From: Austropuccinia psidii
Lineage: Eukaryota; Basidiomycota; Pucciniomycetes; Pucciniales; Sphaerophragmiaceae
Assembly (NCBI GenBank): GCA_023105745.1
Contig: JALGQZ010000009.1
Coordinates: 36,756,409 to 36,820,408, forward strand
Direction of reading: 5' to 3'
DNA: 64,000 nucleotides
The notes below the pieces were generated by a model. It was not told where the DNA came from and ran no database searches. It saw nothing but the letters and a program-made list of their open reading frames with translations. Of this stretch, positions 1 to 64,000 are shown piece after piece (the stretch's first letter is position 1; every line of letters starts with the position of its first letter). Made by a program: the position numbers and the translations under genes.

Positions 1-577
1 ATAACATTGATAACGTTGGGAAATCAATGATTACTTTGGAATAAAAGAAGATTTACACATGTTACTCCTTTCATTCTTGACCATATTGGGGTTGGTAGTC
101 ACATAAAAGCATCAATTAAGCAATTATGCCAATTTTACGTGACAACAGATGATGTAAGTACTAATCCAAAAGGGTTTAATGCTTTCTCACTCACTGGTTT
201 TTCAGTTTGCTCCATGGAACGCCTCTGTGAGCTGTTGTTGACTTAAAAGAGGCCTTCTCTTGCTGTTTTTTCTGTATCATCAACTTATTATCATTTTATA
301 TCATTGTTACCAACAAGTAAGTATTAGTTAAACTATTCTTAAGTGTTTTAAATCTTTCAGAATCAATCAGAAAGACGTCAAATCATAGAATCCAACTATA
401 AATCATTTTGATCTCTCAAATCCACAATTCTATGTCAAATTTCTCTACTTTTTCCAATCAATAAGTTCTTTGGAGTATTAATGAGTCATTTCTCTGTAAT
501 TCCTAAAGTTTTTCTCTAGTAATAGTTTTCTTCAAGGATTATCTTTATAATTATTCTTGCAAAAGATAATTATATAT
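1..577 (+). other. Left flank; possible last exons of an unidentified gene
   Basis: I recognise no gene here. One stretch could be the end of a spliced gene: an open frame from about 52 to 153 ends at a consensus donor GTAAGT (154-159), a 52-nt intron ends in TTTTCAG at 205, and the next exon stays open from 206 to a TGA at 239-241. The predicted peptide (THVTPFILDHIGVG, then SHIKASIKQLCQFYV) matches no family I know. From 242 to 577 the sequence is AT-rich with no coding signal. It lies outside the retroelement nest, so it is probably host DNA. Confidence 0.25.
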
Positions 578-820
578 TAAAATAATTTTATTATTTTAAT
601 AAAAGAAGTTTTTATTATTAAATTCTTCTTGAAATTGATTCTTGTAGACAATTACTTGCTCACTGTTAAAATCACTAGTAGTGCTTAACACGTGAAAGAA
701 ATAATTATTTAATTATTTAACTGTGGTTATAATAATATTTTATTATTATATTTCATAAGAACAGACATAGTACTGTTGATTAATAGTAATATTATCATCA
801 GTTTCATAGTCACATCTTAC
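578..820 (+). repeat. AT-rich repeat, inverted copy of the right window edge
   Basis: The reverse complement of 63759-64000 aligns along this whole stretch with only scattered differences. It includes the shared segments CACGTGAAAGAAATAATT, AGAACAGACATAGTACTG and ATTATCATCAGTTTC. Similarity stops at 820/821, where retroelement II-a begins. The right copy runs into the window end, so the full repeat may be longer. It could be part of a MITE, an LTR or another dispersed repeat; no coding is seen. Confidence 0.85.
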
Positions 821-2509
821 ATCTTTGGTGAAGGGCTGCTCCTAGGCCTTGGCTACATGCTGCATCTATATATAACTTGAATGGTAGTTCAAAGTCAGGC
901 AAGATGGGTACAGGTGCATTTGTGAGTTCATGTTTGATCCTCTCATATGCATCCCTTCTTTCCTTGGTGATTTAAAAAACTACATATTTTGAACACAACT
1001 TGTATAAACTACTAGTTATGTGGGCCAAATTCTTGATGTGGCTTCAATAGTAGCTAGCAAACCCAAAGAAAGATTGCATATCTTTGATGCTCTTTGGTAC
1101 TGGCTTTTGCAGTACTGCTGCTACTTTGGGCTGGTCAACTGCCTGACTAAGACCTGAGACTTTATGTCCTAGAGCTAGTAGCTCTTGTTGGCCAAAATTA
1201 CACTTTTTTAGTGAAATCTTCAGATTGATGGGTGTACATTTACTTAGGACTCTGTCTTTGTATTGTAAATGGTTTCCCAATGTCTCTGAGTATATAATGA
1301 TATCACCAATATATACCACCATCCAGCCTTCCAATATCTCTTCTTGAAATATTGTGTCCATCATTCTTTGGAAGTGGGCTGGTGCATTTTTGATGCCAAA
1401 TGGGATCCTAGTGTACTCATATATGCCCATATGGCATATTATTCTGAGTAATTTCATGGAGTTTGGTTTAACTCCATTTTGGTGGAAGCCTTTCATACAA
1501 TCCATCTTTGTTATTTATTTGGCTTTTGCCAGTTTATCCAAGGCATGAGGTATCCTGGGTATAGGGTACCTGTCTGCTTTAGTGTAGTTATTCAGAGCTC
1601 TGAAGTCTCCACACAGTCTAGACTTTCCATCATGCCAGGTGATTAGGACAGGGGTGGTGATTTCCACTATTTCATTATGTCCAATCTTCCTGATTATATC
1701 CATGTCCAAGAGTTCATTAATATGTTTCTCAATTTCTTTCCTGGTTTCCAGGCTTGCTGGATAAGGAGGTCTCCTAAGCATGGGTGGATAAGGTCTTTCC
1801 ACATCCAGATATAGTTCTATATTATGGCCTTTTATCTTTCCTAATGGTACTTCACTAATGGCAAATGCTGGTCTGTTCTTTCTCAGCATCTTAAGTAAAC
1901 TTAGTTTTTGTTTACTGGTGACGGTAGTGCTAAACTGTCCCTCTCTGAATTCATTCAGAAGTTCTTCTAGTGGATCTTGAGAAGATATATGGTATATATC
2001 AAGTGAAAATTTCTTTTCCTTGTTGGTACCAATGGTAATGTGCCTATTTTTACTGTTGTAAATATCTATGCCACACATCCTCTGGTAATCTGTTCCCAGT
2101 AAGAACCCTTGGATGTGGGCATGATCAAGCACTACAAAATCTGGTTTGAGTCTGATATTAGCCTTCCTGTGGGGTATAATTATCTCTTTGATAATTGTAC
2201 CAATGGAGGTCATCTTCCCTGAGGCACTTTTAAAGTTCGTTGCCTTGGTGGGCAAGAGCTGTTTTTCCCAATTTGTGAAATGGTTATCCAGATAATTTCT
2301 GGTGACTATAGAGCAGTGTGCCCCACTATCAATGATCAATGGGTGTTGAGAATTGTCAATACAGACAGTCATTTTAGTGGCTGTTCCATGTATATATGCC
2401 ATTCCTTTGGTTGGTGTAACCAGGAATGTTTGTGCATCTTGTGCGTGTTTGTACAAGTTTTCTTAGCAGTATCCTGTGGCATACCAGCTTTCAACTGTTT
2501 GTCCTGAAT
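821..2509 (-). pseudogene. II-a pol fragment: protease, reverse transcriptase, start of RNase H
   Basis: The 2456-1515 segment carries an aspartic protease signature (IIDSGAHCSIV) and then the N-terminal RT region (RLCGDFRALN, YPIPRIPHALDKL). A TAA stop near 1515 replaces a tyrosine that II-b keeps (AKAKYIT). RT resumes at 1505-1044 with GIYEYTRIPFGIKNAPAHF. The catalytic box reads YIGD where YIDD is expected, so the first catalytic aspartate is lost. The remainder down to 821 matches the RNase H start of II-b and stops at the junction with the AT-rich repeat. It is a clear Ty3/Gypsy pol remnant without activity. Confidence 0.85.
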
Positions 2510-4466
2510 TTATAGTGGGGTTTCCCCTTGGTATTCTACTAGAAATTCTTCTTTTGGGTCTTGATCATCATCAGATGGTTCTCTGATGGCATCACCCATG
2601 GAGTCTGATTCAGAATCCTCTGTTGAAGATTCTTCCTCTGGGACTTTCTCAATGGCATAAACTTTTCTCTTTGCCTTTGGACAGTTGTTGGCATAATGGT
2701 CTGTTGAACCACAGTTGTCACAAGAATTCCTCTTCTTTGCCACTTCTGCAACCCTTTCTTTGGGGTTGTCTTTAAACTCTACCCTGAAAGGTTGTTTCTC
2801 TTTGAGACTACTGCTCTTATATGGGGTGAATTTCCCTATATTACTCCTTTTCCTTATGTCCTGTAAGGTGTTGGCAATGTCATCTAGAGTGCAATTTTGG
2901 TTGCATCTGCATTTCACTGCATGCTCTAGTTCTCCTGGCAGTTGTTTCAGAAGTTTGTGATTCCTCATTTGGATGTTCATCTGAGGATCAATGGCTTTAA
3001 GTCTTTTAGACTTCCTAAGACACCACTCATATGGATCTTTGTCCACAGAGTATTTGTCATTGTCAAATGACATAGTCTTTTGCCATATACAAGTTCCATT
3101 ACTTTACTTTTGGATGATTTGACTCTTCAATCATGGCCAGTTCCTTCTGCCATGGATTCCTTTCATTTCTGTGTACCATATACTAGCATGACCTTTAAGT
3201 GCAGTATTTAATCTAGCAGTAATCCAGTAGTCTGGTATGCTTGGTACATCAATGAAGAGTCCATCAATATAATCTATGAGTTCCATATGATCATATTCTC
3301 CTGTTCCAGAGAATTTGGGTCAGCTTGAGGCCTCAGGAAGCTGTTTCAAGGCTTCCTTCTCTGAATAAGACATGAAATCTCCCTCCAGGTATTGTGATGG
3401 AGATCTTGCATTATTCATCAACATGGAATCTGGTTGATATGGATTTTCCATAAGCTGGCCTTGTGGTTGGGGCTTCAAGTTATGGTAGACATTAAACAAT
3501 TTTTTTATGTCTTGGTCCAGACAATCCCTGTCCCTTCTGCTGTGGTGTTATTCTTGAAAGACTAGATTCAGTCTTTTGTTAGTTGCTTCAGAGGCTTTGC
3601 TCAATTGAGCATGTCCTTCTTGAAGATTTTTAATTATTTTATCCATGGCGGCTGTTAATTTCTTCATCCTCTCATGGCTTTCTTCAAGTTCTGCAAACTG
3701 TTTTGCAGATTGCGCAGCATATTGGGACATTTGTAACCACAGTGTATCACTGTTGGTGTTACTCTTGGATGTGACAATGTTATATTCAGTCTGAGTGGGG
3801 GTAATGTTTCTATTACTAGGACTACTGATTCTAGAGTGGTTTATAGCTACTTCTGGCTCTTGTGCACTTCTTTCACCAAATCCAACAACTTCTGGATCAT
3901 GGGGTCTGATTCTTTCTGCCTTTGGCTGAAAGAGGTCTTGTTTTTCCCCTTGTATCCTTTTCTTCTCCTGGAAAACTCCAGGGATTGTGAAGAGTGGTGA
4001 CTCTTGGTCATTGATCTGTTGGTGTCTGAATGGTGTGAAGCCACTGGAGAGCTTATTTGGCCTGCTCCTTGTGAGCCTGAAGGAATCTGAGTAGGCCATG
4101 TCTGCATTAAATGTTCTTCTATAGCTAGGATAGTGGCTTGATTCTCCCTTATCCTCTGTGCCCTTGCCTCCAGGAGTCTGAACTGCCTGGTAGAATTCCA
4201 ACCTTTGGTGATTATCATAAGGTCTTTTAAGTCTATCTCTTTGAGACAGATCTTCTGGCAACGTTCTCAAAGTTCTTCCCAGTGAGATTCCAGGTTGAAC
4301 CTCTTGCTGTCCATGCTCCATTGGAATATGTCCTTGAGGAGTTGGTGGAGCTGAAGAACTTGATCCATGTCTTTCCAGTCCTCTGGTTTGAGGCTTCCAT
4401 TGAATTGGAGTGTGAATGGCAGGGTTGATATTATCTCCCTCATTGTTTTTCCATCCACTACTGTGT
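2510..4466 (-). pseudogene. II-a gag, central and C-terminal part with zinc knuckle
   Basis: Two open segments (4466-3548 and 3073-2510), with a decayed stretch between them, encode a basic, Gln/Ser-rich structural protein. The C-terminal part has a canonical CCHC knuckle, CDNCGSTDHYANNC (C-X2-C-X4-H-X4-C), followed by an acidic tail rich in Glu, Asp and Ser. The upstream part (ERMKKLTAAMDKIIKNLQEG) looks like a coiled coil. The N-terminal part lies beyond element I-a at 14670-15150. The product would be the nucleocapsid/capsid precursor of this family; frame breaks make it a pseudogene. Confidence 0.8.
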
Positions 4467-4471
4467 CCAAG
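4467..4471. repeat. Target-site duplication of I-a, left copy (CCAAG)
   Basis: CCAAG directly precedes the LTR end at 4472, and the same five bases follow the other LTR at 14665-14669. A 5-bp duplication is usual for Ty3/Gypsy integrases. The site lies within II-a gag. Confidence 0.95.
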
Positions 4472-5218
4472 TGTCACAGGGGCTCTTCGAAGTGAAGAGG
4501 GCCTGGCACTCAGTAAACTGGGACTCACTTATGGAGGGCTCAAAGATATGGTAAGAAGGGACACAATGAAGAGTGTTAAAGATAAATTGCTCAAAGAATA
4601 AATATAAGAAAGCAGCAACAAGAAATAAGAGTAAGAAAATAGAAGAGTCAACCACAAACAAGTCCAAGTCCACTGTTTCAACCTGTCAGAATGGAAAGAG
4701 AAGGGTTAATAAGGATATGGCCACACAACTCATACTGTACAGGCAAAGACTAACTTAAAGTTAAATAATCATAATACCCAATTATAGGGATAAGAATAAT
4801 TATAAAATAATAAATAAACTAAATTAATTAACTGGGGAAAAGTCCCCAGGGGGGAGAAAGAGGGGCTGGTATATGTGAGAATCACCAGCCCTGATCCAGA
4901 GGAAGAATTTTCATGAGAATAATTGATGATTGAATTGAGTCTGGCCAATACAGGTCCTGTACAGCTGTAAAGAACCTGTACAAGAGGTGTGGTGTATTTG
5001 AGTGATCATACAGTTCCATATTGGTGTATTGAAACTGTATTGGGTGAATCCAACCTGTACAGGTGTTGACAGGCTGTATGGATGTACCAAGCTGTATGCA
5101 TGTTTCAGAATGAAGATTGCTGAAGCTGAATGCTGATGCAGATACTGGATTTGCTGATTTGGGGTGTTTGAGTGGGTGTATGAATGAATACCCTTACCCC
5201 TGATGGATGGTTGTTACA
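4472..5218 (-). repeat. 3' LTR of I-a
   Basis: In element orientation it runs TGTAACAACC...CCTGTGACA, so it has TG...CA ends. It contains the hairpin CTGGGGA/TCCCCAG at 4832-4849, many CTGTACAG-like motifs, and a sequence ending in TTAATTAACT on the plus strand (4825-4834) that complements the internal priming region. Compared with the partner LTR at 13903-14664, the difference by eye is a few percent, including one ~14-bp duplication (GGCAAAGAGAGAAAA) present only in the partner. Confidence 0.95.
4832..4849. promoter_or_regulatory. Conserved LTR hairpin (7-bp stem, 4-nt loop)
   Basis: CTGGGGA, a loop AAAG, then TCCCCAG form a perfect 7-bp stem. The same arms with different loops occur at 14278-14295, 17455-17472 and 42100-42117, and in the family IV LTR at 31441-31459. 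At 51698-51714 one G is missing. It lies immediately upstream, in element orientation, of the AGTTAATTAATTT segment proposed to start the R region. Its role is unknown. Confidence 0.75.
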
Positions 5219-6100
5219 GTATCCCCCTCTTGAAACTGGTGGGCTCCTGAACACCATAATACCCTGCCACTGTTGAGTGGCATCTCATTATCCCCACATT
5301 TTTTCAAAAAACTTTCTTTTAATTTTTCTTTTCCTCTTGGCCATTATCCTGAAAATCTTTCATTCCTCCTTCCCTGTCAAATTCAATTGATTCCCCCTTT
5401 TCCAAGTTTGAGTAAGTATTCCACTTCAAAATTATGCATTTCTTTTGTTCTGATTCAATCAACCATGCCCTTGAGATGTGGCCTTGGGATATATCCCAGA
5501 ATAAGGACCACTGAGCTCTTGTGCTCAAAAAATGATGCCCAATGAGTATATGAAATGTACTCATTGGGCAAGGCTTAATCCATTGGAAAATTGAAAAAAT
5601 TCCTCCAAGGGGTCTTGTCCCCATTACCAATGGGAATGGCCTCAACAGCCCTCCAAAATGTTTTGGGCTGTGGCCTTTACCCTGATGATTCTTGATATAT
5701 CTTGATTTTGATGGCCTTTTGGCCTTTTTGGGTGTTTTGGTGAATTTGGCCATAATTGGCCTTTTGGATGTTTTGGGGTCCTACGGTCTGCGGTCCGCGG
5801 TCCGTGGGGGTTAATGGAGGCCCCCAGGACCAAAATGGAGCCCTGGGCCCAAATTTGCTGGGGACCCAGGGTGACCAAGGGGCCCAGAAATGACCCAAGC
5901 ATAAAAGTTCACCATACATGGCCTGGACCCATTAATGGGGTCCAGGGCCATCAACATCCTGGCTCCCCAAAGTTGCAATGGAGGCCCTGGGTGATGAGTT
6001 CAGCCCCAAAGGGGTATGAACTCTCACCATAGAGGCTTTGAGGGGGGGCATAATTGAGTTATGGCCCCATTTCCTTGAGGTCAAATTCTTTCATCTTGAT
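5219..6100 (-). other. I-a 3' non-coding block with polypurine tract
   Basis: About 880 bp lie between the start of the antisense gene and the 3' LTR. In element orientation the last bases before the LTR are AAGAGGGGGATAC, a good polypurine tract for plus-strand priming. The block also holds a 12-bp-stem hairpin (5537-5569) and a GC-rich stretch with GGACCGCGGACCGCAGACC-like repeats around 5785-5807. No convincing coding is seen. It may also serve as promoter for the opposite-strand gene. Confidence 0.7.
5537..5569. promoter_or_regulatory. Hairpin with 12-bp perfect stem
   Basis: GCCCAATGAGTA (5537-5548), a 9-nt loop, and TACTCATTGGGC (5558-5569) are perfectly complementary. The equivalent place in I-c (50979-51010) keeps 11 pairs with a different loop. 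The stem is conserved while the loop changes, which suggests a constrained structure, perhaps a 3' UTR or export/packaging element. Confidence 0.7.
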
Positions 6101-7377
6101 ATGGAGTGGATTGATTCTGACGTCTTAAATCTTCTGCTTGCATATTCTTCAGTTATGAGTTTCAAACTGACTGAACTGTCTGAATCTTCTCCTTCTGCAC
6201 CGCCACCGTCTGTTCTCCATGGTTCTGGCGTCTTCAGTCGATTGTCCTCCCTTTCCATGCCGTCTTCTGGCCATTTTGATCCTTCCATAACATATGATGG
6301 GTTCAGAGCAGTTGAAGTTCTTGATCCTGCCTGTACTGAGTGTTTGGCCAAGGGAAAGGATTGCTTTCAACATTACAATCCTCAATCATCAAAATGCCAT
6401 TTTTGTTTTGTTGGGAAGAAGCCATGCTGCTGTACCGGATCGAGTTTGTCCCAGGTCAGGAGACACTTATGGAGCAGGAAAGATGCGCCTTATGGGCAGG
6501 AATTCCCCATTCTTGAGGAGCCTACCCCTGATGCCACTTCTGGATTTTCTTGATGTGAGTGATTTGCATATTTTGATTAAATTGGTGCTGACATCTTGAT
6601 GTAGTGACTGGTTCCAGGCAGAGGGATGTGGCCAGATGGACCAATGTTAGAGGGTCCATTCCAATTGGTGGTAGGCCCATCCACTACAGCTCAGAAATTC
6701 CAATTTCAAGGACCAATGCTGATGGAGTGGTGAAAGTAGTGAAGAAGCTAAGAAGAATTGCTGATTCCCCATCAGATCCAGATGCTGAAGGAAGTGATGA
6801 GTTGGATGGTGAAGAAGTTCAAGTTATTCCTCATTCCATTGGCCATCCATCCAGAAATTCCTCTTCTCAACCTCTTGCCAACACCAGATTCCACAGTCAA
6901 GTCATTCCCAGTACTCCAAGAACCTTCCAACCAATGCTTGCCTCCATTCCTACAACCCTTCCTCCTCCTTCACCAACTACTTCCCACACCACCAGGCCTG
7001 CCTTGAATCCAGCAGTAAGACCATCCCCAGTTCAACAGCCCAGGAACTCACCCATAAACACCTCCCGTCAACTCCAGCAGAAGAAGAGATGGATTGTCCC
7101 CGCTACCATTTCTGCCGCTCAAGTTTTTCAAAGAAGAGAACGTTGGCCTATCCAGGTTACGAGAGAAGATCCCAATGCGGCTAGTGAAAGTCAAGATGCT
7201 GTGGCCAGATTGTTCAGCAGGGTTGATAGCAATAGCAGAGAGGTGATTATGTATGCCAATGACAGGACAATCCCAGGTACTGCTTCTGAAGAGATGGCTG
7301 CAAAATTTGCCTGGTATGAAGATGAGTTGATAAATGATTTCCAGAGAACCTTTGATGATTTGGGTAGAGATAACTAG
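6101..7377 (+). pseudogene. Opposite-strand gene of I-a, Zn2Cys6-like protein, interrupted by a stop
   Basis: This gene runs against gag-pol. Exon 1 is 6101-6554 (an alternative ATG is at 6155), the intron is 6555-6604 (GTGAGT...GTAG, 50 nt) and exon 2 is 6605-7377. Exon 1 contains ACTECLAKGKDCFQHY and then CHFCFVGKKPC, giving C-X2-C-X6-C-X10-C-X2-C-X6-C, the spacing of fungal Zn(II)2Cys6 clusters. The middle is Pro/Ser/Thr-rich and the C-terminus is probably helical (ASEEMAAKFAWYEDELINDF). A TGA at 6551-6553, where I-c has CAA, ends the frame just before the splice donor, so this copy is probably broken. Relative to I-c it also lacks a net 18 bp around 7075-7120. DNA binding is inferred from cysteine spacing only. 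Confidence 0.7.
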
Positions 7378-8144
7378 TTTCCTTTTCCTTGTTTGTGTTT
7401 GGTTTGCCTTCTATCCCCACTCTTATAAATACTAAAAAAGGAAAAAATAATGGAACCTCCCAATACATGATTTGGGAGGGGATGCTGCTGCTTTAAGAAA
7501 TAAAAGAAAGAAAATTATACAATTAAATAAAGAATGAAAATAAAGAATAAGAGAAAATGAGAGTAAAGAAAGAAATAAAGAAAAAAGTCCTGATGGTTGG
7601 TCCTTCTTGTGGTGAGTTGCTTAATTCTGGCCAAAAGTGTCTGAAAAAATGAAAACCAAGCATTTTGATTCTCACAGAGTGGCCAAGGTGATGTTTTACA
7701 AGAAGTAGAACCCTCAGGGATGCATACCAGGAGATGGAACTTACTTTCATAAATTCCACTCCCCACCAAGCACCATAAAATTGAAAAATATTGCCATAAA
7801 TGACTTCTGAGATGAATTGCCATAAATGACTTCTGAAAAGAATTGCCGTAAATGACTTGAAGTAATGAATGTCTTGAATTATGATGATTGGCATAAATTG
7901 AAATGATAAATGGAAAGAAAGAAAAGAAAACAAAGAAAGGAATATTTGGCCATATCTTGATAAGGTCCAAATCGGGGAGTATTGGTGTTGTATGCTTCCT
8001 GAACCTGTCCAAAGAATTGACAAGTGCTCACAAAGTGGCCAAGATGATGCTTACAACAACATATGGGTAGAATACCCCCTTAAAGGTGCATGCCAGGAGA
8101 GGAACTTACTTTAATAACTTCTTCTCCCCACCAAGCACCATAAA
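7378..8144 (-). other. Spacer between pol and opposite-strand gene of I-a, with internal repeats
   Basis: This ~770-bp AT-rich stretch has no credible coding and lies between two convergent genes, so it probably holds both 3' ends. It contains three tandem ~28-bp units built on ATAAATGACTTCTGA (about 7790-7860). It also has a spaced direct repeat of the segment CTTACTTTCATAA/CTCCCCACCAAGCACCATAA (about 7738-7788 and 8106-8146). Both features recur in I-c. Confidence 0.65.
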
Positions 8145-11100
8145 TCAAACTCTTGAGGTATTTGGACCAGGCTTGTCTGGATACAATGAGTGGAAGTCCT
8201 TGACAAGATCTGGTGAGTTGGTAAGGTTTGAAGCTGGTTCCCAAGTGGTTCTTTCTGGGTCTTCACTGAATCGTTTCCACTCTACAAGATAACATAATTT
8301 ACCTCTTTTGAGTTTTGAGTCCAGAACCTGAGCCACTTCCCATTCTTCTTGCTCCTCCACTAAAACTGGTGGTGGCGGCAATTGATGACGATTTGGGATA
8401 GTTGAATGCTTGACTGGTTCTAATAAGGACACATGGAATACAGGGTGAACTGTCTTCCATTGCTGAGGCAACTTGAGGTGATATGCATGGCTGCCAATTT
8501 TCTTCAGAACTTCAAAGGGTCCCAACCATCTTTCTGATAATTTCTTGGTGGGTCTTGTTATCTTGATGTTCTTGGAAGCTAGCCATACTTTGTCCCCAGG
8601 TTGGAAATCAGGTGGAATTGCTCTATTTCTATCTGCATACTTCTTGAATCTGCTTATTGATGACTCTAATTCTTCTTTGACAACTTGCTGTAATGATTGG
8701 AGTTTTGTTGATAACTTTCCAGCAGGTGAGTCTTGAGAAATATGGATTGAGTCAAAGCTGAGATTTCTTCCATAAATGGTGAAAAAAGGTGATTGCTTGG
8801 TTGATGAGTGTTCTGCATTATTATAGGCAAATTCAGCCAGAGGGAGCCAGGTGTACCAGTCATCTTGATGATAGCTGACATACATCCAAAGGTACTGTTC
8901 TAGTATCTGATTTACCCTCTCTGTCTGTCCATCTGTTTCAGGGTGAAAGGCAGTTGAAAGATCTCTTGATATCTTGAGCTGCTGACACAATTGAGTCCAA
9001 AATGATGAAACAAATAAGGATCCTCTATCACTTACAATACTGGCTGGAAGTCCATGCTTGGAAAATACATGACTAATGAAGAATTGAGCTAAATCCAGAG
9101 CAGTGATTGTGCCATAAGTTGGAATGAAGATTGCCATTTTTGAAAATCTGTCCACAACTACTAAAATTGAATCAAAGTTGTTTGACAGTGGCAATTGAGT
9201 GATAAAGTCCATTGATAATGAATTCCAAGGACCAGACAGAATTGAAAGAGGCTTGAGTAATCCAAACTTCTTGTGATGAATGTTCTTGTTTCTTGAACAT
9301 TGCTGACATGAGGACACATAGTCCTTGATGAATTGATTCATGCCAGCCCAATAAAAATCCCTCTTGATGAGCTTGAGGGTCTTCTCCTGGCCAGGATGGC
9401 CAGCCAATGGTGAGTCATGATGCTTTTGAAGAATATTGAGTTGAAGTTCTTCATTGCTTGGGATTACCACTCTATCTTTGAATAATAATAACTTGGCTTG
9501 AGGTTCAAGAGAATAATCTGGAACTGATTCACCTCTTGCTAGTTGCTTGAGTATTTCTTTATAGTCTTTGTCTTGCCATACTTCTTTTTGAATCTTGTCC
9601 ACTAAATCTGAGAAAATTTCCACTTTGATTGAGAAGAATCTTGACTCTTGAATTCCATCTTGCTTAAGTACTTGATGAAAATTATGAGGATTCTTGCTGA
9701 TGAAGTCCACCCCCCTCTCTGGGTACACGTCTTCCCAACGTGACAAGGCATCTGGCAAAGTGGCCAGCCTGCCTGGGCGGTAAGTGATAGTGAAGTGAAA
9801 TTCTGAGAGAAATTCAGCCCAACGGGCCTGACGACGAGTAAGAACTTTGGAAGACATGAAATACTGCAAGGAAGAGTGGTGGGTCAAGACCTCAAAAGAA
9901 TTGGAAAGAGAAAGAATAAATGCTCTCCAGCGCTTGAGAGCCCAAACTATGCCAAGGAGTTCCTTGTCATGAATTTCATAGTTGAGTTCAGCTGGTAAGA
10001 GCTTGTGACTATCAAATGCAATGGGATTCTTTCCAGAGTCAGTCACCTGACTCAGTACGGCGCCCAATGCATAATCAGAAGCATCAGTCTCTACAATAGT
10101 AGGTAGAGATGGATTGAAATGGGATAAGATAGGAGCAGAGGTGAAGGCTTCTTTGAGTGCTTGAAACTGACTAAGAGCTTCCTCATTGAAGATGAAAGGA
10201 GAATCTTTCTTGAGAAGGGAAGTGAGAGAAGTGATTTTTTTGGAATAGTTTTTAATGAAACAACGATAAAAATTGGCAAAGCCAAGAAAGGATTGAAGAG
10301 CCTTGATGTTTTTGGGCTGAGGCCAATTGAGGATTTGCTGAACTTTTGAAGAATCCATCTTGACGCCATCACTTGAAACAACATAGCCCAAGTAATCCAC
10401 ACTTGAGGCATGGAATACACACTTGGAGGCTTTGGCAAACAGATTATTGTCCCTCAGTCTTTGGAGGACAGAGGCCACATGTTTGACATGTTCCTCCTCA
10501 GAGCTGGAAAAGACCATAATATCATCTAAGTAAACCACAACAAACACATCCAAAAAATCTGCAAAGATATCATTTACTAGATTTTGGAAAGAAGCAGGAG
10601 CATTGGTCAAACCAAATGGCATGACCAAATACTCATAACTACCATATTTGATTTGAAAGGCAGTTAGGTACTCATCCCCCTCTTTGATTCTCAGAAGCTT
10701 ATATGCACCACGCAAATCTATCTTGGAGAAGATAGTGGAGCCGTTGAATACGGTAAGGAGTTGGTTCATAGGAGGAACAGGGTATCTGTTCTTCCTAGTG
10801 ACAGCATTGAGTTTGCGGTAGTCAACACACAAACGAAGACCTCCATCCTTTTTATTGACAAAAAGGACAGGTGCTCCTGTTGAAGAGGAGCTTGGTCTAA
10901 TGAAACCTTTCTCTACATTCTGGGAAATGTAGGCCCGCAGTGTTTCTGACTCTTGATTTTATAATGATTAGATAACACCAATTGGAGGTAGAAGACCCTC
11001 CAATTTGACATGGTGATCACAGGCGCGGTGTGGAGGAAGTTTCTCTGCTTTCACCTTGGAGAACACATCCAAATATTGGTGATAAGCAGGAGGAACAACC

Positions 11101-11872
11101 TTCAGCACAGTTTCAATTTCTTCTGGCTCTTCCTCCTCATCCCACTGCTCCTCCAGGGATGCATGAAAAGATAAGGGAGGAAGGTCCATATCCCCTTGAA
11201 AGAGATGAATTGAAGATATGGCAACATCTTCTCCAACATCCTGTATCTCTTTGAAGACTTCATCTCTTGATGGAAGTAATGACTGAGAGGGAATAATGGA
11301 AGGGATATGGACAGAAGAAGGAAGGGAAGGTGTCTTAAGTTCACCAACCAGAGCAACACTGTTGAAAGCAGTGGCTAAGTCATTACTAGCAGAAGGAATC
11401 ATACCACTAGAATCCTTATGATTAGAATCATAGGTGATCAATCCATTTTCCAATCAATAATGTGATTAAAATGGTAAAGGAAATCATAGCCCAATATCAG
11501 GTCATCTCCCTTGGGTGAATCTATGATAAAGAAGTCCCATTCAAAGCTTGGGAAGGAAGGCAAGTAAACTACCCACTTGGTATAATGGGTGATGAACAAG
11601 GCAGGGGATTCATTAGAGTCCAAAATGAAAAGAGGAATCTTTTCAGGGAGCTCTGACAGAGTCAATGAGTACTTGACAACAAAATTCTTTGCAATAAAAG
11701 AGTTTGTAGCACCAGAATCAATGAGAATACTATAAAAAATATCAGAGACAGAAGAGAAAATAAGAAATTTTAAAGATTTCTTGAAACCAGTATTCAGAGT
11801 GCACAATTGTGCTCCTGAAGGAAATAAGTGAGAACCATTGAACACATCATGATTCCCACTCAGGCTTTTCCC
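8145..11872 (-). pseudogene. I-a pol: protease, RT, RNase H, integrase, chromodomain (broken upstream)
   Basis: Pol is entered in the -1 frame at 11866-11872. The protease has ILIDSGATNSF. A one-base loss in an A-run near 11440 shifts the frame, and stops at 10968-10970 and 10959-10961 interrupt the linker. The rest (to 8145, about 895 aa) is open: RT with VPPMNQLL, MPFGLTNAPASF and YLDD; RNase H with [14 protein letters not shown]; an integrase HHCC zinc finger (HHDSPLAGHPGQ...CQQC); a DDE core (SMDFITQLP, IVSDRGSLF, HPETDGQTERVNQ); a GPY/F-type region (RWLGPFEVLKKIG); and a C-terminal chromodomain (CYLVEWKRFSEDPERTTWEP). The chromodomain marks it as a chromovirus; in that clade it targets integration to chromatin. 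Confidence 0.9.
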
Positions 11873-12768
11873 TGCTTGCTAGGGAAGCCTCTTGATGATG
11901 ACCCAGGCTTGTTCTGAGGTCTCTTGAAGCATTTTTCAATTGGGTTCTTTCCACCACAATAAGTACACAACCCCTCTTTAATCCTCCTCTCCTTTTCAGA
12001 ACCAATCAATTTATTGTCCTTATTGAGGAGAGTAGCATGGGGCTTGTCCTTTGAAGCTTGAAATTGCTTGCCCTTCTTGTTCTTCTTCTGGTGAGACCTC
12101 TTTGAAGATGAGTTTTGAGGAGGCCTAGATTGATTGGATCCAATGACTGGAGGCTTCTTCTCTTGATTGCCACCCTTTTCTTTTTGCCTCTCATGATATC
12201 TTGTGTCTAATTCTAAGGTGACATCCATAAGTTCTTGAAGAGTATCAAAAGTTCCAGGGTGAGAAGCCAACTGATCCAATAATCTTGATGCCAATCCTCG
12301 TCTGTAAACATGGATATACGCTCTTTCCCCCCAATCTCCAATTCTTGACATTAAGCTTCTGAAATCTGCAATGTACAAGGAGACATGACCACTTTCCTTC
12401 ATCCTCAAATTGTCCAACTCTTGTTCAGCTTTCCTGAATTCATTGGGATCACCAAACAGAGTGAATAATTGAGACTCAAATAATGGCCAATTATTGAGGA
12501 GGTAGGAAGGGTCTTCATTGGAAATATTTGAGAGATAGGGTTCAATCCACTTTCCAGCTCTACCAGTGAGAAAAGAAGTTGAGTAAAGAACTTTCTTCCT
12601 GTCAGAGACAAAATTTGCTGGATCATTATGGAAGATTAATTGACAGGATTGGATGAATCCTCTCAATTTATGAGCTTGAGAACCATCAAAAAAATCAGGT
12701 GCCTTCATGGATGGAGTCTTGAAAGCAGGGGCTTTGGAATTGTCCCTGGGAGCAACTGCTTGAGTGAG
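11860..12768 (-). CDS. I-a gag (capsid and nucleocapsid)
   Basis: The frame is open from just after the ORF1 stop to TGA at 11860-11862; the first ATG is at 12708, giving 282 aa. It has a retrotransposon gag core (AHKLRGFIQSCQLIFHNDP, LFTLFGDPNEFRKAEQELDN, ADFRSLMSRIGDWGERAY), then a Lys-rich basic segment, then a zinc knuckle CTYCGGKNPIEKC. The knuckle spacing is C-X2-C-X3-x-X4-C, and the position that is His in I-b and I-c is Asn here, so zinc binding may be impaired. The GGGAAAA heptamer at 11866-11872 lies in zero frame as G GGA AAA just before the stop. Translation may start at 12708 or continue through the ORF1 stop. Confidence 0.85.
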   Translation of the reverse strand, partial: LTQAVAPRDNSKAPAFKTPSMKAPDFFDGSQAHKLRGFIQSCQLIFHNDPANFVSDRKKVLYSTSFLTGRAGKWIEPYLSNISNEDPSYLLNNWPLFESQLFTLFGDPNEFRKAEQELDNLRMKESGHVSLYIADFRSLMSRIGDWGERAYIHVYRRGLASRLLDQLASHPGTFDTLQELMDVTLELDTRYHERQKEKGGNQEKKPPVIGSNQSRPPQNSSSKRSHQKKNKKGKQFQASKDKPHATLLNKDNKLIGSEKERRIKEGLCTYCGGKNPIEKCFKRPQNKPGSSSRGFPSKQGKA

Positions 12769-13221
12769 TTACCCCATGAATTGAGTCATCTGCTCCATCA
12801 TCTTGAGGAGACTTGGATCAGTTTGAGAGACAAGAGGTTGACTAGAAAGGGCTAGATTAGAACCCTGAGGCACCTCTGGAGCATTTGCCAAGGCATCTGC
12901 CACTTCAGTTTCCCCAGAATCTTCCTCTTCCACAGACTCTTCCCCCTCTTCATCTTCAACTTCCCCTTGTCTTGCTCTTGCACCTTCAGACATGCCAGGG
13001 TAGCCACCCAAAAGTCCAGAGAAAGATCTTGATCTTCTAGATTTCATTCCACCTCTTCTTGAGGGTGCTGCTCCTTCCATTGGTGGTCCTCTGTCCAAAT
13101 TTGCACTCAGTTGATGAACTGATGGTGTGCGGTCAAGAGGAGCCCTTTCTGTAGGAGTGAGAACAGCTTGAATTCTTTGGGATCTAGTATTTTTGGCTGG
13201 GGGACTATGCTGAACTGGCAT
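12769..13221 (-). CDS. I-a ORF1, 150-aa acidic/Ser-rich protein upstream of gag
   Basis: It starts at the ATG at 13219-13221 (MPVQHS), the start shared by all three family I copies, and ends at TAA 12769-12771 after QFMG. It is Arg/Ser-rich in the first half (SRRGGMKSRRSRSFSG) and strongly acidic in the second (EVEDEEGEESVEEEDSGETE). No known domain is seen. I-c has the same length and the same stop. The downstream frame is in register with it, so a readthrough product would fuse it to gag. Otherwise it is a separate leader protein. Confidence 0.7.
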   Translation of the reverse strand: MPVQHSPPAKNTRSQRIQAVLTPTERAPLDRTPSVHQLSANLDRGPPMEGAAPSRRGGMKSRRSRSFSGLLGGYPGMSEGARARQGEVEDEEGEESVEEEDSGETEVADALANAPEVPQGSNLALSSQPLVSQTDPSLLKMMEQMTQFMG

Positions 13222-13902
13222 TTTGAAATAAATGAAATAAAACTTGATGATACTTTGAATAAAATAAGGCTTGACCAAAACAATCAAATGAGAATCTTGA
13301 TGAACTTGAGAAATCAATCAATAGTCTTGAAGTGAATCAATATGAATAAATCTTGAAGAGTGAAGATGACAAATTCAAATTCTTATGAACAATCAATTTC
13401 AATCAATAAGTCAAATCAAGTCAATCAAAATCAAATCAATTAAGTCTTGAGGATTTCAATCAATATCTTCAAAAATCAATTCAATTTTCTTGAGGAATCA
13501 AATTAAAATCTTGAGGATAAATCAGCTATCTTGAGGAATCAAATCAAGTCAATCAATCAAATCAATCAAAGTCAAATCAAAGTCTTGAGGTGAAATCAAT
13601 GTCTTGAGGAATCAATCAATAAAAATCCCTGAATGATGAATCAATTGACTCAAATAATTCCACTCAAATAACCTGATAAAAACCTGAATTCAGACAAAAA
13701 GAGAAATGAGAATGATAAAGAATAAAATGAAATGGTCAGCAGAATTTTTGAAATGAGAAAAAGAATCAATTTTCATTTTGAATGAAATGAATGAGATGAA
13801 AATTGATGAGAGAGAAAAAATCATAAAAAATCATAATTGAAGAATGAGAGAAATGAATAAAATGAATGAAAGAAAGAATCAAATATGAGTTAATTAAAAT
13901 AA
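13222..13902 (-). other. I-a leader, low-complexity with repeated CCTCAAGA/GATTGATT motifs
   Basis: In element orientation this ~680-bp untranslated leader is built mostly from short TTGATT and CCTCAAGA units (plus-strand TCTTGAGG, ATCAATCAA). It begins with TTATTTTAATTAACTCATA, whose TTAATTAACT part is complementary to the LTR. The same leader style occurs in I-b and I-c. It may be a packaging or translation-control region; no coding is seen. Confidence 0.65.
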
Positions 13903-14664
13903 TGTCACAGGGGCTCTTCAAAGTGAAGAGGGCCTGGCACTCAGTAAACTGGGACTCACTTATGGAGGGCTCAAAGATATGGTAAGAAGGGACACAATGA
14001 AGAGTGTTAAAGATAAATTGCTAAAAGAATAAATATAAGAAAGCAGCAACAAGAGATAAGAGTAAGAAAATAGAAGAGCCAACCACAAAAAAGTCCAAGT
14101 CCACTGTTTCAACCTGTCAGAATGGAAAGAGAAGGGTTAATAAGGATATGGCCACCCAACTCATACTGTACAGGCAAAGAGAGAAAAGGCAAAGACTAAC
14201 TTAAAATTAAATAATCATAATACCCAATTATAAGAATAAGAATAATTATAAGATAATAAATAAACTAAATTAATTAACTGGGGAAAAGTCCCCAGGGGGG
14301 AGAAAGAGGGGTTGGTATATATGAGAATCACCAGCCCTGATCCAGAGGAAGCATTTTCATGAGAATAATTGATGATTGAATTGAGTCTGGCCAATACAGG
14401 TCCTGTACAGCTGTACAGAACCTGTACAAGAGGTGTGGTGTATATGAGTGATCATACAGTTCCATATTGGTGTATTGAAACTGTATTGGGTGAATCCAAC
14501 CTGTACAGGTGTTGACAGGCTGTATGGATGTACCAAGCTGTATGCATGTTTCAGAATGAAGATTGCTGAAACTGAATGCTGATGCAGATACTGGATTTTC
14601 TGATTTGGGGTGTTTGAGTGGGTGTATGAATGAATACCCTTACCCCTGATGGATGGTTGTTACA
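13903..14664 (-). repeat. 5' LTR of I-a
   Basis: It is the partner of 4472-5218, with TGTAACAACC...CCTGTGACA ends in element orientation and the hairpin at 14278-14295. It is followed by the right CCAAG target duplication (14665-14669). Confidence 0.95.
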
Positions 14665-14669
14665 CCAAG
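14665..14669. repeat. Target-site duplication of I-a, right copy (CCAAG)
   Basis: It is identical to 4467-4471. Beyond it, GTGTCCTCTTTCAGGTC resumes II-a gag, matching 35740 and 37057 in II-b. Confidence 0.95.
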
Positions 14670-15170
14670 GTGTCCTCTTTCAGGTCTTCAGGTTCTGGAG
14701 AAACCTTCCCTGTCCTCTGGCTGTTTCCTTTGGAAGCCAAGATCTCTGAGGTGTGCATGTTACTTGTTAGTGTTTTCAAGAAGTCAAAAACTTTATGTTC
14801 TTTGGGTATTTACCTTTGACTGTGCCTTTTACAAATTTGTTGTCTGCTGATTTGGGCAATTTACCCTTAGAGGTTACAACTGGGTTAATTATAGTAATTT
14901 TCCCTGTAGAAGTTATCAAGGTTGGTTTACCTTGTATTGAAGCAGAATTTTGTGTTTTTCTACTCTTCTGTGTGGCAATGGGTGTCCACTTCTTTGCTGT
15001 TATCAGGCCTTCACTGTGCCTCTTCCCTTTGCCTTTGCTGCCCTCTGGTTCTGAGGGTGCCACTGGTGTGTTGGCCTGTGACTGGATTTCAAGTGGTATG
15101 AAGTTATCTTCCACTGAATCAAAACTGGAAAAAGAGGGCTTAATGTCAGTTAAGACTTCTTAAAATGCTG
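14670..15170 (-). pseudogene. II-a gag, N-terminal part
   Basis: On the minus strand an open frame from about 15162 to below 14776 encodes a basic Ser/Thr/Lys-rich segment (DNFIPLEIQSQANTPV, GSKGKGKRHSEGLITAKKW). The same segment in II-b lies at 37320-37500. No ATG starts this frame in this copy; a TAA lies directly upstream. It joins the 4466-2510 part once I-a is removed. It has no recognised domain. Confidence 0.65.
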
Positions 15171-15695
15171 TTTGCATGTCTAAGAATGACCTCTGGCCTT
15201 GTATATTACTACAATATGCCTTTGTACAACAACAGTGTAATTGAATCAACAGTTTCACGTCAGAAATACAGCTTACTGGTATTTGGTATACTGTTTGTAT
15301 ACCAATATCCCACAGAATAACTTGTAATTAGCAAGTATAAACTGTCACAAAGTGGTATGTAAGAGGGTAATTAAGTTAACAATCTGCCCAATCACGCCTC
15401 AACTGGTGGTTTATCAGTATGAGGTGTCTTAATTTCATTAAGAATTAATACTGTATTAATGGCTAAATGTGTTTTTATATGCAAAACACACCAAAAATAA
15501 GGGTCTTGTGGTTATTAGCCACGTGAAAAGTACTATTTTTAATATGAGTATAATGATAAATATATAAGAAATATATATTTTTAAGGAATAATTACGCCTA
15601 AAAAGATAAAACAAGTGTCCGAAAATAAAGAAAATAAGTAAAAAACTCACTTATAAAGTCCAAAATGGTCAAAAAACCTGGCCAGGCCCCCAAAA
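15171..15695 (-). other. II-a untranslated leader
   Basis: This AT-rich stretch between gag and the 5' LTR is non-coding. It matches 39407-39944 plus 37560-37600 of II-b. It shows the undisturbed target (GTATATTACTACAATA at about 15200) of the family III LTR that interrupts II-b. The bases next to the LTR, in element orientation, are TTTTGGGGGCCTGGCC, and a tRNA primer site may start at TGGGGGC. Confidence 0.6.
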
Positions 15696-17079
15696 TGTCC
15701 GGTTGAGTCTATGATAAAAGTGATATAGTTGTATTTAAAACTTTTAACTATGACTGTGACACAGTAAAGAATTTAAAATGGATTTATGCGGTTTAAAGAT
15801 GGTTTAATTTAAGAATAAAAGGGCTTTACTACATTAAATATAGTGGTGGTAAGCACTCCTGAAAGCCCCGGGTGCAGCTTTACCTGTTGGATTGCAATAA
15901 TAAAGACTACAATACTTCTAAATTAAGTGTATACCTGATTATTTTCCAAGAGTATAGCTGTTTTTGACAGTTTTACTATGTAGGAATTCAAGAGCAGGAT
16001 GAGGAAAACAATTCTGGCTGTGAAAAGCCTCCTTTTTATCCTGAAATGGGGTGGAAAGGGTGCTAGACCTTTCCACGTAGAGGAAGTGAAGATTTTTCAC
16101 TCTCTGAGACAGGCTTGTGGTTTGCAAAGACCTGTATTCACCTGTATTGGGCACAGATGTGGTTTTGAAACCACATCTGGGGACCTCACAGCCTGATTCT
16201 GATGTGTATGACACATAGAATTCTGTACAGAAACTTTATGGGACCCCAGTATTGACTGACATATGAGGTATTGAAGTAAAAACATGCTTGTTCATCTATT
16301 TGACACCTCATATTCATGATTATGGGATATTATCCCATGGTAAGGCTGTATATGACAGCAGGTGGGAATCTGACCTTAAAACAGTCATAATGTTGTCAGT
16401 TCTTGAGATATCAACCTCAAAATTGGTTCCGTGTGTATCCCTGTATGTGCTCTACACAATGGTACCTCATTTGATATGGGTATCATTAGATATGGCAAAG
16501 TTATCCCATGTACAAGAGTTTTGTACATTTTCGTGGTTTAGGCAAAAAGCTGTATTGAGCTGATTTGCCCCATACATATTGTTCTACTTGAGCTATGGGG
16601 AAATGAATGACACCATCAGATACCCCTGATTGTGCTCTTTCCAAAAGGACCCCACTTTAGGTATCTCACGCTAAAACTGCAAAAGTTAGATGAGAGGTGA
16701 ATGCTTTGTTCACCCTTATTTGGCCTGAATTTGGCCATAACCGAAGTAATACTGGTGCTATCTCAGTTTTGCTAGTACCATTAGATATCCCTGGCTTAGA
16801 GCTTCATTTTGAATACCCATTTGATGAGGTTAAGCCTCTCCTTCTGTACTTTAGATGAGAGGTGAAAATTAAGGTTTATGCTCAGCAATAACTTTGTTAT
16901 TCTTTGTCCTATGGTGATGGGACTTATATTTTTAGAAAGGGGTGAGTTTCCTCTTTCTTTTGATACCTTTTGAGCTTATTTGGCTCAGCTGCATGATTTG
17001 GTGGAATCTTGGCTATACCATTGGTTTATGGTATTTTGGCTGTCATGCTTGTGCTCTGGTTTTGAGTCACAGGCTGACA
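15696..17079 (-). repeat. Family II LTR (5' LTR of II-a)
   Basis: This 1384-bp LTR starts TGTCCGGTTGAGTCTATG (plus strand) and ends GAGTCACAGGCTGACA. It aligns over its length with 39945-41346 and, inverted, with 19346-20775. It contains a near-perfect 26-nt palindrome at 16154-16179. Short open frames inside it are not conserved and I do not call them genes. Confidence 0.9.
16154..16179. promoter_or_regulatory. Near-perfect 26-nt palindrome in family II LTR
   Basis: CAGATGTGGTTT, then TG, then AAACCACATCTG form a 12-bp perfect inverted repeat. The solo LTR keeps all 12 pairs at 20292-20317 with centre CA, and II-b keeps a decayed version at 40373-40396. It could be a transcription-factor site or an RNA hairpin in the LTR. 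Confidence 0.65.
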
Positions 17080-17084
17080 TTATC

Positions 17085-17848
17085 TGTAACACCCACTAGC
17101 CAGGGGTAATGGTATTCATATTTACACCCACTTAAATGCCTCAAAACCAGAAAATAAACTGTGTGTATCAGTATTAAGTTTTAGAAATGCTCCTTGCTGG
17201 AACATGCATACAGTCTGGTTCACCAATACAGCCATGAACTTCTGTACAGGTTGGAATTACCCATTGCAGTTTGGATAAACCATCCTAAAACTGTATGATC
17301 TCTCAAGATAACCACACTTCTTGTACTGGTTCTGTACAGATGTCTAGGACCTTTATTGACCGGACTCAATTCAACCATCAGTCATTCTCATGAAAATTCT
17401 GTGTCTGTATCAGGGCTGGTGATTCTCACATAAACCAGCCCCTCTTTCTCCCCCCTGGGGATTTTTCCCCAGTTAATGAATTTAGTTTATTTATTTTTTT
17501 ATAAATACTCTTGATCTAATCTTTGGTAATTATTTTTATTGATATTAAGTTAGTCTTTCCATTTTTTCTTCCTTTGCCTTTGCAGTATGAGCTGGGTGGC
17601 CATATACTTATTAACCCTCCTCTTTCCATTCTGACAGGTTGAAACAGTGGACTTGGACTTGTTTGTGGCTGGCTATTTTATTCTTACTCTTATTGTTTGT
17701 TGCTGTTTTCTTATATTTCTTTATTTAGTAATTTCATCTTATTACACTCTTAAGTGTGTTTTACATTTACCATATCTTAATCTCTCCATAAGTAAGTCCC
17801 AGTTTACTAAGTGCCAGGCCCTCTTCACCTAGAAGAGACCCTGTGACA
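17085..17848 (+). repeat. 5' LTR of I-b
   Basis: TGTAACACCCACTAGCC...CCCTGTGACA, 764 bp. It is alignable with the I-a and I-c LTRs but more diverged. It has a hairpin CTGGGGA-TTTT-TCCCCAG at 17455-17472. No downstream partner is present in the window. Confidence 0.9.
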
Positions 17849-18558
17849 TCAAATGAATTAACTCATATTTGATTCTTTCTTTTAATTCATTTAACTTTAT
17901 TTCTCTCATTCTTCAAATTATTACTCTTTTATGATCTAATGATTCTTCATGATTATGACTTTTTTCTCACCAATTTTCATCTCATTCATTTCATTCAAAT
18001 GAAAATTGATTCTTCAAATTTCTTAATCATTTCTGACCATCTTCATTTGATTCTCAATCTTTTTTATCAAAGAAAATTTTCCTTTTGTTTCTTCTAAAGG
18101 TCTTATTAGGAATTTTATTGATTGGTTGATTGATTGGGGTTTCTTTTGGTTATTGATTCAGAAATTCAGGATTCTTTTGGATCAGATTAATTGACTGATT
18201 TGACTTCCTCAAGAAAATTATCATCCTCAATAATTGATTTGACTATTAATTGACTTCATTCATCAAGATATTGAGCTGATTCCTGAAGATATTGATTGAT
18301 TGATTGATTCCTCAAGACATTAATTTTTATTGAAGACATTGATTGACTATTGACTGTTGAATTCTTCCAGGTTTCTTTATATCTGATTTGAAATTGACTT
18401 TGATATTTACTGAGTTGATTGATTGATTGAAGTTGATTTAACCTCAAGACCTTGATTGATTCCTCAAGATTCATCAAGAATTTAATTTATATTGATTTGG
18501 CCAAGCTTTTGATTCCTTATTTTCAAGTACCACCAATATATTTTCTTACTCTTTCATA
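17849..18558 (+). other. I-b leader
   Basis: This non-coding leader is dominated by TTGATT and CCTCAAGA units, as in the other family I copies. Its first bases TCAAATGAATTAACTCATA keep part of the LTR-complementary priming segment. Confidence 0.6.
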
Positions 18559-19009
18559 ATGCCAGTTTAGCATAGCCCCCAGCCAAGAATACAAGATCTT
18601 AAAGACATCAAGCTGTTCTCACTCCTACAGCAAGGGCTCCTCTTGACCGCACACATTCATTTAATCAACTGAGTGCAAATTTGGACAGAGGACTACCAAT
18701 GTAAGGAGAAGTACCCTCCAGAAGAGGAGGTGTGAATTCAGGAAGATCAAGATAATTCTCCGGCTTGTTGGGTGTTTATCTAAGCATTGCTCAAGGGCCT
18801 AGAGGTGTATGGGGGGAAGCTGAAGATGAAAAGGGGGCAGAGTCTGTGGAAGAGGAGGAGTCTGAGTAAACTGAAGTGGAAGCTGCCTCAGCAGGTGACC
18901 TTGAGACTTCTGAAGTCTCAAATCTGGCCCTTATAATCAACCTTTTGTCTCTCAAGCTGAACCAAATTTCCTCAAGATGATGGAGCAGATGACTCAATTC
19001 ATGGGGTAA
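18559..19009 (+). pseudogene. I-b ORF1 remnant
   Basis: It begins ATGCCAGTT and has a TAG as the fourth codon, with more breaks downstream, but it aligns along its length with ORF1 of I-a and I-c. The terminal segment CAATTCATGGGGTAA at 18995-19009 keeps the same TAA stop as the other two copies. Confidence 0.75.
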
Positions 19010-21349
19010 CTCACTCAAGAAGTTTCTCCAAGGGACAATTCCAAAGCCCCTGCTTTCAAGACTCCATCAATGAAGGCACCTTATTCTTTTGATGGTACTC
19101 AAGCCCATAAATTGAGAGGATTGATTAAATCCTGTCAATTGATTTTCCATAATGATCCAGAAAATTTCTTCTCTGACAGGAAGGAAGTTCTTTATTCAAC
19201 TTCTTTTCTCACTGGTAGAGTGGGAAAATGGGTTGAGCCCTACCTTTCAAATATTTCCAATGAATATGCTTCCTACCTCCTCAATAATTGGCAGTTATTT
19301 GAAACACAATTATTCACTCTGTTTGGTGATCCCAATGAAGTCAGGTGTCAGCCTGTGACTCAAAACCAGAGCACAAGCATGACAGCCAAAATACCATAAA
19401 CCAATGGTATAGCCAAGATACCACCAAAACATGGAGCTGAGCCAAATCAGCTCAAAAGGTATTAAAAAAAAGAGGAAACTGACCTATTCCTGAAAATATA
19501 AGTCCCATCACCATAGGACTAGAAATAACAAAGTTAATCCTGCTCAAAGTTATTGCTGAGCATAAACCTTAGTTTTCACCTCTCAATAGAAGGAGAGGCT
19601 TAACCCCATCAAATGGGTACTCAAAATGAAGCTCTAAGCCAGGGCTATCCAATGGTACCAGCCAAACTGAGCTAGCACCAATATTACTCGAGTTATGGTC
19701 AATTTCAGGCCAAATAAGGGTGAACAAAACATTCACCTCTCATCTAACTTCTACAGTTTTAGTGTGGGATACCTGAAGTGGGGTCTTTTTGGAAAGAGCA
19801 CAATCAGGGCTATCCGATGGTGTCATCCACTTCCCCATATCTCAACTACTGCAGAAGCTATGGGGCAAACAAGCTCAATACAGCTTATTGCCTAAAACAC
19901 GCAAATGTACAAAAATCTTGTACATGGGATAACTTTGCCATATTTAATGATACCCATATCAAATGAGGTAACATTGTGTAGAGTACATACAGGGCTACAA
20001 ACTGAACAAATTTTGAGGTTGATATCTCAAAAATTGACAAAGCTATGGCTGTTTTAAGGTCATATTCCCACCTGCTGTCATTTACAGCCTTACCATGGGA
20101 CAATATCCCATAACCATGAATATGAGGTGTCAAATAGAGGAAGAAGCATGTTTTTAATTCAATACCTCATATGTCAGTCAATACTGGGATCCCATACAGT
20201 TTCTGTACAGCATTCTATGTGTCATACACGTCAGAATCAGGCTGTGAGGTCCCCAGATGAAACTTTTCACCCTGTATTGGTGAAAACTGCCCAGATGTGG
20301 TTTCAAAACCACATCTGAGCCCAATACAGGTTATACAGGCTGCTTGCAAACCACAAGCCAGTACTAGAGAGTGAAAAAATCTTCACTTCCTCTACGTGCA
20401 AAGGTCTAGCACCCTTTCCACCCCATTTCAGGATAAAAAGGAGGCTTTTCACAGCCAGAATTGTCTCCTCATCCTGCTATTGAATAACCTACGTAGTAAA
20501 CTGTCAAAAACAGTTTTACTCTTGGTTAATAATCAGATATACTCTTAAATTAAAGTATTGTAGTCTTTATTATTGTAACCCAACAGGTAAAGCTGCACCC
20601 AGGGCTTTCAACAGCGCTCACCACCACTATATCCATTCTAGTAAAGCCCTTTTATTTTAAATTAAATCCATCTTTAACCCTTATAAATATTTTTTAAACT
20701 ATTTTCCACGTGTCACAGTCATAGGTTTAGTTGTAAATAGCTTAATTACCACTTCAACATAGACTCATCCTGACATTAGGAAAGCTGAGCAAGAGTTGTA
20801 CAATTTGAGGATGTAGAAAATTGGACATGTGTCCTTTTACATTACTGATTTCAGGCTTTAGTGTCAAGAATTGGACAATGCGGAGAAAGGGCTTACATTC
20901 ATGTTTATAGAAGAGGATTGGCATCAAGATTATTAAACCAGTTGGGTTCTCACCCTGGAAATTTTGAAAATCTTCAATAACTCATGGATGTCATCTTGGA
21001 ACTAGATACCTGCCACCATAAGACGCAGAAGGTAAAGGATGGCAATCAAGAAAAGGAAACTCCTGTTCCTGGTTCCAATCCCTCAAGGCCTTCTCAAGGC
21101 TCTTCTTCAAAGAGGACTCACCACAAGAAGAATAAGAAGGGAAAGCAATTTCAATCTTCAAAGTACAAGCCTCATGCTGCTCTCTTCAATAAGGGAAATC
21201 AATTGATTGGTTCTGAAAAGGAGAGGAGGATCAAAGAAGGCTTATGTGCTTATTGTGGTGGGAAACACCCAATTGAAAAATGCTTCAACAGACCCCAGAA
21301 CAGGCCTGGATCATCAAGAGGCTTCCCTAGCAATCAGGGAAAAGACTAA
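19010..21349 (+). pseudogene. I-b gag, interrupted by a solo LTR
   Basis: The first part (19070-19345) encodes AHKLRGLIKSCQLIFHNDP and LFTLFGDPNEV. The 1430-bp family II solo LTR then interrupts it, and gag resumes at 20776-20780 (second target copy) with the basic region and the knuckle CAYCGGKHPIEKC (C-X2-C-X3-H-X4-C). It ends at TAA 21347-21349. The slippery heptamer GGGAAAA is at 21337-21343, in the same register as in I-a and I-c. Confidence 0.8.
19346..20775 (+). repeat. Family II solo LTR inside I-b gag
   Basis: This 1430-bp LTR is inverted relative to 15696-17079 (its plus strand starts TGTCAGCCTGTGACTC and ends GACTCATCCTGACA). It is flanked by TCAGG (19341-19345) and TTAGG (20776-20780), a 5-bp target duplication with one change. 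No internal region remains, so it arose by LTR-LTR recombination. It contains the palindrome at 20292-20317. Confidence 0.92.
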
Positions 21350-24300
21350 TTGGGAATCATGATGTGCTCAATGGTTCTCACATATTTCTTTCAAGAGCAC
21401 AATTTTGCACTCTGAATACTAGTGTCAAAAAATCTCTAAAATCTCTTATTTTTTCTTCTGTCTCTGATACTTTTTAAAGTATTCTCATCTATTCTGGTGC
21501 TAAAAACTCTTTTATTGCAAATATGTTTGTTCTCAAGTACTCATTGACTGTGTCAGAGCTCCCTAAAAAGAGTCCTCTTTTCATTCTGTATTCAAATGAC
21601 TACCCTGCTGTGTTCATCACTCATCATAACAAGTGGATAGTTGACTTTCCTTTCTTCCCAAGCTTTAAATGGGACCTTTTATCATAGATTCACCAAAGGG
21701 AGAAGACCTGATATTGGGCTATGATTTCCTATACCATTTTAATCTCATTATTGATTGGAAAAATGGTTTGATCACCTATGATTCTAGTGGTATTAAATCT
21801 TCTACTAGTAATGCCTCAGACACTGCTGTCAACAGTGTTACTGTGGTTGTTGAGCTTAAGACACCTTCCCTTACTCCTGCTGTCCATATCCCTCTCATTA
21901 TTCCGTCTCAGTCATTACTTCTGTCAAGAGATGAAATTTTCAAAGAGATAAAAGATGTTGGAGAAGATGCTGCTATATCTTCACTTTGTCTTTTTCAAGG
22001 GGATATGGACCTCCCTCCTTTATCCTTTCATGCGTACCTGGAGGAGAAGTGGGATGAAGAGGAAGAGCCAGAAGCAATTAAAACTGTGTTGAAGGTAGTT
22101 CCTCCTCCTTATCACCAATATTTGGATGTATTCTTGAAGGTTAAGGAAGAGAAACTTCCTCCACACCACTCCTGTGATCATCATATCAAATTGGAGGGTC
22201 TTCTACCTCCAGTTGGTTTTATCTACCCATTACCAAATCAAGAGTCAGAAACACTGTGGGCCTACATTTCAGAGAATATAGAGAAAGGTTCAATAAGACC
22301 AAGCCACTCTTCTACAGGAGTACCTGTCATTTTTGTTAAGAAAAAGGATGGGGCCTTTGTTTGTGTGTTGACTACCGCAAACTCAATTCTGTCACTAGGA
22401 GGAACAGGTATCCGGTTCCTCCTATGAACCAGCTTCTTACTGTATTCAATGGTTCCACTATCTTCTCCAAGATAGATCTGCATGGTACATATAATCCTTT
22501 GAGAATCAAAGAGGGGGATGAGCACTTAACTGCCTGTAGAACCAAATATGGTAGTTATGAGTATTTGGTTATCCCATTTAGCCTTACCAATGCTCCTGCT
22601 TCTTTCCATAATATTGTGAATGATATATTTGCAGAGTTTTTGGACATTTTTGTTGTAGTTTATTTACATGATATTATGGTCTTCTCTAGTTCTGAGGAGG
22701 AACATGTCAGACATGTGGGCCCTATCCTCCAAAGATTGAGGGACATAATTTGTTTGACAACGCCTCAAAGCTTGTATTTCATTCCTCAAGTGGGGAATAT
22801 TTGGGCTATGTTGTCTCGAGTGATGGTCTCAAGATGGAATCTTCAAAGGTTCAGAAAATCCTCAATTGGCCACAGCCCAAGAAGATCAAAGACCTTCAAT
22901 ATTTTCTTGCTTTTCCAATTTCTATTGTTGTTTTATTAAATATTACTCTAAAAGAATTACTGCTCTCACTTCCCTCCTCAAAAAAGAATCTCCTTTTTGT
23001 CTTCAATGAGGAAGCTCTTCATCAACTTCAAATACTCAAAGAAGCTTTCACCACTGCTCCTATCCTCTCATTTCAATCCTTCTCTACCAACTATTGAAAA
23101 TACCGATGCATCTGATTATGCCTTGGGGGCTGTACTGAGTCACGTGAATGACTCAGGAAAGCATCCCATTGCATTTGATAGTTGCAAGCTTCTACCAGCT
23201 GAGCTGAACTATGAAATTCATGACAAGTAACTCCTTCAAATGGTTCGGGCTCTGAAGCACTGGAGAGCCTTTCTCCTTTCTCTTTCTGCTCCCTTTGAAT
23301 TCTTGACAGAACACTCCTCCCTTCCCTTTTGAGGGCCTGGAAGACCACTCTTCTCTTCAGTATTTCATGTCTTCCAAAGTTCTTACTCATTGTGAGGCCC
23401 ATTGGGCTGAATTCCTTTCTGAGTTTCATTTCTGTAAGGTGTGGATATGAAGCTTTGATTAAATATCAAGTACTTTTCCTGTCCTCAAAATTTGTATAAG
23501 GTAAAATTGATTAAAAATGGTAAGAAGTAGTATTTTTAAAAAGGAAACACGCCAATTTTATTGTTTTAACTTTTTAAGTATAAAAAAATAATATAATAAA
23601 CATTTATGGCTTTACAAACAATAAAGATTTATCCAAAAATACTGTACCAGAGATATTTAAGGCTACAAAAGAAATTTCTTCAAGAGCAATTTCAATTTCA
23701 ATTAATTGAGCAAAGAACTGCAAGCAGTTAATTAAAGAACAAAGTCTTTTAAAAAGATATTTAAAGAAAAAACATGCCCAAAAGTGACCAGAGTGAATTT
23801 GGAAACAAAGTGACAAAGTTAACAGTGATGAAAGTTGCTTTCATTCACTTATGGGGTGGTTCAAGGGGTAAGAATGACTATAAGAGTTACAAACAGTGAT
23901 TATAATGATTTTTCACATGTTTAAAAGGTTTAAAATGATAGAATATGGGTGGTTGGAATCTTTTATTGATTGGTATAACAGTGTTTAAACTAATCATAAA
24001 AGGAAAAGATTCTAACATTAAGAGAAAAGCGGGGCAAAGAAGGCATTCTATTATAGCCATAAATTTTCTTACTCCAAAAGTAAAGTTTACTCTTGGCAGT
24101 CGTGGAAAACACTCTGAAAACAGAAAAGCCAATTATGGCATCATTGAACCCTGGTTTAGACCAAAAAAAGGGCTGGTTTTAGCCATTTTAGACCCTTAAG
24201 TCAGCCATTACTATAGTAATACCTGGCCTAGAGCCTTCAAAACAGGTCAGAATAAGTGTAAAAGACGTAGAAACCAGTTAAAACTGTTTTTACTAAGATT

Positions 24301-26891
24301 GTTTGATCTTAAGGGTGGTTTTAACCTCTTGGCAACAGTTAAAACTACCCTGGTTGGTCTCAAAACCTCATCATCAATTGAGTCACAGACCCTGTGACTC
24401 AATCCCAGGCCAAAAGTGATGAACGTTTTGTGTATTTTGACATCTCACGCCTGTCAGAAAGGATTTTGGGGGTCTTGCTCCCCCTTAGAGCTAGGAGTTC
24501 CTTTCCCCCCCAAATTTAATCTTTCCAATTTATTTTTTCCTTTAATACCTCATCATGTATTATACTTACAGTTTACATATGTAACATATGTAAAACAATT
24601 GAGCTTTACAGTATACTACTGTAATAATTGTCACCTCATATATAAATTAAATTTAACTTATGTAAGACATGTGCACATTTTGACAATTCAATTGAATTCA
24701 ATTGAAAACACTTCAATTTCTCATAACTTCTAAAATATACACAACACCTCAATTTTAACACAAAAATTGATGATTAACAATACATGTGATGTGAATTCAA
24801 ATAAGGTTTTGAGGATTTTCAACTTTTATACAGAAAATACAAAAAAGTTAATTTAAGCTTATTTAGAGTTGAGTTACAAAACATTCACTCAGAAGTGACC
24901 CCACCTAATTTTTTATAAGGAATCCAATGGTGAAATAAGTTTTATATGTTTATTTGCTAGATCAAAAGTTAGGATATATTTTATTTAACCTTTTTCCAAA
25001 CTTATTTTATTTTTGGTAATTTTGTTGAAAATTCATTTTTACTTAATTTTTTCAAGTAAAAATGTGTTCTTACACTTTTCAAATTTAATGTATTTTTATT
25101 TTTAAATTATAATGAAATTTTTTATTTTGTATATAAATTCATATTTATATTTCAATTTTTATTTTAATAATGTAAATAAATATAATATATTTATGTTTGT
25201 ATATTAATTTTTTGTTTGTGGTCTTTTGGGTATATGAAAATACCTCTAAGGCTCACAATTTCACTATTACTTACCGCCCAGGCAGGCTGTCCACTTTACC
25301 AGATGCCTTGTCACGTTGGGGCAGCTTGTACCCAGAGAAGGTGGTGGACTTCATCAGAAAGAATACTCAAACCTTTCATCAGGTGATCAAGCAAGATGGA
25401 ATTCAAGAGTCAAGATTCTTCTCAATTAAGGTTGAAATACTCTCAGATTTGGTTGAACAGATTCAAACAGGAGTGTGGCAAGACAAAGACTACAAGGAAA
25501 TACTCAATAAAATGGCAAGAGTTGAATCAGTCTCAGATTACAATCTTGAGCCTGAAGCCAAGTTATTGTTATTCAAAGATAGAGTGGTAATCCCACTCAA
25601 TATTATTCAAAGGCATCATGACTCACCATTTGCTGGCCACCCTGGCCAGGAGAAGACCCTCAAGCTCATAAAGAGGGATTTTTATTGGGCTGGCATGAAT
25701 CAATTAATTAAAGACTATGTGTCCCCATGTCAGAAATGTTCAAGAAAGAAGAATATTCATCATAAGAAGTTTGGCTTACTCAAGCCTCTTCAAATTCCAT
25801 CTGGTCCTTGGAATTCATTATCAATGGACTTTATCACTCAATTGCCCTTGTCAAACAACTTTGATTCCATTCTAGTAGTTGTGGACAGGTTCTCAAAAAT
25901 GGCAATCTTCATTCCAACTTATGGAACAATCACTTCCCTGGAGTTAGCTCAAATCTTCATTAACCATGTCTTTTCTAAACATGGCCTCCCAGCCAGTTTT
26001 GTTAGTTATAGAGGCGCCTTATTTGTTTAATCATTTTGGACTCAATTATGTCAGCAGCCCAAGATATCGAGAGACCTTTCAACCGCTTTTAACCCTGAAA
26101 CAGATGGACATACAAAGAGGGTAAATAAGATTCTAGAACAGTATCTTTGAATGTATGTCAGTAACCATCAAGATGACTGGCACACCTGGCTCCCTCTGGC
26201 TGAATTTTCCTACAATAATGCATAACACTCATCAACAAAACAATCACCTTTTTTCACCATTTATGGAAGAAATCCCAGTTTTGACTCAATCCATATTTCT
26301 CAATACTCACCTTCTGGAAAGTTAACTACAAAAATTCAATCAGCACAGCAGATAGTAAGAGACAAATTGGAGTCAGCAATAAGGAAATTCAACAGGTATG
26401 CAGATAGAAATAGGACAATTCCACCTGATTTCCAACCTGGGGACAAAGTATGGATAGCTTCCAAGAATATCAAGACTACAAGACCCACCAAGAAGCTTTC
26501 ACAAATATGATTGGGACCCTTCGAAGTCTTGGAGAAAGTCAGAAGCCATGCATATCACCTCAAGTTGCCTTTGAAATGTAAGCCAGTTCACCCTGTCTTC
26601 CATGTGTCATCACTAGAACCAGTCAAACAGTCAAGTATCCTAAATCAAAATCAATTTCCACCACAACAAATCTTAGTGTAGGAGCAAGAATAATGGGAAG
26701 TGGCTCAGGTTCTTGACTCAAAGCTCAAAAGACACAAATTATGGTATCTCATAGAGTGGAAAGGATTCAGTGAAGACCCAGAAAGAAAAACTTGGGAACC
26801 AGCTTCCAAATTTACCATTTCAACAGACCTTGTCAAAGATTTCCACTCATTGTATCCTGACAAGCCTGGCCCAAATACCGCAAGAGTTTGA
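21337..26891 (+). pseudogene. I-b pol, dead, interrupted by a family III solo LTR
   Basis: Domains are in the usual order but damaged. The protease motif DSGA reads YSGA (about 21495). RT has YLHD instead of YLDD (about 22665). RNase H (about 23095-23430 and 25258 on) is split by the LTR at 23433-25257. The integrase keeps HHDSPFAGHPGQ and SMDFITQLP, but the second catalytic Asp segment reads VSYRG for VSDRG, and a stop follows near 26028. The chromodomain (26700-26891) is still open with LIEWKGFSEDPERKTWEP. Frameshifts near 22400 and 22750 and many stops lie between these segments. Confidence 0.85.
23433..25257 (+). repeat. Family III solo LTR in I-b RNase H
   Basis: TGTAAGGTGTGGATATGA...CTCTAAGGCTCACA, 1825 bp, with TG...CA ends and perfect 5-bp target duplications ATTTC (23428-23432 and 25258-25262). 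Removing it rejoins the RNase H/linker reading (GAGTTTCATTTC to ACTATTACTTACCG). Very AT-rich at its 3' end. No internal element remains. Confidence 0.93.
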
Positions 26892-27552
26892 TTTTTGGTT
26901 CTTGGTGGGAATTGGAGCTTATGAAAGTAATTTCCTCTCCTGGAATGCACCCTTAAGGGGGTATTCTACCCAAATATGTTGTGAGCATCACCTTGGCCAC
27001 CTTGTGAGCACTTGTAAAATTCTTTGTACAGGTACAGAACACCTTGCGGCATCAATACCCCTGAGATTAGACCTTTCATCAATATATGGCCAAATTCCCT
27101 CTTTTTATTTACTATTTTCTTCTTCTTTCATATTTTATCATTCCAAATTATGCCATTAATTATTATTCAAGACATTCCTCAACTCAAATTAATATATGGA
27201 AGAGTTATCCATTCTATTATGGTTCTTGGTGGGGATTGGAAGTTATGAAAGTAAGTCTCATCTCCTGGTATGGATCCCTGAGGGTTCAACTTCTTTTAAA
27301 ACATCATCTTGGCCAAAATCAAGCAACTTACCACAAGAAGGACAAACCTCAGGAATTGAATTATTCTCTCTTTACTCTCTTTTTCTCTCATTTTATTTCT
27401 TTAATTACTTATATAGTCTTATTTCTTTATTTATTAAAGCAGCAGCATCCCCACCCATATCGTGTATTGGGAGGTTCCATTTAATATTTATTCTTAGTAT
27501 TTTATAAGAGTGGGGATAGAAGTAAAACCAAACACAAACAAGGAAAATGAAA
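26892..27552 (+). other. I-b spacer between pol and opposite-strand gene
   Basis: This non-coding spacer carries the family's spaced direct repeat (GGTGGGAATTGGAGCTTATG at about 26904 and GGTGGGGATTGGAAGTTATG at about 27229). It corresponds to 48347-49102 of I-c. Confidence 0.6.
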
Positions 27553-28735
27553 CTAGTTATCTCTACCCAAATGATCAAAAGTCTTCTGTAAATCATTGAT
27601 TAGTTCATCTTCATACCAGGAACATTTTGCAGCCATTTCCTCAGAGGCAGTTCCAGGAATAGTCCTATCATTGGCATACTCACTCAACTCCCTACTATTT
27701 CTATCAACCGTTCTAAACAACCTGGCCACAGCATCTTGATTTTCACTCACTGTATTTGGGTCTTCTCTGGTAACTTGGATGGGCCAACTCTCCCTTTTTT
27801 GAAAGACTTGAGCGGCAGGAAATGGAAAAGGAAAAGGTTCTTCTCCTTGTCTACTGGAGCTGGCCACAGGTTGAAGTTGTTGAGAAGTGGCTATGGGGGA
27901 ATTTCTGGACTGAGGGATGGGGGTTTGTCTTACTGCTAGAATTAAGGCAGGCCTAGTGGTGGAAGAGAAGTTGGAAGGTTCTGGGAGTGCTGGAAATAAT
28001 GTGACTTTGGAATCTTTTGGCAGGAGGATGAGAAGGGGAAGTACTGGTTTGACGGCCAATGGCATTATGAACCACCTCAACTTCTTCACCATCCAATTCA
28101 TCCCTGCCTTCAGCATCAGGATCAGGTGGGGAATTGGCAATCCGTCTTATTTTCTGCACAACACCTTCAGTATTCATCCTGGATATGGGGACTTCAGAGC
28201 TGGAATAGATTGTCCTACCACAAACTGAGATGGGCCCTCCAACATTAGTCCACCTGTCCACATCCCTTTTCCTAGAACCAGTCATTATATCAAGATTTTA
28301 GCATTCAATTCAATAGAGAAATTCACCAGACTCACAATTAGAATACCCTGAAGTAAAATCAGGAGTAGGGGCTTCAGAAACAGGGAACTCCTGCCCAAAA
28401 GTCCCATCCGTTTTACTCGCTAAAAATCTTCTGATGTTTGAACCACATGGTCCAGAACAAGGACATGGCTTCTTCCCAACAAAGCAAAAGTGGCACTTTT
28501 AAGACCTTGGATTTTAATGTTGAAAACAATATTCTCTTTTGGCCAGAAACTTGGTACAAGCAGGATCAATAACTTCAACTGCTTTATAACCATCATAGGT
28601 TTGGGAAGGATCAAAGTGGAAAGAAGAAGCCAATTGACTGAGGATGCCAGAGCCACAAAGCACAGAAGGTGGTGGCGCATAAGGAGAATATTCAGTGGTT
28701 TCAGTCAGTTTGGAACTCATGAACAAAGATTATGA
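27553..28735 (-). pseudogene. I-b copy of the opposite-strand Zn2Cys6-like gene, decayed
   Basis: On the minus strand, exon 1 runs from about 28735 to 28336 and exon 2 from 28284 to 27553. The donor (GTGAGT) is intact, but the acceptor reads TATAA|TGAC where I-c has TTTAG|TGAC, so the splice site is lost. The second cysteine of the cluster is Phe (ACTKFLAKREYC), and a frameshift after CFQH removes the second cysteine module from frame. The C-terminal part (NSRELSEYANDRTIPGTAS, EEMAAKCSWYEDELINDL) remains recognisable. Confidence 0.75.
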
Positions 28736-29115
28736 AAGCAGAAGAAGTCAAGGTGTCAGAATATTGCACTTCAAGCTTGAAAAAATTCATCAAGAAAGTG
28801 GGTTGTAACTCAATTATGCCCCCCTCAAAGTCCTCAAAAAGAAAAATGAAGACCCTGATTCTCTTGGATTGAAATGACTAACCAGGACCTCCCATTAAGC
28901 TCTGGGGAGGTCAGGTTCTTGATGGTCCTGAACCCTCTCAATGGGCCCAGGCTATGTGGTGGGAAGTTGATCCCATGGACCCCCTGTAGCCAGGGGGTCA
29001 CCAAAAGCTCCCACAGACTGCAAATCACAGTCCAAAGTCCATGGACTGTGGACCATAGGACACCAAAATCACAAAAGGGTCCCAAAAGGCCAAAAATGGC
29101 CTTAAACAAAGAAAC
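28736..29115 (+). other. Truncated 3' non-coding block of I-b
   Basis: It matches the start of the 3' block of I-c (50400-50770), including ATTATGCCCCCCTC and the GGACCATAGGAC-type repeat, and then stops near 29115. Beyond that point the sequence reads as II-b integrase on the minus strand. The rest of the block, the polypurine tract and the LTR are absent. Confidence 0.7.
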
Positions 29116-30180
29116 AAAAAATTCAGGTTCCATGTGTGATTTGTCCCACCTCTGCTTATTATATTCTTTTTCCTCAGATATGCATTTGGCAGCTGTGTCA
29201 CAAGCCCTCTTCCACATTTCATGGAAATATTTGGCTGTGGGGTGGATGTTCAGAAGCTTTGTCTTCAAGTGATCCACAGGAAATAGGGGATTCCACCCCT
29301 TCTCTACCAGTGCAGGTGTTTTTCCTGTGGTAGGGTGCTGACTGGAATTATAAGCCAGATGGACTGCTGGTAGAAGGGTAACCCAGTCATGGGTGCAACC
29401 TTCATGGTCCTTGTATTCCATGCCATAGGCACAGAATCTTCCAAGGATGCCCTCCATTGTCTGGATCATCCTTTCAGCTAATCCATCTGTTTGTGGATGG
29501 TAAGCTGTGGAAAATGCAAGCTTGGTGCCAAGTAGGTCATACATGTTTGTCCGAAATTCAGATGTGATCTTTGGGTCCCTATCACTCATAATGATTTTTG
29601 GGACTCCAGAGATAGATATTATGTTATTCTAGAATGACAGAGCAGTATCCATGGCTGTGTCCTCCTTGTGAAATGGTAGGCACCTCATACTCTTGCTGAA
29701 CCTATCAACTATGATAAAGCAGGTATTGAAGTTCTCTTTGCCTCCTGGGACAAGTCCTGTGACCCAGTTCATGCTGATGGTTTCCCATGGGTGTTTGGGT
29801 TCTTCTTTGTGTTGAATTAATGCATACTTCTTCCCATGTTTCATATCTTCCTTCTGGAATCTTCCACAAGTGTTGATGTATTCACTCAACTCTTGCTCCC
29901 ATTTGGGCCACCAAGCTGTGCTTGCTACCCTTTCCTTGGTCCTGTCTTCACTCATGTGTCTCATATAGGGGCAGTCATGGCATTCTTGTAGGATAAAGGA
30001 TATACGGTATGCGTCTATTATTGTTAGTGAACTAGTTTGTTTCTCTCTATGGTAGAGCAGGCCATCTATAAGGAAAGATTTGTTGTACTTATAGTCCCTC
30101 CAACTTGGATTCCAGTTCTGGGCTCCTGTAGTTTTGTTGAAGGAGTTGAAACAATATGCCACACTGTTTGTTTTTGGTAT
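29115..30180 (-). pseudogene. II-b integrase, defective
   Basis: The 30162-29629 segment holds the zinc-binding region (CHDCPYMRHMSEDRT...NTCGRF, where the final Cys has become Phe) and the first catalytic stretch. The latter reads ISMNWVTGLV, with Asn where the family has Asp. The 29589 segment supplies [12 protein letters not shown] (second Asp) and [17 protein letters not shown] (Glu). The reading continues into [14 protein letters not shown] and stops matching integrase after SHMEPEF, at the junction with I-b. The open frame then runs into antisense I-b sequence down to 28834, giving a chimeric C-terminus that is not a real protein. Confidence 0.85.
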
Positions 30181-31276
30181 ATGTCTTCATCACTGCATTG
30201 AAGAATTCATTATGCAGTTCTGAGGAGCTTATTCCCAATATGGGAGTTTCTTTTCCTTCTTAATCAGTGTTTCCACTGTCTGGGGTACCACTTTCTGGTG
30301 CCCATTCAGAAAATTTGAAGTTTTTCCTCCTATCTATTTCCATAAAATGGATAGGGATCTTGCCTGCTACTTCAGGGTCATAATCTGGATTTCTCTTGAC
30401 ATTATCCAGTGGCCATCTGCATTGGTATGACTTTTACCTTCTTTGTATATGATGGTCATGTTCCCTCTATACTCTTGCATGGCTATTTGCCACCTCAACA
30501 TGTGTCTATTGGTAGTCTTCATGTTCAGTAAAGACTTCAAGGTGGTGCAGTCTGTGTAGACTTTTAGGACTGCACCCTCCAAAGAATAATGGAGTTTCTC
30601 CAGAGCCCAGACTAAGCATAGAAATTCAGTCTGGGTGGCTCCATACCTGGCTTCTGAATGTTTCAGTTTCCTAGAGATGTAACATATTTCTCCCTCTCTT
30701 GGTTCACCATCTACACTTTGTCTCTGGTGAATGGCTGCTTGCAAGCCTTGGATACATGCTGCATCTATGTATAACTTGAATGGTAGTTCAAATTCAGTCA
30801 AGATGATCACATGTGCATTTGTGAGTTCATGTTTGATCCTCTCATATGCATCCCTTCTTTTCTTGGTAATTTAAAAAATAGATCTTTTGAACATAACTTG
30901 TATAAACTACTATTTATGTGGGCAGAATCATTTATGTCGTTTCTATAGTAGCTAGCAAACCCAAGGAAAGATTGCATCTCTTTGATGTTTCTTGGTACCG
31001 GCTTTTGCAGTACTGCTGCTACTTTTTTCTGGTCGATTGCCAGACTAAGACCTGAGACTTTATGTCCTGGAGCTAGTAGCTATTGTTGGCCAAAATTGCA
31101 CTTTTTAAGTGTAATCTTTAGGTTGATTGGTATGCATTTACTTATCACTTTGTCTATGTATTGCACATGATCTTCCAATGTCTCTGAGTATATAATAATA
31201 TCATTAATATAAAATACCATCCAGTCTTCAAATATTTCTTCTTGTAATATTGTGTCCATCATCCTTTGGAAGGGGA
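30181..31276 (-). pseudogene. II-b RNase H and C-terminal RT
   Basis: The 30810-30367 segment has RNase H features (FKLYIDAACIQGLQAAIHQR, WALEKLHYSLEGAVLKVYTD, NMTIIYKEGKSHTNADGHW). The 31276-31080 segment has the RT catalytic region with YIND in place of YIDD, so the second half of the catalytic pair is mutated. The stretch 30830-31080 is decayed but matches 860-1140 of II-a. Confidence 0.8.
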
Positions 31277-32681
31277 TGTCACTAAAAGGAAAGGAAGACA
31301 ATGGCCGGGATAACAAGAAGCCAAAAGCCAAAGAGCCAACTAAATGAATCCTCAATTCAATGTTTCAGCTTAATATTCTCAGTATTTACTTTAATCAGGT
31401 AAAAAGAAATAAGGATAAAAAAATTGAATATATTAATTAACTGGGGAAAAAGTCCCCAGGTGATGAAAGGTGGCCAGTATATTTGAAAAGCTGGAAGGCT
31501 GATCCTAGAAGGTGAATCATCCAGCTGTATTGTCTGAATTAGGCTAATATAGTTCTGGCCATCTTGAGAATTGAACTGTGTGACTGAATTCCCACAGTGG
31601 AATATGAATTGGCCCAATTGGGCCAAGGCCATACAGGATACTTGATTACTACCTGTATAGACCAATTGAGCTGTCCAAGGCATGCTGAGTGCTTGATGCC
31701 TTGACAATGATTGAATATGATTGATTACCTCTGAGAATTGCCCTTATAATAGTCCTGGTGAGAATTGACAACCCAACTCCTGCAGGCCCAGGTGGTTGGG
31801 GTCCTCAAATGGTCTTCTGGTAGCCACCAGGGAATTTCCAGACTGAATATCTGAGAAGTCCTCCTTCAAAGATGGTGATGGATTTGGGGACTTAATTTGG
31901 AATCACGTAACTGGGTCCTGAAAGTGTCACCATTGGATTGCTGAGCAAAAATGGTGCATAATGGTATATTATACCAAATATGCACACTCCTGGTCCATGA
32001 GTACAGAGTGCATTGAAGGAAGGGAAGTATTCCCCTGAACTGGAGGGGAATCCCTGCTTGGGGCTGATCTGGTGGCCTCTGATGGCTGCCAGAGGCCATG
32101 GACTGATTTATGGCCAACTTGTGGTTCTTGGTCAATTTGGGTCCTAAGGTGGGTTTTGGCCATTTGGGGTGAAATACTGGCTCAGGTGGGCCCACTTTTG
32201 GTTTGGGGGCTTATGGCTGGCCCCTTGGCCCCTTTTGGCCTCATTGGAATTGGGCCAAAAGGGGCCTAAGGGTCCCACAGACCGCGTCCCATGGGCTGTA
32301 GAGGCTGTAGGGGCCCTAAGTGGCCCAAAACCCCCTAATATAAAGGGTTGGGCCAAGGGATCTGGTGGTCGCCGGAGGGGCCATAGGCCCCTGGAAGACT
32401 GAAAAGACCCCCAGGCCCAAAAAAAGAATAATGGTCTGGGGGTTGGTGAGATGAGGGATTGGCCAATGAGGCCAATGAAGGTGGGATATGGCCTGAGGGC
32501 ATAAAAGAGGTTTGGGGCCATATTTTTCCAGTGGAAGGGTGTTATGGCCAAGAGGCCATAGAGCACCAAAATATTACAATTGGAAATAAAAAATATTATA
32601 TTTCCAATTGACCATGACTTGGGTTCAGGTTGAAATTGCCACAACACTCATTGAGAGGGGTGATTATTTGTGGTTGTGACA
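31277..32681 (-). repeat. Family IV solo LTR inside II-b reverse transcriptase
   Basis: The plus strand starts TGTCACTAAAAGG and ends GTGGTTGTGACA (1405 bp). It lies exactly where II-a has continuous RT coding (GGAAGTGGGCTGGTGC). Flanks GGGGA and GTGGG look like a decayed 5-bp duplication of GTGGG. It shares with family I LTRs the hairpin CTGGGGA/TCCCCAG (31441-31459), the adjacent TTAATTAA and the terminal GGTTGT(G/T)ACA. It is otherwise different and nearly twice as long, with a GC-rich second half (32200-32420). Open frames inside it are not credible genes. Confidence 0.8.
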
Positions 32682-33148
32682 GTGGGCTGTTGAATTTTTG
32701 ATGCCAAATGGCATCCTGGTATACTCATATATGCCCATATGGCATATGATTCTGAGTAATTTGATGGAGTTTGGTTTACCTTCATTCTGGTGGAAACCTT
32801 TCATACAATCCCTCTGGGTTATGTATTTGGCTTTTGCCAGTTTGTCTAAGGCATGAGGTATCCTGGGTATAGGGTACCTGTCAGCTTTTGTGTAGCTATT
32901 CAGAGCTCTGAAATCTCCACACAGCCTATAATTGCCATCATGCCAGGTGACCAGGATAGGAGTAGTAATTTCCACTATTTCACTGTGCCCAATATTTCTG
33001 AGGACATCCATGTCCAGGAATTCATGGACATGTTTTTCAATTTTCTTCCTTGTTTCCAGACTTGCTGGGTATGGAGGTCTCCTGAGCATGGGTGGATAAG
33101 GTCTTTCCAGATCTAGTTAGAGTTCTACAACATTGCCTCTAATTTTGC
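32682..33148 (-). pseudogene. II-b N-terminal RT
   Basis: It encodes RRPPYPASLETRKKIEKHV, ITTPILVTWHDGNYRLCGDF and MGIYEYTRMPFGIKNS, and then is cut by the family IV LTR. It keeps the tyrosine (AKAKYIT) that became a stop in II-a. Confidence 0.85.
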
Positions 33149-33793
33149 CTAGGGGTTCTTCCCAATGGCAAATGCTGGTCTGTTCTCTCTCAGCATCTTC
33201 AGTAAACTTAGTTTTTGTTTACTTGTGAGGGTAGTGTTAAACTGGCCCTCTCTGAATTCAGTAAGTAGTTCTTCCAGTGGATCCTGGGCAGATATTTGGT
33301 ATATATCAAGTGAAAATTTCTTTTCCTTGTTGGTATCAATGTTAATGTGCCTGTTTTTACTATTGCCAATATCAATACCATACATCCTCTGGTAATCTGT
33401 CCCCAGTAAAAGCCCTTGGATGTGGGCATCATCAAGCACTACAAACTGTGGGTTGAGTCTGATATTACCCTTCCTATGGGGTATAATTAATGGAATTCAT
33501 CTTCTGTGAAGCACTTTTGAAGTTCCTTCCCTTGGTTGGCAACAGTTGTTTTTCCCAATTTGAGAAGTGTTTCACCCAATATTTCTGGCCACTATGGAGC
33601 AGTGTGCCCCACTGTCAATGTAAAATAGGTGTTGAGAATTGTCAATGAAAACAGTCATTTTTTGTGGTGTGACCAGGAATGTTTGTGCATCCTGTGTATG
33701 TTTGCACAAGTTTTTATTGGAAGTGTCTTGTGGCATGCCTGCTTCCAAGTGTATGTCCTGGATTTGTAGTGGGGTTTCCTCTTGGCATTCCAC
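33149..33793 (-). pseudogene. II-b protease region
   Basis: Segments 33793-33572 and 33439-33149 carry the aspartic protease motif FYIDSGAHCSIVARN and then FLLGTDYQRM-like sequence (LLLGTDYQRMYGIDI). A deletion and frameshift near 33490-33570 separate them relative to II-a. Confidence 0.75.
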
Positions 33794-36700
33794 TAGAAAT
33801 TCTTCTCTTGGGTCCTGCTCTTCATCTGATTATTCTCTGATGGCATTTCCCATGGTGTCTGATTCAGAATCTTCTGTTGGGGATCCCTCCTCTGGGACTT
33901 TCTCAAATGCATAGACTTTTTTCTTTGCCTTTGGACAGCTGTTGGCATAGTGGTCTGTTGAACCACAATTGTGACAAGGTTTTTTCTTCTTGTTCACTTC
34001 TGCCAACCTTTCCCTTGGTTTGTCTTTAAGCTCCACCCTGAAAGGTTGTTTCTCCTTGAAACCACCACTTTTATATGGGGTGTATTGCCCTATATTAGTT
34101 CTTTTCCTTGAATCTTGTAAGGTATTTGCAATGTCATCTAGAGTGCAGTTTTGGTTGAATCTGCATTTTACTGCATGCTCTAGTTCTCCTGGCATTTGTG
34201 TCAGGAGTTTGTGATTCCTCATCTGAATGTCAATTTGGGGATCAATGGCTTTAAGTCTTTTATACTGTCTAAGACACCATTAATATGGATCTTTGTCCAC
34301 TGAATATTTGTCATTTTCAAATAAAATGGTCTTTTACCATATCCAAGTACCATTGCTGTACTTTTGGGTGATTTGACTCTTCCACGAAGGCCAGTTTCTT
34401 CTACCATATATTTCTTTCATTTCTGTGTACCATATACTAGCATGTCCTTTGAATGCTGTAATAAGTACAGCAGTGATCTAGTAGTCTGGTATGCTTGGTA
34501 CATAAATGAAGAGTCTATCAATATAATCTATGAGCTCCATATGATCATATTCTCCTGTTCCAGAAAATTTGGGCCAGCTTGAGGCCTCAGGAAGCTGTTT
34601 CAAGTCTTCCTTCTCTGAGTAAGACATATTATCTCCATACTGGTATTGTGATAGAGATCTTGCCTTATTCATCAACATGGCATCTGGTTTGATGTCATCT
34701 TGGTGATATGTATTATCCATAACATGGTGTTGTGGTTGGGACTTCATGTTATGGTAGACATTAAACAGTTTGTTTATTTCTTGTTCCAGAAACTCCCTTT
34801 CCCTTTTGCTGTGGTGTTGTTCTTCAAAGACTATATTCAGTATTTTGTTGGTTTCTTCAAAGGCTTTTCTCAATTCAGCTTGTCCTTCTTGAAGGGTAGT
34901 AACAATTTTGTCCATGGAGGCTGTCAATTCTTCATCCTCACATGGCTTGCTTCAAGTTCTGCAAACTTCTTTTGAGTTTGCTCAGAATATGGAGACATTT
35001 GTAACCACAGTGCATCACTGTTGAGGTTACTCTCAGGTGTGACTACATTATGTTCAATCTGAGTGGGGGTAATATTTCTTTTAATGGGACTACTGATTCT
35101 AGAGTTATGTGCAACTACTTCTGGTTCTTGTGGACTTCTTTCAAAAAATCCAACAGCTTCTGGATCATTGGGTCTGCCTCTCTTTTCCTTTGGCTGAAGG
35201 TGGTCTTTTCTTTGCCCTTGTATCCTTGTCTCCTCCTGGAAACCTCTGGGATTGTGAAGAGTGGTGACTCTTGGCCACTGATCTGTTGGTTTCTGAATTA
35301 TATGAAGCTGCTGGAGAGCTGGTTTGGCCTTCTCCTTGTGAGCCTGAAGGAATCTGAGTATGCCCTGTCTGGGTCAGCTGATCTTCTATAGCTTGTATAT
35401 TGGCTTGATTATCCCTTATCCTGTTTGCCCTTGCCTCCAGGAGTCTGAACTGCCTGGTAGGATTTTGACCTTTAGTGATTACCATAAGGTCCTTGAAGTC
35501 TATCTCTTTGGGACAGATCTTCTGGCAAATTTCTTCAAGTTCTGCCCAGTGGGATGCCAGGTTGAATCTCTTGTTGTCCATGCTCCATTGAAAAAGGTCT
35601 TTGAGAAGTTGGTGGAGCTGAAGAAGTTGATCCATATCCTTCTAGTCCTCTGGTTTGAGGTTTCTGTTGAATTGGAATGTGAATGGCAGAGTGGGTATGA
35701 TTTCCCTCAATGTCTTGCCATCCACCTCTGTGTCCAAGGTGTCCTCTTCCAGGTCTTCTGCTTCTAGACAAGCCTTCTCTGTCCTCTGGCTGGTGTGTTT
35801 GAAACCAAGGTGTCTGAGGTTTACAGGTGACATATCAGTGTTTGCAAGAAGTAAAAACCTATATTTTCTTCACCTGTACCAGAAAATTTGGGCCAGCTTG
35901 AGGCCTCAGGAATCTGTTTTACTGCTTCCTTCTCAGAATAAGACATATTGTATCCTTCCTGGTATTGATATAGAGATCTTGTCTTATTCACCAACATGGC
36001 ATCTGGTTTGATGTCCTCTTGGTGATATGAATTATTCATAACATGACCTTGAGGTTGGGGCTTCATATTATGGTAGAAATTAAACAGTTTGTTTATGTCT
36101 TGATCCAGCAAATCTCTGTCTCTTTTGCTGTGGTGATGTTCTTCAAAGATTAGATTCAGTCTTTTGCTTGTTTCTTCAGAGGCTTTGCTCAATTAAGAAT
36201 GTCCTTCTTGAAGGGTTTTAACAATTTTGTCCATGGAGGCTGTTCATTTTTTCATCCTCTCATGGATTGCTTCAAGATTTACAAACTGCTTTTGAGTTTT
36301 CTCAGCATATTGGGACATTGGTAACCACAGTGAATCACTGTTCAGGTTACTCGCAGGTGTGACAACATTATGTTCAATCTGAGTGGGGGTAATATTTCTA
36401 TTAATAGGACTACTGATTCTAGAGTTATATACAACTAGTTCTGGTTGTTGTGTACTTCTTTCACCAAATCCAACAGCTTCTGGATCATTGGGTTTGACTC
36501 TCTCTTCCTTTGGTTGAAGGTGGTCTTGTTTTTGCCCTTTTATCCTTGTCTTCTCCTGGAAGCTTCCTGGGATTGTGAAGAATGGTGACTCTTGGCCACT
36601 GATCTGTTGGTTCCTGAATGGTGTGAAGCCACTGGAGAGCTTATTTGGCCTGCTCCTTGTGAGCCTGAAGGAATCTGAGTATGCCCTGTCTGGGTCAGTT

Positions 36701-37500
36701 GTTCTTCTATAGCTTGGATAGTGACTTGATTCTCCCTTATCCTGTTTGCCCTCACCTCCAGGAGTATGAACTGCCTGGTGGGATTCCAACCTTTGGCGAT
36801 TACCATAAGGTCTTTGAAGTCTATGTCTTTGAGACATCTTCTGGCAACTTGCTTCAAGTTCTGTCCAGTGGGGTTCCAGGTTGAACCTCTTGTTGTCCAT
36901 GCTCCATTGAAATAAATCTTTGAGGAGTTGGTGGAGCTGAAGAAGTTGATCTATATCTTTTCAGTCCTCTGGTTTGAGGTTCCTGTTAAATTGGAAAGTG
37001 AATTGAAGAGTGGGTATGATTTCCCTCAATGTCTTTCCATCCACCACTGTGTCCAAGGTGTCCTCTTCCAGGTCTTTTGGTTCTGGACAAGCCTTCTCTT
37101 TCCTCTGGCTGGTGTCTTTGGAAACCAAGGTCTCTGAGCTGTACAGATGACATATCAGTGTTTGCAAGCAGTCAAAAACTTTATGTTCTTAGGGTATTCA
37201 ACTTCAACTGTGTCTTGTACAAATTTGTTATCTGCTGCTTTTGGCAATTTTCCTTTAGAGGTTACAACTGGGTTAATTATGGTAATCTTCCCTATACATA
37301 TTTTTAGGGTTGGTTTACCTTGTATTGAAGCAGAATTTCGTGGTTTTCTATTCCTCTAAGTGGCAATGGGTCTCCATGTTTTTTGCTGTTATGAGGCCTT
37401 CACTGTGCCTCTTTCCTTTGCCCTTGCTGCCCTCTGTTTGTGAGGGTCTCACTGGTGTGTTGGCCTGTGACTGGGTCTATAGTGGGACATAGTATTCTTC
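33794..37500 (-). pseudogene. II-b gag with internal tandem duplication
   Basis: From the 5' side it runs PLEIQSQANTPV (about 37480), then a central region present twice (about 37185-35866 and 35865-34546), and finally a C-terminal zinc knuckle CHNCGSTDHYANSC (C-X2-C-X4-H-X4-C) and a Glu-rich tail at 34222-33830. Each duplicated unit encodes the same blocks (TLREIIPTLPFTFQFNRNLKPED, MDNKRFNL, RQFRLLEARANRIR, EEHHHSKRDRDLLDQDINKL in short pieces). Several stops separate the open segments, so no gag is produced from this copy. Confidence 0.8.
34546..37185. repeat. Tandem duplication (~1.32 kb x 2) within II-b gag
   Basis: The segment CAGAAAATTTGGGCCAGCTT occurs at 34561 and 35880, and CATATCAGTGTTTGCAAG at 35831 and 37151, a constant offset of about 1320 bp. 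The internal junction is near 35865, where ATATTTTCTTCACCTG joins the end of one unit to the start of the next. II-a has this region once. Confidence 0.85.
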
Positions 37501-37600
37501 CACTGATTCAGACAGGAAAAAGAGGGCTAAATGTCAGTTAAGACTTCTCAAAAAGTGCTGTTTGAACATCTAAGAATGGCCTCTGGGCTTGTATATCACT

Positions 37601-39406
37601 TGTAAGGTGTGGATATGAAACTTTGATTAAAAATCAAGTACTTTTCCTGTCCTCAAAATTTGTATAAGGTAAAATATAATTAAAAATAGAATGAAATAGT
37701 ATTTCCAAGAGAAAAACACGCCAATTTTATTCTTTTTAACTTTATAAGTATAAACCAATAATATTATAAAGATTTATTGTTTTATAAACAATAAACGTTT
37801 ATCCCAAAATACTCTACAAGAGGTATTTAAGGCTACACAAGAAATTTCTTCAAGAGCAATTTCAAAAAGAATTAATTGAGCAAAAAAATGAAATAAATTA
37901 ATTAAAGAACAGAGTCTTTAAAGAGATATTTAAAGAGAAAACACACCAAAAAGTGACCAGAGTGAATTTGGAAACAAAGTGACAAAGCTAACAGTGATGA
38001 AAGATACTTTAATTCACTTATGGGGTGGTTCAAGGCGTAAAAATGATTATAAGAGTTACAAACAATGATTATAATGATTTTTTCACGTGGTAAGAGGTTT
38101 GAAATGATATGAAATGGGTGGTTGGAATCTTTTATTGATTGGTTTAACAGTGTTTAAAGTAATTATAAAAGGAAAAGATTCTAAAATGAACAGAGAAGTG
38201 GGGCAAAGAAGATATTCTTTTATAGCCATCAATTTTCTTACTCCAAAGGTAAAATTTACTCTTGTCAGTCGTCTAAAACACTCTAAAAACAGAAAATCCA
38301 ATTATGGCATCATTGAACCCTGGTTTAGACCAAAGAAGGGCTGTTTTGAGCCATTTTAGACCCTTAAATCAGCCATTACTATAGTAATACCTGATCTAGA
38401 GCCTTTAAAACATGTCAGAATGTGTGTAAGAGTCGTAGAAGCCAGTTAGAACTGTTTTTTACTAAGATTGTTTTAACTTAGGGGTAGTTTTACCCTCTTG
38501 GCAACAGTTAAAACTGCCCTGGTTGGTATCAAAACCTCATCATCAATTGAGTCACAGACCCTGTGACTGAATTCCAGGCCAAAAGTGATGAACTTTTGCG
38601 TGAATTTTGATATCCCACGCCTGTCAGCAAGGATTTTGGGGGTCTGGCTGCCCTTTGGAGCTAGAGCTCCTTTCCCCCCCAGAATTAATCTTTCCAATTT
38701 ATTTTTTCTGTAATTCCTCATCATGTAATACATTTGTAATTTACACATACAATTCAATTGAGTTTTTACAATAAGCAACTGTAATAATTGATGCCTCACA
38801 TTTAAATTAAAGTTCACTTATGTAATACACACGCACATTTTGACATTTCAATTGAAAATACTTCAATTCCTCATAACTTCTAAACTACACACAACACCTC
38901 AATTCTAACTCAAAAATTGATGGTTAACACCACATGTAGTGTGAATTAAATTAAGGCTTTGAGGATTTGCAACTTTTGTACAGAAAATACTAAAAACTTA
39001 ACTTAAGATTATTTAGAGTTGAGTTACAGGAATTTTACCCAGAAGTGACCCCACCTTATCTTTTAAGAGGAATCCAATGGTCAAGTAATTTTCATAAGTT
39101 TATTTATTGGATAAAAAGTTATAATTTATTTTATGTAACGTTTACCAAAAAAAATTTAATTTCATTAATTTTATTAAAAATTCATTTTTACTCAATTTTT
39201 TCAAGTGAAAATGCAATTCCACAATCTTAAAATTTAATGTAATGTTTATTTTGAATTATAATTAAATTTTTATTTTTGTAGATAAATTTGTATTTATATT
39301 TTGATTCTTCTTTTGATAATACAAATAGATTTATTTCATTTATATTTATATCTTATTTTGTTATTTGTGGTTTTTTGGCTATATGAAAATACCTCTAAGG
39401 CTCACA
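37601..39406 (+). repeat. Family III solo LTR in the II-b leader
   Basis: TGTAAGGTGTGGATATGA...CTCTAAGGCTCACA, 1806 bp. Flanks TCACT (37596-37600) and TTACT (39407-39411) are a 5-bp target duplication with one change; the empty site GTATATTACTACAATA is seen in II-a at about 15200. Confidence 0.93.
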
Positions 39407-39944
39407 TTACTACAATATTCCCCTGTATAATTACAGTGTAATTCAATTAACCATTCCATGTCAGATATACAGTTTGTGGATTTCTTGTATACTGTTTGTA
39501 CACCAGTATCCCACAGATTAACTGGTAATTAGAAAGTGTAATCTGAAAGGTGGTTATGTAATGGGTAATTGAAATTAACAATACACCCAAAAACACCTCA
39601 ACTTTGGGTTTGACAGTAAGAGGTGTCCTGTTCAATTAAAAAAGGACTCTTATTAATGACTTAAAGTGTTTTTATATGTTAAACATGCCAAAAATAAGGG
39701 TTTTGTGGTGATTAAATGATAATCAACCATGCAACAATATAATTAAAAAAGATAAGAGATAGTGGTATATACCATATACCACTAAATATATATATATATA
39801 TATATATATATAAGATGTGTTTTATATATTTTTTGCAAAATTTACGCCTAAAAAGATAAAAAAATATTGTCAGAATAAAGAAAATAAGAGAAAAACTCAC
39901 TTTTAAGGTCCCAAAAGTAAAAAAACACAGCCATGCCCCCAAAA
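39407..39944 (-). other. II-b leader
   Basis: Non-coding AT-rich leader homologous to 15206-15695. It contains a (TA)n run at about 39786-39812. The bases next to the LTR, in element orientation, are TTTTGGGGGCATGGC, and a primer site may start at TGGGGGC. Confidence 0.6.
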
Positions 39945-41346
39945 TGTCAGGCTGAGTCTATGATAAACATGTATAATAGTATTTACAAGCTCTAACTATG
40001 ACTGTGACATGGTTAAAGTAGTTTAAAAAGAGTTTGATTTATAATAAGAGAAGGTTGTAATGATGATAAAAGGGCTTTACTATTGTATGATAGTGGTGGT
40101 GAGCGCTGCTGAAAGCCCTGGGTGCAGTCTTACCAATTGGGTTACTATGATAAGAGCTACAAAACTTAAGTTTGAAGTATAGCCTGGTTAGTTTCCAAGA
40201 GTATAACTTTTTTTGACAGTTGTACTAAGTGGAAATTCAAGAGCAGGATGAGTAAACCATCTCTTTCTGTGAAAAGGCTTCTAGATCTTTCCACTTAGAG
40301 GTAGTGAGTATTTTTCACTCCCAAGTACTGGCTTGTGGCTTTTAAAAAGCCTGTATAGCCTGTATTGGTATGAGATGTGGCTTTGAAACCACATCCAGGC
40401 AGTTTTTACCAAAAAAGGGTGAAAATTTTCATCTGGGGACCACATAGCCTGATTCTGACATGTATTATGCAAAGAATGCTGTACAGAAGCTGTATGGAAC
40501 CCCAGTATCAAATGAACTATGAGGTATTGAAGTATAAACATTCTTCTTTGTCTTTTTGACACCTCATAATTCTGGTTATGGGATATTATCCCACTATAAG
40601 GCTGTATTGGCCAAACTGTGGGATTTTGACATCTAAGCAGGCATACCTTTATCAGTTTTTGAGATATCAACCTCATAATTGGTTCAGTGTGTAGCCCTAG
40701 ATCTGTTCTACACAATGGGATCTCATTTGGTATGGTTATCATTAATCATGGCAAAGTTATCCCATGTTTAAGTTTTCTTATACACATTTATGATTTGTCC
40801 AAAAACTGTATGGCGCTTGTTTCCTCAATATCTTTTTTTCTAGATGAGATATAGGGAAATGGATGGCACCATCAGATAGCATTGATTGTTCTTTTTCTAA
40901 AAAGACCCCACCTTATGTATCTCACATACAAACTGTAGAAGTTAGATGATAGGTGAATATTTTAATCACCCTTATTTGACCTTATTTTGGCCATAACTAC
41001 TGTAATTCTGGTGCTAGCTCAGTTTTTCTAGTACCATTAGATAGCCCTGACTTAGAGCTTCAATTTGAATACCCTTGTGATGGGGTTAAGCCTCTTCCCC
41101 TGTATTTCAGATGAGAGGTGAAAATTAAGGTTTATGATCAGCAACAACTTTGAGCAGGAATAACTGTGTTATTCTTTGTCCTATGATGATGGGACTTGTG
41201 TATTTGGAAACAGGTGAGTTTCATTTTTCTTGATCCCTTTTGGGCTTGTTTGGCACAGCTCCATGTTTTGGTGGTATATCAGCTTTAGCATTGATTTATG
41301 GTATTTGCCGTCATGCTTGTTCCCTGGTTTGAGTTACAGGCTGATA
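39945..41346 (-). repeat. Family II LTR (5' LTR of II-b)
   Basis: It starts TGTCAGGCTGAGTCTATG and ends GAGTTACAGGCTGATA, where the expected terminal TGACA has decayed. It aligns with 15696-17079 and, inverted, with 19346-20775. It is followed directly by a second, truncated LTR of the same family. Confidence 0.88.
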
Positions 41347-41725
41347 TTGAAACCAGGCCAAATATCTGTGTCCAAAAATTTCATAATTCTCACAGAGTGT
41401 CCAGGATGATGCTTTATGATTTTCACAAAGCCTGTAAAGCCTGTATTGGGCTCAGATGTGAGAAGGTTTCACCAATAAAGGGTTGTTATTTTCATCTGGG
41501 GACCACACAGCCCTCTTCTGAGGTGTATGACACATAGAATTCTATACAGAACATGTATGGGACCCCTTTATTGAACAATGTGTGAGGTATTAATGGATAA
41601 ACAGGATTTATTGTCTAATAAACACCACATATTTCAGGATATGGGAAAGTATCCCACAGTAAAGGTGTATTGGCCCAACTGTGGGACTTTAAGCTTAAAG
41701 CTGCCATAGACCTATCAGTTTTGAA

Positions 41726-41730
41726 GATAT
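41726..41730. repeat. Target-site duplication of I-c, left copy (GATAT)
   Basis: GATAT precedes the 5' LTR, and the same bases follow the 3' LTR at 52090-52094. Confidence 0.95.
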
Positions 41731-42493
41731 TGTAACAACCATCCATCAGGGGTAAGGGTATTCATTCATACACCCACTCAAACACCTCAAATCAGAAAAT
41801 CCAGTATCTGCATCAGCATTCAGTTTCAGCAATCTTCATTCTGAAACATGCATACAGTTTGGTACATCAATACAGCCTGTCAATACCTGTACAGATTGGA
41901 TTCACTCAATACAGTTTCAATACACCAGTATGAAACTGTATGATCACTCAAATACACCACACCTCTTGTACAGGCTCTGTACAGCTGTACAAGACCTGTA
42001 TTGGCCAGACTCAATTCAATCATCATTTATTCTCATGAAAATTCTTCCTCTGGATCAGGGATGGTGATTCTCACATATACCAGCCCCTCTTTCTCCCCCC
42101 TGGGGACGTTTCCCCAGTTAATTAATTTAGTTTATTTATTATTTTATAATTATTCTTGTCCTTATTTTTGGGTATTATAATTATTTAATTTCAAGTTAGT
42201 CTTTGCATTTTCTTTCTTTGCCTGTACAGTATGAGTTGGGTGGCCATATCCTTATTAACCCTTCTCTTTCCATTCTGACAGGTTGAAACAGTGGAATTGG
42301 ACTTGTTTGTGGTTGGCTCTTCTATTTCTAATTCTTATTTCGTTGTTGCTGCTTTTCTCATATCTTTATTTATAGTAATTCATTCCTTACACTCTTAAGT
42401 GTCATTAATCTTTCCATATCCTTGTGCCCTCCATAAGTGAGTCCCAGTTTACTGAGTGCCAGGCCCTCTTCACTTTGAAGAGCCCCTGTGACA
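41731..42493 (+). repeat. 5' LTR of I-c
   Basis: TGTAACAACCATCCATC...GCCCCTGTGACA. The hairpin CTGGGGA-CGTT-TCCCCAG is at 42100-42117. The segment AGTTAATTAATTTA at 42116-42129 is complementary to 42495-42508 just outside the LTR. Several CTGTACAG/TGTACAG motifs lie at about 41880-42000. Confidence 0.95.
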
Positions 42494-42494
42494 T

Positions 42495-42508
42495 TAAATT
42501 AATTAACT
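42495..42508 (+). promoter_or_regulatory. Putative self-priming site of I-c
   Basis: TAAATTAATTAACT, one base inside the 5' LTR boundary, is the exact reverse complement of LTR positions 42116-42129. No TGG-starting tRNA primer site is present where one would normally sit. Tf1-type elements prime reverse transcription from the folded-back 5' end of their own RNA, and this arrangement fits that model. Confidence 0.6.
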
Positions 42509-43285
42509 CATATTTGATTCTTTCTTTTCCTTCATTTATATTCATTTCTCTCATTTATCAATTATGATCTCTTTTATGACTTAATGATCTTTAATGATTA
42601 TGATTTTTCTCTCTTGCAATTTCATCTCATTCATTTCATTCATATGAAATTGATTCTTCTTCTTTCTTAATCATTGCTGACCATTTCATTCACTTCATTT
42701 CATTTTATCAAATCAAATGTTTCTGTGTTCTTATTCAGGTCTTATTCAGGATTGATTATTGGTTTAATTGATTGGATTATTTCATTGGGATTCATTGGAT
42801 TATTGATTCAGCGGCTCAGGATTCTTATTTGGATTGATTGATTTTGACTTCTCAAGATATTGATTGATCCTCAAGAGCTGATTTTGATTATTGATTGACT
42901 TTGAATCCTCAAGATATCTTATTGATCCTCAAGAATTGATTTTGATTATTGACTGATTTTGACTCATCAAGATATTGAATTGATTTCTGAAGACTTTAAA
43001 TTGATTGATTTATTCCTCAAGACCTTGATTTCAAATTGAAGACACTGATTTATTGATTGGTTGATTATTGATTGAATATTGATTGATTGTTGACTTTCTC
43101 AAGATTATTGATATTTGATTTGAATTGATTGTTGATTGTTGAATTGATTTGACTGTTGACTGAATTTGATTTCACCTCAAGATTTGAATTAATTCCTCAA
43201 GATTCATCAAAATTTTATTGTGATTGATTTGGCCAAGTTTTGATCTCTGTTCTCATACCATCAAGTTTATTTCATTTTATTCAAA
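42509..43285 (+). other. I-c leader with repeated CCTCAAGA motifs
   Basis: This untranslated leader consists largely of TTGATT/GATTGATT units and about ten copies of (C)CTCAAGA between 42850 and 43205. There is no plausible coding before the ATG at 43286. The repeats are shared with I-a (13222-13902) and I-b. Confidence 0.65.
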
Positions 43286-43738
43286 ATGCCAGTTCAGCAT
43301 AGCCTCCCAGCCACAAATACTAGATACCAAAGAATTCAAGCTGTTCTCACTCCTACAGCAAGGGCTCCTCTTGACCGCACACCATCAGTTCTTCAACTGA
43401 GTGCAAGCTTGGACAGAGGACCACCAATGGAAGGAGCAGCACCCTCAAGAAGAGGTGGAATGAAATCTAGAAGATCAAGATCTTTCTCTGGACTTTTGGG
43501 TTGCTACCCTGGCATGTCTGAAGGTGTTAGAGCAAGACAAGGGGAAGTTGAAGATGAAGAGGGGGAAGAGTCTGTGGAAGAGGAAGATTCTGGGGAAACT
43601 GAAGTGGCAGATGCCTTGGAAAATGGTCCAGAGGTGCCTCAGGGTTCTAATCTAGCCCTTTCTAGTCAACCTCTTGTCTCTCAAACTGATCCAAGTCTCC
43701 TCAAGATGATGGAGCAGATGACTCAATTCATGGGGTAA
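43286..43738 (+). CDS. I-c ORF1, 150-aa protein upstream of gag
   Basis: ATG at 43286 (MPVQHS), TAA at 43736-43738 after QFMG; 150 aa. It has a basic Arg/Ser-rich half (SRRGGMKSRRSRSFSG) and then a long acidic stretch (EVEDEEGEESVEEEDSGETE). No known domain is seen. The frame after the TAA is in register with gag, and the stop is identical in all three copies. The acidic region could interact with basic gag or nucleosomes, but that is speculation. Confidence 0.7.
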   Translation: MPVQHSLPATNTRYQRIQAVLTPTARAPLDRTPSVLQLSASLDRGPPMEGAAPSRRGGMKSRRSRSFSGLLGCYPGMSEGVRARQGEVEDEEGEESVEEEDSGETEVADALENGPEVPQGSNLALSSQPLVSQTDPSLLKMMEQMTQFMG

Positions 43739-44645
43739 CTCACTCAAGCAGTTGCTCCCAGGGACAATTCTAAAGCCCCTGCTTTTAAGACTCCATCCAT
43801 GAAGGTGCCTGATTCTTTTGATGGTACTCAAGCTCATAAATTGAGAGGATTTATCCAATCCTGTCAATTAATCTTCCATAATTATCCAGCAAATTTCTTC
43901 TCTGACAGGAGGAAAGTTCTTTACTCAACTTCTTTTCTCACTGGTAGAGCTGGAAAGTGGATTGAACCCTATCTCTCAAATATTTCCAATGAAGACCCTT
44001 CCTACCTCCTCAATAATTGGCCACTATTTGAATCTCAATTATTCACTCTGTTTGGTGACCCCAATGAAGTCAGAAAAGCTGAACAAGAGTTGGACAATTG
44101 AGGATGAGGGAAAGTGGTCAAGTTTTCTTGTACATAGCTGATTTTAGAAGCTTGATGTCAAGAATTGGAGATTGGGGGGAAAGAGCTTATATCCATGTTT
44201 ACATAAGAGGATTGGCATCAAGATTATTGGATCAGTTGGCTTCTCACCCTGGAGCTTTTTACACTCTTCAAGAACTTATGGATGTCACTTTAGAATTAGA
44301 CACAAGATATCATGAGAGGCAAAAGAAAAGGGTGGCAATCAAGATAAGAAGCCTCCAGTCATTGGATCCAATCAATCTAGGCCTCCTCAAAACTCATCTT
44401 CAAAGAGGTTTCACCAGAAGAAGAACAAGAAGGGCAAGCAATTTCATTCTTCAAAGGACAAGCCCCATGCTGCTCTCCTCAATAAGGAAAATAAATTAAT
44501 TGGTTCTGAAAAGGAGAGGAGGATCAAAGAGGGGTTGTGTACTTATTGTGGTGAAAAGCACCTAATTGAAAAATGCTTCAAGAGACCTCAGAACAAGCCT
44601 GGGTCATCATCAAGAGGCTTCCCTAGCAAGCAGGGAAAAGCCTGA
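43739..44645 (+). pseudogene. I-c gag with two single-base deletions
   Basis: It is open from the ORF1 stop; the first ATG is at 43799 (MKVPDSF). The gag core matches I-a until about 44098, where GACAATTGAGG has lost a T relative to I-a, creating a stop. A second base is missing in the A-run near 44330. The knuckle CTYCGEKHLIEKC (C-X2-C-X3-H-X4-C) keeps its His. The slippery heptamer GGGAAAA (44633-44639) is followed by TGA at 44643-44645. If the deletions are real, the copy makes no full-length Gag; homopolymer sequencing errors are possible. Confidence 0.85.
44633..44639 (+). promoter_or_regulatory. Putative -1 ribosomal frameshift heptamer (G GGA AAA)
   Basis: Gag reads CAG GGA AAA GCC TGA. 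The heptamer fits X XXY YYZ exactly, and slipping back one base gives GGG AAA AGC CTG AGT, which continues into the protease frame. The same heptamer in the same register occurs at 11866-11872 (I-a) and 21337-21343 (I-b), each a few bases before the gag stop. Confidence 0.75.
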
Positions 44646-47600
44646 GTGGGAATCATGATGTGTTCAATGGTTCTCACTTGTTTCCTTCAAGAGCACAATT
44701 GTGCACTCTGAATACTAGTGTCAAGAACTCTTTAAAATTTCTTATTTTCTCTTCTGTCTCTGATATTTTTTATAGTATTCTCATTGATTCTGGTGCTACA
44801 AACTCTTTTATTGCAAAGAATTTTGTTCTCAAGTACTCATTGACTCTGTCAGAGCTCCCTGAAAAGATTCCTCTTTTCATTTTGGACTCTAATGAATCCC
44901 CTGCCTTGTTCATCACCCATTATACCAAGTGGGTAGTTCACTTGCCTTCCTTCCCAAGCTTTGATTGGGACTTCTTTACCATAGATTCACCCAAGGGAGA
45001 AGACCTGATATTGGGTTATGATTTCCTTTACCATTTTAATCACATTATTGATTGGAAAAATGGATTGATCACCTATGATTCTAGTGGTATTATTCCTTCT
45101 ACTAGTAATGACTTAGCCACTGCTGTCAACAGTGTTGCTCTGGTTGGTGAACTTAAGACACCTTCCCTTCCTTCTTCTGTCCATATCCCTCCCATCATTC
45201 CCTCTCAGTCATTACTTCCATTAAGAGATGAAGTCTTCAAAGAGATAGAGGATGTTGGAGAAGATGTTTCCATATCTTCACTTCATCTCTTTCAAGGGGA
45301 TATGGACCTTCCTCCCTTATCTTTTCATGCATCCCTGGAGGAGCAGTGGGATGAGGAGGAAGAGCCAGAAGAAATCGAAACTGTGTTGAAGGTAGTCCCT
45401 CCTGCTTATCACCAATATTTGGATGTATTCTCCAAGGTGAAAGCAGAGAAATTTCCTCCACACCGCGCCTGTGATCACCATATCGAATTGGAGGGTCTTC
45501 TACCTCCAATTGGTGTTATCTACTCATTATCAAATTAAGAGTCAGAAACACTGCAGGCCTACATTTCAGAGAATGTAGAGAAAGGTTTCATAAGACCAAG
45601 CTCCTCTTCAACAGGAGCACCTGTCCTTTTTGTCAAGAAAAAGGATGGAGGTCTTTGTTTGTGTGTTGACTACCGCAAACTCAATGCTGTCACTAGGAAG
45701 AACAGATACCCTGTCCCTCCTATGAACCAGCTCCTTACCGTATTCAACGGTTCCACTATCTTCTCCAAGATAGATTTGCGTGGTGCATATAACCTTCTGA
45801 GAATCAAAGAGGGGGATGAGCACTTAACTGCCTTCAAAAGCAAGTATGGTAGTTATGAGTATTTGGTCATGCCATTTGGTTTGACCAATGCTCCTGCTTC
45901 TTTCCAGAATCTTGTAAATGATATATTTGCAGATCTCTTGGATGTGTTTGTTGTGGTTTATCTAGATGATATTGTGGTATTCTCAAGTTCTGAGGAAGAA
46001 CATGTCAAACATGTGACCTCTGTCCTCCAAAGACTCAGAGAAAATAATTTATTTGCCAACGCCTCCAAGTGTGTATTCCATGCCTCAAGTGTGGAATACT
46101 TGGGCTATGTTGTTTCAAGTAATGGCCTCAAGATGGATTCTTCAAAAGTTCAGCAAATCCTCAATTGGCCTCAGCCCAAAAACATCAAGGCCCTTCAATC
46201 TTTTCTTGGCTTTGCCAATCTTTATTGTTGTTTCATTAAAAATTATTCCAAAAAAATCACTTCTCTCACTTCCCTTCTCAAAAAAGATTCTCCCTTTATC
46301 TTCAATGAGGAAGCTCTTAGTCAGTTTCAAGACCTCAAAGAAGCTTTCACCTCTGCTCCTATCTTATCCCATTTCAATCCATCTCTACCTACTATTGTAG
46401 AGACTGATGCTTCTGATTATGCATTGGGCGCCGTACTGAGTCAGGTGAATGACTCAGGAAAGCATCCCATTGCATTTGATAGTCGCAAGCTCGTACCAGC
46501 TGAACTCAACTATGAAATTCATGACAAGGAGCTCCTTGGCATAGTTTGGGCTCTCAAACGCTGGAGAGCATTTCTTCTTTCTCTTTCCAATTCTTTTGAG
46601 GTCTTGACAGACCACTCTTCCTTGCAGTATTTCATGTCTTCCAAAGTGCTTACTTGTCGTCAGGCCCGTTGGGCTGAATTTCTCTCAGAATTTCACTTAA
46701 CTATCACTTACCGCCCAGGCAGGCTGGCCACTTTACCAGATGCCTTGTCTTGTCGGGAAGACGTGTACCCAGAGAGGGGGGTGGACTTCATCAGCAAGAA
46801 TCCTCAAAATTTTCATCAAGTACTTAAGCAAGATGGAATTCAAGAGTCAAGATTCTTCTCAATCAAAGTGGAGATTTTCTCAGATTTGGTAGACAAGATT
46901 CAAAAAGAAGTATGGCAAGACAAAGACTATAAAGAAATACTCAAGCAACTAGAAAGAGGTGAATCAGTTCCAGATTATTCTCTTGAACCTCAAGCCAAGT
47001 TATTATTATTCAAAGATAGAGTGGTAATCCCAAGCAATGAAGAACTTCAACTCAATATTCTTCAAAAGCGTCATGACTCACCATTGGCTGGCCATCCTGG
47101 CCAGGAGAAGACCCTCAAACTCATCAAGAGGGATTTTTATTGGGCTGGCATGAATCAATTCATCAAGGACTATGTGTCCTCTTGTCAGCAATGTTCAATA
47201 AACAAGAACATTCATCACAAGAAGTTTGGATTACTCAAGCCTCTTTCAATTCCGTCTGGTCCTTGGAATTCATTATCAATGGACTTCATCACTCAATTGC
47301 TACTGTTAAACAACTTTGATTCAATTTTAGTAGTTGTGGACAGATTCTCAAAAATGGCAATCTTCATTCCAGCTTATGGAACAATCACTGCTCTGGACTT
47401 AGCTCAAATCTTCATTAGTCATGTATTTTCCAAGCATGGACTTCCAGTCAGTATTGTCAGTGATAGAGGATCCTTATTTGTTTCATCATTTTGGACGCAA
47501 TTGTGTCAGCAGCTCAAGATATCAAGAGATCTTTCAACTGCCTTTCACCCTGAAACAGATGGACAGACAGAGAGGGTAAATCAGATACTAGAACAGTACC

Positions 47601-48346
47601 TTTGGATGTATGTCAACTATCATCAAGATGACTGGTATATGTGGCTTCCTCTGGCTGAATTTGCCTATAATAATGCAGAACATTCATCAACCAAGCAATC
47701 ACCTTTTTTCAACATTTATGGAAGAAATCCCAGCTTTGACTCAATCCATATTTCTCAAGACTCACCTTCTGGAAAGTTATCAACAAAACTCCAATCAGTA
47801 CAGCAAGTTGTCAAGGAAGAATTAGAGTCAGCAATAAGGAGATTCAAGAAGTATGCAGATAGAAATAAAGCAATTCCACCTGATTTCCAACCTGGGGACA
47901 AAGTATGGCTAGCTTCCAAGAACATCAAGACAACAAGACCCACCAAGAAGTTATCAGAAAGATGGTTGGGACCTTTTGAAGTTCTGAAGAAGATTGGCAG
48001 TCATGCATATCACCTCAAGTTGCCTCAGCAATGGAAGACAGTTCACCCTGTATTCCATGTGTCCTTATTAGAACCAGTCAAGCATTCAACTATCCCAAAT
48101 CTTCATCAATTGCCGCCACCACCAGTTTTAGTGGAGGAACAAGAAGAATGGAAAGTGGCTCAGGTTCTGGACTCAAAACTCAAAAGAGGTAAATTATGGT
48201 ATCTTGTAGAGTGGAAAGGATTCATTGAAGACCCAGAAAGAACCACTTGGGAAGCAGCTTCAAACCTTACCAACTCACCAGACCTTGTCAAGGATTTCCA
48301 TTCATTGTATCCAGACAAGCCTGGTCCAAATACCTCAAGAGTTTGA
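44633..48346 (+). pseudogene. I-c pol: protease, RT, RNase H, integrase, chromodomain; one in-frame stop
   Basis: Entered at GGGAAAA in the -1 frame relative to gag. Protease: ILIDSGATNSFIAKNF with LILGYDFLYHF. A TAA at 45536-45538 stands where I-b has CAA. The next frame (45539-48346) is fully open: RT (VPPMNQLL, MPFGLTNAPASF, YLDD), RNase H ([29 protein letters not shown]), integrase (HDSPLAGHPGQ...CQQC; SMDFITQLL; IVSDRGSLF; HPETDGQTERVNQ), GPY/F (RWLGPFEVLKKIG) and a C-terminal chromodomain (WYLVEWKGFIEDPERTTWEA). All catalytic Asp/Glu residues I can locate are present. Apart from the single stop, Pol looks functional. Confidence 0.92.
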
Positions 48347-49102
48347 TTTATGGTGCTTGGTGGGGAGAAGAAGTTATGAAAGTAAGTTCCTCTCCTGGCA
48401 TGCACCTTTAAGGGGGTATTCTACCCATATGTTGTTGTAAGCATCACCTTGGCCACTTTGTGAGCACTTGTCAATTCTTTGGACAGGTTTAGGAAGCATA
48501 CAACACCAATACCCTCCAATTTGGACCTTATCAAGATATGGCCAAATGTTTCTTTCTTTCTCTTTTATTTATCATTTCATTTTTGCCAATCATCATAATT
48601 CAAGACATTCATTACTTCAAGTCATTTACAGCAATTCTTTTCAGAAGTCATTTATGGAAATTCATCTCAGAAGTCATTTATGGCAATTCTTTTCAATTTT
48701 ATGGTGCTTGGTGGGGAGTGGAAGTTATGAAAGTAAGTTCCTTCTCCTGGTATGCATCCCTGAGGGTTCTGCTTCTTGTAAAACATTACCTTGGCCACTC
48801 TGTGAGCATCAAATGCCTGGTTTTCATTTTTCAGACACTTTTTAGCCAGAATCAAGCAACTCACCATAAGAAGGACCAACCATCAGGATTTTTTCTTTGT
48901 TTCTTTCTTTACTCTCATTTTCTCTTATTCTTTTATTTTTTCTTTCTTTATTTACTTGTATAATTTTCTTTCTTTTATTTCTTTAAAGCAGCAGCATCCC
49001 CTCCCAAATCATGTATTGGGAGGTTCCATTATTTCTTTCATTTTTTAGTATTATAAGAGTGGGGATAGAAGCCAAACCAAACACAAACAAGGAAAAGGAA
49101 AA
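48347..49102 (+). other. I-c spacer between convergent genes, with internal repeats
   Basis: This AT-rich spacer is non-coding. It has a spaced direct repeat (ATGGTGCTTGGTGGGGAG at about 48350 and 48700, each followed by AAGTTATGAAAGTAAGTTC) about 350 bp apart, and tandem TTCAGAAGTCATTTATGG-like units at about 48625-48690. It presumably contains the polyadenylation signals of pol and of the opposite-strand gene. Confidence 0.65.
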
Positions 49103-50397
49103 CTAGTTATCTCTACCCAAATCATCAAAAGTTCTCTGGAAATCATTTATCAACTCATCTTCATACCAGGAAAATTTTGCAGCCATCTCTTCAGAAGCAG
49201 TACCTGGAATAGTCCTGTCATTGGCATACATAATCACCTCTCTGCTATTTCTATCAACCCTCCTGAACAATCTGGCCACAGCATCTTGACTTTCACTAGC
49301 CGCGTTGGGATCTTCTCTGGTAACCCGGATAGGCCAACGTTCCCTTCTTTGAAAAACTTGAGCGGCAGGAAACGGCGAAGGGGACAATCCATCTCTTCTT
49401 CTGCTGGAGCTGGCCACAGGTTGGAGTTGACGGGAGGTGTTTATGGGTGAGTTTCTGGACTGTTGAACTGGTGATGGTCTTACTGCTGGATTCAAGGTAG
49501 GCCTGGTGGTGTGGGAAGTAGTTGGTGAAGGAGGAGGAAGGGTTGTAGGAATGGAAGCAAGCATTGGTTGGAAGGTTCTTGGAGTGCTGGGAATAACTTG
49601 GCTTTGTAATCTAGTGTTGGAAAGAGGTTGAGAAGAGGAATTGCTGGATGGATGGCCAATTGAATGAGAGATAACTTGAACTTCTTCACCATCCAACTCA
49701 TCACTTCCTTCAGCATCTGGATCTGTTGGGGAATCAACAATTCTTCTTAGTTTCTTCACTACTTTCACAACTCCATCAGCATTGGTCCTTGAGATTGCGA
49801 TTTCTGAGCTGTAGTGTATGGGCCTACCACCAATTGGAATGGACCCTCCAACATTAGTCCACCTGGCCACATCCCTCTGCCTGGAACCAGTCACTAAATC
49901 AAAATATCAGCACCAATTCAATCAAAATATGCAAATCACTCACATTGAGAAAATCCAGAAGTTTCATCAGGGGTAGGTTCCTCAAAAATGGGGAATTCCT
50001 GCCCATAAGGCCCATCTTTCCTGCTCCATAAGTGTCTCCTGACCTGGGACAAAGTTGATGCAGTACAACGACATGGCTTCTTCTCAACAAAGCAAAAGTG
50101 GCATTTTGACGATTGAGGATTGTAATGTTGAAAGCATTCCTTACCCCTGGCCAAACATTCAGTACAGGCAGGATCAAGAACTTCAACTGCTTTGAACCCA
50201 TCATAGGTTTGGGAGGGGTCAAAATGGCCAGAAGACGCCATGGAAGGGGAGTACAATTGACTGAAGACACCAGAACCATGAAGAACAGATGGTGGCGGTA
50301 CAGAAGGAGAAGATTCAGTGAGCTCAGTCAGTTTGGAACTCATAACTGAAGAATATGCAAGCAGAAGATTCAAGACCTCAGAATCAATCCACTCCAT
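49103..50397 (-). CDS. Opposite-strand gene of I-c: spliced, 414-aa Zn2Cys6-like protein
   Basis: It runs antisense to gag-pol between pol and the 3' LTR. Exon 1 is 50397-49944 (an alternative ATG is at 50343), the intron is 49943-49894 (GTGAGT...TTTAG, 50 nt) and exon 2 is 49893-49103; the joined frame is open for 414 codons. Residues ~75-110 read ACTECLARGKECFQHY and then CHFCFVEKKPCRC, with spacing C-X2-C-X6-C-X10-C-X2-C-X6-C. This matches the fungal Zn(II)2Cys6 binuclear cluster. The middle is rich in Ser/Pro/Thr and low in order; the last ~70 residues look helical (DAVARLFRRVDRNSREVIM; EEMAAKFSWYEDELINDF). The basic residues usual between Zn2Cys6 cysteines are few, so DNA binding is inferred only. 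All three family I copies carry it. Confidence 0.75.
49894..49943 (-). other. 50-nt intron in the opposite-strand gene of I-c
   Basis: GTGAGT donor, TTTAG acceptor. Joining CAA-T to TG-ACT gives ...SGFSQ-L-TGSRQRD. The same intron exists in I-a (6555-6604) and I-b (28285-28335). Because the element's genomic RNA is transcribed from the other strand, this intron would not be removed during retrotransposition. Confidence 0.75.
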
Positions 50398-50696
50398 ATC
50401 AAGGAAAAGAATTCAACCTCAAGGAAATGGGGGCCATAACTCAATTATGCCCCCCCTCAAAGCCTCTAAGGTGAAGGTTCATACCCCTTTGGGGCTGAAC
50501 TCATCACCCAGGGCCTCCCCTGCAACTTTGGGGAGGCCAGGAACTTGATGGTCCTGGACCCCATCAATGGGTCCAGGCCATGTATGGTGAAAGTGATATT
50601 TGGGCCATTTCTAGGCCCCTTGGTCACCCTGGGTCCCCAGCAAATTTGGGCCCAGGGGCTCCATTTTGGTCCGGGGGGCCTCCATTAACCCCCATG

Positions 50697-50750
50697 GACC
50701 GCGGACCACAGACCACAGACCACAGACCACGGACCGCAGACCGTAGGACC
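50697..50750. repeat. Tandem 8-bp repeat (GACCACAG/GACCGCGG variants)
   Basis: About six head-to-tail 8-mers such as GACCACAG and GACCGCAG lie here. The I-a counterpart (about 5778-5807, inverted) has only about three units, so the array differs in length between copies. Confidence 0.8.
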
Positions 50751-50979
50751 CCAAAGAAGCAAAAAGGCCAAATATGGCCAAAAATCAAAGAATTACCCAA
50801 CTTCACCACAACACCCAAAAGGCCCAAAAGGTCAAAAAAATGAAGAGGTATCAAGAATTCCTCAGGGGAGAGGCCACAGCCCAGAGCACTTTGGAGGGCT
50901 GTTTGAGGCCATTTCCATGGACAATGGGGACAAGACCCCTGGAATAAAAACTTTCAAGAATTCATTGGATTAAACCTTG

Positions 50980-51010
50980 CCCAATGAGTACACTTCATAT
51001 ACTCATTGGG
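50980..51010. promoter_or_regulatory. Hairpin with 11-bp perfect stem, I-c copy
   Basis: CCCAATGAGTA (50980-50990), loop CACTTCATA, TACTCATTGGG (51000-51010). It corresponds to 5537-5569 of I-a, where the loop sequence differs but the arms are the same. Confidence 0.7.
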
Positions 51011-51330
51011 AATCATTTTTTGAGCACAAGAGCTCAGTGGCCCTTATTCTGGGATATATCCCAAGGCCACATTCCAACGGCATGGTTGATTGATTCAGTA
51101 GAAAAGAAATGCACATTCTGAAGTGGAATAATTACTCAAACTTGGAAACAGGGGGGAATCAATTGAGTTTGACAGAGAAGGAGTGAAGAAGGATTTTCAG
51201 GATAATGGCCAAGAGGAAAAGAAAATTAAAAAGAAATTTTTTTGAAAAAATGTGGGGATATTGAGATGCCACTCAACAGTGGCAGGGTTATGGTGTTCAG
51301 GAGCCCACCAGTTTCAAGCGGGGGATACTG

Positions 51331-52089
51331 TAACAACCATCCATCAGGGGAAAGGGTATTCATTCATACAACCACTCAAACACCTCAAATCAGCAAATCG
51401 AGTATCTGCATCAGCATTCAGTTTCAGCAATCTTCATTCTGAAACATGCATACAATTTGGTACATCAATACACCCTGTCAATACCTGTACAGATTGGATT
51501 CACTCAATACAGTTTCAATACACCAGTATGAAACTGTATGATCACTCAAATACACCACACCTCTTGTACAGGCTCTGTACAGCTGTACAAGACCTGTATT
51601 GGCCAGAATCAATTCAATCATCATTTATTCTCATAAAAATTCTTCCTCTGGATCAGGGATGGTGATTCTCACATATACCAGCCCCTCTTTCTCCCCCCTG
51701 GGACTTTTCCCCAGTTAATTAATTTAGTTTATTTATTATTTTATAATTATTTTTATCCTTATTTTTGGGTATTATAATTATTTAATTTTAAGTTAGTCTT
51801 TGCATTTTCTTTCTTTGCCTGTACAGTATGAGTTGGGTGGCCATATCCTTATTAACCCTTCTCTTTCCATTCTGACAGGTTGAAACAGTGGACTTGGACT
51901 TGTTTGTGGTTGGCTCTTCTATTTCTTATCCTTACTTCTTTGTTGCTGCTTTCTCATATCTTTATTTATAGTAATTCATTCCTTACACTCTTAAGTGTCT
52001 TTCATCTTTCCATATCCTTGAGCCCTCCATAAGTGAGTCCTAGTTTACTGAGTGCCAGGCCCTCTTCACTTCGAAGAGCCCCTGTGACA
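51331..52089 (+). repeat. 3' LTR of I-c
   Basis: It is the partner of 41731-42493 with the same ends; about 20-25 differences by eye. The hairpin here (51698-51714) lacks one G of the left arm. It is followed by GATAT (52090-52094). Confidence 0.95.
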
Positions 52090-52700
52090 GATATTGAGGT
52101 CAGAATTGGTTCATTTTGTAGCCCTGGATGGGGTCTACACAATGGTACCCCATTTGGTATGGGTAGCATTGAATATGGCAAAGTTGCACCATGTTTGATT
52201 CCCATTATCCAGATACCTATTTTTCTCAAATCCTCTTTTGAACTTGTTTGATCCATACTTTTTGCTCTAGATGATTCATGGGGAAATGGATGGCCTCATC
52301 AGATAGGGCGAATTGTTTCATTTCCAAAAAGAACCCACTTTAAGTATCTAACAATAAAACTGTAAATGCTAGATGGCAGGTACCATTGAAGAGCCCTGAC
52401 TGGGGCCTTCAAATAGAAAACCCATTTGATGGGGTTCAGCCTCTTTCTATGTATTTTAGATGGGTGGTTAAAATTAAGGTTTATGCTGAGAAACTGAATT
52501 GAGCCTGAATCACTTTTTTATTCTTTACCCTATGCTTCTTAGACTTGTATATTTTGAAAGAGGTAGGTTTTCTCTTTATTTTGATTCCTTTTGAGCTGTT
52601 TTGGCTCATATCCATGTTTTTGGTGGTATTTTTACTCTACCATTGGTTTAGGGTATTTTGGCTGTCATTCTTGGGCTCTGGTTTTGAGTCACAAGTTAAC

Positions 52701-53174
52701 AAGGAAGGGGAATGATTCATCCATCCCTTACTAGCAAGATAATCTAGCTATTCATATCAAAGTATTATAGATTTTTAGGTTTGATTAAGAGTGATTTCTA
52801 ATTTACATTAGTCAACAGAAGGTCTACACTATATTATCAATCCACCCTATGCTTGAGTTATTAGTCTTATAGCTATGATACTTCCAATAATACTCATAAA
52901 ATTGAGTTTATCCCCATAGCCTATGTATAATAAACAAAAAATATTCATATTATACCTTTATATTAAAAAAGAACCCTTGATAATATACATTATTACATAA
53001 AAAATCACACTTATATCTTATTATATCACTCATATATTTAACAAATATCTCTTCTATATTAAACACTACCTTCCCTATCAATGATTAAACATCTCACCGT
53101 TACATAATATTCACAATTAACCACTAAAAAAATAAGAACTGTGAAATATATATAAAATCAGATTACACTTCTCC
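52701..53174. other. AT-rich unassigned stretch between two LTRs
   Basis: After the family II LTR end this ~470-bp segment has no coding and no similarity I can see to the other elements. It could be old host sequence or the remnant of an element's internal region. Confidence 0.4.
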
Positions 53175-55000
53175 TGTAAGGTGTGGATATGAAACTTTGA
53201 TTAAAAATCAAGTACTTTTCCTGTCCTCAGAATTTGTATAAGGTAAAAATCAATTAAAAATAGTAAGAAATATTATTTTTAAGAGAAAACACACCAATTT
53301 TACTGTTTATAACTTTATTAGTATAAAACAATAATATTATAAAGATTTATTGTTTTACCAACAATAAAAATTTATCCAAAAATACTCTACAAGAGATATT
53401 TAAGGCTACAAAAGAAATTTCTTCAAGAGCAATTTCAATTGGAATTAATTGAGCAAAGAACTGCAAGCAATTAATTAAAGAACAAAGTCTTTAAAAAGAA
53501 TATTAAAGAGAAAACAAGCCCAAAAGTAACCAGAGTGAATTTGGAAACAAAGTGACAAAGTTTACAGTGATGAAAGATGCTTTAATTCACTTTTGGGGTG
53601 GTTCAGGGGTAAAAATGATTATAAGAGTTATAAACAATGATTATAATGATTTTTTCACGTGGTTAAAAGGTTTAAAATGATTTAAGAAATGTTTTTGGAA
53701 TATTTTATTTATTGGTTTAACAATGTTTAAACTAATTATAAAAGGAAAAGATTCTAACATGAAGAGAAAAGTGGGGCAAAGAAGACATTCTTTTATAGCC
53801 ATCAATTTTTTTACTCCAAAGGTAAAATTTACTCTTGTCAGTCGTGAAAAACAGTCTGACAACAGAAAAGCCAATTATGGCATCATTGAACCCTGGTTTA
53901 GACCAAAAGAGGGCTGGTTTAAGCCATTTTTAGCCATTTTAGACCCTTAAATCAGCCATTACTATAGCAATACCTGGTCTAGATCCTTCAAAACACGTCA
54001 GAATGTGTGTAAGAGACGTAGAAACCAGTCAAAACTATTTTTACTATAATTGTTTTATCTTAAGGGTAGTTTTACTCTCTTGGCAACAGCTAAAACTACC
54101 CCAGTTGGTATCAAAACCTCATCATCAATTGAGTCCACAGACCCTGTGACTCAATTCCAGGCCAAAAGTGATGAACTTTTGGGCAGATTTTGACATCCCA
54201 TGCCAGTCAGCAAGGACTTTGGGGGTCTGGCCCCCCCTTAGAGCTAGAGTTCCTTTCCCCCCCAATTTTAATCTTTCCAATTTATTTTTTCCTTGAATTA
54301 CTCATCATGTATTATACTTGTAATTGAAATATGTAATTCAATTGAATTGTACAGTAAAATACAGTAATAATTGATACCTCACATGTAAATCAAAGTTCAC
54401 TTATGTAATACACATGCACATTTTGACATTTCAATTGAATTCAATTGAAAATACTTCAATTCCTCATAACTTCTAAGCTAAACACAACACCTCAATTTTA
54501 ACACAAAAATTGATGGATAACACCACATGTGGTGTAAATTAAATTAAAGTTTTGAGGATTTTCAATTTTTGTATTGAAAATACTAAAAGCTTAACTTAAG
54601 CTTATTTAGAGTTGAGTTACAAAAATTTCACTCAGAGGTGACCCCACCTAATTTTTTATGAGGAATCAAATGGTGAAATAAATTTTATATGTTTATTTAT
54701 TGGATAAAAAGTTATAATATATTTCATATAAATTTTTACCAAAAATATTTTAATTTCATAATTTTTATTAAAAATTCATTTTTACATAATTTTTACAAGT
54801 AAAAATGAATTTTCATAATTTTAATTTTTATTGTAATTTTATTTTTAAATTATAATTAAATTTTGTTTTTTAAATATAAATTTGTATTTATATTTCAATT
54901 TTTATTTTTCTAATATAAACAAATTTATTTTATTTATATTTATATCTTAATTTATCTTTTGTGGTCTTTTGGGTATATGAAAATACCTCTAACGCTCACA
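53175..55000 (+). repeat. Family III LTR at the right edge of the nest
   Basis: TGTAAGGTGTGGATATGA...CTCTAACGCTCACA, 1826 bp, same orientation as the two other family III LTRs. The flanks TCTCC and TTGAT do not match, so either the duplication decayed or one side was lost by recombination or deletion. It ends about 1.05 kb from the stop codon of the host glucanase gene. Confidence 0.88.
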
Positions 55001-56052
55001 TTGATCCCCAAGCTAATACGATGGACATCAGACCTTACAACAATACTTTTTAGGTAATATAACTATTTAGACAAAAACTGTATGATCAAGTTAGCATGCA
55101 TGACAATGAGAATGATTATCTGTATTGACTTTTCTTAGATGAGCCTTTGATGAGAAGCTCTTCATTAACAACAGCGTCTTCCATAAATTGGTCTTCACCA
55201 ATGCGTATGACATATATGAATCCAATTTTTCTGCTGTGAAATACTCAGATGTTTGATGCATTTTTATCATATTTTTCATGTATTGACGCTTTTATATAAA
55301 AAGAGAATTAAAATTAAAGTATAATTGACATAATTCAAAATAGTTGAAACCTTGAAAAAGTAATAATCTTATTGATATGAATTTTATTCCATGACCAAAT
55401 CTGCTCGATATAATATTGGTTATTGGTTATGCTTTTTGAAAATGTCCCAGACAATGAACACCATCAAGAGAAAACATATTGGGTTGCGCTTAGATTTTTT
55501 TAAGTGTACAATTCAATATTTTCATAAGTCTTAGCTTTTCTCCGAAAATTCATATTTGTTGCGTTAATACGTAATCATGTTATTTTGAACCAATAATTTG
55601 CTGAATTAAAATATTAAGCATCAGCAGAAAACTGGGAAGATTATTTCTGAAAAAACACTTTAACATAGCCTTAATTCTTTACAATTCTTTTAAAAGAATA
55701 AAAGGTGAGACAGATTAGATTCTCATTACGAAAAAGTGCTACATAACTCCCATAAACAAGTCCCCTCAAAAGGGGTATTCTGATTGTCCACCCTTGATCA
55801 CCAACAAGTACAAATTATTGAAATAGAAAATATATATAGTACGCGAAAGGTAGAAAGGCCATCACTCAGAAAAAAATGAACTCTTCCTTGAGCTGTTCTG
55901 CTTGTAAAATACTTACAGATTAGCATTTCAGATTTGGGACCAGGCCATACTAGTACACATTCAAAGCCAAGTAGCACGCATGAGAATTACGATTGTCTTT
56001 AGGCGTTGTATAAACAACGAAGTTGCAAATGCAGAGTGATTGCCGGGATCGT
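55001..56052. other. Intergenic region downstream of the glucanase gene
   Basis: No gene is recognised. A 62-codon open frame on the minus strand (55279-55091) has no known similarity. The region 55740-56052 is probably the 3' UTR and terminator zone of the glucanase gene; it contains a small hairpin CCCCT-CAAA-AGGGG at about 55763-55776. Confidence 0.45.
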
Positions 56053-58906
56053 CTAAGGGTTTCCGCACACCGGTGTTGGTGGAGCAACACCGACTCCACC
56101 CCAAGGATCCAAGTATTGGCATCCCGCTTGGGGCACCCACCATTTGGCGGTGTCTGAAGGCTGAGTCCAACCGCTTCCAGGATCAAGCTTAGCCCAAGGT
56201 GTCGGAAACGCTGTCGGAACGAGGGTGACTGGGGTACCAGTGGCCACATAGCTAGGCAAGGCGCTGGCGACATAATTGTTTCCACCAGCTGCTCCAGAGA
56301 TGGCTGCTGGAGGGAACGCACTGTATTGACTAACTTGTGCTGGAGCAATGTTCCCCGCCCCAGGACCGCCCGTCTGCCAGGCTTGTAAAGCACCAGCCAC
56401 AGCTTTCGGAGCAAACGTTCCTCCTTGAGCTGCCACAACAGCGCTGCAACGCCCATTACTAGTGCGAGCGTCTCCCCTGCCAATGAAAAATTCCAGTTAA
56501 GACACAAGAAAGAAGGCTATTTTCAACAAAGAAAAATACCTAATATAACCACTATTTAGACCACCTTGATAATTCCACATTGGGTTGGGTATGTTGTTTT
56601 GTTTGATAGATTTTCCAATCTTCCAAGTCCAAAAGAAGGAATTTCCAAAGACATCTTGTTGAGTTTGTGCCAGATCAGCAAAAGCATTCTTGGTGTCTGC
56701 AGTCCACAAACTGTCGTCCAGCCATTGCCTAAAAGTAATAACAATCGCTAAATCCTCCATTTCGCTAATGAAAGCTGGATTAAAAGCTTACGTGCAACTT
56801 CCCAGTCGTGGATACTGGGCATCAGGTTGTGCCGCGGTAGGAAAAGTTCCTTCAAAGCGCTCTCCATAACCAACATTATTGACAAACCTATCACAAAGAA
56901 AATTTAATCAGCTTATTTCTAACAGCGCAGGGAAACACAAGACGAACAATCCACAGTCATTGATAGCTAATCTGGAAGAGCAAATGAAAACGAAATTCGG
57001 TATGCATAGGCGAAAAATAACGTCAGTCTATGAAATGTGTTTGTTCTCAATTAAATTTCAATAAAGATTAGACCGACGAAAATTCTCCAACCACACCCAC
57101 TCCAAAATTGGAGATTGTTGTATTAGGCGTACCAGCCCATTGTTGACAAGGTTTTACAGAATTAGCGGCAACTGTATCGGTATTTTGACCCTGAAAGCAG
57201 AAATATAAATGAGAGTCCATTCCAATACGATCGGCTCCTTCCAAAAATCCATTCCATGCTTGAGTACTTCCAAAGCCATCGTGAATGACCATAAATGGAC
57301 CATTTCCTTCCCCTGTTCCTCCAATTGATCGAAGCATTTCATAAACTTGATAGTACCTTTGGTCAGATACAAAAGCATGAAAATTCTCAAACTACATATT
57401 TCTCAAAATTTATTCATAGCCATGTAGGGGCTTACCAAGTTCGTATGGGAGTCTCACCTATTATGGTGACTTGTGCCTCGTTCAAAACAGAAAACATAGG
57501 TATGACATTCTTGTATTGAGGTTGACTAATAAATTCGGTAAGTGTTCGCACGTAATTGAGTGTTCGCTGAGCGTTAGCTATACCCATTGCCCCACGAAGA
57601 AAGCCAATGCTTCCGAATTTCCCAGAATGATTCCATCCATTCTGCGAGCCAGGAACAGCATGAAGATCAAGATTTATACGGAGGCCATACTTGCGTGCCC
57701 ATGCAATTGCCTTGAGAAAATATTTGAACGACACCCCAGCGATGAGCGGTTCATTCGTCCAAGTTTCAATCATCCACCACCCAACTGGAAGCCGGACCCA
57801 GTTCAAGCCTGCCGCTGCAATTTGTGCAAAGTCTTGTTCTGTAATAAATGTGTTATAATGATCTTCAATGGTGGCTGCCGCTTTTTGTCCAAGGGTTGTA
57901 CACAACGACCACTCATCAACCACTGGAGTGGCCTGATCTGCATACGGTTCAAATAACGAAGGAACTATGAAAGGTTCAATCACAAGCCAGCCTCCAAGAT
58001 TCACCCCCAAAATTCTATTTTTTGAATAGTCCCAACGTTCAGCCAAGGAAGGCTGATCGCCTTGAGGTTTTGCTGTATCATTCAGTGGTATTGAAACCCA
58101 AGTACCCCCAAGTGTGTTGTTATAAACAAAATTCTGACCATTTTCTGTCTGTTGCAAAATATGAACACATTGAAAAATGGTAAATGGAAACATTTAGATC
58201 TGAAAAAGTCTCTTACTGTGATAGTATCGCCTCCCACACCCCATAGCTTTGTTCCTGTCTTCGCACTCCCACTTTTAGCGCTAGGCAATGAAGTTAAAAT
58301 TCCTGAAGCACTGTCTTGAGTTTCCGTCCTATGGTGTCGCGTCCCGAGGACAATTCCCAGAATAATAGCAATTGCGGCGAGGGCAAGAAGAATCAGAGCA
58401 ATCGCTCCGCGCATGATATTTCGGCGTTTGCGATTGGCAACATCAGGTGCAATTGGGCCACTTCCAAGTTGAGAATCTTCAGCTTTTGCAAAAACATCAT
58501 TTTGCTGTTCAAATTGATACCCTGGACTGGTAGGAGCGCCTTCTTCCTTATGGAAAAATCTGTCAAGGAGAATACGTTAGTGTTTAAGCTATCATGAGAT
58601 GGGCAAATATGTGAGGCTAACTAACGGGACGGCAGCTTCAGCAGTCTCGTCCAGCAACACACTGTTTCGACTACCTGTAGTTACCTCACTAAAAGAAGTA
58701 GCCCCACTGACAGGCCTGTATTCGTTCGCTGCAGCTCCCAAAAAGCGGGGGGCTGCTGTTGCTGTCGGGATAAAAACTAACCAATGTGTAGCTTAGTCAA
58801 AAAGTCATCTGCCTCAAGACTGAAGAAGGAAAATTATCTCACTGTCGGTTTCATCATTTTCATGTGGCAATGCATTCGGATCTTCCAACGACGTTGGCGC
58901 GTCCAT
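56053..58906 (-). CDS. Membrane-anchored exo-beta-1,3-glucanase (GH5), 8 exons
   Basis: I read exons 58906-58843, 58761-58626, 58559-58217, 58148-57436, 57356-57078, 56887-56792, 56728-56540 and 56476-56053, all GT-AG, giving about 747 aa. A cytosolic tail of ~115 residues ends in RKRR. A single transmembrane helix (residues ~119-140, AIALILLALAAIAIILGIVL) follows, so it is a type II membrane protein with the enzyme outside. The catalytic domain starts around LGVNLGGWLVIEPF. Key motifs are WVRLPVGWW, LDLHAVPGSQNGW, the proton donor Glu in SVLNEAQ (~405), VIHDGF, and the nucleophile Glu in GVVGEFS (~510). GH5 exoglucanases release glucose from cell-wall beta-1,3-glucan. A Pro/Ala/Gly-rich tail of ~140 residues follows WTWKIG and is unusual in length. 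I found no frame break. The subfamily (GH5_9) is inferred from motifs. Confidence 0.9.
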
Positions 58907-61900
58907 GATGGAAGTTCTGAGACTAAGAGTTTAACCTTGAAAGCAAAGAGTTGTTTGAGTTGTTTTCAAATTTGAAAAAAAGGATAGAACAAAACTGAGT
59001 AAAGCAAGGAGTTAAAATAAAATTATATAAAAATATTTGTTAGGGTCCTTGGAGTATGAGTTGGAATAATTTAGCCTCCAAGAACCAAAAGATAAAATTC
59101 AAGTTCCTCCAAGAGAAATTCGCTTTGAGGCTTCTGAAGCAAAGGATGGAAGCCTCGAAAAGGAGTGAAGTGCAACCTTGGATTATTTTAAGGTCACTAG
59201 ACGTATGTAAAGGGTCTCCTGGAAGAGTAGAAATTAACTGTTTAACTATCAAAAAGGTTTTATGGCGAACACAGAGGAAGGGGGTGACAGATACTGCGTC
59301 AGTGGGTCATCTCATCAATGCTGCAGGATTAGGTGCACGGACCAGGGTATGGCTTCAATTCCGCGGTCTAGAGCGCTCGAACGCTATCCAAAATAGCGCA
59401 GTTTCGTCAGTTTGAGTTGGCTAGTGAGGGACTGGGCAGGCCTTATGGAGTTGGGTTGGCCATGCGCTATGCCCAAGTCACAAGTAATAGTACTGTGCCT
59501 CAGATCAAGTCAAATCTTCCAGTTTAATGCAAAGGGTCAATTATATTGTATTTTTTATGGCTGGTTGGGTTCAATTTACGTCAACCTGTTCGCCGTCTCA
59601 AACCTGCTGAGCCAAGATGTGATATTGTAATGAGGGAAAAGCGCCTTGTAACACGGACTTGGACGTTAAAGTGTTGCTTCTCCAATTAGAGAACAAACCA
59701 TTATCTGATTTCTACGAACCGCCTCTGCAATCTGCATGTTTGTGACCGAAATACCAAATTCATAGTCGTCTCATGCTGATATATATGATCCTCAAAAATT
59801 GATGCCTAGTTGATCAACTTAGACAAAGCCACACGACGCAGAAGCAGAAGCTTTGACGAGACTCCGAGTGATGGGTGACAAATTCCAAGACGGACGTAAG
59901 GCTGAGCATAACCCCATGATTCACTTCTTACAGCAGAGTTCAACCTCAAATCCAAAAAGGGGTAACATTCAATGAGGCAGTCGCGCCGAGAAGGCGTACC
60001 AGGCTGGCAAGGTCTTATGAGCAGAAGCTAAAAGAAACTACTTGACAGAAATCTATGCTAGGCGTTGACGGTATTGAAAATCTTGGTGAATAGAAATCCA
60101 ACTTAGCGACTTTTTGCTGAGGGAACTTGAGCTGCCTCAATGTGTTCAAAATTCTAATCCAAAACTCAGCAACGCCATGGTCAAACGAGGTGTTGCTTCC
60201 AAACTTAGCAAGCTTAGGAATCTCTTTCCCTCAATCAGACCTCACCGCAAATAGGATAACTTATTGTTTAGGGCTAAGACCTCCTGAACAGTTAGGTGAA
60301 AAAAACGATTGTGCGCCTTCAACCAGCAAATGATGAGCAGATTTTCACTTGATTTCAAAATACAACTGCTAGCAAGCTAAAACGTTCGACCAAAAAGATA
60401 ATTAACGAAATTCGAGTGAGTTCCTTACGCTTCTCTTGAGTTGCTGTCTTCTATTTGGAATAGAGGCCATAATTTTTATTGCAATAAATTGTGAGTGACA
60501 GGCACACCGTTGAACGGCATTGTCTTGTTGGCTATTTTGAGTCTAAAATTTTTGTGTTTGCTACAAAAATGGACTTATTTTCTTTTCACCCACTTAAGCC
60601 ACGAGGTATTTTTCCTCTGGTCAGGTTTTCTTTTTGGATGCAAAAATCATTTTTTCCGAATTCTACCCTGATGACAGGCATGGGATTAATAAACAGATTT
60701 AATGATAAGCTCGGGACCTTTTCTGCAAGCCAGGGCAATGATGCATTTTCAACTTTTGCGTAAAAGGTTTTTTCTCTTAAATGAGCCTTTCAGGAAAAGC
60801 TCGGAATCTGTTCATGTTCCATGTGTGAGATTGAAAATGTGGCTTTTGGTTACTCTCACGTTCTCCTCAAGTCATCCGTTGTTTCTATTCTTAACACATT
60901 TTATATTTACTAGAAAATATGATTATCAGTCAGACCAAAAAAAAAAGAAATTTTTATTGCGCTTTTTCATGACCCTAAGCTATCTAGTAATATTTGAAAT
61001 GGAAGAGCGCTCACCCTTCCACATAGGTTTTCTACAAGGCTATAAATATGTTCCTGATCTATTTGAGGGAAAACATGAAAGATTTCGACAAGTACTACAC
61101 ATTCCTAAAAGAGGTTTCTATTGCTTGTAGATAATTTGATCAGACATCGGCTCATTAAAGGTAAGAGCCATATATTAGCACATGAGCAGGTGATTCATTT
61201 TTTATATATTATCAAAAATTTGCAATCCAAATATCAAACAGGATAACGCTTTCAATGTAGCCAAGAAACAACTCACAAATCTTCCCACCATATAGTTAAT
61301 GCACTATGTGGCTTGTATTCCGAATATGTTAGACAGCCTAATGGCACTATTGTTCCACCAGAGATATAAAACCAATTTCAAATTGTATTCTTTCCAGAAC
61401 TGTGTGAATGCCAGTGATGGTACCTTCATAACAGAAAAGGTGCTTGTAAATCAGAAAGTATGATTGTGTATTAATAAGAGAGGAATAGCTCAGAACCGGC
61501 TGATATCAGTGAGCTTTCATATGTCAATCCCCTTCATGTGTGGTGGCTCGGAATTCAGAACTCAATATTCAAGGGTCTTGATAAATTCAGTGTTGAAGAA
61601 TTTAGTTTTACCTCAAAACCCATATTATTTTACCAAATGCTTGTTATTTTCTTACATTGGGTTTTTTCATAGTATCGTGCTACAAGGTACCATTTTCATC
61701 AGAAAGTAAAAGCTCACCAAATTTATTTTTATAATTTTTCACATGAATTTAGGTTTAAAATTGCTAATGTCAAAAACTTAATCACATGCCACAAACAAAG
61801 TCTCTATGCAATCTTATTGATAGCGTCATTAGTGTCTTAAGAATGTGATTAAGAATCATGAAACAAATTTTGGATCATTCTGTACCAACCCATAATGGAA

Positions 61901-63758
61901 TGATTTTTTCCATTGGTATCTTCCTTAACTAAATCATAAAGAATTGTCTGAAAAGGACTTAATTTTAATGATAAGGAAGGCCCCCCCAATTTAACTACAT
62001 TTTCAATCAGGAAGTTACAGAAAATGAATTAATTAATTCATGTTTCACTAGGATAGACAACTAAATTTGGGCTCAATACAAATCTCATTTTTAAAACCAT
62101 AACCTTGGCCCCAAATAGTTATCTGTTGAATGGAATATATGACTTCAATTCAATGATGATGTTTAAGCTATTATTTTTCCTTCATAAAAAGATAGTATCA
62201 AATTAAATCTCATTATACAAACATTCATAAAATTGATATATAAAATATTGGTATATACTGATATGTTTTTCTTAAAGACAAGTAAAGTATGAAATGTTGC
62301 AAAGCCATTGTAGAGTATACTATAAATCATCATGTACAGCTAAAAAAATTAATCTTTAATTCTTTCTTTAATTTATTCCCATCAAGTTAATGCATGCATT
62401 AATTCCATCATTCATAACAACCCCCAGCATATTTCATATACAAGAGCATCAAATCCCTTTTTAAATAAATATGAGTACTTTCTAAATGGCCCTTTTCTCA
62501 TTCTGCTTCAGAATGCATCATCTTTTGAATTGATGATACCAGGGCATACTCTTTCTCTGTGGGTGTTGGTGATTTTGAAATCTCTTTTAAGAACACATTT
62601 GTTAAGGAAATCAATGAAATTGGGTGAGTATCTTTAGATCTGTGAGATTAAATATTTGAATCACTTTCCTCAGCCATTGGGATCACTTTAAGATTAGATA
62701 CCGATAAATTCAACATAAAATTTAATTTGAGGGGTTGTTTATGGAAAATTTCCGTTTTAAAAAAACTCTCAAAGGCCCTGGGACACATTTTTTGATTAAG
62801 GGTCTGGATTCCACATGGCCTGTAATAGCTAGGTTTTGAATGATGCACTTTTGGATTTATTCAAGATTCATTATAAGAATCAATTATTTTCTTAGCATCA
62901 TCCCAGCTAGAACAACCCAGTGAATGCAAATTGCTTAAAATGCTTCCAAGTTTAGGCCAAAATCAGAACTTGATTTATTAACTATTATTTTCAAAGCCTC
63001 TTTCTTGATATTCCTTCTATCATTTTGTTTTCCAATTTCCTGAATGTCTGAATACCTTCCAAGGAAAACACTTTTCATTCTAATGACCACTAATGAGATA
63101 AACTCCTTTCTTAGTTGGTTCATATGTGTCTTCTTTTGTTTTCTTAAGGTTGATTATTGTTCTTTTGATCTATCTAAAAGTCCTTCTAGAATAAAGATAA
63201 TTCTGGATTAATGGTGTTCCTATTACAACAAGTGTTTAGAGAATGAAAAACTTTAGATCCTCATTTCAAAAGCTTCTGGGACATATTTTTCAGAGCTTGT
63301 GGCAGCTTAGTGACTGAAGAATATTAATTATTTCTTTCTCATTTCTTGGAAAAATATTCTGAGATTTCTCACCATGTGAGTTTTATCACAAGTCATTTAG
63401 GGAAATCCAAGTGGCTTTTAACACAAAAGAACATCCCATTATTTTTATTTTCCTTTTGAAATGGATAATTTTCTATTCAAGGTTCAAACACATTTTGGAA
63501 AATATAGAATATTATTTTTTATTATTGATGCACTTTTTAAGCTATTGCCTTGATTTAAAATAGTTACTTCTAAGGTGGGTTTACTTTTATCTTTCTGACA
63601 TCAATAATGTGAGGCTTAATTCTAATGAAGCAAGTTGGACAAACCCTCAGAATTCACACAAGAAATAGAAGCTATATCAGAGTTCCTTTTGATAAAAAAC
63701 ACGCAGGAAGAATTTTAGATATAAATGATTTACTTATTTTTATCTGACCATGAAGCTT
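58907..63758. other. Right flank without an identifiable gene
   Basis: The first few hundred bases are probably the glucanase promoter and 5' UTR. Scattered open frames of 60-142 codons (59056-59415, 60127-60333, 60491-60763 and 60702-61130 on plus; 62848-62648 and 63123-62935 on minus) have no motif I know and no splice-linked neighbours I can support. The minus-strand piece at 62848-62648 (KMCPRAFESFFKTE) might be part of a decayed gene, but this is a guess. No LTR, tRNA or simple-repeat array is evident. Confidence 0.4.
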
Positions 63759-64000
63759 GTAAGATTTGACTACGAAACTGATGATAATATCACTATTAAT
63801 CAACAGTACTATGTCTGTTCTTATGAAATATAATAATAAAATATTATTATAACCACAATTAAATAATTAAAGAATTATTTCTTTCACGTGTTAAACACTA
63901 CTAGTGATTTTAACAGTGAGCAGTAATTGTCTACAAGAATCAATTACAAGAAGATTTTAATAATAAAAACTTCTTTTATTAAAATAAAAAAATTATTTTA
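63759..64000 (-). repeat. AT-rich repeat, inverted copy of 578-820
   Basis: It matches 578-820 in reverse complement to the last base of the window, so it probably continues beyond. It starts GTAAGATTTGACTACG, just after unique sequence. Confidence 0.85.

Follow-up and report, generated by a model that had tools for sequence, protein, structure and literature searches.

The stretch of DNA analyzed here (64,000 nucleotides of the rust fungus Austropuccinia psidii, contig JALGQZ010000009.1, positions 36,756,409 to 36,820,408; hereafter the window) contains a long terminal repeat (LTR) retrotransposon, termed element II, that spans positions 41731–52089. Its 5′ LTR (41731–42493, plus strand, 763 bp, with the ends TGTAACA...GTGACA) is directly preceded, and its 3′ LTR (51329–52089, plus strand, 761 bp) directly followed, by the 5-bp target duplication GATAT, and the two LTRs are 96.7% identical. 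The gag-pol region (43286–48346, plus strand) is represented by three listed open reading frames (ORFs; 43286–43738, 44660–45538, and 45659–48346), the sense frames being interrupted in this copy according to the ORF list. A profile search of the sense strand identified matches to aspartyl protease, reverse transcriptase, RNase H, integrase, and a chromodomain, the last of which (48149–48304, plus strand; PF00385, E = 1.3e-08) covers residues 831–882 of the ORF at 45659–48346. Element II therefore belongs to the chromoviruses, the chromodomain-bearing Ty3/Gypsy elements, as shown by these domains, the LTRs, the 5-bp target duplication, and the position of the chromodomain at the C-terminus of the integrase.

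On the strand opposite to gag-pol, between pol and the 3′ LTR, lies a gene of 414 codons counted from its first methionine (Met1), which occupies positions 49103–50397 (minus strand) and lies 757 bp beyond pol. It consists of exon 1 (49944–50397, probable start Met19 at 50343), a 50-bp GT–AG intron (49894–49943), and exon 2 (49103–49893, stop codon included), which encodes a Ser/Pro-rich linker followed by a C-terminal domain; the segment 50071–50166 on the same strand encodes residues 78–109, which contain six cysteines with the spacing C-X2-C-X6-C-X10-C-X2-C-X6-C. The initial annotation had proposed a 414-codon antisense gene with one intron, this placement, and this cysteine spacing, all of which are confirmed. 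It had also pointed to homologues at the equivalent place in two other elements, and these were indeed found in element I-a (6101–7377, plus strand; the element itself lies on the minus strand at 4472–14664, with the target duplication CTTGG) and in element I-b (27553–28735, minus strand). Both homologues are disabled. In I-a, the frame is shifted by two indels and interrupted by one stop; in I-b, it is shifted by one indel and interrupted by four stops, and the splice acceptor is changed as well.

A search of the genome (1.015 Gb, 84 contigs) for further copies returned 5290 candidates for exon 1, of which 150 were scored, so that the family is far larger than the three copies in the window. 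Forty copies were fetched: a first batch of 20 from the top 29 of the 150 scored exon-1 rows, mostly rows without listed stops, and a second batch of 20 from the list obtained with the diverged query P0099, nine of which were chosen for having no listed stops. In a tree, the second batch, intended as diverged, has four copies (L035–L038) inside a young clade together with the first batch. All or part of the pol C-terminus was found downstream of the gene and antisense to it in all 40 fetched copies, and an LTR was found upstream of it in 36 of the 40, in samples that were drawn via the antisense gene itself and whose counts are silent on the share of elements without the gene. When the lists were compared by eye, at least 11 of 131 listed pol places, the window's own included, paired with one of the 150 scored exon-1 places. 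Dozens of the 131 share one and the same score (665.2 bits), and most of these have an open frame of 1244 codons, which is a sign of a very recent burst. Among the database proteins, all 120 relatives listed, of 616 matches, are from A. psidii MF-1, and a second search with proteins of about 410–1304 amino acids gave three matches among 22 candidates, all from A. psidii.

The strength of selection on the encoded protein was estimated from 43 copies, comprising the 40 fetched copies and those of elements II, I-a, and I-b; 22 of these are open (without a stop or frame-shift) and 21 are disabled. Between the three copies of the window, dN/dS was 0.24 (bootstrap 0.15–0.38), 0.30, and 0.26. For pairs of open copies, the pooled dN/dS in bins of rising dS from 0.02 to 0.8 was 0.33, 0.22, 0.17, 0.29, and 0.26; the lowest bin (dS up to 0.02, five pairs) gave 0.81, as expected for fresh copies, and disabled copies gave 0.34–0.69. 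When the same exons were read in the wrong frames, dN/dS was 1.34, 1.52, 1.21, and 1.55 in four of the five, and the fifth, the reverse frame with mirrored third positions, gave 0.35 yet contains 294 stops over the 22 copies. In matched pairs, the antisense gene showed a dN/dS of 0.17–0.27 versus 0.44–0.56 for the pol C-terminus, the pol figure being inflated by two poorly aligned copies; the last 300 codons of pol are stop-free in 17 of the 22 open copies. The antisense gene is a protein-coding gene under purifying selection, and its constraint is at least as strong as that on the pol C-terminus. The comparison of dN/dS between genomic copies, suggested as a check in the initial annotation, thus came out in favor of selection (0.17–0.33 for open pairs at dS 0.02–0.8). 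In the most distant open pairs (L009–L052), dS was 0.46 for the antisense gene versus 0.22 for the pol C-terminus; element lineages may have exchanged their 3′ modules, or the mismatch may be an effect of the alignment.

These values bear directly on a reading in which the antisense RNA is the functional product, controlling the element through double-stranded RNA, and the reading frame is incidental. Such an option is discussed in PMC7264820, and transposon-antisense long noncoding RNAs are reported for a powdery mildew (PMC10648671). Strong selection at the protein level and conserved splice sites, with the intron ends GT and AG found in 41 of the 43 copies (one of the 41, L042, having most of the intron deleted), argue against it and make it very improbable; because of the dN/dS values, the RNA as the sole function is refuted, and it may add to a role of the protein. 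The same data weigh on the proposal that the gene is a passenger from the host with a cellular role and none in the element. The intron and the gene's own non-coding upstream region would suit a host gene, and no homologue outside the element was found among the 120 of 616 proteins listed or the 150 of 5290 exon-1 candidates scored, a sample that a single-copy host gene could escape; the linkage of every fetched copy to the element, together with selection that persists across the compared copies, leaves this proposal with a low probability.

Constraint is unevenly distributed along the protein. In 105 pairs (15 by 7 open copies), the regional dN/dS was 1.88 for residues 1–18, 0.24 for 19–57, 0.19 for 58–76, 0.14 for 77–112 (the cysteines), 0.28 for 113–165, 0.37 for 166–210, 0.31 for 211–330, and 0.15 for 331–414, so that the cysteine region and the C-terminal region are the most strongly constrained. 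Residues 1–18 show no constraint; of the 22 open copies, 13 have ATG at the Met1 codon, whereas all 22 have it at the Met19 codon. Because Met1 is variable, the residues that follow it are unconstrained, and Met19 is invariant in open copies, translation probably starts at Met19 (position 50343), giving a protein of 396 amino acids. The database gene models P0003 and P0111 begin at Met19 or its equivalent, and residues 1–15 are covered by about 10 of the 120 proteins listed (of 616). A structure model of exon 1 contains a fairly confident helix over residues 6–27, and translation may start earlier in some copies.

Among the window's open frames, the Zn(II)2Cys6 spacing pattern was matched twice, once each in elements II and I-a and both times within the antisense gene family, as against no match in 40 dinucleotide-block shuffles; the spacing is therefore not due to chance. 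None of the 22 open copies has lost any of the six cysteines, whereas 11 of the 21 that are disabled retain the full set (Fisher p = 1.8e-4); within the second batch alone, the full set is retained by 7 of 7 open versus 4 of 13 disabled copies (p = 0.005), a contrast that partly reflects age, as four of the seven open second-batch copies belong to the young clade. Four of the six cysteine codons show silent TGT/TGC variation in open copies. The proposal in the initial annotation that the element itself carries this gene has held up, given the linkage of all 40 fetched copies to pol, the purifying selection, and the retention of the six cysteines in every open copy. Among the database proteins aligned at all six positions, only 28 of 93 keep six cysteines; we infer that most of the others are translated from decayed copies, because the genomic copies found with the diverged query P0099 mostly contain stops. 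At the cysteine-consensus positions of the homologues P0003–P0122, phenylalanine is the commonest replacement (70, versus 6 for tyrosine), corresponding to G-to-T changes, and changes from D to Y (66) are nearly as common as those from D to N (71). This mutation spectrum is unusual, beside the CpG decay described for the A. psidii genome.

In the Zn(II)2Cys6 domain of fungal transcription factors, the cysteines are spaced as C-X2-C-X6-C-X5-12-C-X2-C-X6-8-C, and the spacing in the antisense protein falls within this range. It fits exactly the reading in which the element captured a genuine Gal4-type transcription factor of the Zn(II)2Cys6 class from its host, with the LTR or CGG triplets as the present target of the protein. 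Sequence comparisons tell against such an origin. The Pfam profile Zn_clus (PF00172) matched neither exon and is absent from the eight families matched by 61 aligned members of the family at E values of up to 1, and a scan of the whole genome with PF00172 yielded five places over the cut-off, none of which belongs to this gene family by sequence. The residues between the cysteines were compared with eight first and eight second half-domains, taken from Gal4, Lac9, zinc clusters within the genome, and three yeast domains. In direct order, they scored −13 to −20 (shuffle p 0.41–0.80; −13.1 and p = 0.41 for the copy in element II), as against +8.9 to +23.4 for known zinc-cluster domains left out in turn. 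The basic residue pattern that follows the second cysteine, between cysteines 2 and 3, is not present. A circularly swapped zinc cluster, with the second half first, was suggested by eye; it scored slightly above the direct order, but the p values of 0.07–0.22, depending on the copy, are not significant, and it was rejected. Two further matches were discarded: a weak one to metallothionein, which 7 of 61 members gave at a best E of 0.053, short of its cut-off, and one from the PDB sequence search, at an E value of 2. Of the zinc-cluster reading offered in the initial annotation, the spacing is exact and stands, whereas membership of the family is not supported: number and spacing of the cysteines are common to the antisense protein and the Gal4 class (PF00172), and profile, basic pattern, and residue similarity, which is at the level of shuffles, are not. 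The antisense protein is accordingly not assigned to the fungal Zn(II)2Cys6 family, and its cysteine region is likely to work like a small two-zinc domain, because the cysteines are invariant in open copies.

The DNA upstream of the gene contains a CGG/CCG-rich array of 7-bp tandem repeats (50697–50742), which lies about 300–345 bp upstream of Met1 in element II and about 285–390 bp upstream in close copies, and which is common to another repeat family. An equivalent array is also found in the window at about 5783–5805, and the ratio of observed to expected CpG in the window is 0.166. At least one CGGNCCG site was found in 20 of 20 first-batch copies and in 3 of 20 second-batch copies, and such sites about 300 bp upstream would suit a Gal4-type factor. 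When lists were compared by eye for contig 1 below 23.3 Mb, the array lay at the expected distance of 2.35–2.53 kb from five of the six pol places there. The 14-mer CGGTCCGCGGTCCG has 2095 matches in the genome, some arrays giving several, versus none for a reversed control. Twenty array places, all on contig 1 and picked along the listed places, were read: five carry the gene, four have related upstream DNA but lack an exon 1 within reach, and the remaining 11 were assigned to another repeat family because their frames are alike. With the gene at only 5 of the 20 places, the array was rejected as a dedicated target of the antisense protein, and any link between the two is a guess. This distribution counts against the Gal4-type reading, as do the missing Zn_clus match in the 61 members and in the whole-genome scan and the inter-cysteine residues, which are no nearer to real domains than shuffles are in direct or swapped order; overall, we regard a captured host factor as decidedly unlikely. 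A further reading, which we also consider unlikely, is that the element has evolved a DNA-binding regulator of its own, with a new metal domain in which the zinc-cluster spacing was reached independently, and that this regulator acts on the array upstream of its gene; as a second repeat family carries the array too, both families would then be under the control of a single protein in a rust genome of gigabase size.

The two AlphaFold models are of low confidence (mean pLDDT 50.5 and 46.6); over the cysteines, where pLDDT is about 58–72 in one and 35–54 in the other, they show a helix plus a hairpin and no clear zinc cluster, and a Foldseek search with the exon-1 model gave no match. The only confident part of the model of homologue P0003 is a C-terminal helical hairpin (helices 321–351 and 359–385, with ten-residue pLDDT means of 66–88), which corresponds to about residues 347–411 in element II (49115–49309, minus strand) and is a common arrangement without informative structural matches. 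A small cysteine domain combined with a helical hairpin could also belong to a nucleocapsid-like or integration accessory protein, in which the cysteine domain binds RNA or cDNA of the element and the hairpin assembles the particle or the pre-integration complex. The constraint, comparable to that on pol, is consistent with this proposal, and pre-integration roles for antisense accessory ORFs (aORFs) are discussed in parts of PMC7264820; an antisense, separately spliced gene would be an odd source of a structural protein, and the Pfam scan of both exons gave no zinc-knuckle match. We consider a protein of this kind unlikely. No nucleic-acid-binding family was named for the antisense protein by the PDB sequence and Pfam searches.

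The reading that we favor, to which we give about an even chance, is that of an accessory protein encoded by an antisense aORF, which combines a zinc-cluster-like metal site with a helical hairpin and probably acts as a nucleic-acid-binding regulator that adjusts transcription of the element or the fate of its DNA copy. According to this model, the gene would have a promoter of its own in the stretch of about 0.9 kb that separates it from the 3′ LTR; antisense transcription would proceed toward pol, and the transcript would be spliced once to encode a protein of about 396 amino acids. The small cysteine-rich domain near the N-terminus probably binds two zinc ions, the Ser/Pro-rich linker is probably disordered, and the C-terminal helical hairpin would be suited to self-association. 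The protein would most likely enter the nucleus and bind nucleic acid, and there it would adjust how the element is transcribed or what becomes of its DNA copy. That the gene is expressed, that its protein binds metal and, in the nucleus, nucleic acid, and that it acts as a regulator are all put forward here as predictions; a nuclear regulator is suggested by the position of the gene, the selection on it, its likely metal site, and the nuclear location reported for the Grande protein of plants.

Antisense genes in this position have precedents. In HTLV-1, a bZIP regulator, HBZ, is encoded on the antisense strand near the 3′ LTR, with its start in the 3′ LTR; HBZ and the A. psidii gene have the antisense location near the 3′ LTR in common, whereas HBZ is a bZIP protein that starts inside the LTR, so that the likeness is one of analogy only. 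Among fungal elements, Boty (BcGypsy1) of Botrytis cinerea carries an antisense gene, brtn, between pol and the 3′ LTR, as described in parts of PMC7264820 and PMC8365987. Boty is likewise a Gypsy LTR element of a fungus and has its additional antisense gene in the same place; its host, in contrast, is an ascomycete. The plant elements with antisense aORFs include Grande (gene23), RIRE2, Retand, and PvRetro13, in which, according to sections of PMC7264820, the gene is present in most copies and conserved; in the same sections, the Grande protein is reported as nuclear and its gene as transcribed from a promoter upstream of it, SMC and transposase_28 domains are named for PvRetro13 and Retand, respectively, and the antisense accessory proteins are described as being of unknown function, with no clear similarity to other proteins for any of them. 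The A. psidii element resembles these elements in the place and orientation of its gene and differs in that their hosts are plants and that no six-cysteine domain is named for them. As is characteristic of the class aORF-3R, its gene runs antisense to gag-pol in the interval from pol to the 3′ LTR and is conserved like the other proteins of the element.

The initial annotation had stated that a zinc-cluster protein was not known in a fungal LTR element. The antisense layout itself is already known from Boty, and what is new is the protein: a literature search in which subscription journals were thinly covered gave no paper on an antisense gene of zinc-cluster type from a fungal LTR element, the words "antisense," "zinc," and "chromovirus" are absent from the main text of the A. 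psidii genome paper, and "antisense," "zinc," "chromodomain," and "chromovirus" are absent from a 2025 paper on rust transposable elements. As far as these searches show, the novelty lies in the protein family, in the six-cysteine domain that it carries, and in how strong the evidence for selection is. Large copy number, a clear signal of selection, and a compact, testable six-cysteine domain together provide a handle on the function of antisense accessory genes, and likewise on whether such genes helped to drive the bursts that inflated the rust genome, of which over 90% is made up of transposable elements according to parts of PMC8063080.

Several other features were observed in the window. 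An element of a second type at 1515–3073 (minus strand) encodes a zinc-knuckle protein (zf-CCHC, E = 1.9e-04) with a weak protease match below the cut-off, and it is repeated near 32674–35743. Three copies of a 1.8-kb repeat (23432–25257, 37601–39408, and 53174–55000) are 85.6–87.4% alike. An ORF of 253 amino acids at 57432–58193 (minus strand) has a partial-domain match to glycosyl hydrolase family 5 (Pfam Cellulase, E = 3.7e-06) and may be a host gene, or a fragment of such a gene, that lies among the repeats.
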